A program made the translations under genes and the position numbers. 64,000 nucleotides of DNA from Eutypa lata (taxonomy: Eukaryota > Ascomycota > Sordariomycetes > Xylariales > Diatrypaceae), in the NCBI GenBank assembly GCA_022661535.1, contig JAKULF010000007.1, positions 2,418,001 to 2,482,000 of the forward strand. Direction: 5' to 3'. The notes beneath the pieces are model-generated. The model was not told the origin of the DNA. It saw nothing but the letters and a program-made list of their open reading frames with translations, and made no database searches. Position 1 is the stretch's first letter. Each line of letters starts with the position of its first letter. Shown piece after piece: positions 1-64,000 of this stretch.

Positions 1-338
1 TTGATATTCTTAGCGGCCGCCATGTATTTAAACGCTCAGGATAGTGAATTATCGCACTACATGTGTAGCAATATTTTCTGTTACTTAATGTCGGTATTTA
101 GTGATGATATGTATATCTACTTAGTCTATCCAGCCTTAACATTCTATCTAATTAATCCTTCGCCTGCAGAATGCCGGTGTAAGCTCTAGCCGTCTAGATA
201 CACCGTTGAATTAGTAGAGGGTTTGCATTTCCATCTATGCTTTTACTCAAAACGCCACGCAATACAAGAAACATAACGCCAGAACCTTAGCAGATCGAGC
301 TCGTGATATAATTTTATGTGTAGAAGATGGAGCCCAGC
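1..338. other. 3' flank of the SUR7-like gene, no gene seen
   Basis: No family-like reading frame. The stretch is moderately AT-rich and lies downstream of the minus-strand gene that ends at 339, so part of it is probably that gene's 3' UTR. A short open frame at 1-189 on the plus strand has no recognisable features. Confidence 0.6.
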
Positions 339-1475
339 TTATTGTTCAGGTGGCTGTTCGTTGCGCTCGTTGCGCTTCACCCGATTGAAGGTCGGTAATT
401 TAAGACCTTTCTTCTCATCTTTTGTACCCTTCTCGTTTCTTGCGTTGCTGGTTCCTGATTCGACATGTCTCCCACCCTTGCGCCCGGTCTTGATATCACG
501 CCTCGAAGCGCAGCAGCAGCAAAGCCCCATGTGGATGATGAAGGAAATGACTGTGAATCCGGTGGCGATCCACATGAACACCAACATATTCAAGCCGATC
601 TCCGCTCGAATATTGAGGTCCGGCTGTGAGTTCATGGCATACTTGAAGACGAACGACATGGCTGTACCGAGAGCCGACGCCACTAAGACAAGCAGCGTCG
701 AGATAAAGGAGAATACAGAGAAGGGAAGGCTCCACCATCGCGAATAGATGACGACGGGGGCTATGAGCATGAGGATGCAGTTCAAGACCAGGCCAGTCAG
801 GAAGAAACCAAACATGATGTGGCTAGCGAGACGAAGGATCGTCAAAATGTCGTTGACTTCATTGGGCAGAGCCACCGAAGCCCCCGCGAGAAGCTCATCT
901 AGGAGAACTTCCACTGGGTTGAACCAGAAGTGCGTCGTCGGATCTGAGCAGTGGCTGATTCCACTAAACATGGTGTAAGCTTACATCTACCTCGAAGTAG
1001 GAAAGAAATGATCGTACCTATCCTTATACCCTTCGCAGAAGTTCCACAACCCAACCTGGTAGAAATCATGAAGTCCCAAAGTACGGGCGATGGAGTTGGT
1101 TAAGGTCAATTGAGCCGAAGGTAAAGCCTGGACAATGATGTCGGACAAGTCCAGTTTGACGAAGTAAAATTGGCTCCGAATCGAACCACCAGGCGTGTTT
1201 CCCACCTCAACCTTTGAAGACGTCAGTCATGATATGCATCATTTTCTGGAAAATGCTGGCCTTACAAGAATCAGAAATATCACAGATAGAAAAAGGCATA
1301 TGCACGAGCATATTATGGAAATGCGACGAGGCTTCGTTTGGCTCTTGAGAACGGCTGGGTTCTCAGCCTTGGCCGGGCGGCCATCCTCGGTCGCAGTCTC
1401 AGTGCCGCCGGAAGTCGATGGCGGAGAGGCGGTCGGTCGCCCTCTAAATCGTGATGATAGAGAACTGGCGCCCAT
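339..1475 (-). CDS. SUR7/PalI family four-helix membrane protein
   Basis: Three exons on the minus strand: 1475-1266, 1205-1018 and 963-339 (340 aa). Donors are GTAAGG and GTACGA, and the phases 0 and 2 join cleanly. The SUR7-family signature is visible: a short N-terminal cytoplasmic region, helix 1 at about 53-72, and an outer loop with GLHDFY (114-119), LWNFC (Cys127) and Cys138. Helices 2-4 follow, and then a CCCC cluster and a long basic, charged tail. Family members are plasma-membrane claudin-like proteins of cortical patches or eisosomes, or pH-sensing PalI/Rim9 relatives. The Cys-rich stretch after helix 4 is a likely palmitoylation site (inference). An in-frame alternative start lies at 1508; I chose 1475 because it is the first true ATG inside the Ser/Thr-rich leader. 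Which subfamily it belongs to is not settled. Confidence 0.85.
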
Positions 1476-2884
1476 TTTGCGATGCGAAACGCCTTGATTC
1501 CGCTCCAAAAAAAAAAGGCAAGGGATTGAACGTTCAACGTGAAGAACGTAAAGAAGAGACGAAGGGAAGCTTTTGTTTGTTTAAGCTCGAGCTAACTTGG
1601 AAATACGACATTCGTGGATTGGGAGTGCCGGGGTCCCGCCTTGGCCAGCCCACCTTCATCAGGGGGAGGCTCACGCCGGTATCCTTACACATGGTAGATC
1701 ACTTCAAAGTACCCCATACACTAAAGTACTTCCTAGTACTAAAAGCGCTCCCATCCAGCCCATCCAAGGCCATCTATCAGTTTTTCTCTTTTCTTCTTAT
1801 GTAAAAACCAGCATAATAAACATGAACTATCAAAACCTAAACCAACTATTCCCATGATGCTTACGTGTGCAGTGTTGTAACTTGACAGACGATCGGGTTT
1901 CGATCTGCCAACTTTCCTCCATACCTTGGACTAAGTTTTGGGCCTGTCAAGCCCTGTTAACACATGGACATGTGAAGCTCAGCCCCACTGGTGTCACATT
2001 CAATTCTGAATGCCGGACTCCGGTTCTGACGTGGTTAAACGGCCCACTTGATTGAAACACAGCCTCAATCAAGCTATCTATTTACAGCCCTTTTAGGGGG
2101 CAGCAATGACTGAGCGAGCTCTCAGCTTCTCTCCGGGTCTCAGGAGGACTCGTCAGACACATCATACACACATTATGTATGTAGGTAGTGCGTATGAATG
2201 GTTACTTAACATTGGTTAATTTGTAATTGATATCAGCTCTCTAACCACCTGGCAACCCATAAAGAACGACACTAGCATAGTAGTGTTGCATATCAGTTGG
2301 TATTTGCGTATAACTGAATCGTATGGAACGGAGCTAATTGCGAAATTTTCAAGATTTTTTTATCCAAGTCTCTCTGATCTACGTTGACGTCACATGATAG
2401 TTTCTCCAGTTGAATGAAAATCATCACAGCTCGTCGAATCACCATCCTTGCGTCAAACTGTACTATTTTTTAATCTTCAGACTTTAGTTCATGATCAGCA
2501 TGCATAAACTACTATGGGCCAGGTCCTTCCAAGTATTTTAGGCCCGGCATTGGTACTTGCTACACCTGAAGGGTGCCCTGGCTCCATTGACACGGATCCT
2601 CAGGGGTGGTCCTACCCTGCTACCCTATGTAGCTCCATGGGCTTTGTATCGTTCGTCGGTCGCCCTCTTAAGAAAATACCGTAGTTACATCGTTGTGTAG
2701 GCTGAAGTTTTGACTTCTGTTGACGCCAAATACCGTCGAGTAGCACAAACTCAATTGATCCTCTCGTTTCCGATTCCCTTTCTAGTTGTGTGGCTTGGTT
2801 GCTGTTTTGATAGTAACTATTTACGTGCGTCTGACTTCACATCTGACTAAATCCGTGGTTATCCTCGACATCTCGGCCAACCTC
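1476..2884. other. intergenic, divergent promoters
   Basis: The 1.4 kb lies between the divergently read SUR7-like and PLC-like genes, so it should hold both promoters. No reading frame with family likeness, no RNA gene and no repeat was seen. Short frames near 1451-1857 and 2786-2884 look like chance. Confidence 0.6.
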
Positions 2885-4298
2885 ATGGCACTTCGATGGG
2901 TGAGCTGGGCATTCTTCGCTGTCTCGGCCATCGCCCAGGAATCCAGCATCGACGATGATAGGACTAGTCTAACAGGTTCAACCATCTCCTTGACCACCCA
3001 CGACACACCCACAGGGTCTTACCTGTCGTTCGAGTCCCAGATCACACTTGGAACGACTTTGGGATCTATCTCCGGCCTGTCGACTACCCTAGCTACAGAC
3101 AATGCAACACATTCGGGATCCTCGACGGAGAGTGATGTGGTGGTTGTAGTAACAAGTACCTCGGTCACGTATTTGACGGGCTCTAAGAAAGAGACACCAA
3201 CGACCACGTTATCGGGTAACTTCACGGCATCATCAACCAGCAGCGCGCCGACAGTCACCAACACCCAGCCCTGCAATAACTACGCCGAATTCTGCATGCG
3301 AAAGTACAGCAACATCACGGAAATCGGATGCCATAATTCGCCGTTTGTTACATCGAGCAATCTTGCTGCGAACCAGGATTACGACGTCACGTCACAGCTT
3401 AATGATGGGGTACGGTTCTTGCAAGCGCAGATCCAATGGCCAAGCAATGCTAGCGAACCTCACTTCTGCCACACAAGCTGTGACATTCTCGATGCCGGAC
3501 CCATCACCGACTGGCTCACCCAAGTCAAGGACTGGGTAGCAGTACACCCATACGATGTTGTTACTATCCTCCTGGGTAATGGTAACTAGTAAGTTTGCAC
3601 TTTGATGCGTATTGAAGATGACTATGTAGCTGACTCTGGCACCCAGCTCCGTACCTTCGATATATGCACCGTATATCGAGCAAAGTGGAATCCTACGCTA
3701 TATCTACAAACCCTCGGTCGTGCCAATGACACTCGACGACTGGCCGACTCTCAACGATATGATCCTACAGGGCCAACGAGTAGTCATGCTCATGGATTAC
3801 ATGGCCGACCAAAACCAATACCCGTGGCTTCTGGACGAATTTTCGCAAATGTGGGAGACGCCATTTGACCCCGTGAACCAAAGTTTCCCCTGCACCGTTC
3901 AGAGGCCTCCAGACCTGCCCGAAGACGCTGCGAAGAACCGACTATACCTCCTCAACCACAACCTCAACATCGAGCTCTCGCTCCTTGGCGTTGACATGCT
4001 GGTCCCGGCAAGAGCAGAACTGAACCTTACAAACAACATCACTGGTTTCGGTAGTCTCGGAGTTGGGGCCGAGAACTGCCGGAGCGACTGGGGAAAGCCG
4101 CCCAAGGTTCTAAACGTGGACTACTACGACATGGGCGGGTATCCTGGCTCGGTTTTCGAGGTAGCTGCTACGATGAACAACGTGACATACAACCGACCTT
4201 GCTGCGGGCAAGTCATAAATGGAGCAATGGGGCGGATGACCAGTAGCGGATACTTTTATACGCTGATTGGAATCGCGTTGGTTTGGGTAACTTTCTAG
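2885..4298 (+). CDS. secreted GPI-anchored PLC-like phosphodiesterase
   Basis: Two exons, 2885-3588 and 3647-4298 (451 aa). The 58-nt intron has donor GTAAGT, a CTGAC branch and acceptor CCCAG; the next AG upstream would give a stop. Residues 1-18 are a signal peptide ending in AIAQ. Residues 19-135 are a Ser/Thr-rich stalk. From about 135 the protein is the TIM-barrel PLC-like phosphodiesterase domain, with GCHNSPF holding the presumed catalytic His150, then YDVTSQLNDG and CHTSCDILDAGP. In exon 2 come MTLDDWPTLN, YPWLLDEF and CTVQRPPDL. The last 15 residues are hydrophobic after a small-residue stretch, a typical GPI-attachment signal. The substrate of the fungal family is not known with confidence; a cell-surface or wall role is inferred. 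An upstream in-frame codon at 2786 is not ATG and would spoil the signal peptide. Confidence 0.87.
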
Positions 4299-5574
4299 AG
4301 CGTTGCTTGCTTGCTTGCTTGCTGCGTTTCTGGCGTTATATAGAGGATTTTGGGTATGAATAAATAAGTGCATAGAATGCGATAGGCTGAGAAATTATAA
4401 TAATAATACAATTTGCATATAGCCCTTGAATAAGGAACACTATCATCTATGTATGTGTGTGACTATGAGCTATGACTAACTACCTAGGTGGTGTGTGTTT
4501 GTGTTCACATGCTACTTCACCATCTGCAAACACTTGATAACTTGACTGGTGCGCTGCAATTACACCTCAGGCAGGCAGGCAGGCAGATTCAGTGAGTCAC
4601 GTGAACCTTCCGCTTTAGTGCTAGCGTATTACTAATGCTTTTTGCCTTTTGCTTTTTGCTTGGTGGTTAATTAACGCCTAGCTCTACTAGATCCTTTCTC
4701 GGCTGCCTTTTGCCTTTTACCAATCCACTTTCTTTATCTCACCTTCTCCTCACCATCATCCTCCATCCAAGTTTCATCACATCTTCCTCTCTCCCTCTCT
4801 TCATTATCCATCAACCATCCATCATTTCCCATCAACTCAATACACTTCTCAACGCGAAAACTGACGATCTAGCTCGGCATCTATCTCTGATTCAATCGGT
4901 CTAACCTTCTGATATCGGTATTTGGGTAATCGCAATTCAATTCGTTGTAGTCAGTCACTCCGGTCGCGCACATCCCATTTCGATCGCATTCGCCCAACAA
5001 ACGACATACCACGCCACGACGATGACCGTTTAGTTCTTCGTGAATAAGTTTCGCAGTCGTCTGGAAGGTACTTAGAGTAGGCTGGTGGTTTTAGGCTAAC
5101 AAAAGAAGATTTGATACTTGCGCATCGTCGTAGCGCGTGGTATTAGGGATTTTAGGAGGGAATATTTTCATCATTCAAGCTGAGAAGGTGGTGAATCCGC
5201 CCGTGGCTCTTGTACATCATTTTTTTCTTCCTTTCTCCTCGTCATTTAGAGGCTGAATTCCCATTGTTGTCCCAAACAATCAAAAATTGAATCCCGTCCA
5301 TTTTTGCGCATTGGGTCCTAGAAGAAACAAGAGTCATAAGCCAAAAGAACTTGTGCACAAACAAGCTCTGCGATATACATAAAAGGCATCTTCAGCACTT
5401 CAACCTTTGCATTTTGCAAATTCCCTGCCTAAGTTCTTTCTCACTTGAGTGTATCTAACCTTCCACAACTATTCAGAGCTCAACTCTTCTGTACTACCCT
5501 CTGAAACCAATACTTGACCTTGCATCCCAGTAATTACTACTGTAAAGGGTCCAGGAAATTGCACGTACTTCAAA
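4299..5574. other. intergenic with pyrimidine-rich promoter of MPE1
   Basis: It holds a TTGC tandem (about 4303-4322), a CAGG tandem (about 4568-4586) and a long CT-rich tract (about 4690-4850), the last typical of filamentous-fungal promoters near the start of transcription. The remaining 700 bp up to 5574 is likely a long 5' leader of the MPE1 gene. No coding frame is supported. Confidence 0.55.
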
Positions 5575-7557
5575 ATGACTTCATCTGTGTATTTCAAGTT
5601 CAAGTCTCAGAAGGAACCCTCGCGGGTCGAGTTTGATGGTACTGGTATTTCCGTTTTCGAACTCAAGCGTGACATTATCATCAAGAGTGGTCTCGGTGAT
5701 GGATCAGACTTTGATCTAGCTATCTACTCGGAAGACAACGTCGAAGGTAAGTTCCTACTTGACCCACCAACTTCTGCATTGCCTTCTAACCCTTCTGTAG
5801 AGTACGATGATGACACGACCATCATACCCCGGTCGACTACCGTTATCGCACGTCGCCTTCCCGCCTCGAAGCCCGGCGCAGGTCGAGCTGCCCGATATGT
5901 TTCAGGCAAGATGCCGGCGAGTGCAAAGAACTCCTCCCGGAGAGAGAATACTTCCAAGGCCACAAAACCTGCCACTACTGGTCTCGCACAGATGAGCACA
6001 GCTCTAACCGAAGAGGAAAGGATGATGGCCATGTTCCAGGCTCAGTCTGATCAATGGAATGCTCAGCAGGAAGAGATGTCCCAGTACGTAGACAATAACA
6101 ATATCACATTTCAAGACAATCTAGATTACTAACTACTTTCTAGTCACACCGCGGTATATAAGCCTGGCTCCAAGAAACCGGCAAATGTACCTGATCACGA
6201 CCCTCCCCCTGGATATGTGTGTTATCGCTGTGGACAAAAGGGGCACTGGATTCAAGTCTGTCCTACTAATGATAATCCTGAATTTGATCACCGCCCGCGT
6301 GTCAAACGTACCACGGGTATTCCTCGTTCGTTCCTGAAGACAGTAGATAAATCCGCACTTCAGCAGGCTGGAGCGGATGGCAGTGATGTGAAGCCTCCTG
6401 CTGGTGTCATGGTCAATGCAGACGGAGATTTCGTGATCGCAGAGCCTGACAAGGCATCATGGGAGCAGTTCCAGGCTAAGACGAAGTCGTCAGCAGCCAC
6501 GCAAAAAGCAGCCTCTGCCGAGGACAAGGAACTTGAGGAAAAGGGACTGATGTGCTCCATCGACAGAAGGATGTTCATAGAACCAATGAAGACACCATGT
6601 TGTGAGAAGACGTATTGCAATGACTGCATAACAAATTCGCTCATTGAGAGCGATTTCGTCTGCCCCGCCTGTGGTACAGAACGTGTCCTCATCGACGACT
6701 TGAAACCAGATGACGAGACTTCCGCCAAGATCCAGGACTATCTCACGGACAAGGAACCTGCCAAGACTAAGGAACGATCTCAAAGTCCACCCACGAACAA
6801 GGTGGCCAAGTCTCCATCGCAAGGCCCCGCTGATAAAGAAACGACCCCAGCAGCTGAGCCGACAAAGAAATCGCCTATATCCTCTTCCGTAAAAGCAAAG
6901 TCTAAGTCGCCGACGCCACCCACCACAGTCAAGTTGCCGATCACAGAGGAAGTAAAGAGACCAGCCACTGCTAGCCCCGCACCCAGCACGAATGGAGCTC
7001 CTAAGCCGCAAGCAACAGCGGCTAAGAAGCGATCCGCAGAGGAACTACTTGAGAACCCCAAGATCCCGAAGGCACCGAAAGCCATGCAGCGAGCCCAAGA
7101 AGCAAAGCAGATACAAAACGTGATGCAGCCGCAGAACGTAAATGGCAACGTGAATGGCATGCCCATGATGCCCGGCATGATGCCCTTCCCTATGAACAAC
7201 AACATGAATAACTTTGGTCAGCCCAACATGAACATGGCTATGATGATGGGCATGAACCCCATGATGAACCCCATGATGGGCATGAATGGATTCAACCCCG
7301 GCGGCTTTCCCAACATGAACGGGTTCGGAAACTTCGGCAACATGAATGGCGGCATGAACGGCGGTGGCATGGGCAACGTGAATGGAGGCAACGCGAACGG
7401 ATTCAACAAGAACAACAATCAGCAACAACAACCTTACCGGCAGAATTTCACTACGCCGAATAATGATGACGACGCCTACTTCCGCAAGCCTGTCAACCCC
7501 GGTAGACACCAGAACAAGCAGCGTAGAGTGCGACCTAGTGACTACAGGGAGCTCTAG
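5575..7557 (+). CDS. MPE1: MPE1/RBBP6-type mRNA 3'-end processing protein
   Basis: Three exons, 5575-5746, 5801-6083 and 6144-7557 (622 aa). Intron 1 (54 nt) has donor GTAAGT. Intron 2 (60 nt) has donor GTACGT and a perfect TACTAAC branch. Domains in order: an N-terminal ubiquitin-like DWNN domain (about 2-80), a CCHC zinc knuckle (Cys178, Cys181, His186, Cys191), and a RING/U-box-like Cys domain from Cys289 to about 335. A Ser/Pro/Lys-rich linker follows, and then a Met/Asn/Gly-rich low-complexity tail over about the last 170 residues. DWNN plus knuckle plus RING defines Mpe1 in yeast and RBBP6 in animals, a subunit of the cleavage and polyadenylation factor acting in the nucleus. The start is fixed by the DWNN opening and sits after a long CT-rich leader. 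Intron 1 has no stop and a length divisible by three, so retention would keep the frame. Confidence 0.93.
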
Positions 7558-8721
7558 GTTCTATTCGTCACTGATTTATCTATTGCGCCATCTATATGAA
7601 TGAATGCGTCGATCAGTCGTTCATTCCATCTCATCATCACGGGTTATCCCAACCCTTCCCCCACACACTTGTACATTATATCGGAAAACGGGGAGTGAAA
7701 TACACATTCCCAGAAATGCATCACAGAGCTCGGGCGGTTGGCAAATTAGTTTATTACTTGGTTCAAGCGGCGTTGCGTTGATATTTATTATTATTACGAA
7801 CATCACATACATACAGAAAGGCAGGGGCGACGTTTTGATCACCGGGATAGGCACAGCGGTATTTTTGTGCTAGGCGTTTTATAGGCGTTGGAAAAAAGGG
7901 GTTCCTGGCATCACGAACATAACTGCGGCGTCAGTTCCACGTTTCATATAGGAGCCAGGAGGGAGCGGTGCGGTTTGATGACCACTATTATTATATCTTA
8001 CCTATGCTTTTTTGTTTTTTTGTTTTTTTGCGTCGAAAGGGGGTGGGTTGGCATGGAAACTTTGAGTTATTGTGCACATATTTGAGGATAGTCATCCACT
8101 GGAAGCGCGCCGCCGCCATACATTTGAGTACTTGACGAAGAGACGAGACAGGGACAGAAGAAGCTTGGGGTAGGTAGAGACCCTGAGCCTAGCTAAATGA
8201 AATCATGATTCAAATCAGCGAATAGATATTGCTTTGCCTCGTGAACGTGACTTGACTTTATTCCGTCTTGCTGTTTTATTATTATTAAAAATATATGTAC
8301 TTACACTACGTAGCCAATAGTTATCCGATACTAATCCCCTTCTGAGGATGCTTATGCCATTCTGAACAGCAACCTTTCATCTCCTCTTTACTTACGTATT
8401 AACCCTTGCAGTTTACCCTATTGAAGACAATATGAAGCGGTGACGGAAGATAGGGGAGCAAGTAAAAAACACAGGTAGCATACTGCAATATAGTGAAATG
8501 AATATTACACTATGTATGACATAGTATGTTAGGTTTTCAAACCCCTTTTCTATCTCATCACATTAATTCCATAAGGTAGTTCCGGTACATCATGATCTTC
8601 GTGTCTATTTATTCATATGCTATGCCGATGGACGAGACTAATGAACCCAACGACCGGCGAAACGCCATGCTAACCTATCCCGGGTGGTCTTCCCCCCTTC
8701 TCTGACCGCGTATACATGGGG

Positions 8722-8761
<40 letters not shown>

Positions 8762-8852
8762 TTCGAAAATAAATGCATACCCCAGCCTATCTATCCACCG
8801 AACGGCTGATTGTGAATTGTTAGTTTTCTCTTTTTTCTTTTTTCCCTTTTCT
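7558..8852. other. convergent intergenic region between MPE1 and GET3
   Basis: The 3' ends of two convergent genes meet here. It contains AT-rich likely polyadenylation regions and a TG microsatellite (listed separately). No gene or RNA is supported. Confidence 0.6.
8723..8760. repeat. TG/CA dinucleotide microsatellite, 19 units
   Basis: Nineteen uninterrupted TG units, about 90 bp past the GET3 stop codon, probably within its 3' UTR. It creates a false valine-cysteine reading frame on the plus strand. It is likely to be polymorphic in length. Confidence 0.95.
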
Positions 8853-10066
8853 TTACTCAGGCGGCACATAGGGACGAACGAGCATCTCGCTAAACTTCTC
8901 GAGCTTCTCCTTGCCGCGGACCTCGTCGGTGAGCAGGGGCATGCGGACGACGTTGAACTCGTCGTAGAGCTCCTCGATCTGGTCGAGGTACTTGCGCTGC
9001 ATGCGGCGGCGGGCGTTGCACTGGTCGCAGTCGGACCCGGCCCGCGGGAAGAGCAGCTGGTTCACCACGATGCAGTGCGTGTCGATGCCGTAGGACGCCA
9101 GCTCCTGGATCATGCGCTCCGTCTCGTACAGCGACAGGAACTCCGCGATGCACACGCACACGAACGTCGTCAGCCGCTCGTCCTTGAACTGCGCGTTCAC
9201 CTCCGAGATGGTCGCCCGCAGCGACTCCAGCTTCTCCATCATCTCGCCCAGGTTCTGCCCGTTGGGCAGGGCGCCCCCGCCCCCCTGCGACCCCAGGAAC
9301 CCGTTGAGTAGCGGCCCGTACTGCGACGAGAGCTGCGACACCTTGGCCAGCGCCTTCTCGAGCACGGACGGGAACTGCAGGAACCGCAGCGTGTGGCCCG
9401 TCGGCGCCGTGTCGAAGATGATCGTCTCGTACGATAGCGATTTGACCTGCTTCAGGACCTCGGCGAATGACATGGCTTCGTCTATACCGGGGATCTAAGC
9501 ACACGTTGAAATGAATATTAGCCCCAAGCTCTTCGTATCAATCTTTCCTCTCCGCCCCGTATTGTCATGCGTCACTGGCGCCAGATTGCAAAGAAAAGGA
9601 GATAAAAAGGAGAGGATGGACAAAGGAGCAAATAAAAGAAGAAAAAACTCACAGCAAAAGCCAAATCCTGCATCATACCACCGATGCCACCGCCGGTGCC
9701 GCCTCCGCCGAGGGGGTCGCCGCCGCTGCTGTCGTCGCCCTGGCCGGCGAGCAGGTCCTGGATGCTGCCGTTGGGGTCGATCTCCATGGCGCTGAGGTTG
9801 TCGAAGCCGTCGATGAGGCGGGCCTCCTTGCCGAACTTCTGCGAGAAGGCGTCGGACAGGTTGTGGGCCGGGTCGGTCGAGATCAGGAGCACGGAGCGCC
9901 GCACCTTGGCCAGCTGGATCGCCAGCGAGCACGACGTCGTCGTCTTGCCCACCCCGCCCTTCCCGCCCACGAAGATCCACCGCAGCGTCCGCTGGTCCAG
10001 TATCGACTGCAGCGTCGGCTCCATCATGCCGTCGTCTGCTGCTGCGCTTACTACCGCTGCTGACAT
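8853..10066 (-). CDS. GET3: GET3 ATPase, guided entry of tail-anchored proteins
   Basis: Two exons on the minus strand, 10066-9653 and 9494-8853 (351 aa), joined in phase 0 by a 158-nt intron with donor GTGAGT and acceptor CTTAG. All ArsA/GET3 landmarks are present: the deviant Walker [11 protein letters not shown], switch [11 protein letters not shown], switch [12 protein letters not shown], and the zinc-binding CxxC pair (CDQC) that joins the homodimer. GET3 is the cytosolic ATPase that receives tail-anchored membrane proteins and delivers them to the Get1/Get2 receptor on the ER. The length fits the family. Two Gly-rich insertions (after the Walker region and before the helical subdomain) are typical of filamentous-fungal orthologues. 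The ATG at 10066 is preferred over a non-conserved upstream frame. The gene is strikingly GC-rich at third positions, which throws long false frames on the other strand. Confidence 0.96.
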
Positions 10067-10675
10067 CGTGCGTTGGTGCCTGCGTTCGTTCGCTTCAGGT
10101 TGGGTTGGTTGGTTGGTTGCGATTGGTCGATTGGTCGGGGGTTGTAGGTCGGCAAGTAGATGGTTGTGCAATTAGTTATTGGAAGCGGGAGGGAGGCTGT
10201 CGAGAAGAAAGTCTAGGAAGGTAGGGATATTACACCAAGAGTATGTAGGTAAGTAAATATGTCGATGTTCAAATCGCGGCTTGCTGGGCTGGTTGGCTGG
10301 CTGAAACGGTAGAGATGCTTAATGGTTGATGTTCCATGGAATTCTGTAGGTGCTTGCTTATCGCTGATAACAGATTTCGCCCCACGATACAACACTACAA
10401 CTGCAGCTCCTTGGGTGCTGTTAAAAAGAGAAGGGATTGATTAGGTGGATAATTGTTATTGTTCTAGGTTAGGTTACAGGTAGTCCACAGCCCACTTCAA
10501 ATACCATATACAATGCCTCGCACCTTACATTTTCCGTACCTGCCACCAACAAAACCTTTATATACAAGTAACCACCGGGCACCTTCCATTCTTCAACTTT
10601 CTACCACTATTAACGATAACCTTATCGTAACCAATCCATTCGAATCCTGCTCTTTTAACCTACTCGTTTAACTCG
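10067..10675. other. GET3 promoter region
   Basis: Upstream of GET3, with short TTGG/GGTT repeats near 10100-10125 and pyrimidine-rich stretches. Base composition is normal until about 10675, where the AT block begins. No gene is seen. Confidence 0.55.
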
Positions 10676-11630
10676 AATAATTCTAATTAAAAATGATAAT
10701 TCTTTAAGCTTATATAAACCCTTTAATACGATAACGTCGATATTTTAAATAATTTTTAAAAACTATTAACTTTTATCGTTATAAGTTCTTTTAAAATTAA
10801 AAAAGCTCGATTTTTAATAAATTAAATAAAAGTTATATATAATATTTTTTAAAGTAAAAATAATAATAACGACGATTTTTTAAAAATAATTAATAATTTT
10901 TAAAAACATTAATTAATAAATTATTAAAATAATTTAACGTTTAATAAAATAAATTAATAACGTTTTTTAAAAATAATATATAAACGATTTTTAAAAATAA
11001 TTTTTTAAAATAATAATATAAATAATTAAAAACTTAATAATTTAAAAAAAAAAATTTTTAAAAATAATATAAATTATTAATAACTTTTAATATAAATAAT
11101 TTAACGTTTAAAAAAATAATAAAAAATAACGATTTTTAAAAAGTTATTAAATTATTAATAATAATTTAAATAATTAAAAAATCGTTTTAAAAATTTAATT
11201 ATTAATAATAATATATATAATAATTAATAATTAATAAAAAAAACTTTTTTTAAAAAATTTAATAATAAAATTAATAATTTATTATTAATTAATATTTTTA
11301 AAAAATAACGATTATTAATAATAATAATATAAAAGTAATTAAATATTATAAAAAATAATTAATAATAAAAAAATAAAAAATTTATTAATAAAATTATTTC
11401 GTAAATAATTAAATAAATACTTTTTAATTAAAAATATTAAAAAAAAATTAAATTAAATAAATAATTATTATTATTTTAAATTAAATTATAAATAATTTAT
11501 AATTTATTTTAAATATTATATATAATGTTTTATATTTTATATTTTTCGTATTTATTATTAATATTATTAACGTAAATTACTTAAATATATACATATATAC
11601 TTATATGTTGTTACCTTTTTGTTAAATAAA
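10676..11630. repeat. RIP-type AT-rich block 1
   Basis: About 950 bp made almost only of A and T, with most remaining C lying in CpG. There are no open frames and no recognisable element. This is what saturated RIP leaves of a repeated sequence, so I read it as the ruin of a transposon, family unknown. Both edges are sharp. Confidence 0.75.
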
Positions 11631-11963
11631 TATTAACTATGCATTAAGTACATATTTCATTACTGTATACACGCATAGGTGGAATGAAACAAAGTCGGAA
11701 TCTACTAGTTAGTGGTCAGTGGTCGTTTTTACTTTATTATTCAATGTTCATATTTGGATAGATACATTCCTACTCTAGCTCTGTTGTTCACATGATGAAT
11801 TATTTGACGGCAATGTTAAGGACACATATCCAGAGCTTTAACTGTTTATTTTCCTCGAACGCGCTCATACATTCTTGCAGTGTAGGTCACTAATAGAGAC
11901 AAACCACTATCTATACACGTCTTGACCAATATAACAATCTAGTCAAGTACATTCTCCCCTATT
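11631..11963. other. 3' flank of the rhodopsin-like gene
   Basis: Normal-composition sequence between the AT block and the stop codon of the next gene, with no feature of its own. Confidence 0.5.
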
Positions 11964-13222
11964 TCAAGCCATTTCCACGTCTCGGTCCACAACAATACCC
12001 TTCGGAGGCAGCGTCCCTCGAACGTGTGCATGATTTTTCTGATAGTTTGTATCGGCCCACGTGTGTGAACTTTGGTCCTCATGTGCCCCAACCCTGGCCC
12101 ACGAGCCGCTTTTCATAGGGAGATCTAGCCCTTTGATTTTTCGACGAGACGAGGTGTCAGTGGTGTTACTCCCACGCGTGGCGCTAGTACCGAATCGATC
12201 GGACAGGTATAGGAAAGGCTTGTCAATGCTCTTCAGTAAAGGCCCAAGTGTCGGTAAGCAACTGCACACAATAGCGATTCCCTGTTGGATGGTCGACCAC
12301 ATTATCGCGGGGCTTGTTTGTACTTCTGGTTGTTAGCATCATTTGTATCACTGAGATCCTCGGATAGATAGCCTACCTTGCTTAGAAGGGTCCCTAGCAT
12401 CGTAAATGTACGTCAGTCGGACTATGCTCGCTACACAGACGAAAGTTCCCAAGAGGAACATGACCGCCGTCCCGATCTTCTTGCTTCGGGCAAGTTGTAG
12501 TTTCCCAATCGCGCCAATGGGTATGCAAAGAATCGCCACGTCAATGAAGAAGTTCGTCAATTCGTACCCCAACAGAAGATGCTGGGTTGGTTTACACGCC
12601 GGCGGCAGGTTGAACTGATTCCAGTATGCGTCCACTGGACTGCACTGGAATACGATCAAGGGAAACACGGCTATGAAAAACCAAATGATGCAGATAACCC
12701 CTGTTGCATAGATTGCTCGTCTGGTGTTTGGACTGACACCGAAGATGCTGTAGTAGAACCACAGGATGCTAAACTTGACGGTGGTGATCACGCATGACAT
12801 AAGTATCTCGAGTGCAAACGATGCCTATCGTCAGTCAGCTTGCTGTGTTGCGATCGAGGGGCTTGAGACGAAGGGTTTGAAAGCGTACGATTAAGAGATT
12901 CCTCAGCTCGTCCAGCCCAAACTGCAGACCAGCATCGAAAGCATGGAACTTTGATACATTGAAAATAACTAAAAGTTGTTAGCATCTGATTGTATAGTGA
13001 CGGGGGAGAGAGCGGCACAGCCGAATGCGTACAATTGATGATCACGATACAATATGCGTAGAAGAACACAAGAGACAGGAGACAGAGCCAGTCTGAGCCT
13101 AGAAGACGCTGTCCGAGCGAGAACCGCATCCCGAACCTGGTGAACACCGCTATGGCTGTCAACACCATTGTGGCGACGCAGGCGGCGAAGTTCTCCCTCG
13201 CACTGACTGTAAGAGCGCTCAT
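11964..13222 (-). CDS. SAT4/rhodopsin-like seven-helix membrane protein
   Basis: Four exons on the minus strand: 13222-13033, 12968-12889, 12824-12377 and 12325-11964 (359 aa). The phases 1, 0 and 1 join, and the branch TGCTAAC precedes the last acceptor. Family marks are the first helix ending in FTRFGMR, then a GSDW helix, the FHAFDAGLQFGL motif made by joining exons 1 and 2, and a KFSILWFYYSIF helix. Next come a Cys-containing outer loop with YWNQF, helix 6 with LTNFFIDVAILCIP, and the W..I..GIAIVCSCLPTL last helix. This is the fungal SAT4/rhodopsin-domain integral membrane family, often called PTH11-like. Its function is mostly unknown and members often sit in secondary-metabolite loci. 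The acceptor of exon 3 could instead be at 12806, which would drop six residues. A charged cytoplasmic tail follows helix 7. Confidence 0.82.
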
Positions 13223-14147
13223 CTTCAAAGTTGGGTCCTTTCTTTCCTTCCTATGGGGAGTCTCTCATCGCTGGGGGGAAGAGGAAGTCGTTGGACCGGG
13301 CCAGCGATCACAGCGATGATGCGTTTGGGTGTATAAGTCGTTATGTACGACGAAGTAGCGAGTAGCGACATTCACATTTCTGACTTAACGTTTCGCTGCC
13401 GAATATCACGCCGTTAAAACCCATTATGCTGACTGTAATGCAGCATAATCCCAGTCTACCGTCGCATTGGAAGGATTCCAAAACCGCACCTAAATTGCGG
13501 GGCCTGACGGATGAGGCAGTTGGAGTATACGAATATATTAATGTAACGGTACTATCTTACCCAACTTAGAGCTACTTGGCACGCTTGGAGTGTCATGAAT
13601 GGCACGGCACTGACGACTCATAACTATTCGCAGCCGTGTGGACCCAACAAAGCGGCGCTATGTTATTCTGGGTGTTACCTTACGCTGACAGAGTTGAGTC
13701 GACCCTGTCCCGACTTTAATAGAGTATAGTTGAAAATGACAATATTACACTCCGGAAGCCCCACAGATCGACCCTCGGAAGGAGGGCAGGAGGGCTATAG
13801 ACTGACATTGAGTGCTTCGATCCTCCTGCATGAGAAGATTACATAACAGGGAAAATGAGGTGCATGTTGGCTCAGACCCTTGGCTTTCCAAGTACGTTTG
13901 TCTCATTGGCTGGCCGAGTTATATCCAGGTCACCCCGCAGCCGCAGGAGTGGCTGGCTATACCATGTAACGAACGTGATGAACTAACCGTTGATGCAGAG
14001 CTCTATTTTCGTCGAGAAACTATGTTGAATCTATCTTCCATTGAGAAATCTTTGAAGTGAGGTCTTTCTATTCACTCCTGCCGATCCCTTGAGTGAGCGC
14101 CTCCCTCTCCTTTCCATCATCGCCACCTTAGTCGGCGCGTCCTAGCA
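13223..14147. other. divergent promoter region
   Basis: It lies between the minus-strand rhodopsin-like gene and the plus-strand hydrolase. No family-like frame was found; an 82-codon frame at 13812-14060 has no protein-like features. A CT-rich stretch just before 14148 fits a fungal promoter. Confidence 0.55.
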
Positions 14148-15263
14148 ATGGCTCCCATATGGTCGATCCAGCCATTCAAGGCTTTCTATATCACCTTTCT
14201 TCTCGCGAGAACGACCGCAATCCTCCCATGGCTCCTAGTTCGTTACAGCCTGAAGTCATCTCGTGCTTTCCCAGAATGGACCTTGAGGGTTTGCATCGTC
14301 CAACAAGTGGTCCGCCAGCTTCTTCGGTATAATACCAATACACGAGACCACGATTTGGCTAGTCTAGAAGCCGACCATAAAAAAGCGAAGGAGCGATTTT
14401 CACTTGCTAAGCCGGCCGAGGCAAGCTTATATACCGGAGCTTTAGATTCTGGCTCTGTCAAACCAGCTGCTGTGGGTGGCCTGTGGTATCCGGCCCCGTT
14501 GTTCGAGGGGGCGCCAAACCTCGAAGATGAAAAGGTTGTGCTGCATTTCCCCGGCGGCGCGTTCGTCATGGCGTTCGGACAGGAAGCACATGGACGAGAC
14601 GTTTCGAGTGTAATGTCTCAGCACTTGAAGGCAACCCGGACCTTTTTCGCTCAGTATCGAGTCTCGACTGACTCTTCTACCCGCTTTCCGGCAGCTCTGC
14701 AAGATGTAGTTACGTTCTATCATTATATATTGTCCTTGGGAGTCAAACCTCACAACGTCCTGCTGTCTGGCGATTCCGCAGCGGGGAACTTGGTTATCGG
14801 TCTGCTGAGATATCTGGAAACATCGTCGAAGCTCCCGTTGCCAAAGGCCGCGATGCTCTGGTCCCCTTGGGTACATATAACGGCCCAAGCTGGTGCAGAC
14901 TTTGAAGCGTGCAGGAACTTCGAAAACGAATTCTTGATCAGTCCGCTGCTCCAGTGGGGTGCCGAGGCCTATTACCCCGAAGGCCAACCGACTGCAGAGG
15001 AACTCAGTTACATTTCACCTCTGCACCACCCATTCCGAACCGAGGTCCCGCTGTTCATTAATGCTGGCTCTGCGGAGGCCATGTTCGACACAGTAGAGGA
15101 GTTTGCGAACCAGATGAAGGCGGTGGATGGCAATCAAGTCAGATTTCACGCAACGGAGGCTTCACCCCATAACCTAATCATGTCTTACACGGGACTAGGG
15201 TTTGAACGTCAGATGGAGACGGCCGCAGTCGATGCGTTCAACTTCTTCGAGCAGACAGCTTAA
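14148..15263 (+). CDS. alpha/beta hydrolase (HSL-type esterase), membrane-anchored
   Basis: Single exon, 371 aa. An N-terminal hydrophobic helix (about 11-32) should anchor the protein. The hydrolase fold follows, with an oxyanion motif HFPGGA (133-138, a variant of HGGG) and the nucleophile elbow GDSAAG with Ser210. The acid residue lies in GSAEAMFD (Glu310 or Asp314), and the catalytic base is His341 in ASPHN. The pattern matches fungal hormone-sensitive-lipase-like esterases related to steryl acetyl hydrolase. The substrate cannot be read from sequence. It lies 5 kb from the HR-PKS and could deacylate or release its product, but this is only neighbourhood inference. The ATG fits the anchor and has a Kozak-like A at -3. 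Confidence 0.85.
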   Translation: MAPIWSIQPFKAFYITFLLARTTAILPWLLVRYSLKSSRAFPEWTLRVCIVQQVVRQLLRYNTNTRDHDLASLEADHKKAKERFSLAKPAEASLYTGALDSGSVKPAAVGGLWYPAPLFEGAPNLEDEKVVLHFPGGAFVMAFGQEAHGRDVSSVMSQHLKATRTFFAQYRVSTDSSTRFPAALQDVVTFYHYILSLGVKPHNVLLSGDSAAGNLVIGLLRYLETSSKLPLPKAAMLWSPWVHITAQAGADFEACRNFENEFLISPLLQWGAEAYYPEGQPTAEELSYISPLHHPFRTEVPLFINAGSAEAMFDTVEEFANQMKAVDGNQVRFHATEASPHNLIMSYTGLGFERQMETAAVDAFNFFEQTA

Positions 15264-16077
15264 CTCTAAGAGGCGCAGCTGTACGAAGATCTACATTTGG
15301 GGGGTTTGAATAGGGTAACCGACTCCGAGTTGAGTGGGGATTGAGCGTATCTCGGACGGGTTTGGGCAACCAGGGATTTTGGCGATATCTTGATTAGCTT
15401 AGTTAGGTTGGACGCTCATGTCGAGCCTTTGTGTGTTTAGGTTGTATTCGTAATAGTCGAGCCTCATGAATATGATTTTTCTTGGCAGCGACTATAATTT
15501 CGTAGAAAGGGGGTTCCCTGATGCGGTGTCGTTCTAATTGAGTTAACGACATGTCGTGTAACGCCTGTGAAGTGGTGCTCGTTGGACACCAGACTGCCAA
15601 GCCAACCCAAAATGCATACCTACCTAAGACATGACTAAAAACCCGATACCACTCTGAAGGCACTCCTGTGTATGTACATATAAGGAGGTGCCGGAGGTTT
15701 CCGTATGGATTGCTGTATTGTATGTACTAGCGCTTACCTATTACTTATACTTGCGGGGGCTGATGTGAGCATCAGGATTGAAAGATGTTGCAAGGAAGGA
15801 TCGTGTGCATCGACCGGACTGCCGGAATGCAACTCAGCCGACGACTATGTAGTAGTCGTTAACCACGAGCAAGCACGAATGTTATATATAAATTGCAGCT
15901 ACGATGAATCCTCCAGATTATAGAAAGGGTTTTCCCTGTAAGTTGAAATCTGCTATTCTGACACCTTGAATACTACTAAAATATATCACAGCTGATAGCA
16001 GAACGAGGGGTAGACCCGCAAGATCACCATATGCCCACCAAAATAACCCGCTCTAGTGCGTGCGTGCCCTTGGAACT
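15264..16077. other. convergent intergenic region
   Basis: It lies between the ends of the hydrolase and EthD genes. No coding or RNA feature is supported; the frames at 15403-15663 and 15705-15923 lack any protein-like pattern. Confidence 0.55.
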
Positions 16078-16854
16078 TTACTTAGTTGTCACATTCGTTG
16101 CTCCCAATACTACGATATGCAATCTATTATCCATGCATGACGCGTGTGAGCCCATATATCAAAGTAGGTAACGTGCATAGGCGAGCAAGATCGCATTTGG
16201 GAGAACAAGATCGGCGTGCAGAGAGAGTAAACGAGGGCCGGCAAGAAGACCGCAAATTATAGTAAGTACAACGGTAAACGGTACTTACCGCGAACGGTCC
16301 AGAAAGTTCTCCTCGTCGGCTTCCCTGAGCCTGACATTCTCGGGCTTGGCCATGGTGTCCGTGAAAGCCTGCAGCGCGGCAGCGTCGGCGAATATCAGTT
16401 CTGCGCAACAGTCCCAGTCGAAATCGGCTTGGGTTCCCCACAGCACTGCACAACATCTGGGAGTCAGTACACTAATGAATCCCCCCTTTTGTAAATATAG
16501 TAGATAGTAATTCTAGCGAAGTGAGTGTGGGAGCTTTCTCCGGGAGGAAAGAAGGAGCCCGCAAAACATGCCCCTCCCTCTTTCAGTAAGTAACTTTCAA
16601 GACAAAAAAGAAAAGGCAAGAAAGAAAGAATAAGGACGAAAATTTTACTTACCGGTAGCCGGGTACTTGGCGTTACGCTCGGTGGTTCCAGCACCCTCGA
16701 CACGCTGGATATACCGGCGGGTGTGGGAAAGCGGATAGTCCTCGCCCGCGAGCTCCTTGATCAGGCCTACGTGCTTCTCTTCATAGTAGGCTTGGAACTG
16801 CTCGGGCGTGGTACCGGGTTTACGGTATACCAGCAGAAGAATAGACACGGTCAT
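16078..16854 (-). CDS. EthD-domain protein
   Basis: Three exons on the minus strand: 16854-16653, 16445-16289 and 16123-16078 (134 aa), phases 1 and 2. The third exon is only 46 nt and encodes the closing strand (LHIVVLGATNVT), which matches the end usual for this family. Without it the protein would stop directly at the second donor. Features are an opening beta strand with YRKPG, FQAYYEEKHVGL, a middle ADFDWDCCAEL strand and ADEENFLDRS near the end. EthD proteins are dimeric ferredoxin-like alpha-beta barrels; in fungal polyketide loci relatives act in cyclisation, decarboxylation or dehydration. It lies 2.4 kb from the HR-PKS on the other strand, so a tailoring role is possible but unproven. 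Introns 1 and 2 are 207 and 165 nt, long for this window. Confidence 0.82.
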
Positions 16855-17791
16855 TATGAGAAAGAGAGAGAGAGTGTGTGTGTGTGCAGTGAGAGGGCAG
16901 TGACTTGATGGTATAGCAGTGAGCTGTAGGAGGGGGATCCGAGAGAAGATGCTATGGAGGAACTCTCTAGTTACTCTATAATTGCTTGACTGCCGAATCT
17001 CCCGTCCTTATGCAAGTGTACATACATATGGCTACGAGGTAGGTGACGTACAATTTAAGGTTACATATCGTCGTCCGCCTAAGCAAGCCGTAGAGCACCC
17101 TAGCAGGGGCCTATGATATGGTAGGGAGTCTATTGCGGCTTTTGCCGATACTTTTGGCCAACGCTAGAACTGTCGGTACATGGTATCGGTAAGAAAACTT
17201 AGTCTAGTATTATTACTATTATGGTTACTGGTATGCCTGGAACGACATGTTGATAAAGGTTCAGCTTATGAATCCTACGTACATATGTAGCAACGGGACT
17301 CACCCCAGCGCAGAATCGCAATCGTATGTAAGCCACTTCATCTTATAGTTAGATCGGAACGGCCCGCAGCTTTGGTAGAGGCACCCACCCCAGCCTATAC
17401 TATATGGACGTTTACTTATAACCGTTATACGAAACTTGCAGAAAAACGCCACTGCCGTAGAATTGTACATGAAGGATTCAAGTTTAAACATTTTAACCAA
17501 CTGTTATAAAATGTAACCAAGCAATGGCTATACTATCCCGTTATGTACAGAATATTATCTCTGCCGCTAGCGATAGCTGCATGTGTTCATGCGGGGGGAC
17601 ACATGCAACCAAAGGAATCCTACGACACAACGGTTTAGTTATCAATGTTGGAGAAAGGTACGAAGAAGGCATGTAGTACTAACTAGGTAATTTTGAGTGG
17701 GGCAAGACAAACACTTGGCCTTATATAGTTTAGCCAGCACTTCCAAGCATATGAATGAGCTTAATGATCTTTCAACATCAATTCAAAATCC
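16855..17791. other. intergenic, EthD promoter to tRNA
   Basis: It contains a short GA/GT-rich stretch just upstream of the EthD start (about 16862-16886). No gene or repeat is otherwise seen. Confidence 0.55.
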
Positions 17792-17808
17792 GCTTCGATA
17801 GCTCAGTG

Positions 17809-17878
17809 GTAAGTTCTCACACCGAACCAGAAAAAAAAAAGAATTAAGCTTTAGTTCCATTCCTAACAACCCACACAG
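17809..17878 (+). other. spliceosomal-type intron inside the tRNA D-loop
   Basis: This 70-nt insert starts GTAAGT, carries a CTAAC branch motif (A at about 17866) 12 nt before the end, and closes with CACAG, the full set of fungal U2 intron signals. Exact removal restores the consensus D-loop AGTGGTA. It also carries an A10 run. It is not at the canonical 37/38 position and I saw no clear bulge-helix-bulge around its ends. Confidence 0.75.
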
Positions 17879-17897
17879 GTAGAGCGTAGGATTGCAG

Positions 17898-17913
17898 TTC
17901 ATAACACTTTAAA
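17898..17913 (+). other. canonical tRNA intron after position 37
   Basis: Sixteen nucleotides between G37 and A38 of the anticodon loop, the standard place for introns cut by the tRNA splicing endonuclease. Its removal leaves a 7-nt loop. Confidence 0.8.
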
Positions 17914-17956
17914 ATCCCGAGGTCACGCGTTCGACTCGCGTTCGGAGCTGATTTAC

Positions 17957-17974
17957 TTTTTTACCTTTTTTTTT
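17957..17974 (+). terminator. RNA polymerase III T-run terminators
   Basis: A T6 run (17957-17962) and then a T9 run (17966-17974) begin 8 nt after the tRNA end, as expected for Pol III termination. Confidence 0.85.
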
Positions 17975-18149
17975 GGGACTTTTCTTTCCAATTGCAATAT
18001 TATAGGTAAGTAGTTAGTGTACATATGTATCTACTTTTAACCTATGTGGTTTCTTGCAGCCTACGAAATAGTACCCTCAATTATCAAATGACCTATCTGG
18101 GACTACTGCGATATACTTGCATTCTGTAATAGGTAATACCCGAAGCCCA

Positions 18150-18612
18150 ACTTCGCCATTCTCTGCAGGACAGAATGGAACAGGCCAAGGATGAAGGGTG
18201 CATGGAACCTTCAAGCTCATTTTTGCGATGTATCGAATGAGGAGAGCCTTTCGCAGCTTATCAATAACAGCTTGACTGCGATACCCCTAATTCGAGGAGC
18301 ACTGGTTCTAAAAGTAGTGCTAAGCTTTCTTCTCTTCCTTGTCACCCTTTTATCGCACATCACCCCTCGTCAGTGAGAACGATCTACGCGGGTGGATACT
18401 GACGAAACCCAGAGGAGTCGGTCTTTGAGAAGATGATACTTGAACAATGGAACAAGGTCATTCGTTCCAATGTAGACACCGGCACCTGCAGGATCTGTCC
18501 TGCTTCGTCTGCTGTTATCCGTGGCCGGGGTCGCCGGTACATATATCGGCGACCAACTAGATACGCAGCCGGTAGCACATTCCAGGATGCCCTGGCCCAT
18601 AATCACTCTCTT
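18150..18612 (+). pseudogene. decayed PKS ketoreductase-domain fragment
   Basis: Pieces of a PKS KR domain can be read in order but in different frames. They are EQAKDEG, then AHFCDVSNEESL with IRGALVLK, then FEKMILEQWNKVIRSNV, then RYAAGSTFQDALAH. The break after ALVLK carries an intron-like gap at the same place where the intact PKS here has its intron after GALVVK, and a CGTCAG acceptor remnant follows. The frameshifts, the gap between the last two pieces and the absence of the other PKS domains show a dead relic. Its sequence differs clearly from the KR of the intact PKS (Tyr-Ala-Ala-Gly-Ser against Tyr-Cys-Gly-Ala-Ser), so it comes from a second, lost PKS and not from a recent copy of this one. 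Confidence 0.78.
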
Positions 18613-19260
18613 GATACACGTATAATTTGATGTGTATCGATGCTAGTATGTTGATCTATCTGCCCTATCCGAATACAGACTTGTGTCCCAAGTGGGAAGG
18701 AAACGTACATGGAAGCCATAAGCAGTTAGCCCACACGAACTCGGTCCGCCTCTTCAGGTTCGATGACTGGTACCGGAAAGGCATAGGACACTATAATTGC
18801 GCTATCTTCTTGCGGTGTGGATATGGGTATAGGTGATGAGTGGCGGGGTAAAAATAGACGCTAAGGAAAGGGACCCCCTTGTGAAGCAGCACGGTACTAG
18901 CTATCGAACTCGGGTGTTATAGCCCACTTGGTTACACAAGGACGGGCTTGTCTCCTTAACAAGTATACCATGTTGACTTACATCATGAGTTCTCACGGTC
19001 ATTTACCTTGCTCGCGATCCTTAGTGGCGGCAATTGCCTATCACCCCTGCGTCGTGCCTCTTGGCTTCTCCATATCTGGTCAATGGTCAATTCCATGATC
19101 AACACCATCAACACTACGTATGCAGTTCAGTCTTCACTCTAGCGACTGTATATATCCCCTCCAAGTAGGAACACCATGATTTTATATATGTTATTTGCTC
19201 AGGAATTATCTTGAGATCCCTTCGAACAGGGGCCACAACACGTGTTGAAACTTGCCCATC
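18613..19260. other. promoter region of the HR-PKS
   Basis: The 650 bp runs from the KR relic to the PKS start codon. No gene is seen, and I saw no clear palindromic binding site of a pathway regulator. Confidence 0.5.
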
Positions 19261-22200
19261 ATGGACGATCCAGTGGCAGTGATCGGGTTTGCCCTCCGCT
19301 TCCCCGGCGATGCTGTCGACGAAGAATCCTTCTGGAACATCATCGTGCAGGGGAAGTCAACAATGACTGATGTACCAATCAGTCGATACAATATCGACGG
19401 TTTCTGCAGCAAGAACAAGTCTAGTCGTAATACTGTGAGGCACTTCAACGAACGAAGAACAGGGCATTATCAACTAACATGTGAAGCTTAACTGCCGCGG
19501 CGGCCACTTTGTCGAGGGCGACATCTCTGCCTTTGATGCTCCGTTCTTTGCCATGAGCAGCGCTGAGGCCAAAGCAATGGATCCGCAGTTGCGCCTCATG
19601 CTTGAAACTACGTATCATGCTCTAGAATCCGGTAAAATCTAAACTAAAACTAGCTGAATATATGCTAATATTTATCAAAGCGGGTCTTTCCATGGAGTCA
19701 GTCCAAGGCAGTGCTACCTCTGTGTATGTCGGGAATCTCACAGCCGACTACTTATCACTCTTCGGCGATGATGAAGAGGTTCGTTCTTCATATCAGGCAA
19801 CGGGGATGTCAGAAGCAATGCTATCAAATCGTGTTTCTTGGTTCTATGATTTGCGGGGACCAAGTCTCACTCTCGATACTGCATGCTCAAGTAGCTTGGT
19901 GGGACTTCATCTAGGATGTCAGAGTATACTGCAGGGTGAATCAGAAATGGTATGTATGACCTAAATTTAGCTATAAAAACCAAATGACCAACATCGCTAT
20001 AGAGTCTTGTCGGGGGTGTTCGGCTACAGCTCAACCCAGCTATGATGACACTACCATTAGCTCGGCAGAACTTCCTGTCCCCTGACAGCCTTTGCTACAG
20101 CTTCGACGACCGAGCAAATGGATATAGCAGGGGCGAAGGAATCGGAATGGTTATCCTGAAGCCACTCTCTAAGGCCATCGCAGACGGGAATACTATTCGC
20201 GCAGTAATCCGCGGGACATCAAGCAATCAGGACGGCCGCACGCCCTCAATTTCGCAGCCTAGTGCTGAAGCTCAGGCTGATCTTATTCGGAAGGCCTACG
20301 AGGCTGCCGGCCTAGATTTCAAGTCGACACAGTACTTCGAGGCTCATGGTACGGGAACACGGGTAGGTGACCCAATCGAGGCACAAGGAATCAATGCGGT
20401 GTTCTCAAACCATCTGGAGCCGGACAACCCCCTATACATTGGATCGGTCAAGGCCAACATTGGGCATCTTGAGTCCACAGCCGGAGTAGCCAGCGTGATC
20501 AAGGCGGTTCTGGCACTTGAAAATGGAATCATCCCCCCGAATGCCTTACTAAAGAACCTAAATCCAAGTATCCCTGCTGAGGAGTGGCATTTCAATGTGA
20601 GAAGTCTCTGAATTCATTCTCATTCGTGCTCCTTCCTGACACATGTAGTTCCCGACTACTGCCATCCCCTGGCCAAAAGATGGCCAGAGAAGGGCTAGCG
20701 TTAATAGGTGAGTCGGATGAGGTTCCCCCCTATTAGACTAAATTGGATTGACTGACACTGGTACTTACAACAGCTTTGGTGTAGGAGGAACAAATGCCCA
20801 CGTGGTTCTCGATGATGCATTACACTACCTGCAAGATCGAGGATTAAGCGGGATTCATAATACCAAGAGTGATACTCGGGGTAAACTTAGACTGACAAAC
20901 GGTGACTCCGGAAAAAATCATCAGACAAATGGTGCGAGCGTAAACGGCTCCAAAACAAGCCAATTGAAGTATCCTTCCTTGTTGTTCCCTCTATCTGCGG
21001 CTGATGAGGATGGCATCTCGCGGATGGCTACTACGCTTGAAGATCACCTGGTTCGACGTGATGCTACCGCCTTCGAGTATCTGCAAGATCTCGCATTCAC
21101 ATTATCCGATAAACGAGGGCTGCTCCCATGGAAAGGATACGCAATAGGCTCAACCGTCGAGGAGTTAAGAGAAAGCCTTGCTTGCCTACCTAGGAAACCG
21201 GTTCGTATCACACAGGCACCCGAAGTCTACTTTGCTTTCACCGGGCAAGGCGCACAGTGGGCGAATATGGGTATCGAGCTCATGGATCGTTATCAAGTCT
21301 TTCAAGACGCCATGACCTTCGCCAATGAATACTTCTGTTCGTTAGGGTCGCAATGGTCCTTAGTTGGTACGTCTATAAAATACCGTTCCCATGTATCTAG
21401 CTGACACATCAAAGACAAACTGCAAGCAACGGCGCCTACATCCAAAATTGACAGCCCACAGCTGGCGCAGCCACTTTGCACCGCAGTGCAAATTGCACTA
21501 GTCGACTTACTAGTATCATGGGGAATCACCCCGCGAGCTGTTGTTGGCCATTCCTCTGGGGAAATCGCCGCAGCCTATGCCGTGGGAGCTCTGTCCAAAG
21601 CTAGCGCCTTGCGTATTGCCTATTTCCGAGGCGAAGCCGCGACGAAGCTAGCGAACATAGATACCGAGAAAGGGGCGATGCTCGCTGTAGCACTATCGGA
21701 GGCTGATCTTAGCCCTCAACTTGCTGCCGTCACTGGTGATAAGCCGGAGTGTTTGTCATGCGGATGTGTGAACAGCCCTCAGAATACGACAGTGACCGGC
21801 GTGGAGAGTTACATCGATGCTCTTTCGAGGCAACTGACAGAAGCAAAGGTTTTTAATCGCAAACTCAATGTTCCGGTGGCATACCATTCGCGACAGATGC
21901 TCAAGGTTGCTGATGAATATCGAGCAGCCCTTGCTGGGAATATAGAAGCGGGTTCTTCTGACCTGAGGGCCAACTCCATAAGCTTGATATCGTCAGTTAC
22001 AGGCAAACCAGCAAGTTATGAGAGTTTAGCGCAGCCCGACTATTGGATTCAGAACCTTGTTTCCAAAGTTAAGTTCTCTGAAGCTCTCGAGCAGATGTGT
22101 GCGGGTCGAAAGGGCCATGTCCAGAGCGACCTAACGCCTTTGACTTATGTCATTGAGGTCGGACCTCATTCCGCACTTGAACGGCCTATTCGGGAAACAT

Positions 22201-25200
22201 TGAATGATGGGATTGAATTTGCGTATGGAACCGTCCTCCGCCGTAGCATATCCCCTATTGTGACCCTACAGAGCTTGATAGGGGAGCTTTTCGTCAACAA
22301 CCTTCCAATGAAATTGCAATTTTTCAATGAGGATCAGAACATCCACCGACGACCTAAGATGCTCTTAGATCTGCCTTCGTACCCATTCAACCATTCGCGC
22401 TCATACTGGCTGGAGAGCAGACTTTCTCAGAACCGTCGAACGCGGAAGAAACCTCGGCACGATTTCCTGGGGAATCCGTCAGCGGACTGGAATCCTTTGA
22501 AACCAAAATGGCGTTTCACTATTAGGACTTCCGACCTTCCTTGGGCCCTTGATCACAAGGTAGTAACTCCTGCTACCCAGCGTCGCATAACTAGAAAAGC
22601 TAATAACAACGATTAATAGGTTGATGGGATCGTCTTGTATCCGGGTACCGGGTTCTTGGTAATGGTAATCGAAGCTGTCAGGAGTCTCACTGCGGACATA
22701 TCTGGTGTAACCGGCTTCCGAATTAGGGATGTCAATATCCTGAATGCGCTGGTGATACCCACAGATGACGACGGCATCGAGACTCAATTACACATGGATT
22801 CGCACGGCAGCTCACCAAATCAAGGTTTCCAGGCTTGGGACTTCAACATCTATTCAGTATTCCGCGGCGAGTGGAAAGTGCATTGTTCCGGTCAAGTTTT
22901 GGCTGAGATTTCCGAGGCTACAGATCACGTCTCGGAGAAGGAGACAGCAAGCTATGCGCAGTCACTAAGTAGAGACTTGGAAGCATTCTGGGAACGAAAA
23001 TTCACTAGCCATGGTTCCCAGAAGTTCTACAAACACCTGGAACAACAGGGCTACCACTTCGGCGAAAACTTCACCTCACTCCATGATATCAAGGTCATTG
23101 AAAACGAATTGGAAGCCGCTGCCACGGTGAATTTTGGCCATTTCCGGGAGCAAGCGAGACGCGATGAAGTGAGCGAGCATCTCATTCATCCTGCAACGCT
23201 CGACAGCTTGTTCCACGTGATGATAGCGACTCAATATAACGGAGTCACTATGCCTCGAACGGTTCCGATACATCTCTCAGAGGTTTTCGTGTCTCTCGAT
23301 GAACTTGGAGATTCCTCAATGGACACGATGCATCTTCACAGCAAAGTCGTCGAGTGGGGTGCTCTTGGTATAACTGGCAACATCACAGCCATAAGCGGCG
23401 CCACGAGGAAACCTACAGTTACCATGCGCGGTTGTAGGTTCTCGACATTGAAGGCTACCGGGGACCAAAGAGACGTGAACTCAGAGTCGACGCACTTGTT
23501 CCACCACATGCATTGGAAGCCAGATATCAGCTTGCTATCGCGCAGCCAGACCGAGAACTATCTTCGCGACAAGACGAAGGATACAATTTACGATGATGGC
23601 GACATCAGAGCTGAGATCATTTGTCGTCACTACATGTCAGACGCATTCCAAGACACAAGCGACTCAGGCTGGAGCACGAAGCCGCATATGATAAAGTATG
23701 TGAAATGGGCTAGAGACTTCAACACTACTGAGGGTGCCTTCACTGCGGCCTTGATAGAAAAAGAATGGCCCAGTTTTAAAGGTGTCAATACGAGGCCTCG
23801 TCTCATTGATGAATGGGCTAAAAGTGCACCATGGAGGGCCGGCATAGTATTGTTCTGGCAAAACCTGGTTCCAATTCTAAGGGAGGAGGTAGACCCTCTG
23901 GACGTCCTGTTCAACCAAGGTGTGGCAGAGGCCATATACCGAAGTCCTCTTCTCACGATTACAGCCAGCAGACTTGCAGCTTACATTGATCTCGTTGCAC
24001 ACAAGAATTCAGCCATCAACATCCTCGAAGTCGGCGCAGGGACGGGTAGCACCACGAGCTCAGTGCTCGAAACCCTTTACCGCCAGGGGAGGTCTCCAGG
24101 TACTTCTCCGCGCTTCAATCGGTACGACTTCACTGATATATCACCAAGCTTCTTTGCCCAGGCCCAGGAACGATATGCCGAGCACGCGAATAACATGAGG
24201 TTCAAAGTCCTAGACCTCGAGCGCGATCCGGCAGAGCAAGGGTTTGAGCTTGGGTCCTACGATGTTGTCATCGCTGCAGCAGTAAGTTGACCCGAGAGGG
24301 TAATGATGTACACCACAGCTCATGTATCCAGGTTCTTCACGCCACGGCAAGTATTGAGAAGACATTGAGTCATGTCAAAAAGCTCCTAAAACCGTAAGTA
24401 AAAATCTGCTGAATAACGTCGGTAGTTTAAGTAGCTAACAAGCAATCAGGGGCGGCCGACTTGTTTTCTCCGAACCGACCAATCTCGCGATGGCGGCAAC
24501 CTCGGGGATCTTTGGTGTCCTCCCAGGTTGGTGGTTGTGTAAGAAGCCCAATTGCTCTGCGACTTGTATTTTATTACTAATTAAAATAACGTAGCCATTG
24601 AGAATTACAGAACAGATGGACCGTTAATGGACTCAAACGGATGGAATGAAGCCGTCATGCGAGCAGGCTTTGGAGAACTTCAGGTGTCCCTGACTGGCGA
24701 TGTCGGAGACACACATGCGGCTTCTCTACTAGTCACCCGCCTTCAACCACCACTAGAGTCCATCAAGAACATTTCTACAGCAATATTGGTTCAGACACCC
24801 AGTCAACTTGAGCTTTCGCAATCTCTGAAAATGCAGCTTGACTCTAAGGGCAGGGGAAGCTGCGACATCATTACGATGGAATCCCTTGCTGATGTTACAT
24901 CAACATACAGCCACTGCATATCCCTCTTGGAGCTCGAGGAGCCAGTTCTGTCTCGGCTCGACGAGTCCCGTTTTGCCAATTTCCAAGACATCATACGCAA
25001 ATTCAAGCATATCCTATGGGTGAGCACCAACTGTGGGACGCAGGCTGATAGCCCCGAATCGGCCATGATGGCCGGGTTCGCGAAAGCAATGGTGCGCGAG
25101 GATCCAAACGGTAGGATCGTCTACCTCAATGTGAACTCAGCAGGGGATGCTGTTCCAACTATCACGCGGGTCATGGAGCAAATCAGAGAAGTGCCCGGAA

Positions 25201-27661
25201 CTCTAGTGGAGACGGATTTCCTAGAGGAAGATGGGATAGTTCACATTCCCCGCGTCGTTGAAGCGCCTCGGATCAATGGCTTGCTTGATTCGACATTGCG
25301 CGGGCTTAAACCTGAGCCTGTCGATGTTGATGGAGATAGCAAAGATGCGGTTGAGCTTCGCTTCTCTCCCGGACAGCTTGATTCCTTCCACTTCGGTCCG
25401 GACACCTCTCCTTCGCAGCCGCTGGCAGACGATGCAGTCTTGATCAAGGTTAAGGCTACTGGCATCAATTTCAGGGATGTCATGGTTGTCCTGAACCAGC
25501 TTTCGTCCAGCGAGCTAAGTACCGAGGTCGCTGGAGTTGTCGCCGAGTCTGGGGCCACTTCCGGCTTCAGCCTGGGCGATAGGGTATGCACGTTCGGGAG
25601 GGGTGGTGGCTTCCGCACATATGTTCGTGCTCAGAAGTCTCAAGTCATGAAGATCTCACCGAGCATGTCATTCGCCGAGGCGAGTGCAATCCCGTTGGCT
25701 TACATCACAGCACAATATGCACTATGCCATGTCGGCAGACTCAAGGCTGGAGAGAGCGTGCTGATCCACGCTGCGGCTGGCGGCGTTGGACAGGCAGCCA
25801 TACAAATCGCGCAGCACATAGGAGCCGTGGTGTACGTCACGGTCGGCTCTCCCGAAAAGAAACAGCTCCTCATGGAGAGGTACGGGATCGAGGCAACCCA
25901 TTGCTTTTCGAGCAGGCACGTTTCTTTCGCTCAAAGGCTGCTACAGGCAACGGCTGGTAAAGGGGTTGATGTTGTACTCAACTCGCTCTCGGGCCTAGCC
26001 TTGACGGAGACATGGAGATGTATCGCGCCCCTTGGACGCTTTGTTGAGATTGGCAAGCGAGACATGTTAGCATCTAAGAATTTGCCCATGGACCCATTTC
26101 AGAGGAACGTCTCGTACTCTTCCGTGGACCTGGGGGTATTGTATGACTTCGGTCATGAACTCCTGGATCAGGTCATACGTGAAGTACAAACTCTCGTTCT
26201 CGACGAATCGTCGCGAAAGCTCGCTGCGCCTTATCCAGTCACGGCATTCAAACTGTCAGAAGTCGAAAATGCCTTCCGATGGCTTCAAACTGGCCAACAT
26301 ACAGGCAAAGCCGTCATTACGTGGGAGGAGCAAGACACTATCAAGGTAAGGCTCAGCCAGTATTGAATTTGGCCGCTCACGCTGTTCAAGAACTAATAGA
26401 CAAACAGATGATACCTAAGAGCCCCCTAGACTATACATTCGATGAAAATTCCACGTACGTGATCACAGGCGGACTTGGTGGTATTGGGAGGAGTCTAGCC
26501 TCGTGGATGGCTAGTTTGGGTGCAAGACATCTTGTATTGCTTTCACGCTCAGGTGTCAAGTCGGATAATGCTAGAGACCTAGTTGAGAAACTCGAAAAAG
26601 ACGGCGTCAGGGTTTACGCACCCCCATGTGACGTTTCTAAAGCCGATGAAGTGGAGGAGGTCGTCGCACATGTCAATGCCACGATGCCTCCTATAAAAGG
26701 TTGCATCCATGGAGCCTTGGTTGTCAAGGTAAGTAGCTTTCTGACGAGATCCTAAGCTCCGGACGGACTAACAACTCCCCAGAACCGTATGTTCCTGGAT
26801 TATCCATTCCAGGAGTTTCAAGATAACCTGGATCCTAAGATCCAAGGCACTTGGAATCTACACCACTCCCTTCCGACGAACTTGGACTTCTTTGTCCTCT
26901 TATCCTCCATCGCCGGGGTGAACGGTGCTGCTTCCCAGAGCCCCTACTGCGGCGCAAGCATATTCCAGGACGCCTTCGCTAGGTACCGGCATGCTCGGGG
27001 TCAACCTTGCATATCGCTAGACTTGGGAGTCGTGCGGGAGGTAGGATATGTGGCAGAGCGCGTAGACGTGGCGCGCTTCCTTGCGAGGTCCGAAACGGAT
27101 CATAAAGTGTTGACCGAGAGCGAGATGCAGTTCATGCTGAAGTACGCGTGTAGCCCTCACATAGCGATAACTTCTCCTTGGGAAACCCAGGTCATTGGCG
27201 CCTTGACAACGCCTGCATTTATCCGAAGCCGCGGAACACTCGAGGCACACATGTGGATGCGCCTGCCCATGTTCTGCCACATCTACCAGATGGAGCAGGA
27301 GGTGAAAGTGGCGGCAACCGTGGTGCAAGCCGACTCCGTGGAGTCGCAGCTTGCCAAGGCGGACTCCATTGCCGAGGCCACGGAAGTCATCATCAAAGCC
27401 GTCGCTAAGCGGCTCGCTCGGTCTCTGGCCGTTCCCGTCAAGGACATCGACGTCAGCAAGCCGCCGTTTGCGTTTGGCGTTGATTCCCTCGTTGCGGTCG
27501 AGCTCATGTCCTGGCTCGCCAACGAGATCAGGGCGGACATTCCCGTCATCCAGATCCTGGGGAACTACTCCGTTGCACAGCTTGGGTCGCTTGCGGCGGG
27601 CGTCAGTGCGCATGTCCCGACAAGCGTGCGTGCGGAAACAGGCGATGATGAGAAAGCGTGA
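19261..27661 (+). CDS. highly reducing polyketide synthase (KS-AT-DH-MT-ER-KR-ACP)
   Basis: Thirteen exons (about 2580 aa): 19261-19434, 19487-19631, 19681-19949, 20003-20596, 20649-20707, 20774-21366, 21415-22559, 22620-24281, 24332-24393, 24450-24538, 24595-26345, 26408-26728 and 26783-27661. All phases agree. KS: Cys175, His311 and His351 complete. AT: GHSSGE with Ser658. DH: His992 (its motif made across the exon 7/8 join) and Asp1188. C-MT: VGAGTGS near 1463. ER: AAAGGVG near 1991. KR: GGLGGIG at 2202-2208, Ser2329/2330 and Tyr2343. ACP: GVDSL with phosphopantetheine Ser2523. There is no thioesterase, as is usual for iterative HR-PKS. In the KR the residue four after Tyr, usually Asn, is Ser2347. 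The enzyme should build a reduced, possibly C-methylated chain; release needs a partner, for which the nearby hydrolase is one candidate. No pathway regulator or transporter lies in view. Confidence 0.95.
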
Positions 27662-28502
27662 GAGCCTTATATGCAAAATAAGGTCCGGTGTAGGGTAGAC
27701 TCTAGCTCTCCCCTGCTGGTTTACAATTCGGGGTTTTTCTTTTCTTTTCACCTTTTGGCCGGAGGTTTATTTGTAGTGGGGGCAATTTACCCCTATTTAT
27801 AGTAACTATAACATTCGTATTACATAATCAACTTGAACAACAGCATCGACCTTTTGGCCATCGAATAGCTGCCACAACTAAGTAGCTATAAATTAAAGTA
27901 TGAATAACTTTGAATTTAAATATGAACCAATAGGTAAGTAGGTAAGTAAGTGGTTGGCAGTAGCAGCACCCATTTACTTAGGGCTCACGATATCTTCAGA
28001 CATGAAGGTGGTCCAAAACTTGCTGCGGAATCAAATATACCGAGTCTATAAAATGTTAATGTAATGCATTATTATCAGGAGTAACGACCTTGTGCATATC
28101 GTATTCAAGTAATAAATAAAAGTTACGGTATAATGAATAAATTGAATTTGGCTGTAAATCTCTTATAATTTGCATTGAACGACATGTGCATATGATCAGA
28201 ACTGACAGATAACCGATACTACATACGTACCTTATCATTCACGGTGGATATAGTATTTCTCAAGATATGTAGTTGATTAGGGAAGAATCCATGTTATCAT
28301 ATCTACCAATAAAAACCATAGGGTCGGCCTCCGTCCACGTGACATCTAGAACATTATCTTTACCCCTCGCTGGCGCACCGTCAAACCCTACATCCTACTT
28401 ACACAAAAGTATTTAGACTCAGCGAAAAATGACGTTTGCTTATCGACAAAATAGGGATAGCTCATTTTCCTACGTCTACTCCAGTTACTCAAATCTGTTC
28501 AA
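27662..28502. other. intergenic, PKS terminator to PIF1 promoter
   Basis: AT-leaning sequence with a GTAAGTAG-type short repeat near 27933-27951. No coding feature is supported. Confidence 0.55.
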
Positions 28503-30290
28503 ATGTTGTGTTCCTCGATAAGGCGACACGCTAGAGTAAATCTCAATCCGCTACATATAGGTAAGTGTCTATTTCTCCAGCAAAATAGGGGAAGTGGTGG
28601 AGAGGGATTGGAGACGGGTTTTAACACTTACAAATAACTAGCAGGCCAGGATTTCCCCTGGTTTACACGGGTTGGCCTACAACTACATGGTTGGGCAACG
28701 CCTGGACTCTTCCTACGATTTTCTGCCGCAAGTGCCGCAGCGAAAAAGTCGGCAAAAAAGTCCCAAAAGAGCAGAGCACATCGGCCCCATAACGAGACGG
28801 GCAGAGACGTAAACATACATGACCCCCGCTCAGAACTTCTGTATTTAGACAACGGTCTAAGTGAGGAACAGCAGGTTATTTTTGACCTTATTCTCAAAGA
28901 TGAAAAGAGCGTTTTCTTTACGGGCCCTGCAGGCACTGGAAAGTCGGTGCTCCTAAAGAAAATTGTTAAAGCTTTGACCGAAAAGTACCTTGGGGATCCA
29001 GGATGTGTTGGCATTACTGCCTCCACGGGGCTTGCGGCGTACAATATTGCCGGCACGACGCTTCATCGCTTTGCTGGGATAGGTATTGGCAAAGCACCAA
29101 CTGAGAAGCTCATCAAAGATATCCTAAAATCTGGCTTCATACGAAGACGCTGGGAAGCTGTTGAAGTTCTCGTGATTGATGAGATCTCGATGATTAATTC
29201 TACGCTTTTTGATAAGCTTGACGTAATCGCACGCGCTGTGCGGGGAGTTGATCTACCGTTTGGAGGGGTACAGCTTGTCATAACGGGTGACTTTTTCCAA
29301 CTTCCTCCCGTGATGCAGGAAACAGGCCATGACACTCCGAGGTTCTGTTTTGAGGCCAGTGCATGGAAGCAAGCCATACAGCACACAATCAGCTTGACCC
29401 GAATTTATCGACAGAGAGATCCTTTATTCACTAAGATGCTGAATGAGATCCGGGAAGGCCGTCCCTCAGCCCACACCATAGAAAATTTTCGAAAATTAAG
29501 CAGGCCACTAGAATCATTCGCAGACAAGGGACCAGAAGCTACCGAACTCTACCCACTACGTCGGGAGGCAGATTTAGCAAACGCAAGACGGATGCAAAAG
29601 ATCAAGGGTCCAATATTTACCTATGCTGCTACAAGTGGAGGAATAATTGAAGATGCGGCTACACGACAGAGGCTCTTAAACGATTGCATAGCACCCGAGA
29701 TCCTTGAGTTGAAGCAGGGCGCACAGGTCATCCTCACCAAGAACATAGATGATATCCTCGTGAATGGTTCCCAAGGCCGCGTTGTTGGCTTCGCAAATAG
29801 CGAAACATTCTTCCATAGCCGTTGGGATGATGAAGACCACGAGCTAGATCCTAGTACTTTGCTAACCGGATCAATGGAGGATGCACCAGAGCAACGTCCG
29901 CCCCTTTTCCCAGTTGTGCGTTTCCTGCTCGAGGACGGCAGCACCCGCGTTGAACTGTGTGGGCCTAAAGGATGGGCTGTAGAGCGGTGGGTTCCCGATC
30001 CTTGGGAAGATAGTGGCTGGAAGGTTGAGAAGCTGGCGACTCGTACCCAGGTCCCCCTCCTCCCCGCGTGGGCACTCAGCATCCACAAGGCGCAGGGCCA
30101 AACGTTGGACCGCGTGAAGGTGGATCTGGACCGCATATTTGAGATGGGCCAAGCGTATGTTGCGTTGTCCCGTGCTACTACCATGGATGGGCTACAGGTT
30201 TTGAATTTTAACCCTGATAAAATCATGGTTCATCCCAAGGTAAAGAGGTTCTATGCTAGTTTGTCAAAATCGAGAAACAGCGGCGAATGA
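28503..30290 (+). CDS. PIF1: PIF1-family 5'-3' DNA helicase
   Basis: Two exons, 28503-28560 and 28642-30290 (568 aa), phase 1, with donor GTAAGT. Helicase motifs are in order: Walker A GPAGTGKS (114-121), motif II VIDEIS with Asp199-Glu200, motif III GDFFQLPPV, then HKAQGQT and YVALSRA near the end. The sequence before the helicase core is basic and hydroxylated with almost no acidic residues (SIRRHARV at the start, then an Ala/Lys/Ser run), the look of a mitochondrial presequence. Yeast Pif1 works in mitochondrial DNA upkeep, at telomeres and on G-quadruplexes. The first exon is inferred from the donor, the frame and this leader; without it the frame lacks an ATG before Walker A. No Helitron Rep domain is fused to it, so I read it as a cellular or stand-alone PIF1 gene, perhaps one of several in the genome. 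Confidence 0.85.
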
Positions 30291-31435
30291 CTACCATCAC
30301 CACCTCCCTGTCTACCTATACATCATGACTTCAAATAGGTCATATAATTATACTGGTATACTACTTATTATTCTTAATCAGCTACATGGTTGTTCCATCG
30401 CGCATTTGAGGCAGATGACCGTCTTAACTCAGCAAACGCGTGGAGTTACGTAGTCATTTCTGAGTTATTACGTACTTAAGTTGTTCGCTATAACCTCAAA
30501 CTCCGAATTATGGTAAGAATATTATCAATCGGGCAATCGTGAGATCTGATGCCAAGAGATCTTGATTTTCCCGCTATGACCTAGCCCAAAAGTTATAGCC
30601 AATCCACGGCCTTATTACGTCGTCTCCCTATAACTAACTGACCTCAGCGCGAATTGTATCCTAGGCCGGGATCCTCTACATTAGACCGATGCACCGTGCT
30701 GAGTAACGGCGCAGCAATGACTGATGTTAGTGTCGTACTCGTAGGCAGCGTTAACAATGGCTGGTTAATTAAACAAATGCTTGTTTCATTCTAGCAAAGC
30801 AAGGACTCGGCGCGGTGTGCGGGTTAAAACAACGTGCCGTCGGTGTGATTCTACTGAACCTAGGTGCTATACATAGGCAAGTACTTTTCGAGAAGATGAT
30901 CTTATTCCTTCAGGCCTCGGGTACGGCTCCTTCTGATGCAGCATGGTTTGACTGGATAGGCCTAAAGTAAACATTTATACATAATACTTTGAAGTTAATA
31001 CCTATTTTGTTTATTATTTCTGAAGAAGTGTTTTGAATCAAAGCTTAAACATTACTTGAAATAATTATTGCATTGATATTTCATACTTAGAGGTAATAAC
31101 CAAAAAGATGTTCATGTCCTAGAATGAGAAAATCGGTCGAATCCTAAAGGTGTGATATGTAAAATGTTCAAGCCCCTACCATTAAAAAGATCCGTACATA
31201 AGGCCTACAAGGGGTGAAGGGTAGTGCTGACGCTGTGGAGTACGGGACAAGAACATCCCGTATATACGATAACCCCATATTTACAACAGCTGAATTGGGA
31301 ACCGGCAATTTATTTCGTGTCGTAGTATATGCAAAAGTAATTATATAATAGAATAGGCGGCTCTCTAGGTCCAAGTCATAATGAATACCATCACCTTCAT
31401 GAAAAGGACGTCTAGTTATTCTTTAGTCTCTAACA
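30291..31435. other. intergenic region
   Basis: No gene, RNA or strong repeat is seen. The sequence is AT-leaning but not RIP-saturated. The promoter of the tannase gene should lie in its last few hundred bases. Confidence 0.55.
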
Positions 31436-32923
31436 ATGCGGCTACCTAGCACCCTCTTCATCGTGCCATTCGCTCTCGAGTACTACTTATCTCATGCATA
31501 TCCAAACATATCTCAAACATGTTCTACAGTCGGTTTGACGGACCAGCTATCCTCAATAGATGGCCAACTAGCAGCGAATGCCACTATACTCTCGGCTGTC
31601 CCCGTGAAGCTCAATGGTACTTACGGAGACCCTGATCTCCTTCCGGGCCTAGCACTCCCTGAATTATCAACCGGCCTGCCCGAACTCTGCGCCGTGGAGA
31701 TCAACGTGACCTCTTCGGAATCGTCGTCCTACTCCTTATCTCTATTCCTACCGTCCGAATGGAACTCAAAATTACTTACCGTCGGCGGTGGCGGGACCGC
31801 CGGATACATCAACTACCTCGACATGGGTTCTGGCACGCACTATGGCTTCGCGACCATGTCAACCGACAACGGCCATCGAAGTGGCCCCTTCGATGTGGCG
31901 TGGACCTACAAAAGCCCGGAAAAGCAGATCGATTGGGCTTGGCGCGCCATGCACGGGTCTGTGCAGCTTGCGAAGCAGTTGGTAGCCACTTATTACGGTG
32001 AGGACATTCAATACTCGTATTACACTGGTTGTTCGACCGGTGGTCGCCAAGGGCTCAAGGAGGCACAGGTCGATGCCGAAAGTTTTGATGGAATGCTTGT
32101 CGGGGCGCCGGCCTGGTGGATAAGCCACTTGACCAGCTGGGCTACTAGAATGAGCAAGGCATACTATCCCCTGGACGATCCGAAGAGTGTCCCCTCTGCC
32201 TTGCTCGGGCTCATATCTTCGACGGTGGTCGGACAGTGCGACGCGGTTGACGGCGTCGAGGACGGCATCGTCAGCTCGCCCGAGCGCTGCTACCCGGACC
32301 TCGAGGTGCTGAACTGCGACAATGCGGGCGCGAACTCGTCCGCGTGCCTCACGCCGCTCCAGCTGGAGACCCTGCAGAAATTCTACTCCGACTACTACGT
32401 CGGAACCGAGCTCGCCTACCCGGGCTTCGAGCTGTCCTCGGAGAGCGGGTGGGGAAATTTCCTGTGGAACGACACTCCGCTATCCTACGGGCTCGACTAC
32501 CTCAGGAACGCGGTCTTCGAAGACCTAGACTGGCCCCTCGCGGCGTACAACGACAGCGTCTACGCGTACGTCAAGGCGAAGGACCTGGGCCACCCGGAGC
32601 CGGACGACTTCGACATGTCGGCGTATCGGGACAACGGCGGCAAGATCATCATGTACCACGGGATATCGGACCCGCTGATCGTCACGCGGGGCTCGACGTA
32701 CCTGTACGACCAGGTGAAGCTGGCGACGATGGGGGTGGCGCACCCGATCGCCGACTGGTTCAGGTTCTACCTCGTCCCCGGCATGATGCACTGCTTGGGG
32801 ACGGGGGTCAACGCGCCGTGGTACTTCAACGGCGCCAGCCAGAGCTCCCTCCTCGGCTTCGACCAGTACTCGGTGCCCGGTGTTACGGACCGTAGGGACG
32901 CGTATACGAATGCTTCTTCATAA
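31436..32923 (+). CDS. tannase/feruloyl esterase, 3' end replaced by LTR sequence
   Basis: The open frame of 495 codons is a tannase/feruloyl-esterase family protein cut short by a retroelement. It has a secretion-type N-terminus and the family CS-D-HC arrangement: Cys199-Ser200 in GCSTGGRQG, Asp412 in GISDP and His452-Cys453 in MMHC. All catalytic residues are upstream of the break. Family-like sequence stops at YSVPG (codon 482); the last 13 residues and the stop come from the 5' LTR. The missing 70 codons lie intact at 35003-35216. The family acts outside the cell on gallate or ferulate esters of plant material. As it stands, the gene could make a truncated protein that lacks the conserved C-terminal region; folding is doubtful. 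Codon use is GC-rich and not RIP-damaged. Confidence 0.9.
   Translation: MRLPSTLFIVPFALEYYLSHAYPNISQTCSTVGLTDQLSSIDGQLAANATILSAVPVKLNGTYGDPDLLPGLALPELSTGLPELCAVEINVTSSESSSYSLSLFLPSEWNSKLLTVGGGGTAGYINYLDMGSGTHYGFATMSTDNGHRSGPFDVAWTYKSPEKQIDWAWRAMHGSVQLAKQLVATYYGEDIQYSYYTGCSTGGRQGLKEAQVDAESFDGMLVGAPAWWISHLTSWATRMSKAYYPLDDPKSVPSALLGLISSTVVGQCDAVDGVEDGIVSSPERCYPDLEVLNCDNAGANSSACLTPLQLETLQKFYSDYYVGTELAYPGFELSSESGWGNFLWNDTPLSYGLDYLRNAVFEDLDWPLAAYNDSVYAYVKAKDLGHPEPDDFDMSAYRDNGGKIIMYHGISDPLIVTRGSTYLYDQVKLATMGVAHPIADWFRFYLVPGMMHCLGTGVNAPWYFNGASQSSLLGFDQYSVPGVTDRRDAYTNASS
32876..32880 (+). other. target-site duplication, left copy (CCCGG)
   Basis: The five bases just before the TG end of the 5' LTR equal those just after the CA end of the 3' LTR (34998-35002), the 5-bp duplication usual for LTR retroelements. 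Confidence 0.93.
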
Positions 32924-33147
32924 GGTGAAAATATCAAATTAGAGAAGGAAGGGAAGCAAAGGGAAAGGTCCATAACAGAAGGTTAGCTTTAAGTAAGTAA
33001 AGCAGACACCTCATCATTACCTGACCCCTTAGTAACCCATTGTTCCCTTAGGTTATATTTACTTATTATTTATCTACATATCGTATATATAACCCATTGT
33101 TGTTTTAATCTTATTATTGCCATATTACTTAATTACGTATTATAACA
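32881..33147. repeat. 5' LTR (267 bp)
   Basis: It aligns without gaps to the 3' LTR; I count 28 differences, all C/T or G/A. It supplies the last 13 codons and the stop of the truncated esterase. Confidence 0.93.
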
Positions 33148-34730
33148 TTACCTTCTCGTTAAGAAAGGCTTCGTTTCGAAGATTATACATTTTATACGAT
33201 TTTATTCTTTTATTTAATTATTAAATTAATTATAAATATTAACTTTATAAAAATTTCTTTATCGAAATATAAGTAGTTTAATCGTAAATGTTCGAATACG
33301 TATTAAATTCGTTATTAAAATACGAAATAAATATAATAACTTTTTTTATAAATATTACGATATATAAATCGTAAAGGTAATTATTAAAGAAGTAATTTTC
33401 GCCGTAACGAATATATAACTTATTATTTATTTATTCTTTACGTTGTTTTTTAATAATAAATTAAGTAATTCGTTTATTAATAATAATTTAATTATTTTCG
33501 TTTTTAAGTTTAATTTTAACTTTAATTTTAATTTTTAATAACTTAATTAAATTAAAAATAAATTAATTTAAAATATTAATATTATAAATTATATTAAAGT
33601 TAATATTTATTTAATTAATATTAATAAATCGATAATTATTAATTATTAAAAAGATAACTTCGTAAATAAGTTTATAAAGTAATTTCATAAAAGTATCGTA
33701 ATTAAATAATAACTTTTCGTTCGTTTTTTTATAATTTAAGCGTTTTTATAAAAAATTAAAAAAATTATAACGAAGATTTATAATTTAAAAGTTATTAAAT
33801 AAGTTAATAACTTTATTTATAAATTAAGTTTAATATTTTTATTTAAAAAGAAATTTAATAAAAGTTTTATTATTTTATTTTAAATAACGAAGCTTTTTAA
33901 TAACTTATTAACCTTTTAAAAAATTATAATATAAATACTTTAAAACTTTAACGATTTTATTATAATTAAATATTTACGTTTCGAATATATAATAAAATAA
34001 AAGATTTATTATAAGTTTAATAAAAAAGTTTAAATAATTATAAACGTATTAAAATTAACTTTTCGCGTTATCGATAATAGTTTCGTTTATATTAAGTTTT
34101 TTTTTTATTATAAATAATTAAATATTAAGATTTTTTTTAAAATTAATAAGCTTTTTAACGTTAAATAAAATTATTTTTCGTTAAAATAACTTTATTAAAA
34201 TTATTATTAAGATTTCGTTTTAAGCTTTTAAGATTTATATTTATATATTAAATTAATAATTTAATTTATTATAAGTTTATTATATAATAATAAAAATAAT
34301 TATTTAAATTTTTTAAATAATAATAAAAGTTATATTATCGATGTTTATTAATAATAAAAAAGTTATTATTGTTTAATTTTAATTTATTATAAAAGCAAAA
34401 AATAAGATAAGTATTATAAAAGCAAAAATGATTGTATATACGCGTTAAAGATTTATTAAAGTTATATCGAGCTCGAAGGTGTAATATTTACGCCGTAATA
34501 AGTATTTAATATTAATAAATGTATCGTTGTTACGTAGTCGATAAAGAAGGTGTTACAAAAGCAAAAAGAAAAAAGAAAAAGTGATTTAATTAAAGGGTGC
34601 CTTTGGCAGATATGGACCTGTAAGAAGTGAATGTAATAGATAAGTGAATGTACGTATTTCCTAAGGATTTTTGGTTGTTTTATACGATGCAAAAGATGCT
34701 TATTTATACAAGCAAAGGAATTTGATATTG

Positions 34731-34997
34731 TGTTACGGACCGTAAAGACGCGTATACGAATGCTTCTTCATAAGGTGAAAATATTAAATTAGGGAAGGAA
34801 GGGAAGTAGAGGGAAAGGTCCATGATAGAAGGTTAGCTTTAAGTAAGTAAAGCAGATACCTTATCATCACCTGACCCCTTAGCAACCCATTGTTCCCTTA
34901 GGCTATATCTACCTATTATCTATCTACATATCGTACATACAACCCATTGTTGTTCTGATCCCATTGTTGCCATGTTACCTAGTTACGTATCGTAACA
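34731..34997. repeat. 3' LTR (267 bp)
   Basis: Same length as the 5' LTR and gap-free against it. It keeps more C and G than the 5' copy, especially in its second half. Confidence 0.93.
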
Positions 34998-35002
34998 CCC
35001 GG

Positions 35003-35216
35003 GTTCCAGGACCCGAGACACGATGCTCTGCTCGCGCTGATGGAATGGGTCGAGCATGGGAGGAAGGTCGACCAGATCATAGCTACTAGTTGGAATGTCC
35101 TGGCCGATCCAAGTTCTGGGGTGTCGAGGCAGCGCCCCCTTTGCCCCTATCCGAAGAAAGCAGCATACGACGGTTTGGGCGATGTAGATGAGGCAGTTAG
35201 CTGGAGCTGTGAATGA
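35003..35216 (+). pseudogene. displaced 3' end of the tannase gene
   Basis: Immediately after the right target duplication a frame continues that of the esterase: GG before the insertion plus G35003 gives the glycine codon, followed by FQDPRHDALLALMEWVEHG. Toward the end it has RQRPLCPYPK, YDGLGDVDEA and SWSCE, the normal C-terminus of the family. There are 70 codons and then TGA at 35214-35216, with no internal stop. With 31436-32880 it makes a 552-residue gene, the usual family length. It now has no start of its own. Confidence 0.92.
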
Positions 35217-35991
35217 CCACCAAGGCGGTTTTGATTCTAGCTAGATAGCATGTTCGGGAATCAACCCCCCTCCGTCAATGTACATAGTGTAATATATATT
35301 TTTCAATATGAAGACCTGTAATATCACCATAAATCAATAATCTTGGTAAAAGAGGCTCGCTGATCTATAATCACTATGAAATAGTTAAAATATTTATATA
35401 TTTTATGATATTATACGGGCGTCACCCTGCATTGGTATACTGCTTCTAGGCTTAATACATGGATGCTGACTGATCACTTCTACGACACATCGTTGACATC
35501 ACTAGAACGGTGCTCCTGGTCGCAGCTGACTTCATTCTGTCTTAATGTCAATTGCTCCTAATTCATATTGATTATTCATAATCGTATGCTAACCAGAGGA
35601 AATCTAATATACACCCACCAAAAAATAAGGAAAACCCCTCCCTCCAAGTATCTTTCATTGATAATTACAACCTTTGTTGTGACGCATATATATCAAGAGG
35701 TTTAATTGCTAGAACGTGTTAACCATATAGTTGATTTCCTTGTTTTCTAGTAACTTCTATATTGCCAAGTTCCGTATAATACCTAATGAATAGGCAGATG
35801 TAATGGTATATTTATTCCAAAAGCAGATACTTGATGACTATGCATTGGAAGCCCTTATTAATCTGTTGTAGTCCAATTCGTTGTCAAGAGGTGCTTCGGT
35901 CCTTCTAGCTAATGGCAACCCCACCGAGTGGGTCGGCGAGGGGATATATAGGGGTAATTGCTTCCAAGAGGGTTGGAGACAGCAGCCCTGA
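35217..35991. other. convergent intergenic region
   Basis: AT-leaning sequence between the tannase end and the ankyrin gene end. No feature is seen. Confidence 0.55.
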
Positions 35992-37035
35992 TTAATTGCG
36001 ATACTTACGCATCATGCTCTCAATTTGAGCCTCTGTCATCCTACCACCTGACGCTTGTAGGTATTCGCGGAGTTTGTCGTGTAAAGCAGCGTAGTGTATT
36101 GCCATCCGATGGTCCTTGTCAACCTTGATAATTCGGGCTATCCTTTGATCCTCCTCCATACATGCCCTATAAACACGTATAGTTCTAATGGACTCCCCAT
36201 CAGCTCTTGCAGAAGCTATATGAAATGCGGTAGCGCCTTTAAAGCAACTGGATCCAACGGATGCGTCATGACCAGCGCCAAGTAGCATGTCCAGTGCAGA
36301 GGCCGAGTTAATCAGTACAGCTACATGTGTAGCTTGAAGTCCGTGGGAGGAATGGACAACCCAGGTCTGAGGATCGGTGTGGTCTAGAAAGGCCTTAGTA
36401 ACCTCCGCTTGTCCTGAAGCTACGGAGATTCCGAGAGCGTTTATAGCGTAGGCGCACTCCGATCCGGAGGTGCAACAGGCCATGCGACAGCTTGGGTGAA
36501 GCAAGGATATAGGCTCGTTCAGGGTAGGGAATAGATCCGGGATGGCACTTGTGGTCCTCGCTATTCCTCCAAGCTCGCAACCGTCCGACGCTAGGAGTGT
36601 CTTCAGGACGGCCATATTACCCCGTAGAGCACAGGCCTCAATGGCGCTTAAGCCACCCACCTTTCTGACATTGACATACTCCGGCCAGAACTCATTGGCT
36701 ATTGCGATCATCTCCTGGGCGAGTTTGGTGTGGTGGTGTGTGATTGCCCAAACGAGTGCAGTATTGTCATCGACGGCTATGCTCCACCGTCGTTGAACTT
36801 GATCTCGCGCATAGATTATATCGGTTTTATAGAGTTCTAGTTTCAGCAGATCCCATGTCTCACGGCTTGTTGCCGCTAGGGCAAGCAATTCGGCGGGCTT
36901 TCCTATGTGGTTTCTTCCTATATACCAAAGCAAATCAGATGGAAGCTTCTGCACTTGACATGGTACGGAGGACGTGTGTGCGACAAGCTGCTGACCATTT
37001 TGGTCTGGCTTGTTATCTTGTGTTTGTCCAGGCAT
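35992..37035 (-). CDS. ankyrin-repeat protein with F-box-like N-terminus
   Basis: One exon, 347 aa. Near residues 28-62 the sequence LPSDLLWYIG...LAATSRETWDLL resembles an F-box-like helix pair. It is followed by degenerate ankyrin repeats: a TALVWAI helix, LSAIEACALRGNMAVLKTLL, a NALGISVASGQAEVTKAFL unit, QATHVAVLINSASALDMLL and ATAFHIASARADG. The C-terminus has one more repeat-like segment with MAIHYAAL. Such proteins are abundant and fast-evolving in filamentous fungi and may serve in ubiquitin ligases or heterokaryon-related recognition, but no role can be assigned here. I chose the ATG at 37035 because the 48 residues upstream in the same frame do not look like protein; an ATG at 37179 is the alternative. 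Confidence 0.75.
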   Translation of the reverse strand: MPGQTQDNKPDQNGQQLVAHTSSVPCQVQKLPSDLLWYIGRNHIGKPAELLALAATSRETWDLLKLELYKTDIIYARDQVQRRWSIAVDDNTALVWAITHHHTKLAQEMIAIANEFWPEYVNVRKVGGLSAIEACALRGNMAVLKTLLASDGCELGGIARTTSAIPDLFPTLNEPISLLHPSCRMACCTSGSECAYAINALGISVASGQAEVTKAFLDHTDPQTWVVHSSHGLQATHVAVLINSASALDMLLGAGHDASVGSSCFKGATAFHIASARADGESIRTIRVYRACMEEDQRIARIIKVDKDHRMAIHYAALHDKLREYLQASGGRMTEAQIESMMRKYRN

Positions 37036-38398
37036 TGTGATCGCTAAAAGTGCCCAGCGTGTAAACGATAACTTTATGAGTAGGTGTTGGATATAAACAC
37101 GAATTAATATGTGACGTGTATCTTGACCAGAGGAATGAAGAATATTGCTCAATGTATTTAGTAAGGACAGCCAATGCAAAGATTGAGGAGATAGTTGGCA
37201 ATTACAACCTTTTTAATGATTAACTTGGCTGAGTGATATGGCCAGAAGATATTCTGAAAATGTAGAAGAGATCAAGGCTATTTGACCGGTTGGTTTAAAC
37301 AAAAGAGCTTGGTGACAGGAGGTGAATGCCCGATTTAAATAGTAGTGAGAAAGGAATCGGAGATAGGTGGATACAAGATTTCGGAGACACGTTAATAAGA
37401 CACTGAGCACCTACTTCTAGCATAGGGTGGCTATGCATCAGTATAAAGCTTATTATCGTCAAACTAAATGATTTGTGAGATTATATGCCCAAAGATGTGA
37501 CATACATGCAAGACTACCGTGAATAAAGTTATGATAACGAAATAGCAGTGTTATATATATGAATGCTCAGTAGTTACCTTAACTATAACATTAGGGTTTG
37601 TATCGTTTAACTCTAATCATGGATGATACTTTATTTTTCCTACCTAAAATGAATTCAACATAATGGCGGCTAGTATACTTTATTAAACGGTTGACATATC
37701 TTAGTTAGACAAGGCCAATCAATCCATATGTGCATTATGTCTAATACACCCTTAATTTCCAGCTTAATAGACGAAACAGATACATCGTCCCTGATTCACA
37801 ACATCTAATAATATGGGGAACTAGGTTCTATAGGAACCACCAACTGTTGCCATGCAGGACACTTACTCTTCGATCACCGTAAATAATTGAAAACCTGATT
37901 GCAAAATATCACCAAGGCACTAGGTCCCATGCTGAATTTCATTAAGTGTATCAGAGATCCTTCCGGACAGATCTGTCACAACAGCATGTGTTAGTTGCCT
38001 TTATCTGTATTTATGCGTGATTGATAGAATTCTCATCATTCAGTTGGTCTGTATTAAGAGAGTGTAGCAAGTACATAGGATCCTGAGCAATAGCTACGAT
38101 GGTATTTGTAGACATACAGAATTCCTTCTCGATGAAATACAAGCAAATTGCCTAAAACCTTGGTTCATGAAACTCCAGAAAGAGGCTCCTCCCAACGCCC
38201 AAAATGCTCAAATCATCATCCATTGACGCATACTCTAGTATAGAAACCACTAAAGTTGTCTCTAACCTCTGCTACACTACTACATGTATGACTAGCCTCA
38301 AGGACCGACTTGCTTTCCAAGGGCAAGTGAAAGGTCATCATCAGTAGGATGCATCCCAGCTGACCGCATTGGCTACGCCCAGTTCAGCCAGTGGCAGT
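37036..38398. other. promoter of ankyrin gene and 3' part of duplicated segment 1
   Basis: No gene. From about 37585 on, the sequence belongs to the duplicated segment that also occurs at 42745 onwards. Confidence 0.55.
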
Positions 38399-39154
38399 CT
38401 ACTCGTACCGCCAGCTGTCCCCATTGACTACGCCCAGTCTAGCCAGTGCCAGTCTACTCGTAGCGCCCATAGCTTCAAGCCTAGCCTGAGTCGCCATACA
38501 TTGTTCCATCTCTAGTAGTAGCTCCCTTTTCCTCACTAGCAGGTCATAATAGTATGGGTTGTAGTCATTGTACTCAATGTGAGGATGCGGGTGGTCTAAT
38601 CCTCCCAGTCCAGGGAAATCAAAGAGCCCGCATTCCCCGCCATCGACCACGGGACTAATACCTCCGGCTGCTGTTTGCATGCCCGGAAAATTAGACCCGT
38701 TGACCAAGCGAGATTGGTACAGTGGAATATCCTCCAACCTAATCTCAGCACGCTCCTTGACCTTGAGTGACTGAACCTCACTAAGAGCAGAACCCGGCCA
38801 TTGAGGGATATCATACAGATTGATATCATCCTTCTTAGACTTCTCCTTAGCAACCGGGTCCTCCTTCAGCTGAAGCTGGCTTCTCAATTTGGCGTAGATA
38901 TCTACGTCCTCCTTCAGCTGAAGCTGGCTTCTTAGTTTGGCGTAGATATCTACACCGCCAATGAGGTCCTTGCCTTCAGAGAAGTCACGGCCGATGTCGG
39001 AGCTTTTCTCCTCATCGTACCATGCAATCTTCTCCATCAGCTTCCTAGCCTTAGGCTTATCATTGCCAGAGGACTTGGTCACTCGACTGATAGAGCCTTT
39101 AGCACCCTGGATACCACGACCACCAGTAGTAACAATTCTCTTCACAGGTGCCAT
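38399..39154 (-). CDS. unknown family, paralogue 1 (251 aa)
   Basis: I do not recognise this protein. It shares its start (MAPVKR, then GxKGSxSRV, a basic KARKLM stretch and a WYDEE motif) and its end (YNPYYxDLL, ELLLEME and a Met/Ala/Arg helix) with the 329-aa protein at 44356-45345. The N-terminal 45 residues are very basic, so nuclear location is possible. The middle is charged, with two DIP motifs (YDIPQW and EDIPLY). A 16-residue unit, VDIYAKLRSQLQLKED, is repeated exactly twice (68-83 and 84-99). The C-terminal 50 residues should form a coiled coil. The shared ATG fixes the start. There is no signal peptide or membrane helix. Upstream lies a leader with at least four intron donors. Confidence 0.75.
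   Translation of the reverse strand: MAPVKRIVTTGGRGIQGAKGSISRVTKSSGNDKPKARKLMEKIAWYDEEKSSDIGRDFSEGKDLIGGVDIYAKLRSQLQLKEDVDIYAKLRSQLQLKEDPVAKEKSKKDDINLYDIPQWPGSALSEVQSLKVKERAEIRLEDIPLYQSRLVNGSNFPGMQTAAGGISPVVDGGECGLFDFPGLGGLDHPHPHIEYNDYNPYYYDLLVRKRELLLEMEQCMATQARLEAMGATSRLALARLGVVNGDSWRYE
38858..38953 (-). repeat. 48-bp tandem duplication in paralogue 1
   Basis: Two nearly identical 48-bp units encode the exactly repeated 16-residue stretch. The near-identity at DNA level points to a recent duplication. Confidence 0.92.
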
Positions 39155-40440
39155 CTTGCTACTTAGGCTAAGCTGAAGAAGACAGAGATTGAGTGTGTTG
39201 ATGGATGTGAAGAGAGATGTACTAGTGATCTGTATTCAGAAGCTAGTAAGATTTATGTTAGCCTAATATCTAGAAAAATGGTCGTGATAGCAATTGCTTA
39301 CCTTTCTTAAGAAAGAACTGAAAGTTCGTGTAGAATAGGATCTCCAAGTATGATAGTGCGAAAACCTCGTCAACGAGGTATCTAGTATCAATACGATGGA
39401 GAATCCTAGGTGAGACTCAAATTGGGTCTATCTTCTGAGTAATGAAGATGACGACCTGAAGATCTTGATAACTAAATAAGTCAGTATCAAAGATGTAAGA
39501 AGATGGGGTTGTAGGGGTGTACATTGAGGATGTTGAAGAAGGAAAGACTGGGAAATGGATGCAGAGCAAGGAAATTACAGGATAGGCGTGATGTAGAGGA
39601 GATTTGTGGGTGCTTAAGAAGGTTAAATTATACTTACGTGAAATTGGTCTCAACCGTTGCTGGCCGAGCCGCTCAACGCAGAAACTCGGTTTAGCTTGCT
39701 ACAGAACTGAAAACAAACTGATGTTCAGATGTTTGCAATTGAGTAGAAATCAGACTGATAGCAGTGAAGCTGATAGAATGCCAAATGAAGACTTGACACC
39801 TAATCTTCAGGAACTATGCAGTGGTCGCTAATAACCAAGTTCTGTAAAGTCCAGTTAGCTACTGAAGGCGTATGAGTGAATGCTATTCGTGATGAATAAC
39901 GAAATAAAGAATGAAGATGAAGAATGAAGAAAGTGAGGTTGGGAAGTTGTAGATGAGGGGAATGTAGTAAATGGATTGCTGCCTGTGGCAAAGCACTAGC
40001 ATTAGGATAACGTGACTTACCTGAAAACTTCTTCAGCCTCTTCAGGACATACAAGCACAGTCAATAATTGACGTAACTGAGCGCTAAACACAGAGGAACA
40101 AAAGTACCACAGGCTTCACGATAGATATGTAGAAGACAAGTGGATTCTGAAGAAGGTGTTAGCATTGATGATAACGTGCTTGTGTAGAAGTTGCGGTTAT
40201 ATAGAAACCAGAAGAGAGGTGGGAAAGCAGAGAAGGTCTTGAGAGGTTACTTACCTGTTCAGTCAAGAATGTTGATGATGAAGGAAGGAAAGAAAGGAAA
40301 GAATTTGAAGCGAAGCAGAGCAGAAGCGGCCTTAAGAAGTACGAAAGCGGTCTGCTTATTGGTAACCATCACAATCAGTACAAACCGGCAGAATAAGCAC
40401 AGACCGTTAGCATCAACACCAAACCGGCAGAATCGAGTTA
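39155..40440 (-). promoter_or_regulatory. multi-intron 5' leader of paralogue 1
   Basis: On the minus strand four strong donors (GTAAGT at 40254, 40020 and 39637; GTAAGC at 39301) are spaced 234, 383 and 336 nt apart. The last intron can be placed at 39301-39243, with branch GCTAACAT and acceptor ACTAG. The first can be placed from 40254 to about 40151, with branch TGCTAACA and acceptor TTCAG. The same four sites occur before paralogue 2. The leader starts near a TATA box at 40463. No conserved coding sequence was recognised in the leader exons. Confidence 0.65.
40348..40433. promoter_or_regulatory. inverted repeat and CCGGCAGAAT direct repeats at the leader start
   Basis: CGGTCTGCTTATT (40348-40360) faces AATAAGCACAGACCG (40392-40406), so the transcript can form a hairpin. 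AACCGGCAGAAT occurs twice (40383-40394 and 40422-40433). Both patterns recur before paralogue 2 (arms 46459-46466 and 46517-46526; direct repeats 46503-46514 and 46542-46552). Confidence 0.6.
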
Positions 40441-40462
40441 AGGAGTAAGTGATCTCCGACCC

Positions 40463-40470
40463 TTTATATA
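40463..40470 (-). promoter_or_regulatory. TATA box of paralogue 1
   Basis: TATATAAA on the minus strand, about 1.3 kb before the start codon and just upstream of the conserved leader repeats. Paralogue 2 has only a weak TATGGAAG at the matching place. Confidence 0.55.
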
Positions 40471-40789
40471 GCCCCACTCCGGACCGAGCCCGGGTTGCCC
40501 CAAAGCCCGGAAGTCCAGATTAAACAATCTATTTTAGGTCCGGGCGAACCAGCTATTTAATGCTTAGGTACAAACAATCCAAGCCAATTTACTACGTCCG
40601 TATGGTATTCATACATGGAACGGCTGGAATAGGCAATGCCAGGCGTGGTGCGGTTGACCGAATGAAAGGGGTCTGTCGGCTTGTGACGATTGACGTCAGG
40701 TTACGCTAAGTAATCGGTTCGTCGACAGCTATATATGCAGCTGCCAGCAGTTAAATCCGCGCTAGCCCTAACTAAGCATATTATTATAT

Positions 40790-41535
40790 CGCGAGAAAAA
40801 TTAAAAGAATTTAACCAATTAAATTATAAGTTTTTTTAAGCTTTAATAAGCTTTTAATAATAATAAAATCTTTTTTATTATTTTAATAAAAAAAATATAA
40901 TTTTACGTTTATAAATAAACTTTAAAATTTTTTTTTTAATTTTTAAATAAAAAAGTTTATTTTATAAATAATAATATTCATTAATTTAAAAGTTATATTA
41001 TATATATATAAATAATAACATTTATAATAAAATACGTTTTTAATTTTTAATTTTTAATTAATTATAATAAATTAATTTTATATAAAAATAATTATAAATA
41101 AAAAAATAAATATTTTTTTACGTTATTTAAAATTCGAATTTTAAAGCTTTATAAATTTAATTATTTAATTATATTATTTTATATAAATTTATAATTTATA
41201 AAAATTAAAAAATAAATTTAATTAAAATAATAAATTCTTTTAAAACGTAATTAAATAATTTAATATTAAGTTTTTATTAATTTAAAATAAATTAATTATA
41301 AAAAAATATAAAAAAATATAAAAAAATATAAAAAAAATATAAAATTTTAAAAATAAATAAATAAAGAATTAAATAACTTCTTTTAATATAAAATAATTAA
41401 ACGTTATTATAACGCTTATTAAATTAAATATTAAAAACGTAAAATATATATTAAAAAGAATTATAAATAAAATTATAAATAACGAAATAATAATGTTATA
41501 TTAATACTTAATAATAATTATTATCTTAATTAAAA
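40790..41535. repeat. RIP-type AT-rich block 2
   Basis: About 750 bp of A/T with residual CpG. It starts exactly where homology between the two duplicated segments ends. It carries short TATAAAAAA tandems near 41299-41340. No frames. Confidence 0.72.
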
Positions 41536-41694
41536 TTTTTCCTAACCGCTACGTTCGAAAAAAAAAAGATACGGCCCTCCGCCTGCAAGCAAGCTACGGG
41601 AACCTTTTTTTTTTCTCTCTTCGGGCGGAAAAATTTTGCTGCGCAACAAAAGTTAATATAGCCAGCTTAACCTTTAAAAAACCTTTGACTTATT

Positions 41695-41800
41695 GGGATT
41701 CGAACCCAAAGGCTGCTGTACGTATAGGGCGGTCAAGCTGTCAGAACTGACCGGAGGTCATTTTGTGGCTAAGTCCTGCACCACTATTACGACCTACCCC
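41695..41800 (-). other. tRNA-like remnant with B box
   Basis: The minus strand carries GGGTTCGAATCCC (41695-41707) in a 5-bp T-arm with a proper 7-nt loop, and an A-box-like AGTGGTGCAGG about 75 nt upstream. No complete cloverleaf can be folded. It may be the Pol III head of a SINE or a ruined tRNA gene. Confidence 0.4.
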
Positions 41801-41830
41801 TAAATTGTAACGCTTTTTTCTATATATATA

Positions 41831-41950
41831 GGTTTTGTAGGTTTATAAGCTGTAGGTCTGTAGGTCTTTAAGCTGTAGGTCTATAGGTCTATAAGCTGTA
41901 GGTCTATAGGTCTATAAGCTGTAGGTCTGTAGGTCTATAAGCTGTAGGTC
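41831..41950. repeat. 23-bp tandem repeat, about five units
   Basis: The unit is close to GTAGGTCTGTAGGTCTATAAGCT, with the first copy degenerate. Related GTAGGTCTG pieces return in a looser array at about 42261-42490. Confidence 0.88.
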
Positions 41951-41964
41951 CTGCCACCACCTAG

Positions 41965-41989
41965 ACCACCTAGTCAGAAGCTAGGTGGT
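41965..41989. repeat. hairpin ACCACCTAG/CTAGGTGGT, copy 1
   Basis: Perfect 9-bp arms around a 7-nt loop. A second copy lies at 42179-42204, and partial copies follow to about 42250. Confidence 0.88.
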
Positions 41990-42022
41990 CTACAAAAAGT
42001 AAGTTATTTAATTTTATACCTT

Positions 42023-42105
42023 ACTAAGCGGGATTCGAACCCAAGGGCTTCGGATTACAATTACTACATCTACAGATTTAGCCATTACACTACAGGCTCA
42101 TTACA
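42023..42105 (-). other. second tRNA-like remnant with B box
   Basis: The minus strand carries GGGTTCGAATCCC (42030-42042) and, upstream, TAGTGTAATGGCTA, which looks like a tRNA D-arm. The acceptor and D stems do not fold cleanly, so it is a relic or part of a SINE-like repeat, not a working tRNA gene. Confidence 0.4.
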
Positions 42106-42178
42106 CTAATCACATTAAAAACCTACACTTTATCCACCTACATATAGCTAATTCTGAAGGTAGGTAGTTAAAGCTGCC

Positions 42179-42204
42179 ACCACCTAGGTCAGAAGCTAGG
42201 TGGT
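42179..42204. repeat. hairpin ACCACCTAG/CTAGGTGGT, copy 2
   Basis: Perfect 9-bp arms around an 8-nt loop, the same arms as at 41965-41989. Confidence 0.88.
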
Positions 42205-42260
42205 CAGCAGCTATGTGGTCAGCAGCTAGGTAGGTGGTCAATGCAGCACCACCTAGGTTA

Positions 42261-42490
42261 TCTAGGTCTGTAAGCTGTAGGTCTGAAGGTCTACAGGTCT
42301 GTAGGTTACCCTGTAGGTTACCCTGTAGGTCTGTAAGCTGTAGGGCTGTAGGTCTGTAGGCTGTAGGTCTGTAGGCTATAGGGCTGCAGGTTGTAGGTTG
42401 TAAGGCTGTAGGTCTGTAAGTGGCTTGTAGGTCCGAAAAGTGGCTTGTAGGTCCGAAAGGTGGCTAGTAGGTCTGTAGGTCTGTAGAGCT
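42261..42490. repeat. loose CTGTAGGT repeat array
   Basis: Many imperfect CTGTAGGT and GTAGGTCTG units without fixed spacing, apparently decayed from the same repeat as 41831-41950. A GTGGCTTGTAGGTCCGAAA unit occurs about three times near 42420-42470. Confidence 0.8.
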
Positions 42491-44355
42491 AGGTAGAGCT
42501 AGGTCCAAAAGGGTTAGGTATATGGACCGAAAAAGAGGATGCACCCAATCAGCTGCGATTATGGGCTGTATGTATGTTTTTCGAAATGGATGCATCTAAT
42601 TAGAAGTTGTTGTAGCAGTAAATATGTATTTTTAATGTATTTAACGGTTATTTAATTATCTAAACAATAATTACGTAATTAATGACGTAGGTTAATGACG
42701 TAATTAAGTGGTTTGGACTTAGCACAAAATGACCTCCGGTTAGGATAACATTAAGCTTTGTACTATTTAAATTTAACTTGCTTATCTAGTAGTTAATTCA
42801 ACATGATGCGCTTATTTCACTTTATTAAACATTTGAAACATCGTAATACCAGCTCTAATTATCTAGCCTATGGACTATATGGAATTCATGATTAATTACA
42901 GGTTAGATCGAACATATGCGTCTTCACCAATTCAAAATATCCTACAATATAAGATATTAGAGTGTAACGAAAACCACGCTCTTCCGCCGATATCAAGCTT
43001 AGACAGCTTATGTTAGACATATTCCAAGAACTTTCGCCAATACATACACGTATTTGGGATAAAGTGCAATTTCCCGCCGCCAATGAACGCAGAACTAGAG
43101 TACCAAGGCAATATTACGTTCAATCCAAACCTTAAGAACTGTTCAACGCCTAGCTGGAAAAAAAATGTAAGTCTTTTGGCTGTCGATAAATGGAACCTGG
43201 CAAGTTGGCAATGCATTGATTGTGGATCCTAGGACACGTTACTCACTTTGCCTGTAACATGCTAGACTATACATTATGCGATCCGGGAACACACATAAAG
43301 ATCTTATATCTCTTTTACACGTGAATCCTGAAACAAGGTTTCGATGTTATCTCTACTAATCCTCTCAAATCAATTACGGCTATAATGGTATCCAGATCTA
43401 ACGGCCAACAAATACCTAATGGAATGTATTCGCTTATTTAGCTAAGTATTTTCAGTCAATATCTACAGTTATCCTGTTTTGCTTCGACAATATCATGTCT
43501 TTGTGATCAGCCCCACCCTTCCTTATTCCTCTTCCCGTCCCTTACGTAAAGATTGGATATCTCGTTAGCTTCACAGCCTCCTGCTCTTAGGGCAATAGTC
43601 TCAACTATAAAAGGGCGAATTATGAAACACACTGCTCCCCCACCTAGGGGAGAAGAAAGTTGCAGAAGAGCCTCCTACCACTACCCAAAATCACGCTATT
43701 ACCCCAGACGTCGCGCTCGCTGGCAAAGACGAATACTGTGAGAATGTGCAGCGGGAAAGGCACCGCACGGTAATTACTTAGCTGATAGCGTTCCCATTGA
43801 CCCTGGACAGACCCGAAGGAGCTCCTTGCCGATTCTCCTCTTTCAAACATACACAGCACCAAGACAAGACAAGATACCAATATATATACGTTTAGTGGGG
43901 AGGTACTTCAACAGCACCACCACATATTCTCCTCGACCTCACCGCCAGTAGCCCGAAATGAAAGTTGCGTATGTAGCTAAGGTCTAGGTTCTTATTATAA
44001 ATTTATATCACGCAAAATAATTAGGGATACACAGTCTAAGGGCATTTACCACTTGATTATTAACTTAATCTTCCCTCACTAGTGTTATCAAACAGAGAAT
44101 TCAGTAGGCACTTGAAGACGTCACTAAAGAGAATATTTGTCAACCTTCTTCATTATTCGGTTGCTCTGTAAGAAACTCTAAGTACATGGGAAAGTAGTAG
44201 CAATAGCTATATAGATATCGCAGTGACAGCAATGGAGTATTTATTTCCTAACTACATGCAAGTAAAGTTCCTAGTAACCGTACTTAGTGCCTCCTCACAA
44301 TGAGACCTTAAGAGACAGAATCTTCCTATGCCTTAATTGATTTCCAGGACCGGAC

Positions 44356-45345
44356 TCAGAAGTTCTGAGGCCACCATAAGTAGCCATGATCATTGACATC
44401 CGCATGAGCAGCATTTAGCCTGGTCATTGCGAGTCTGGCTGTAGCATTCATGGCGTCAATCCTTTCCTGAATGACCATTACTCGTTCCATCTCGAGTAAT
44501 AGCTCTTTCTTCCTCTGCAGCAGATCAGAATAGTACGGATTGTAGCTATTCAACTGGATGCGGGGATAGTCCTGATCCATGCCTTCTAATTCAGGGTAGT
44601 CGGAAAGACCATATTCTTGCCCCCCGAAACTAGGGCTGATACCGCGGGATGCTTTAGGCATACCTGCAGGACTAGAGGCATTGCCAAAGTGATATGGATA
44701 CTGTGGTATATCCTCTACCTTGACCTGACTGTGCTCTTCCCCCTTATCTGCCTTGACCTTGCTATCTAAAGAAGGGCCCCTCCATTGGGGTATGTCATGA
44801 AGATTGACATTGTCTCCTCCCAACTTCTGCTTCTTGGCCGTGCTATCTAAAGAAGGGCCACTCCATCGGGGTATGTCATGAAGATTGACATTGCCTCCTC
44901 CCGAAGTATGCTTCTTGACCTTGCTATCTAAAGAAGGACCCCTCCATTGGGGTATGTCATGAAGACTGACATTGTCTCCTTCTGACTTATGCTTCTTGAT
45001 CTTTCTATCTAAAGAAGGGCCTCTCCATTGAGGTATGTCATGAATATTGACATTGTCTCCTTCCGAAGTACGCTTCTTGACAATAGTCTCCTGCTTTGAT
45101 TGAGACTGACTGACTACGCTGCCGTAGACATCCATGTCATAGTCCACGTCATCCGTGATATTCTCCCCATCAGAAATATCATCCAAGTCTGAAGTCTCTT
45201 CCATATCATACCATCTCAGCGGTCTCATGAGCTTCTTGGCCTTAGCTCCACCATTGTGAGCAGGCTTAGAAACTCGACTAGTAGAGCCCTTGACACCCCG
45301 GAAGCCGCAACCATCAGTAGCACCAACTCTCTTGATAGGCGCCAT
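44356..45345 (-). CDS. unknown family, paralogue 2 with 27-residue repeats (329 aa)
   Basis: Homologue of the 251-aa protein at 38399-39154, family not recognised. The start MAPIKR is followed by a basic Gly/Ser/Lys stretch to KAKKLM and an RWYDMEE motif, and then an acidic segment (51-73). Four exact-length 27-residue repeats follow (94-120, 121-147, 148-174, 175-201), each with NVNLHDIPQW-like and GPSLDS motifs. A fifth, shorter VEDIPQY sits at about 214-220. The C-terminus has YNPYY, KKELLLEME and a Met/Ala-rich coiled coil. It differs from paralogue 1 mainly in the number of repeats, so the family seems to evolve by repeat gain and loss. There is no membrane or secretion signal. The same ATG and leader architecture support the start. 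Confidence 0.75.
   Translation of the reverse strand: MAPIKRVGATDGCGFRGVKGSTSRVSKPAHNGGAKAKKLMRPLRWYDMEETSDLDDISDGENITDDVDYDMDVYGSVVSQSQSKQETIVKKRTSEGDNVNIHDIPQWRGPSLDRKIKKHKSEGDNVSLHDIPQWRGPSLDSKVKKHTSGGGNVNLHDIPRWSGPSLDSTAKKQKLGGDNVNLHDIPQWRGPSLDSKVKADKGEEHSQVKVEDIPQYPYHFGNASSPAGMPKASRGISPSFGGQEYGLSDYPELEGMDQDYPRIQLNSYNPYYSDLLQRKKELLLEMERVMVIQERIDAMNATARLAMTRLNAAHADVNDHGYLWWPQNF
44743..45066 (-). repeat. 81-bp tandem repeat, four units, inside paralogue 2
   Basis: Four in-frame 81-bp units with high DNA similarity encode the 27-residue repeats. Paralogue 1 has only one such unit. Confidence 0.92.
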
Positions 45346-46560
45346 GTTGCTATTAGAGAGATAGTAGGTAGAAACTGGTACGAGGAAGCTAGTAAGATTT
45401 ATGTTAGTCCATAGCCATGAAAAGAACCACGAAGAACTTGCTTACCTTGGCAAAAGCCGAAGATACTGGGGAATATGTGTCACAGAGAGTGACTCAACAA
45501 ACTCAAATGCCGGAAACCGTATGAAGTATTTATCAATACGACAGAGAGATCCCGCTCAGCCTGAACTAGGTCCTGGCTTCTGAGAGTAACGACTATGGTA
45601 ATCTGGAGATTCTAGTATCTGATGTGTCAGTCTCGAAGCTAAGGAAGACGCAAGATTTGAATGATGATATGGGGAATGCTGAAGAGGAAAAGAGCAGGAA
45701 TTGAGAAATTATGTGACAAGTGTGGTGTGGAGTAAGTTACTGGATGCCTAAGAAGTTAAATTTGACTTACGTAGAAACCACCTTAGTCGATTCTGACACA
45801 AGCGCTCAACGCAGAGAAGCCCCAGCAAGAAGAAGTAGGAAAGTCAGAGGACTTGATACAAAAGGTACAATCCTAGACTGAAACTGCGTCGTCGTTATTA
45901 ATAACGAATTGCTATATAGTTCAGTTAGCAAGAGAAGGCGACTCAATGTGATATATGAAGAATGCCTAAATGAAGAATGATGAAGTGAAACTGAGGGGAG
46001 GAAGTCGTAGAGGGGAGGAATGGAATGAATGGAGGGTTCGTTGAAAAGAAAAGGAAGGACAGTGATTGGTGGCTACCTAAAATTCCAAAGCTCTAGGGGT
46101 AACGTGACTTACATGAAAACTTCTTTGGGCTGTTTTTGGTAATATGTCGCGAAGACAGTACTCAGCGTAGCTGATAGTGAAGCACAGGAAGATGAAAGCA
46201 ACGTGGCCTTCACGAAATCAGCTGTACACAAGAAGATAGGTTCTAAAGAAGTTGTCAGCACTGATGATACCGTAGTTATGTAGAAGATATGGTTATATAG
46301 AAACAGGAAGACATGTAAAAGCAGAAAAGGCGTTGATGATTTGCTTACCTATTCAGAATGCTACCTGTTCAGAATGTTGTTATCTGTTTAGAATGTTGTT
46401 AAAGGGAAGAAAGAAAACAATTGAAGCAGAGGAGAGGCGGCCTTAAGAAATACGAAAGCGGTCTGCCTGAAGGTGGTATAAGGTAATAAGTAGAATCAGC
46501 AAAACCGGCAGAATAAGCACAGACCGTTAGTATCAACATAGACCGGCAGAATCGGGTTGG
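45346..46560 (-). promoter_or_regulatory. multi-intron 5' leader of paralogue 2
   Basis: Donors on the minus strand lie at 46348, 46112, 45770 and 45445, with spacing 236, 342 and 325 nt, close to that of paralogue 1. The last intron (45445-45389) keeps the ACTAACAT branch and the ACTAG acceptor. The first keeps a GCTGAC branch and TTTAG acceptor near 46255. No conserved coding frame is seen in the leader exons. Confidence 0.65.
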
Positions 46561-47065
46561 GGGTAACTGATCTGACTCCCGACTCGGCCTTCCATACAAC
46601 CCCACTTCGGACCGTACCCGGGATTATGTAACTAGATCCATGATTGCTGCACCAAGGCTTAGAAATCCAAATTAAGCAATCACATATCTTACGCCCAGGT
46701 AAACCAGCTATTTAATGACTAGGTACAACATTCTAAGCCAAGTTGCTAGGTCCATACGGTATTCATACATGGGAAGCGTGATCCGGTTGACAGAATGAAA
46801 GGGGTTCGTCGGCTTATGGCGACTGACTCAGGTGACGCTAGGTGGTCGGTCCGTCGAAAGTTATAATGACAGCTGTCAACAGCTGAATCCGCGCTGGCAC
46901 TACGTAGCGTCGAGGGGGTAGATCGGCAGAATTGGGCTAATTAAATCGTGAATCACCTTAAGCTTTAATGGGCCTCTGCCGCTAGCGCGTTATTTTTAAA
47001 ATCGATAAATTAATCGAATTAAGAGAAACCGTAGTTGTTATTATGTTATTATAAAGATTAAAAGT

Positions 47066-50000
47066 ATTAATAATAATAAAATAAAAATAAAAATATAATT
47101 ATAATTATATTTTTTAAATGTTTTTTTATTAAGTTAAATAATAAAAAGATTTATTTAATAATTAAATTACGTAATTTATTTATATTCGATTAAATTACTC
47201 GTAAATAATTATCGCGTTAATAAAACGAAAAAAATAAAAATTAAGAATTTTTATTAATTATATAATATATATAATTTTCGTATTTTATATTAATTTTAAA
47301 TAATTTTAATAATTTAATATTATTTAAATTTATTATTATTTTTAAAGTTTTATTTTAATTAACTTTTATAAAAATTAAAAGTTAATAATATTTAATTTAT
47401 TAATAATTAACGAAAAATCGTAAAAATTTAAGTGTTTTATAAAAATTATTACGATTTTTTTACGTAAAAGTAAAAACGAAATTAATCGTTTAATATAATA
47501 AATGTTAATTATAATATTTAATATTAATGTAATTTTTTTAATAATTAAAAAGTTTATTTTTTTATTAAAGTTATTAATTTATTTTTTAATAATTTTAACG
47601 ATTTTATTTTAATTATAAAAAATAAACGTTTTAATTAATCGAATTTTAATAAAAGATTTTTTAATATTAACGATTTTTTTTTAATATAACGAATTTTTTT
47701 TTTATTATAATAAATTCTTTTTTTTATTTTTTAAATTAAATAATAAAATTAATAATATTTTTATTAATTAAGTTTAATTTATTTAAATAATTTTTATTAA
47801 TAATTTTTTTATTAATTTATAAATATTTTTTAATTTGATATTTTTTTATATAACGTGTTTATTTAAAGATTTTAATAAGTAATTATAAATTTTTCGTAAT
47901 TAATATAATATTTACGAAATAAAATGTTTAATTTTTTATATTTTGCGATAATAAAATCGTTAAATATTTTTTTAATAATTTATTAATTTTCGAAATTTTA
48001 ACTTTTTTTATATAAAATAATAATATTATTAATTAATTTTTCGATTTTATTTAATGTTTAATTTACGTATAAATTTAACGAAATTATTTAATTTTTTAAT
48101 TTTTTATATTTATATATTAAAATATTATTATTTTTAATTAAAGTATTAATGTTTTTAAATAATTAAGAAATTTTTTTTTCGTATTTATCGTTTAAAATAA
48201 TAATATAAATATAAATTTTTTTTATAAATTTTTTATTTTATCGATTAAATTATTTATATTATCGTTAAATAATAATTTTTTATTATTTAAAAATAATTTC
48301 GATTTTAATTTAATAATACGATTATTTAAATTTTATTATTTTTTTAAAAGTTTTTATAATTATAATATATTAAAATAATCTTTTAAAATAAAGATATTAT
48401 TTATTATATCGTTAATTTTATTAATTAATTTATTTAAAGATTTTGCTTAAATTTAATTTAAATCGTTTTATTAATTTTAAATTTAATTATTAAATTTTAA
48501 TTTTTAATTTAATATTAATTATAATTTATGTTTTTTTTAATACTTAAAATTTATAATAATTTTTAAAGTTTTCGTATTAAGCTTTAAATATAAATAAAAG
48601 ATTTTAATAAATATATTTAAAACTTTATATTTAAGTAAATTATTAATAATTATTACTTTTTTAATAAAAAATATTTAAATAACTTTTATATTTTTAAGTT
48701 TTAAATATAATATATTTAATTATATATATTAATAAGTTTTTTAATTTATAAAAAAAAATATATTAAAAAAAAGATTATTTTAATATAAAGGTAATTTTTT
48801 ATAAAAGTTTATTAAAAATTATATTTATAAATGTTATTTTTTATTATAATTTATATAATTATTAATAATTTTAATTATATAAATTATTTAATTAAATTAT
48901 AATATATAATTATTTAATTTTTATTTAATTATTATTGTTTTTTTTTATTTAAATTAAAAGCGATTAAATAAAAATTAATATAAATTATTAAATTATTTCG
49001 TTTAATTTAAATTTTAAAATTTTAAACTTTTTAAAATTTAATTTAAAAAATATTTTCGATATAATTAATTAAGTAATTTTTTTTAAAAAATAATAATTTT
49101 TTATTTAAAGTTTTAAAACGAATAATATAAAATGTAATTAATTAATTTATATTAAAAATATAAAGAAAATTATCGTTAATTTTTTTCTTAATTAATTTAA
49201 AATGTTAATATAAATAAAGTATAAGTTTTAATATATATAATTTCTTTTAATTATTAAATACAATAATAATTTAAATTCGTTTTTTATTATTTAAATAAAT
49301 TATATTTATTTTAATAATAAAAATTACGATGTTAATTTTCTTTAATTTTATAAGTATTAATATTGTTTTTTTAAAAAATATTTTAAATAATAAAATCGTT
49401 AAATTAATAAAAATTTTATAAATTTTAATTTTTACGATTTAAATAATTAATATTAATTACTTAAAAGTTAAATATTTAAAAAATTAAAAGTTAATTATTA
49501 AAAAAGTAAAATTAAAAAGAATTAATTAAAAAAAAAAGTTATAAAAAGTTAAATTATTAAAAAAATTATTAAAAATAAATTAATTATTAAATAAAATTAA
49601 TAAAATAAACGCGTTAATAAAAATATAAAAAAGTATATAATTTTTAAAAGGTATTTTTTTATATATTAATTATTTATTTTTTTAAATTCTTTTAATAATA
49701 TCGAATAAAAATTAATAAAATAATTATAAGAAAATAATAATAATATAAAAAAATATAATTAAAAAACCTTAATATTTATTATTTCGATTTTTTATTTATT
49801 ACTTTTATTTTTTAATTAAAGATTACCTTTTAACTTTTTAATTTAAAGCTTAAAGTTAACTTTTTTTTTTTTTATTTAAATACGAAATATTTAAATTTAT
49901 CGTTTTTATTAATATTTTTTTTATTTGTTTTATAATTATATTTCTTCGTTAATATATAATATTAAGTAAAATATTTTATTTAAAACGTTTAAAATTATTA

Positions 50001-53000
50001 ATATAAACTTTACGAAGTTTATTTTTTTTAATAAAATTAATAACTTTTATTAAAACATTAAATATAATTTAATATATCTTTAATAACTTAATTTAAATAA
50101 ATAATAATTTTAAAACTTTAAAATCGTTATTTAAATTAAACTTAAATTTATTTCTTTAAAATTATTATATTCGTTAATTTTAATTTTTAATATATTTTTA
50201 TATTTAATCTTTTTTTAATATTTATATATAATGCTTAAACCTTAATATATATTTTTATTTATTAAAAATCTTCGTATCGTTAATTTATATTTTTCCCGTT
50301 AATTAATATATTTTTTTTTTATTAAATTTATTAATAATAATTATCGAATTATCGGAATTTAAAATCTTAATTATAAATCTTATCTTTTAATTAAATATAA
50401 CTTATAAAAACAATAAATTATAATTTTTTATTACTTATAAGTTAATTTTAATAAATATTTTAAATAAAACATTAAGTTATTAATTTAATTCTTTATATTT
50501 AACATTAAATATTTACTTATATAATTAAATAATAATTAATTTAATTATTTTTTTAATTATTTTATAAAATTATTTTAAGTAAATTAAATTATAAATAAAT
50601 TTCGATTTTTAATAATTAAAAAATGCTTTAATTAAAAAATACTTAAAATAATTATTATTATTAATATATACTTATTAAAAGCATTTAAAAATATTATATA
50701 AAAATTTTTAAAACTTAAAAATATTAAATTAAAATGCTTTATTAATTGTTATTTTAAATGTAAATCGAGTAAAATAATCGATTATTATTAATATATATTT
50801 AATTTTATTTATTTTAACGAAAACGAAAAGGTTTATAAAATTTATATTAATTAAATTTTATAACTTTATCGAAATTATTTATTTTAATTTAACGATTAAA
50901 AAAAGTTTCGATTTAATTTTATTATATATATAACAGCGTTAATAATGCTTAATAATATTTAAATATTATATAAACTATTAAAAGTTATAAATTAAATTTT
51001 TTAAAATAATTATTATAATATAATAATTATATTTATTATATATTTATAAAAAAGTTAAATTAATTTTATTAAATAAAATATATTTTATTATATTATTATT
51101 ATTTTTTAATTAAAATAAAAAGTTATTAATAATATAATATTTAATTATATCTTTAATAAATAAACGTTATTAATTAATAATAAACTATTTAATAAATTTA
51201 AATTTTAAAATTAAATAATAAATTAAATCGTTATATTATTTAATTTTTATATATAACTTTATAAATAACTTAAAAATTCGTTTAACTTTTATTATATTAA
51301 TTATAAAATTATTATTATTTAATAATTTAAAAAAAAATAATATATAAATTAATTAAAAATTAAATTAATTAAAAAACTTCTTTTAAATTTATTTTATAAT
51401 TAATATAATAAAAAAAAGCTTTTTAATATTAAATCTAATAATTAATTAATAAATAAATTCGATTAATTTCGAAAATTCGTTTATAATTTTAATAATTTTA
51501 ATAATATTTAATTTATAATAAATAATAAATTAATATTTACTTAATCTTTTAATTTAAATAAAAAATTTTTTACGTATATTTACTTTTATATTAAATACTT
51601 AAAAAAAGTTTAAATAATTAATATATAATATAATAAAATAAAGTAATTTAATTATTATTTATTTATATTTAACGAAGTATTTTATAATTCTTAAAGCTTT
51701 TTTCTTTTTAATAATATATTTAGTTTTTATATTTAAAAATTTAAATAAAAAAAACATTAAAATATTAATTAAAAACATTAACGTATTTATTATAACGGTT
51801 TTTATTAATTAATTAATAAATTAAAAAAGAATTTTTCTCGTTTTTATTAATAATATATTAATCGTTAAATAATATTATTAATTAATATTTAAATTTTTAA
51901 TAACTCGCTTTTAAATTTCATAATATATAATAATAAATACTTACTTTTAAACCTTTTTTTAAAAAAAAAGTTTTAAAATAACTTTTTATTACATTAATTT
52001 CTTTTTAAAAAAAATCTCTTTTTAAATAAACTTAATATAAACGTTTTTAAAAATTTTAATAAAATTTATATAATTAAATATATAAATACGTAAATAAAAA
52101 ATTAAATAAAGAAATTTCTTTAACTTTTTTTAATTCTTAAAATAATTTTCGATCGAAAATTAATTTTTAAATTAATTTTAATATTTACTTAATAATTAAA
52201 TCTTTTTTTAAAAAAGTTTAAATCTTAAAGCTTTAATCGAATCCGTAAATAAAAAATTTTTCTTAAATATTATATTAATAAATATAAAATTTAAACGAAG
52301 AAAATAATAATAATAAAAAAAATCAAATATTTTATTAAAACTTTTAACGAAAATATTATAATCGTTAATAAATACATTAAAAAAAATACCTTAATCGAAA
52401 TTATAATTCATTAATATAAATAATATCGATCTTTAAATTTTCGCTTTATTAAATAATAATTATTCTTTAAATTTTAAATTACTTAAAATATAATACATAT
52501 ACGTTAATTTAATTATTTCTTATAACATTTAAATATTAAAACTAATAAATAAAGTTTTAAATTAATTAATCTTTTAAATATTAATTAATTAATATTTATA
52601 AAAAGCATTACTTTAATTAAAAATTTTATATTTCTTTTAAAATAAAATATTAAATATATTATTTCGATTATAAATCAATTATTAAAGTTTAATCGTAACG
52701 AAATTAATTAATTTATAATTTTAAACGATTTAACGATTTTTATTTTTCTTTAACGAAAATTAAAAATATACATTTTATTTATTTAACTTTAAATATATAA
52801 ATTTAACTTTTTTTATTTAAAAGTAAACTTTATTAATAAACTTTTTTTTATTAAAAGTATATTTAAGTTATTTTAATTAAAAAAGCTTAATACTTTTATT
52901 AATAATAATAAAATATTCGATTAAATTTATACTTTAAATATTATTAAACGATTTAATAAAATAATCATATTAAATATAATATAATCGTTTAATTAAAACT

Positions 53001-56000
53001 TATCTTTTTAATATATTTATTATTAATTTAATAATAATTTCGAATTTATTAAATTAATCGTTAATTATAAATTAAAAGTTATTTAATAAAGATTTTTATT
53101 ATAATTTTCGATTTATAATTAATTATTTCGAATTTACTTAAATTATAATTCGAGATTAAAAATTATAATAAAATATTTAATAATAATTTTATAAAAATAA
53201 ATTTATAACTTTAATTTATATAAATTTAAATTTATATTAATTATACGTAATATTTTTCTTTTATTTTTTTAAATAAAGTTTAAAACTTTTTTTAAAGCTT
53301 TTATTATATAATATAATATTAAAAATTAACATTTTATTATTAACATTATTTAAAATTAAATTAATTTTATTTTAATTATTAATAATATTTATAAGAAAAT
53401 ATAATAATATAAAAAGTAAATTTATTATTAATTTTATTTAACGTAAAATTTTTAAATTTTAAATAAAATAATCGAAATTATAATATATAATATAAAGAAT
53501 AAAAAATAAAAATAAATTATTATTAAAAGAAATTATTAACGTTTTTTTTATTAACGATTTTAATTTTAAATTAAAAAAAATAATTAAAAAAAATTCATTA
53601 AATTTATTTTTTAATATATAAAAAAAAGTGCTTAAATAAATATTTAAATTTAATCGTTAACATTTAAATATAAATTAAAAATTCGATTTATAATTTATAA
53701 ATTTATTTTTAATAAATTTCGTTTAATAAAAAAAAATATAATAAAAGTAATAATATAACGATTTATTTTTTTTTTAAATTAAAAAATTAAAGATAAAAAA
53801 TTAACGATATAAAAAAATTCGAAATAATAATAATAAATTTAATAAATATAATTCGTTTTAATCAAGTTTAAATAATAATATTATAAGTTATAAAGTTATA
53901 ATTTATAAAAGCTTAACTTTATTTTAAGCTTTTTTTTAATTTTTTAATTAAATTTAACGTTTTCGATTTTATATAATAATATATTCGACGATATTAAATA
54001 ATTTCTTTATTAACTTACGATAATATTTATTTATTTTTTAAACTTTAAATCGTTATTATTTAAAAGATTATTATTTTTTACGTTAAATAACTTTAAATTT
54101 ACATTTTTTATAAAAATTAATTAAATTACTTTTTTATAAATCGATTTCTTTTTTATTAAAATTAAATTAATTATAATCGTAAATTTTATCGAAAAAATAT
54201 AAGATTATTTATTAATTTTAATAAAAATAAAGTATTTAATTTTAAAATTAATATCGGCGAAATTTCGTTATAATTAACTTTTATTTAATAATAAATCGTA
54301 AAACTTATTTATATTTATAATAAAAACTTTAATTATCGATAAAATCTTATTAATAATAAAGAGAAAAACTACGTAATAATTAATTAAAAAAATATTATTA
54401 TCGGTTATTTTTAACTTATATTTTTTTTAAAATTTAAGCTTTTTAAATCTTAATTTAATAATAACATTAAAATTAATTAATTTTAATAAAGATTTATAAT
54501 TAATAAAACATTTACGTATAAATATATCGTTTATTTTCTTATTAATAAATTCGAAAAAGATTTAATTATTATTATTTTTAATTCGATTAATAAAATTAAA
54601 CTTATTTATATTAATATATATATAAACAAAATATAATATAAATATTAAAAAACGATATTTCGATAATACTTTAAATTTATATTTCTTTATAAACAATTTA
54701 AATTACTTGTTAAATTAAACTTTTATAATCGAATTTTAATTTAAAAATTATTTTTAAATAATATTTAAAAAAAAAATTATACGAAATAAATTACTTATAT
54801 TAATTTAATCTTTAACGTAATTTTTATATATATAAATCGAAATTATATCGCTTTATTTTTATAATTTTATAATCTTTTTATATATATAAAATTTAACATT
54901 TATTAAACGTTATATAAAATCGTTTATATTTATAAAATTAAAATTAAAAAAATTAATTTTTTTTAATTTAAATAATAATTTATAAAAATTTATAAAATTA
55001 TATTAAAACTTAATTAATAAATTAAACGAAAAAAATCGTTAATTTAAAATAAATTTTTGCCGAAATATACTTTTATTTTTATTAATATTTATATATAAAA
55101 AAAATATTATAAATTAAATCTTTTATATAAACTTAATAATGAAAAAAAATAACGATTTTTTAATAACATTTAATAATTTTTTATTTAAATTATTTATATA
55201 TTTATTTAAATTAAAAAATTCTTATAACTTTTTTTTAATTATATAATTAATTTTTATATTAATTAATTTTAATACTTTTTTAAACTTTAATAATTTCGAA
55301 ATTAATTTATTACGATTATAAATATTTCGAATTTAATAAATAATTTAAAATAATTAATTTAAATGTAAATAATTAAAAAATACGTATCTTTTATAACTAT
55401 AATTATAATATACGAAAATAAAGTATGTTTTATTTTTATAATTATTAAAATTATATTAAACTTATTAAATAAAAAAAACAATTATACTTTTTTAATTAAA
55501 AAAACTTAAACTTTATTAATTGCCGTTTTATTTACTTTGTTAATTAATTTATTACGCTTATATATTTATTAAAAATATTTAAACCGAATATATTTATTAT
55601 AATAATTAATATATTTATTCGTTATATTAAATATTTAAAATAAATATAAATTTAAAAATCTTTAATAATAAAATAATCGAAATTTAAAATTATTAACTTC
55701 TTTATATAATTAAAACTATTTTATTTTTTTTATTTCTTTAATTATTATTTTTAATTTATAAATTATATTTTTAATTATTAATTTAATTTCTTTAATATAT
55801 TTTTTAACTTTATTAATAAAACTATTTTTTTAATTTAATATTATTTTATAAAAAATAATAATATCTTTTATATTATAAAACGTATAACGTTTATTTATTT
55901 CATTAATATTATTAATTTTATTTTTAATAAATAAATAATTAATAACTTTATTTTATAAAATTTTATTTTTATAATTTTCATTTAAATATATATATTTATA

Positions 56001-57419
56001 CATTTAATTTCGAAGCTTTATTAATTAATAATCGTTAACTTTTTAAAAAAACTTATTAATTTATTTTATAAAAATAAAAAGCTTTTTTTTTAATTAACGT
56101 TTAAAATTATTAATCTTTAAAACGAATTTAATATCGTTCGTTTTTATTTAAATAAAAAATCTTTTATTAAAATTAAATTTTAAGAAATTATATTTTACTC
56201 GCTTAAATTTAAAAAATTATAAATATTAAAATTTTATATTATTTCGTAAATTATTTTTAAATAAAAAACAAAACTTAATTTCTTTAATTTCTTCCTTTAT
56301 TATAAAATTTAATTCCTTTATATATAACTTTAAATTATTAATATACTTTTTAAAAAATTTCCTTAAAAATCTTTTAAATATAAATTAATTTATTTTAATA
56401 ATAAATAATTTAAAAATTAATAAAATATTATTAAAAATTAATATAAAAATTAATAAAACTATTAATTCGAAAATTAATTTTAAAAAATTAATAAATTAAA
56501 TCGTTAATTCGAAAATAATTAAAATACTTTCGTACTTTTTAACTGCTTATATAAACTTTTTAACCTTAATTAAATACTTTAAAGTAACGTATAATACTTT
56601 AATTAAAATCGTTTTAAATTTAAAATTTACGACGAAAATTATAATATATATAAAAAGAAAAATAATAATTTATAAAATTACTTAAATAATTAATAATTCG
56701 ATTTATAATAATTAATAATTATAATTTTCCTTAATTAAAAAATAAAAAACATTAAATTATTTTAATAAAAATAAAATAAATAATAATATAAAATAAATAA
56801 ATAAAAGTTTTTAAAGGTAATTATATCGATTTAATATATAAATAAAGCAAAAAGTATTATATAAATTTAAAATAATATAAATTAATATTAAAAAAAAAAA
56901 CCTAAATTAAAAATTTAATTTTTACTTATAATAAATACGTTTTATTTTAAAAAAAAAGAATTTTCTTAACATTTTTTTGTTTTTTAAATCGTAATAATTA
57001 AATATATAAATAACTTTTAATTATTATAAAATAATAAATTTTTTAATAAAAAAACAAAAAAATAAATAAATATAACTTTCGATTAATTTAAAATATAAGT
57101 TAATTTAATTAATTAAAAAAATCGTATAAAACTAAAGAATTTAATACAAAAATAAAAACGATAATTTTAATATTTCTTTAAGCAATTAAAAAGCAATTAA
57201 AACATAAGTATTTTATTTAATTTTTAAATAACAAAATAAATTCTTAAAGTAATTCGTAAAATTTAATTATTTAAATTTCACTTTTATTATTAATAAAAAT
57301 ATTAATAATAATAAAATAAAAATAAAAGTGTAATTATAATTGTATTTTTTAAGTGTTTTTTTATTAAGTTAAATAATAAAAAGATTTATTTAATAACCAA
57401 ATTACGTAATTTATTTATA
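47066..57419. repeat. long RIP-ruined repeat, copy A
   Basis: A block of about 10.35 kb that begins and ends with the same 118-bp sequence (47066-47183 and 57301-57419) in direct orientation, like a retroelement with short LTRs. Its first 6.2 kb align with copy B. It keeps more CpT and CpA sites than copy B. Confidence 0.7.
57301..57419. repeat. terminal direct repeat closing copy A
   Basis: It matches 47066-47183 and 57784-57900 and is the least mutated of the three (it keeps GTGTAA, AAGTG and AACC where the others have A or T). It is followed by about 365 bp of spacer before copy B. Confidence 0.75.
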
Positions 57420-57783
57420 AAATTTAATTAATTATTAAAAATATATAACGTATAATGGTTATAATTTAAAGTAATATAATTAATTAATTTTAAAATTAAC
57501 ATTATATAATTAAAAATAACGCTTTATTTTTTGCGTTAATAAGTTATATTAAATATTTAATATATAAAGTTAATTCGATTATTAATTATTTATTACGATA
57601 TTAAATAACATTTCGTAAATGTATTATATAAAGTAATATAAAACGATTAGTTTTCGAGCTAATAACGTTTTTACTTTTAATAATATAATAATAACCTTTA
57701 TATTTATATCGTTATATTATTATATATTAACTAATAAGTAAATATTATATAACTCTTTTTTAATCTTTATAAAGCTTAAAAGT

Positions 57784-60700
57784 ATTATAATAATAAAATA
57801 AAAATAAAAATATAATTATAATTATATTTTTAAATATTTTTTTATTAAGTTAAATAATAAAAAAATTTATTTAATAATTAAATTACGTAATTTATTTATA
57901 TTTAATTAAATTATTTATTAATAATTATTATATTAATAAAATAAAAAAATAAAAATTAAAGATTTTTATTAATTATATAATATATATAATTTTTATAATT
58001 TATATTAATTTTAAATAATTTTAATAATTTAATATTATTCGAATTTATTATTATTTTTAAAGTTTTATTTTAATTAATTTTTATAAAAATTAAAAATTAA
58101 TAATATTTAATTTATTAATAATTAACGAAAGATTATAAAAATTTAAATATTTTATAAAAGTTATTACGATTTTTTTATATAAAAATAAAAACGAAATCGA
58201 TTTTTTAATATAATAAATATTTATTATAATATTTAATATTAATGTAATTTTTTAATAATTAAAGATTTTATTTTTTATTAAAATTATTAATTCGTTTTTT
58301 AATAATTTTAACGATTTTATTTTAATTATAAAAAATAAACGTTTTAATTAATTAAATCTTAATAAAAGATTTTTTAATATTAACGATTTCTTTATAATAT
58401 AATAAATTTCTTTTATTTTTTAAATTAAATAATAAAATTAATAATATTTTTATTAATTAAGTTTAATTTATTTAAATAATTTTTATTAATAATTTTCTAA
58501 TTTAATATTTTTTTATATAACGTATTTATTTAAAGATTTTAATAAATAATTATAAAATTTTCGTAATTAATAAAATATTCGTAAAATAAAGTATTTAATT
58601 TATTATATTTTATAATAATAAAATTATTAAATGTTTTTTTAATAATTCGTTAATTTTCGAAATTTTAATTTTTTTTATATAAAATAATAATATTATTAAT
58701 TAATTTTTCGATTTTATTTAATATTTAATTTACGTATAAATTTAACGAAATTTTTTAATTTTTTAATTTTTTATATTTATATATTAAAATATTATTATTT
58801 TTTAATTAAAATATTAATATTTTCGAATAATTAAAAAAATTTCTTTTCGTATTTATTATTTAAAATAATAATATAAATACGAATTTTTTTTATAAATTTC
58901 TTTATTTTATTAATTAAGTTATTTATATTATTATTAAATAATAATTTTTTTTCGTTTAATAATAATTTCGATTTTAATTTAATAATATAATCGTTTAACT
59001 TTTATTATTTTATTAAAAGTTTTTATAATTATAACGTAATAAAATAATTTTTAAAATAAAAATATTATTTATTTCATCGTTAATTTTATTAATTAATTTA
59101 TTTAAAAAATTTATTTAAATTTAATTTAAATCGTTTTATAAATTTTAAACTTAATTATTAAATTTTAATTTTTAATTTAATATTAATTTTTAATTTAATT
59201 TTAATTACGATTTATATTTTTTTAATATTTAAAATTCGTAATTATTTTTAAAGTTTTTATATTAAATTTTAAATATAAATAAAGAATTTTAATAAATATA
59301 TTTATAATTTTATATTTAAATTAATAATTAATAATTATTATTTTTTTTTTAATAAAAAATATTTAAATAATTTTCGTATTTTTAAATTTTAAATATAATA
59401 TATTTAATTATATATATTAATAAACTTTTTAATTTATAAAAAAAAATATATTATAAAAAACTATTATTTTAATATAAAAGTAATTTTTTATAAAAATTTA
59501 TTAAATTTATATTTATAAATATTATTTTTTATTATAATTTATATAATTATTAATAATTTTATTTATATAAATTATTTAATTAAATTATAATATATAATTA
59601 TTTAATTTTTATTTAATTATTATCGTTTTTTTTATTTAAATTAAAAGCGATTAAATAAAAATTAATATTAATTATTAAATTATATCGTTAAATTTAAATT
59701 ATAAAATTTTAAACTTTTCGAAATTTAATTTAAAAAATACTTTTAATATAATTAATTAAGTAATTTTTTTTAAAAAATAATAATTTTTTATTTAAAGTTT
59801 TAAAACGAATAATATAAAATGTAATTAATTAATTTATATTAAAAATATAAAAAAGATTATTATTAATTTTTTTTTAATTATTTTAAAATATTAATATAAA
59901 TAAAATATAAGCTTTAATGTTTATAATTCTTTTTAATTATTAAGGATAATAATAATTTAAATTTATTTTTCGTTATTTAAATAAATTATATTTATTTTAA
60001 TAATAAAAAATATAATATTAATTTTTTTTAATTTCGTAAACGTTAATATTATTTTTTTAAAAAGTATTTTAAATAATAAAATCGTTAAAGTAATAAAGAT
60101 TTTATAAGTTTTAATTTTTATAATTTAAATAATTAATATTAATTATTTAAAAATTAAATATTTAAAAAATTAAAAGTTAATTATTAAAAAAATAAAATTA
60201 AAAAGAATTAATTAAAAAAATAAAAGTTATAAAAAGTTAAATTATTAAAAAGATTATTAAAGATAAATTAATTATTAAATAAAATTAATAAAATAAGCGT
60301 ATTAATAATAATTTAAAAAAGTATATAATTCTTTTTAAAAAGTATTTTTTATATATTAATTATTCGTTTTTTTAAAGTTTTTTTAATAATATTAATTAAA
60401 AATTAATAAAAAAAATATAAAAAAAATAATAATAATATAAGAAAATATAATTAAATAACCTTAATATTTATTATTTTAATTTTTTATTTATCGTTTTTAT
60501 TTTTTAATTAAAGATTATTTTTTAATTTTTTAATTTAAAGTTTAAAATTAATTTTTTTTAAAATACGAAATATTTAAGTTAATTATTTTTATTAATATTT
60601 TCTTTATTCGTTTCGTAATTTTATTTTTTTATTAATATATAATATTAAATGAAATATTTTATTTAAAATGTTTAAAGTTATTAATATAAATTTTATAAAG

Positions 60701-63700
60701 TTTTTTTTTTAATAAAGTTAATAATTTTTATTAAAATATTAAATATAATTTAATATATTTTTAATAATTTAATTTAAATAAATAATAATTTATTGTTTCG
60801 AAATTATTATATTTATTAATTATAATTTTTAATATATTTTTATATTTATTTTTTTTTTAATATTTATATATAATATTTAAATTTTAATATATATTTTTAT
60901 TTATTAAAAATCTTTATATTATTAATTTATACTTTTTTCGTTTATTAATATATGTTTTTTTATTAAATTTATTAATAATAATTATTAAATCGTTATAATT
61001 TAAAATTTTAATTATAAGTTTTATTTTTTAATTAAATATAATTTATAAAAATAATAAGTTATAATTTTTTATTATTCGTAAATTAATTTTAATAAATATT
61101 TTAAATAAAGTATTAAATTATTAATTTAATTCTTTATATTTAATATTAAATATTTATTTATATAATTAAATAATAATTAATTTATTTATTTTTTCGATTA
61201 TTTCGTAAAATTATTTTAAATAAATCGAATTATAAATAAATTTCGAGTTTTAATAATTAAAATATATTTTAATTAAAAGATATTTAAAATAATTATTATT
61301 ATTAATATATATTTATCGAAAATATTTAAAAATATTATATAAAAGTTTTGAAAATTTAAAAACGTTAAATTAAAATATTTTATTAATTATTATTTTAAAT
61401 ATAAATCGAGTAAAATAATCGGTTATTATTAATATATATTTAACTTTATTTATTTTAATAAAAATAAAAAAGCTTATAAAATTATATTAATTAAGTTTTA
61501 TAACTTTATTAAAATTATTTATTTTAATTTAACGATTAAAAAAAATTCGATTTAATTTCGTTATATATATAATAACGTTAATAATGTTTAATAATACTTA
61601 AATATCGTATAAATTATTAAAAGTTATAAATTAAACTTTTTTAAAATAATTATTATAATATAATAATTATATTTATTATATATTTATAAAAAAATTAAAT
61701 TAATTTTATTAAATAAAATATATTTTATTTCATTATTATTTTTTTAATCGAAATAAAAAGTTATTAATAATATAATATTTAATTATATTTTTAATAAATA
61801 AATATTATTAATTAATAATAAATTATTTAATAAATTTAAATTTTAAAATTAAATAACGAATTAAATTATTATATTATTTAATCTTTATATATAACTTTAT
61901 AAATATTTTAAAAATTCATTTAATTTTTATTATATTAATTATAAAATTATTATTATTTAATAATTCGAAAAAAAAAATATATAAATTAATTAAAAATTAA
62001 ATTAATTAAAAAGATTTTTTTAAATTTTTTTTATAATTAATATAATAAAGAAAAACTTTTTAATATTAAATTTAATAATGAATTAATAAATAAATTCGAT
62101 TAATTTCGAAAATTCATTTATAATTTTAATAATTTTAATAATATTTAATTTATAATAAATAATAAATTAATATTTATTTAATTTTTTAATTTAAATAAAA
62201 GTTTTTTTACGTATATTTATTTTTATATTAAATATTTAAAAAAATGATTTAAATAATCGATATATAATATAATAAAATAAAGTAATTTAATTATTATTTA
62301 TTTATATTTAATTAAATATTTAATAATTTTTAAAGTTTTTTTTAATAATATATTTAATTTTTATATTTAAAAATTTAAATAAAAAAATATTAAAATATTA
62401 ATTATAAATATTAACGTATTTATTATAATGGTTTTTATTAATTAATCGATAAATTAAAAAGGAATTTTTTTTTATTAACGATATATTAATTATTAAATAA
62501 TATTATTAATTAATATTTAAATTTTTAATAATTTATTTTTAAATTTTATAATATATAATAATAAATGTTTATTTTTAAGCTTTTTTTTAAGAAAAAAGTT
62601 TTAAAATAATTTTTCGTTATATTAATTATTTTTAAAAAAAAGACTTTTAAATAAATTTAATATAAACGTTTTTAAAAGTTTTAATAAAATTTATATAATT
62701 AAATATATAAATACGTAAATAAAAGGTTAAATAAAAAGATTTTTTTAATTTCTTTTCATTTTTAAAATAATTTTCGATTAAGAATTAATTTTTAAATTAA
62801 TTTTAATATTTATTTAATAATTAAATTTTTTTTAAAAAAGTTTAAATTTTAAAACTTTAATTAAATTTATAAATAAAAAAGTTTTTTTTAAATATTATAT
62901 TAATAAATATAAAATTTAAATAAGAAAAATAATAATAATAAAAAAATTAAATATTTAATTTAAACTTTTAACGAAAATGTTATAATTATTAATAAATACG
63001 TTAAAAAAATATTTTAATTAAAATAATAATTTATTAATATAAATAATATTAATTTTTAAATTTTTATTTTATTAAATAATAATTATTTTTTAAATTTTAA
63101 ATTATTTAAAATATAATACGTATATATTAATTTAAATCTTTTTTACGGCATTTAAATATTAAATTATTAATTATTAAAATTAAAAAATAAAATTTTAAAT
63201 TAATTAATTTTTTAAATATTAATTAATTAATATTTATAAAAAATATTATTTTAATTAAAGATTTTATATTTTTTAAATTTAAAATCTTAAATATATTATT
63301 TTAATTATAAATTAATTATTAAAATTTAATTATAACGAAGTTAATTAATCGATAATTTTAAACGATTTAATGATTTTTATTTTTTTTAATAAAAATTAAA
63401 AGTATATATTTTATTTATTTAATTTTAAATATATAAATTTAATTTTTTTATTTAAAAATAAATTTTATTAATAAACTTTTTTTTTTAAAAATATATTTAA
63501 ATTATTTTAATCGAAAAAATTTAATGTTTTTATTAATAATAATAAAATATTTAATTAAATTTATATTTTAAATATCGTTAAACGATTTAATAAAATAATC
63601 GTATTAAGTATAATATAATCGTTTAATTAAAATATTTTTTTTTAATATATTTATTATTAATTTAATAATAATTTCGAATTTATTAAATTAATCGTTAATT

Positions 63701-64000
63701 ATAAATTAAAAATTATTTAATAAAGATTTTTATTATAATTTTTAATTTTTAATTAATCGTTTTAAATTTATTTAAATTATAATTTAAAATTAAAAAGTTA
63801 TAATAAAAAATTTAATAATAATTTTATAAAAATAAATTTATAATTTTAATTTATATAAATTTAAATTTATATTAATTATATATAATATTTTCTTTTTATT
63901 TTTTAAATAAAATTTAAAACTTTTTTTAAAACTTTTATTATATAATATAATATTAAAAGTTAATATTTTATTATTAATATCGTTTAAAATTAAATTAATT
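57784..64000. repeat. long RIP-ruined repeat, copy B (cut by the window edge)
   Basis: It starts with the 118-bp sequence (57784-57900) and follows copy A in order with an offset of 10.72 kb at its start and about 10.64 kb near 62 kb, the shift being small indels. It is more fully converted to A/T than copy A. The last bases of the window correspond to about 53.3 kb. Confidence 0.75.

Follow-up and report, generated by a model that had tools for sequence, protein, structure and literature searches.

A nuclear tRNA-Cys(GCA) gene can be read directly in three exon pieces (17, 19, and 36 nt) at positions 17792–17949 of the window, i.e., the whole 64,000-nt stretch of DNA that was analysed. With both of its inserts the gene is 158 nt long, while the mature form has 72 nt, and it sits within a 4.19-Mb contig of a 54.5-Mb genome in 29 contigs. 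The features of the locus, all on the plus strand, are the following.

17792–17808, +: tRNA-Cys exon 1, positions 1–18 (acceptor 5' strand, D-stem 5' strand, and D-loop to G18)
17799–17809, +: Pol III A box, TAGCTCAGTGG, whose final G is also the insert's first base
17809–17878, +: 70-nt GT-AG insert between G18 and G19 of the D-loop (a repeated GGTA leaves the boundary ambiguous; the phase given is the GT-AG one)
17809–17814, +: GTAAGT, 5' splice-site-like
17863–17867, +: CTAAC, branch-site-like, 11 nt before the insert end
17876–17878, +: CAG, 3' splice-site-like
17879–17897, +: tRNA-Cys exon 2, G19 to G37, with the anticodon GCA at 17894–17896
17898–17913, +: 16-nt insert at 37/38
17914–17949, +: tRNA-Cys exon 3, position 38 to T73 (T73 at 17949)
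17929–17937, +: Pol III B box, GTTCGACTC
17957–17974, +: Pol III terminator-like T6 and T9 runs (T6 from 17957, T9 from 17966)
18006–18059, +: GTAAGT...TTGCAG intron-like stretch of 54 nt, in which no CTRAY branch motif is visible by eye

The A and B boxes were assigned by their consensus, and all three Pol III elements (A box, B box, and T-run terminator) are present. With the first G of the insert taking the place of G19, the A box remains whole in the DNA; 119 bp separate its end from the start of the B box. No run of four or more T occurs inside the 158-nt gene, and the T6 and T9 runs start 8 and 17 bases after T73, respectively. An earlier first-pass annotation had listed intact A and B boxes, T73, T-run terminators, and a 16-nt intron at 37/38; the former were all found, and the latter is the insert at 17898–17913, read after G37. 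According to PMC3978253, 37/38 is the ordinary site of nuclear tRNA introns.

As for automatic detection, ARAGORN reports nothing on the intact 17792–17949; on the sequence lacking the 70-nt insert it calls tRNA-Cys(gca), as it does on the 72-nt fully spliced form. The Rfam tRNA model has no match to the intact stretch even at E 10, and whole-window scans with Rfam (gathering scores) and ARAGORN (no intron option) yield zero tRNAs. Blank window scans are the expected outcome, since the insert breaks the tRNA model. A covariance model, R1, was of a different design: it was built from ten other tRNAs of the genome after a random 58-nt intron-like sequence had been placed in the D-loop of each, with the window gene left out of the training set and the other tRNA-Cys gene included. 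R1 scores the window gene at 55.8 bits (E 3e-13), and the next best place in the window at 16.7 bits. With the inserts removed, the cloverleaf has a GCA anticodon, T73, and 20 of 21 stem pairs standard, the remaining one being A-C.

Signals within the D-loop insert

The 70-nt insert reads GTAAGT...CCTAAC followed by 11 nt ending in CACAG, with the branch A 12 nt from the end. The first-pass description of this unit (70 nt at 18/19, starting with GTAAGT, with CTAAC 12 nt before its end, and closing with CACAG) is thus confirmed to the base. GT-AG ends, the 5' splice consensus, and a branch motif 11 nt from the acceptor are those of a U2-type intron, for which PMC5832005 gives a range of 6–36 nt between branch motif and acceptor.

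GGTA flanks the insert on both sides, and five different 70-nt removals give an identical D-loop, one of them being the GT-AG unit. The earlier statement that exact removal restores the D-loop therefore holds as far as the restoration goes; however, as the repeated GGTA permits five restoring removals, exact removal alone is weaker evidence than had been claimed. Among 2,000,000 random inserts of local composition placed between fixed GGTA repeats, 27% have GT...AG in some phase, which makes GT-AG alone weak evidence as well. Among such random inserts, GTRNGT, CTRAY, and YAG are combined in 2,515 of 2,000,000, and GTAAGT, CTAAC, and CAG in 55 of 2,500,000. Regarding natural sequence, GTAAGT-CTAAC-CAG elements number 2 in 253,596 strand-bases from 42 other loci of the genome, a count that can only be inflated by the choice of 35 of these loci with patterns ending in a GT..GT-like word. 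Positions 1–48000 of the window (96,000 strand-bases) hold 3 such elements, namely the tRNA insert itself, one at 24394 within a polyketide-synthase-like gene, and a minus-strand one at 40254.

A search of the genome with the insert at E up to 10, in which very common words are skipped, gives the insert itself as the sole match. In this search, several similar genomic copies, as an introner-like family would have, were not seen, and membership of the insert in a mobile or introner family was rejected.

The second tRNA-Cys gene and the tRNA census

Counting the tRNA-Cys genes, which the first-pass annotation had proposed, gave by pattern search the window gene and one other nuclear gene (G000:C18:468325-468414, minus strand). 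The latter has a 37/38 insert, 18 nt by the ends chosen, and an uninterrupted D-loop; ARAGORN calls a tRNA there without naming the anticodon, and the Cys reading rests on GCA and T73. The wider of two tRNA-Cys patterns, which misses 37/38 introns longer than about 30 nt, found 4 places (3 in the control), 2 of which are the tRNA-Cys genes, and a narrower one requiring unbroken GTGGTAG and TTGCA found 0.

The existence of this second gene bears on the main rival of our reading, namely that the window gene is a silenced tRNA-Cys: its D-loop was hit by an intron-like insert, tRNA production ceased, and there has been too little time for decay. We judge this possible, though doubtful. The uninterrupted gene lies on another contig and could serve all Cys codons, and the two-sided GGTA repeat could be an insertion footprint. 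However, the insert bears strict splice and branch signals, and the gene is otherwise undamaged and followed by T-run terminators. The first-pass annotation had itself offered a silenced copy hit by an intron-like element as an alternative; the D-loop-uninterrupted tRNA-Cys speaks for it, whereas no second copy of the insert, and hence no mobile element family, was seen in the genome search described above.

Comparison of the two genes also counts against silencing. Their mature forms differ at 19 of 72 positions, 3 of which are unpaired, and the other 16 make up 8 stem pairs changed on both sides; one-sided pair changes are absent. Six of the 8 changed pairs are standard in both genes; the other two, one pair apart, are A-C here versus C-G in the second gene and T-G here versus G-A there. 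Because the stem changes are two-sided, two long-separate working tRNAs fit better than the decay of a fresh copy, and the window gene would be better described as a diverged tRNA than as a fresh dead copy. Such compensatory changes, however, do not date the insert and may predate it.

Folding points the other way. The A-C mismatch of the window gene is located in the anticodon stem, and the best RNAfold structure of its mature form is not the cloverleaf (−24.2 versus −21.0 kcal/mol for the cloverleaf), both of which are in line with a silenced gene. For the second tRNA-Cys, the best fold is the cloverleaf minus one pair, with the same energy as the full one (−23.6). Folding of the intact 158-nt gene is no more stable than that of its shuffles (z −0.62).

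Further D-loop inserts were sought with two A-box patterns, TRGYNYARTGGTANGT (15 places, 10 in the reversed control) and TRGYNNARYGGTRWGT (31 places, control 27), giving 36 distinct places together. Apart from the window gene, which is one of the 36, no D-loop insert of the same kind was found among them. When R1 was applied to all 36, the window gene (55.8 bits) was followed by L048 (22.4 bits, E 0.0004), L041 (15.1), and L077 (14.7). L048 was rejected as a second case for having no T-loop motif within 300 nt, and L041 likewise. L042 (G000:C6:3855299-3855314, 12.6 bits) was rejected as an ordinary-length tRNA-like stretch without a D-loop insert; with an A box, a T-arm motif, 3 of 5 T-stem pairs, and 5 of 7 acceptor pairs, it is perhaps a decayed tRNA. 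With a 3'-half pattern, 7 places were obtained (5 in the control), again with no second D-loop insert, the best R1 match among them being L103 (14.5 bits, E 0.01), away from the pattern site. The patterns span the 18/19 position and common D-loops only, and more cases may exist.

The tRNA family search, which is blind to D-loop inserts, has at least 65 matches in the genome (63 of 1,970 candidates scored). Of these, 29 were taken as nuclear, and ARAGORN reads a tRNA gene in all 29. The remaining matches comprise 4 that are weak and AT-rich and 32 on contigs 3, 19, 23, and 25, whose clustered arrangement looks mitochondrial by eye. Runs of tRNA matches with near-identical spacing recur on contigs 3, 23, and 25, as though the assembly contained several pieces or copies of mitochondrial DNA. 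An exact 20-mer of the window gene, compared with viral contigs, hits two ordinary tRNA genes (tRNA-Phe and tRNA-Ile), and an exact 25-mer has no match in a collection of genome contigs.

U6 and other structured RNA genes of the same genome

U6 snRNA is essential. Its family search (47 of 2,960 candidates scored) has one match in the genome, of 64.7 bits, on the minus strand at G000:C1:1132945-1133057 (L052), and no other at E up to 0.001. The match reads GATACAG/GTTAGT...TTCTAAC, followed by 10 nt ending in AAACAG/AGAAGATTAG, with an insert of 55 nt. This insert interrupts the conserved ACAGAGA region of U6, and its removal gives GATACAGAGAAGATTAGC. It also contains ATTCGATTC, which is close to a tRNA B box; the title of a reference in PMC10484740 describes a B-box match within U6 introns of Schizosaccharomyces, and U6 is named there as a Pol III product.

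Following CTAAC, the U6 insert has 10 nt and the tRNA insert 11 nt. Local similarity between the two inserts is confined to the branch region and is equalled in 182 of 500 shuffles. Since U6 is made by Pol III, is essential, and bears an insert, one Pol III transcript is very likely processed by the spliceosome of this fungus already.

Pol III genes of the genome are not all interrupted, as the SRP RNA match covers the full length of its model (296 bases versus 293 model positions) with no evident intron. The RNase P RNA family has 0 matches in the genome and likewise 0 in the controls, which makes this result uninformative. In the U3 snoRNA match (L053, G000:C11:1989593-1989888, minus strand), GCTAACC...AAACAG stands just before ACTTCAGAG and may mark where a U3 intron ends.

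Surroundings, processing, and significance

Downstream of the tRNA gene, on its strand, lies a polyketide-synthase-like frame (named by eye from the translation) with its first ATG-start near 19261. Joining of open frames gives 8 candidate introns in this stretch, some of them mutually alternative, in which CTAAC, CTAAT, or CTGAT precedes the end by 10 to 24 nt. The one closest to the tRNA insert is 24394–24449, which has GTAAGT...CTAAC followed by 10 nt with CAG. Elsewhere in the window, a tannase-like protein is encoded at 31436–32923. In a search with it (the best 120 of 993 matches, drawn from the 7,996 best candidates), 11 of the top 12 matches carry names, and these all belong to Hypoxylon, Annulohypoxylon, Daldinia, or Durotheca, with Hypoxylon sp. 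NC0597 first at 71% identity. By this one protein, the DNA would come from a filamentous fungus that is probably Hypoxylon-like, of the Hypoxylaceae. Two tRNA-like stretches on the minus strand, 41685–41760 and 42020–42121, have GGGTTCGAATCCC T-arms beside GTAGGTCT-like repeats (16.7 and 13.5 bits with R1, respectively) and are perhaps tRNA-derived repeats. Positions 48001–64000 form a 16-kb block of only 5 to 9% G+C, compared with about 35% in the preceding 8 kb and about 50% in much of the rest, and may perhaps be a heavily mutated repeat block or a centromere.

These surroundings matter for the second rival, according to which the insert is a spliceosomal intron of an overlapping Pol II RNA, either an lncRNA or a long 5' leader of the polyketide-synthase-like gene, and its splicing yields no tRNA. 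The frame begins about 1.3 kb downstream on the same strand, and the second GTAAGT...TTGCAG stretch, at 18006–18059, starts 128 bases past the insert. The latter stretch, however, has no CTRAY motif by eye, T6 and T9 runs follow the tRNA, and a leader would have no need of a D-loop restored by removal of the GT-AG unit, all of which makes such a transcript improbable as the explanation.

An ectopic tRNA intron cut by the tRNA endonuclease through a bulge-helix-bulge (BHB), as in Cyanidioschyzon merolae, is very improbable. Nuclear tRNAs of that alga do have extra D-arm introns besides those at 37/38, similar in place to the window insert (PMC9602550; PMC3978253), and these are described as BHB-type (PMC3978253). 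In the window gene, by contrast, the strict form of the motif (two 3-nt bulges around a 4-bp central helix), the only form searched for, is found at the junctions in 0 of 5 phases, so an endonuclease-only route is unlikely; moreover, this route requires neither GT-AG ends nor a branch motif. Assembly error or chance has hardly any claim, for although a single assembly underlies the locus, the unit is precise, matches only itself, and lies inside the 4.19-Mb contig, and the strict anatomy has a chance of about 2 in 100,000.

The reading that we prefer, with a probability of about 0.5, is a tRNA-Cys(GCA) gene, likely transcribed by Pol III, from whose transcript the spliceosome is predicted to take out the D-loop insert and the tRNA splicing endonuclease the 37/38 insert. 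It is an even bet that this is the first nuclear tRNA with a precursor that needs two splicing machines, the spliceosome for the D-loop and the tRNA endonuclease for 37/38. The spliceosomal-type intron in a Pol III tRNA gene put forward by the first-pass annotation is partly supported, by the anatomy of the insert, the lack of a strict BHB, the compensatory stems, and the same-type insert in U6, and is tempered by the possibility of silencing that the D-loop-uninterrupted tRNA-Cys leaves.

Judging from the sequence, transcription would be by Pol III and driven by the internal promoter; excision of the GU-AG unit by the spliceosome would restore the D-loop, and the tRNA endonuclease would then cut the 37/38 intron. 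The spliceosomal step is placed first because the endonuclease probably grips the folded tRNA by its D-arm and acceptor stem, both of which the subunit Sen54 probably touches (PMC3978253). The mature tRNA would presumably function as such, cysteine charging included. The insert may have arisen by reverse splicing, as proposed for U6, or by an insertion that repeated GGTA. Position 18/19 matters, since an insert starting with G leaves the A box whole there.

Among known systems, the U6 introns of Schizosaccharomyces pombe and other fungi resemble the window insert in that GT-AG ends and a branch motif occur in a small structured Pol III RNA. Canzler in 2016 reportedly found repeated gain of such introns in fungi. 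U6, however, is a component of the spliceosome, with its intron near the catalytic nucleotides (PMC10484740). Introns of fungal U3 snoRNA are, like the window insert, ordinary GT-AG introns in a structured RNA gene. U3 and U6 are the only small structured RNAs known as often interrupted according to a 2017 survey, which does not name tRNA at that point (PMC5832005). Lichen-fungal rDNA likewise has spliceosomal introns outside protein genes, removed from rRNA (PMC8527467). Unlike the window gene, the host there is rRNA, neither a Pol III transcript nor a tRNA. Ribosomal RNA is a Pol I transcript. Among the titles and openings of abstracts in the literature covered, no report of a spliceosomal intron in a nuclear tRNA gene was found.

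The intron would be ordinary, and the host RNA new. Unlike U6, a tRNA does not belong to the spliceosome, and it has an internal promoter. In the textbook separation, the spliceosome serves Pol II transcripts and the endonuclease serves tRNA. If the preferred reading is true, the spliceosome would accept a Pol III transcript besides its own U6, tRNA would join U6 and U3 among the structured RNAs that host spliceosomal introns, and one tRNA would depend on spliceosome activity for its level. It would also follow that an intron can settle within a Pol III promoter without destroying it. The presence of introns in U6 has been explained by nearness to the catalytic nucleotides (PMC10484740). This account does not fit a tRNA, and the window gene, if the reading holds, would provide a natural test of intron gain in non-coding genes.
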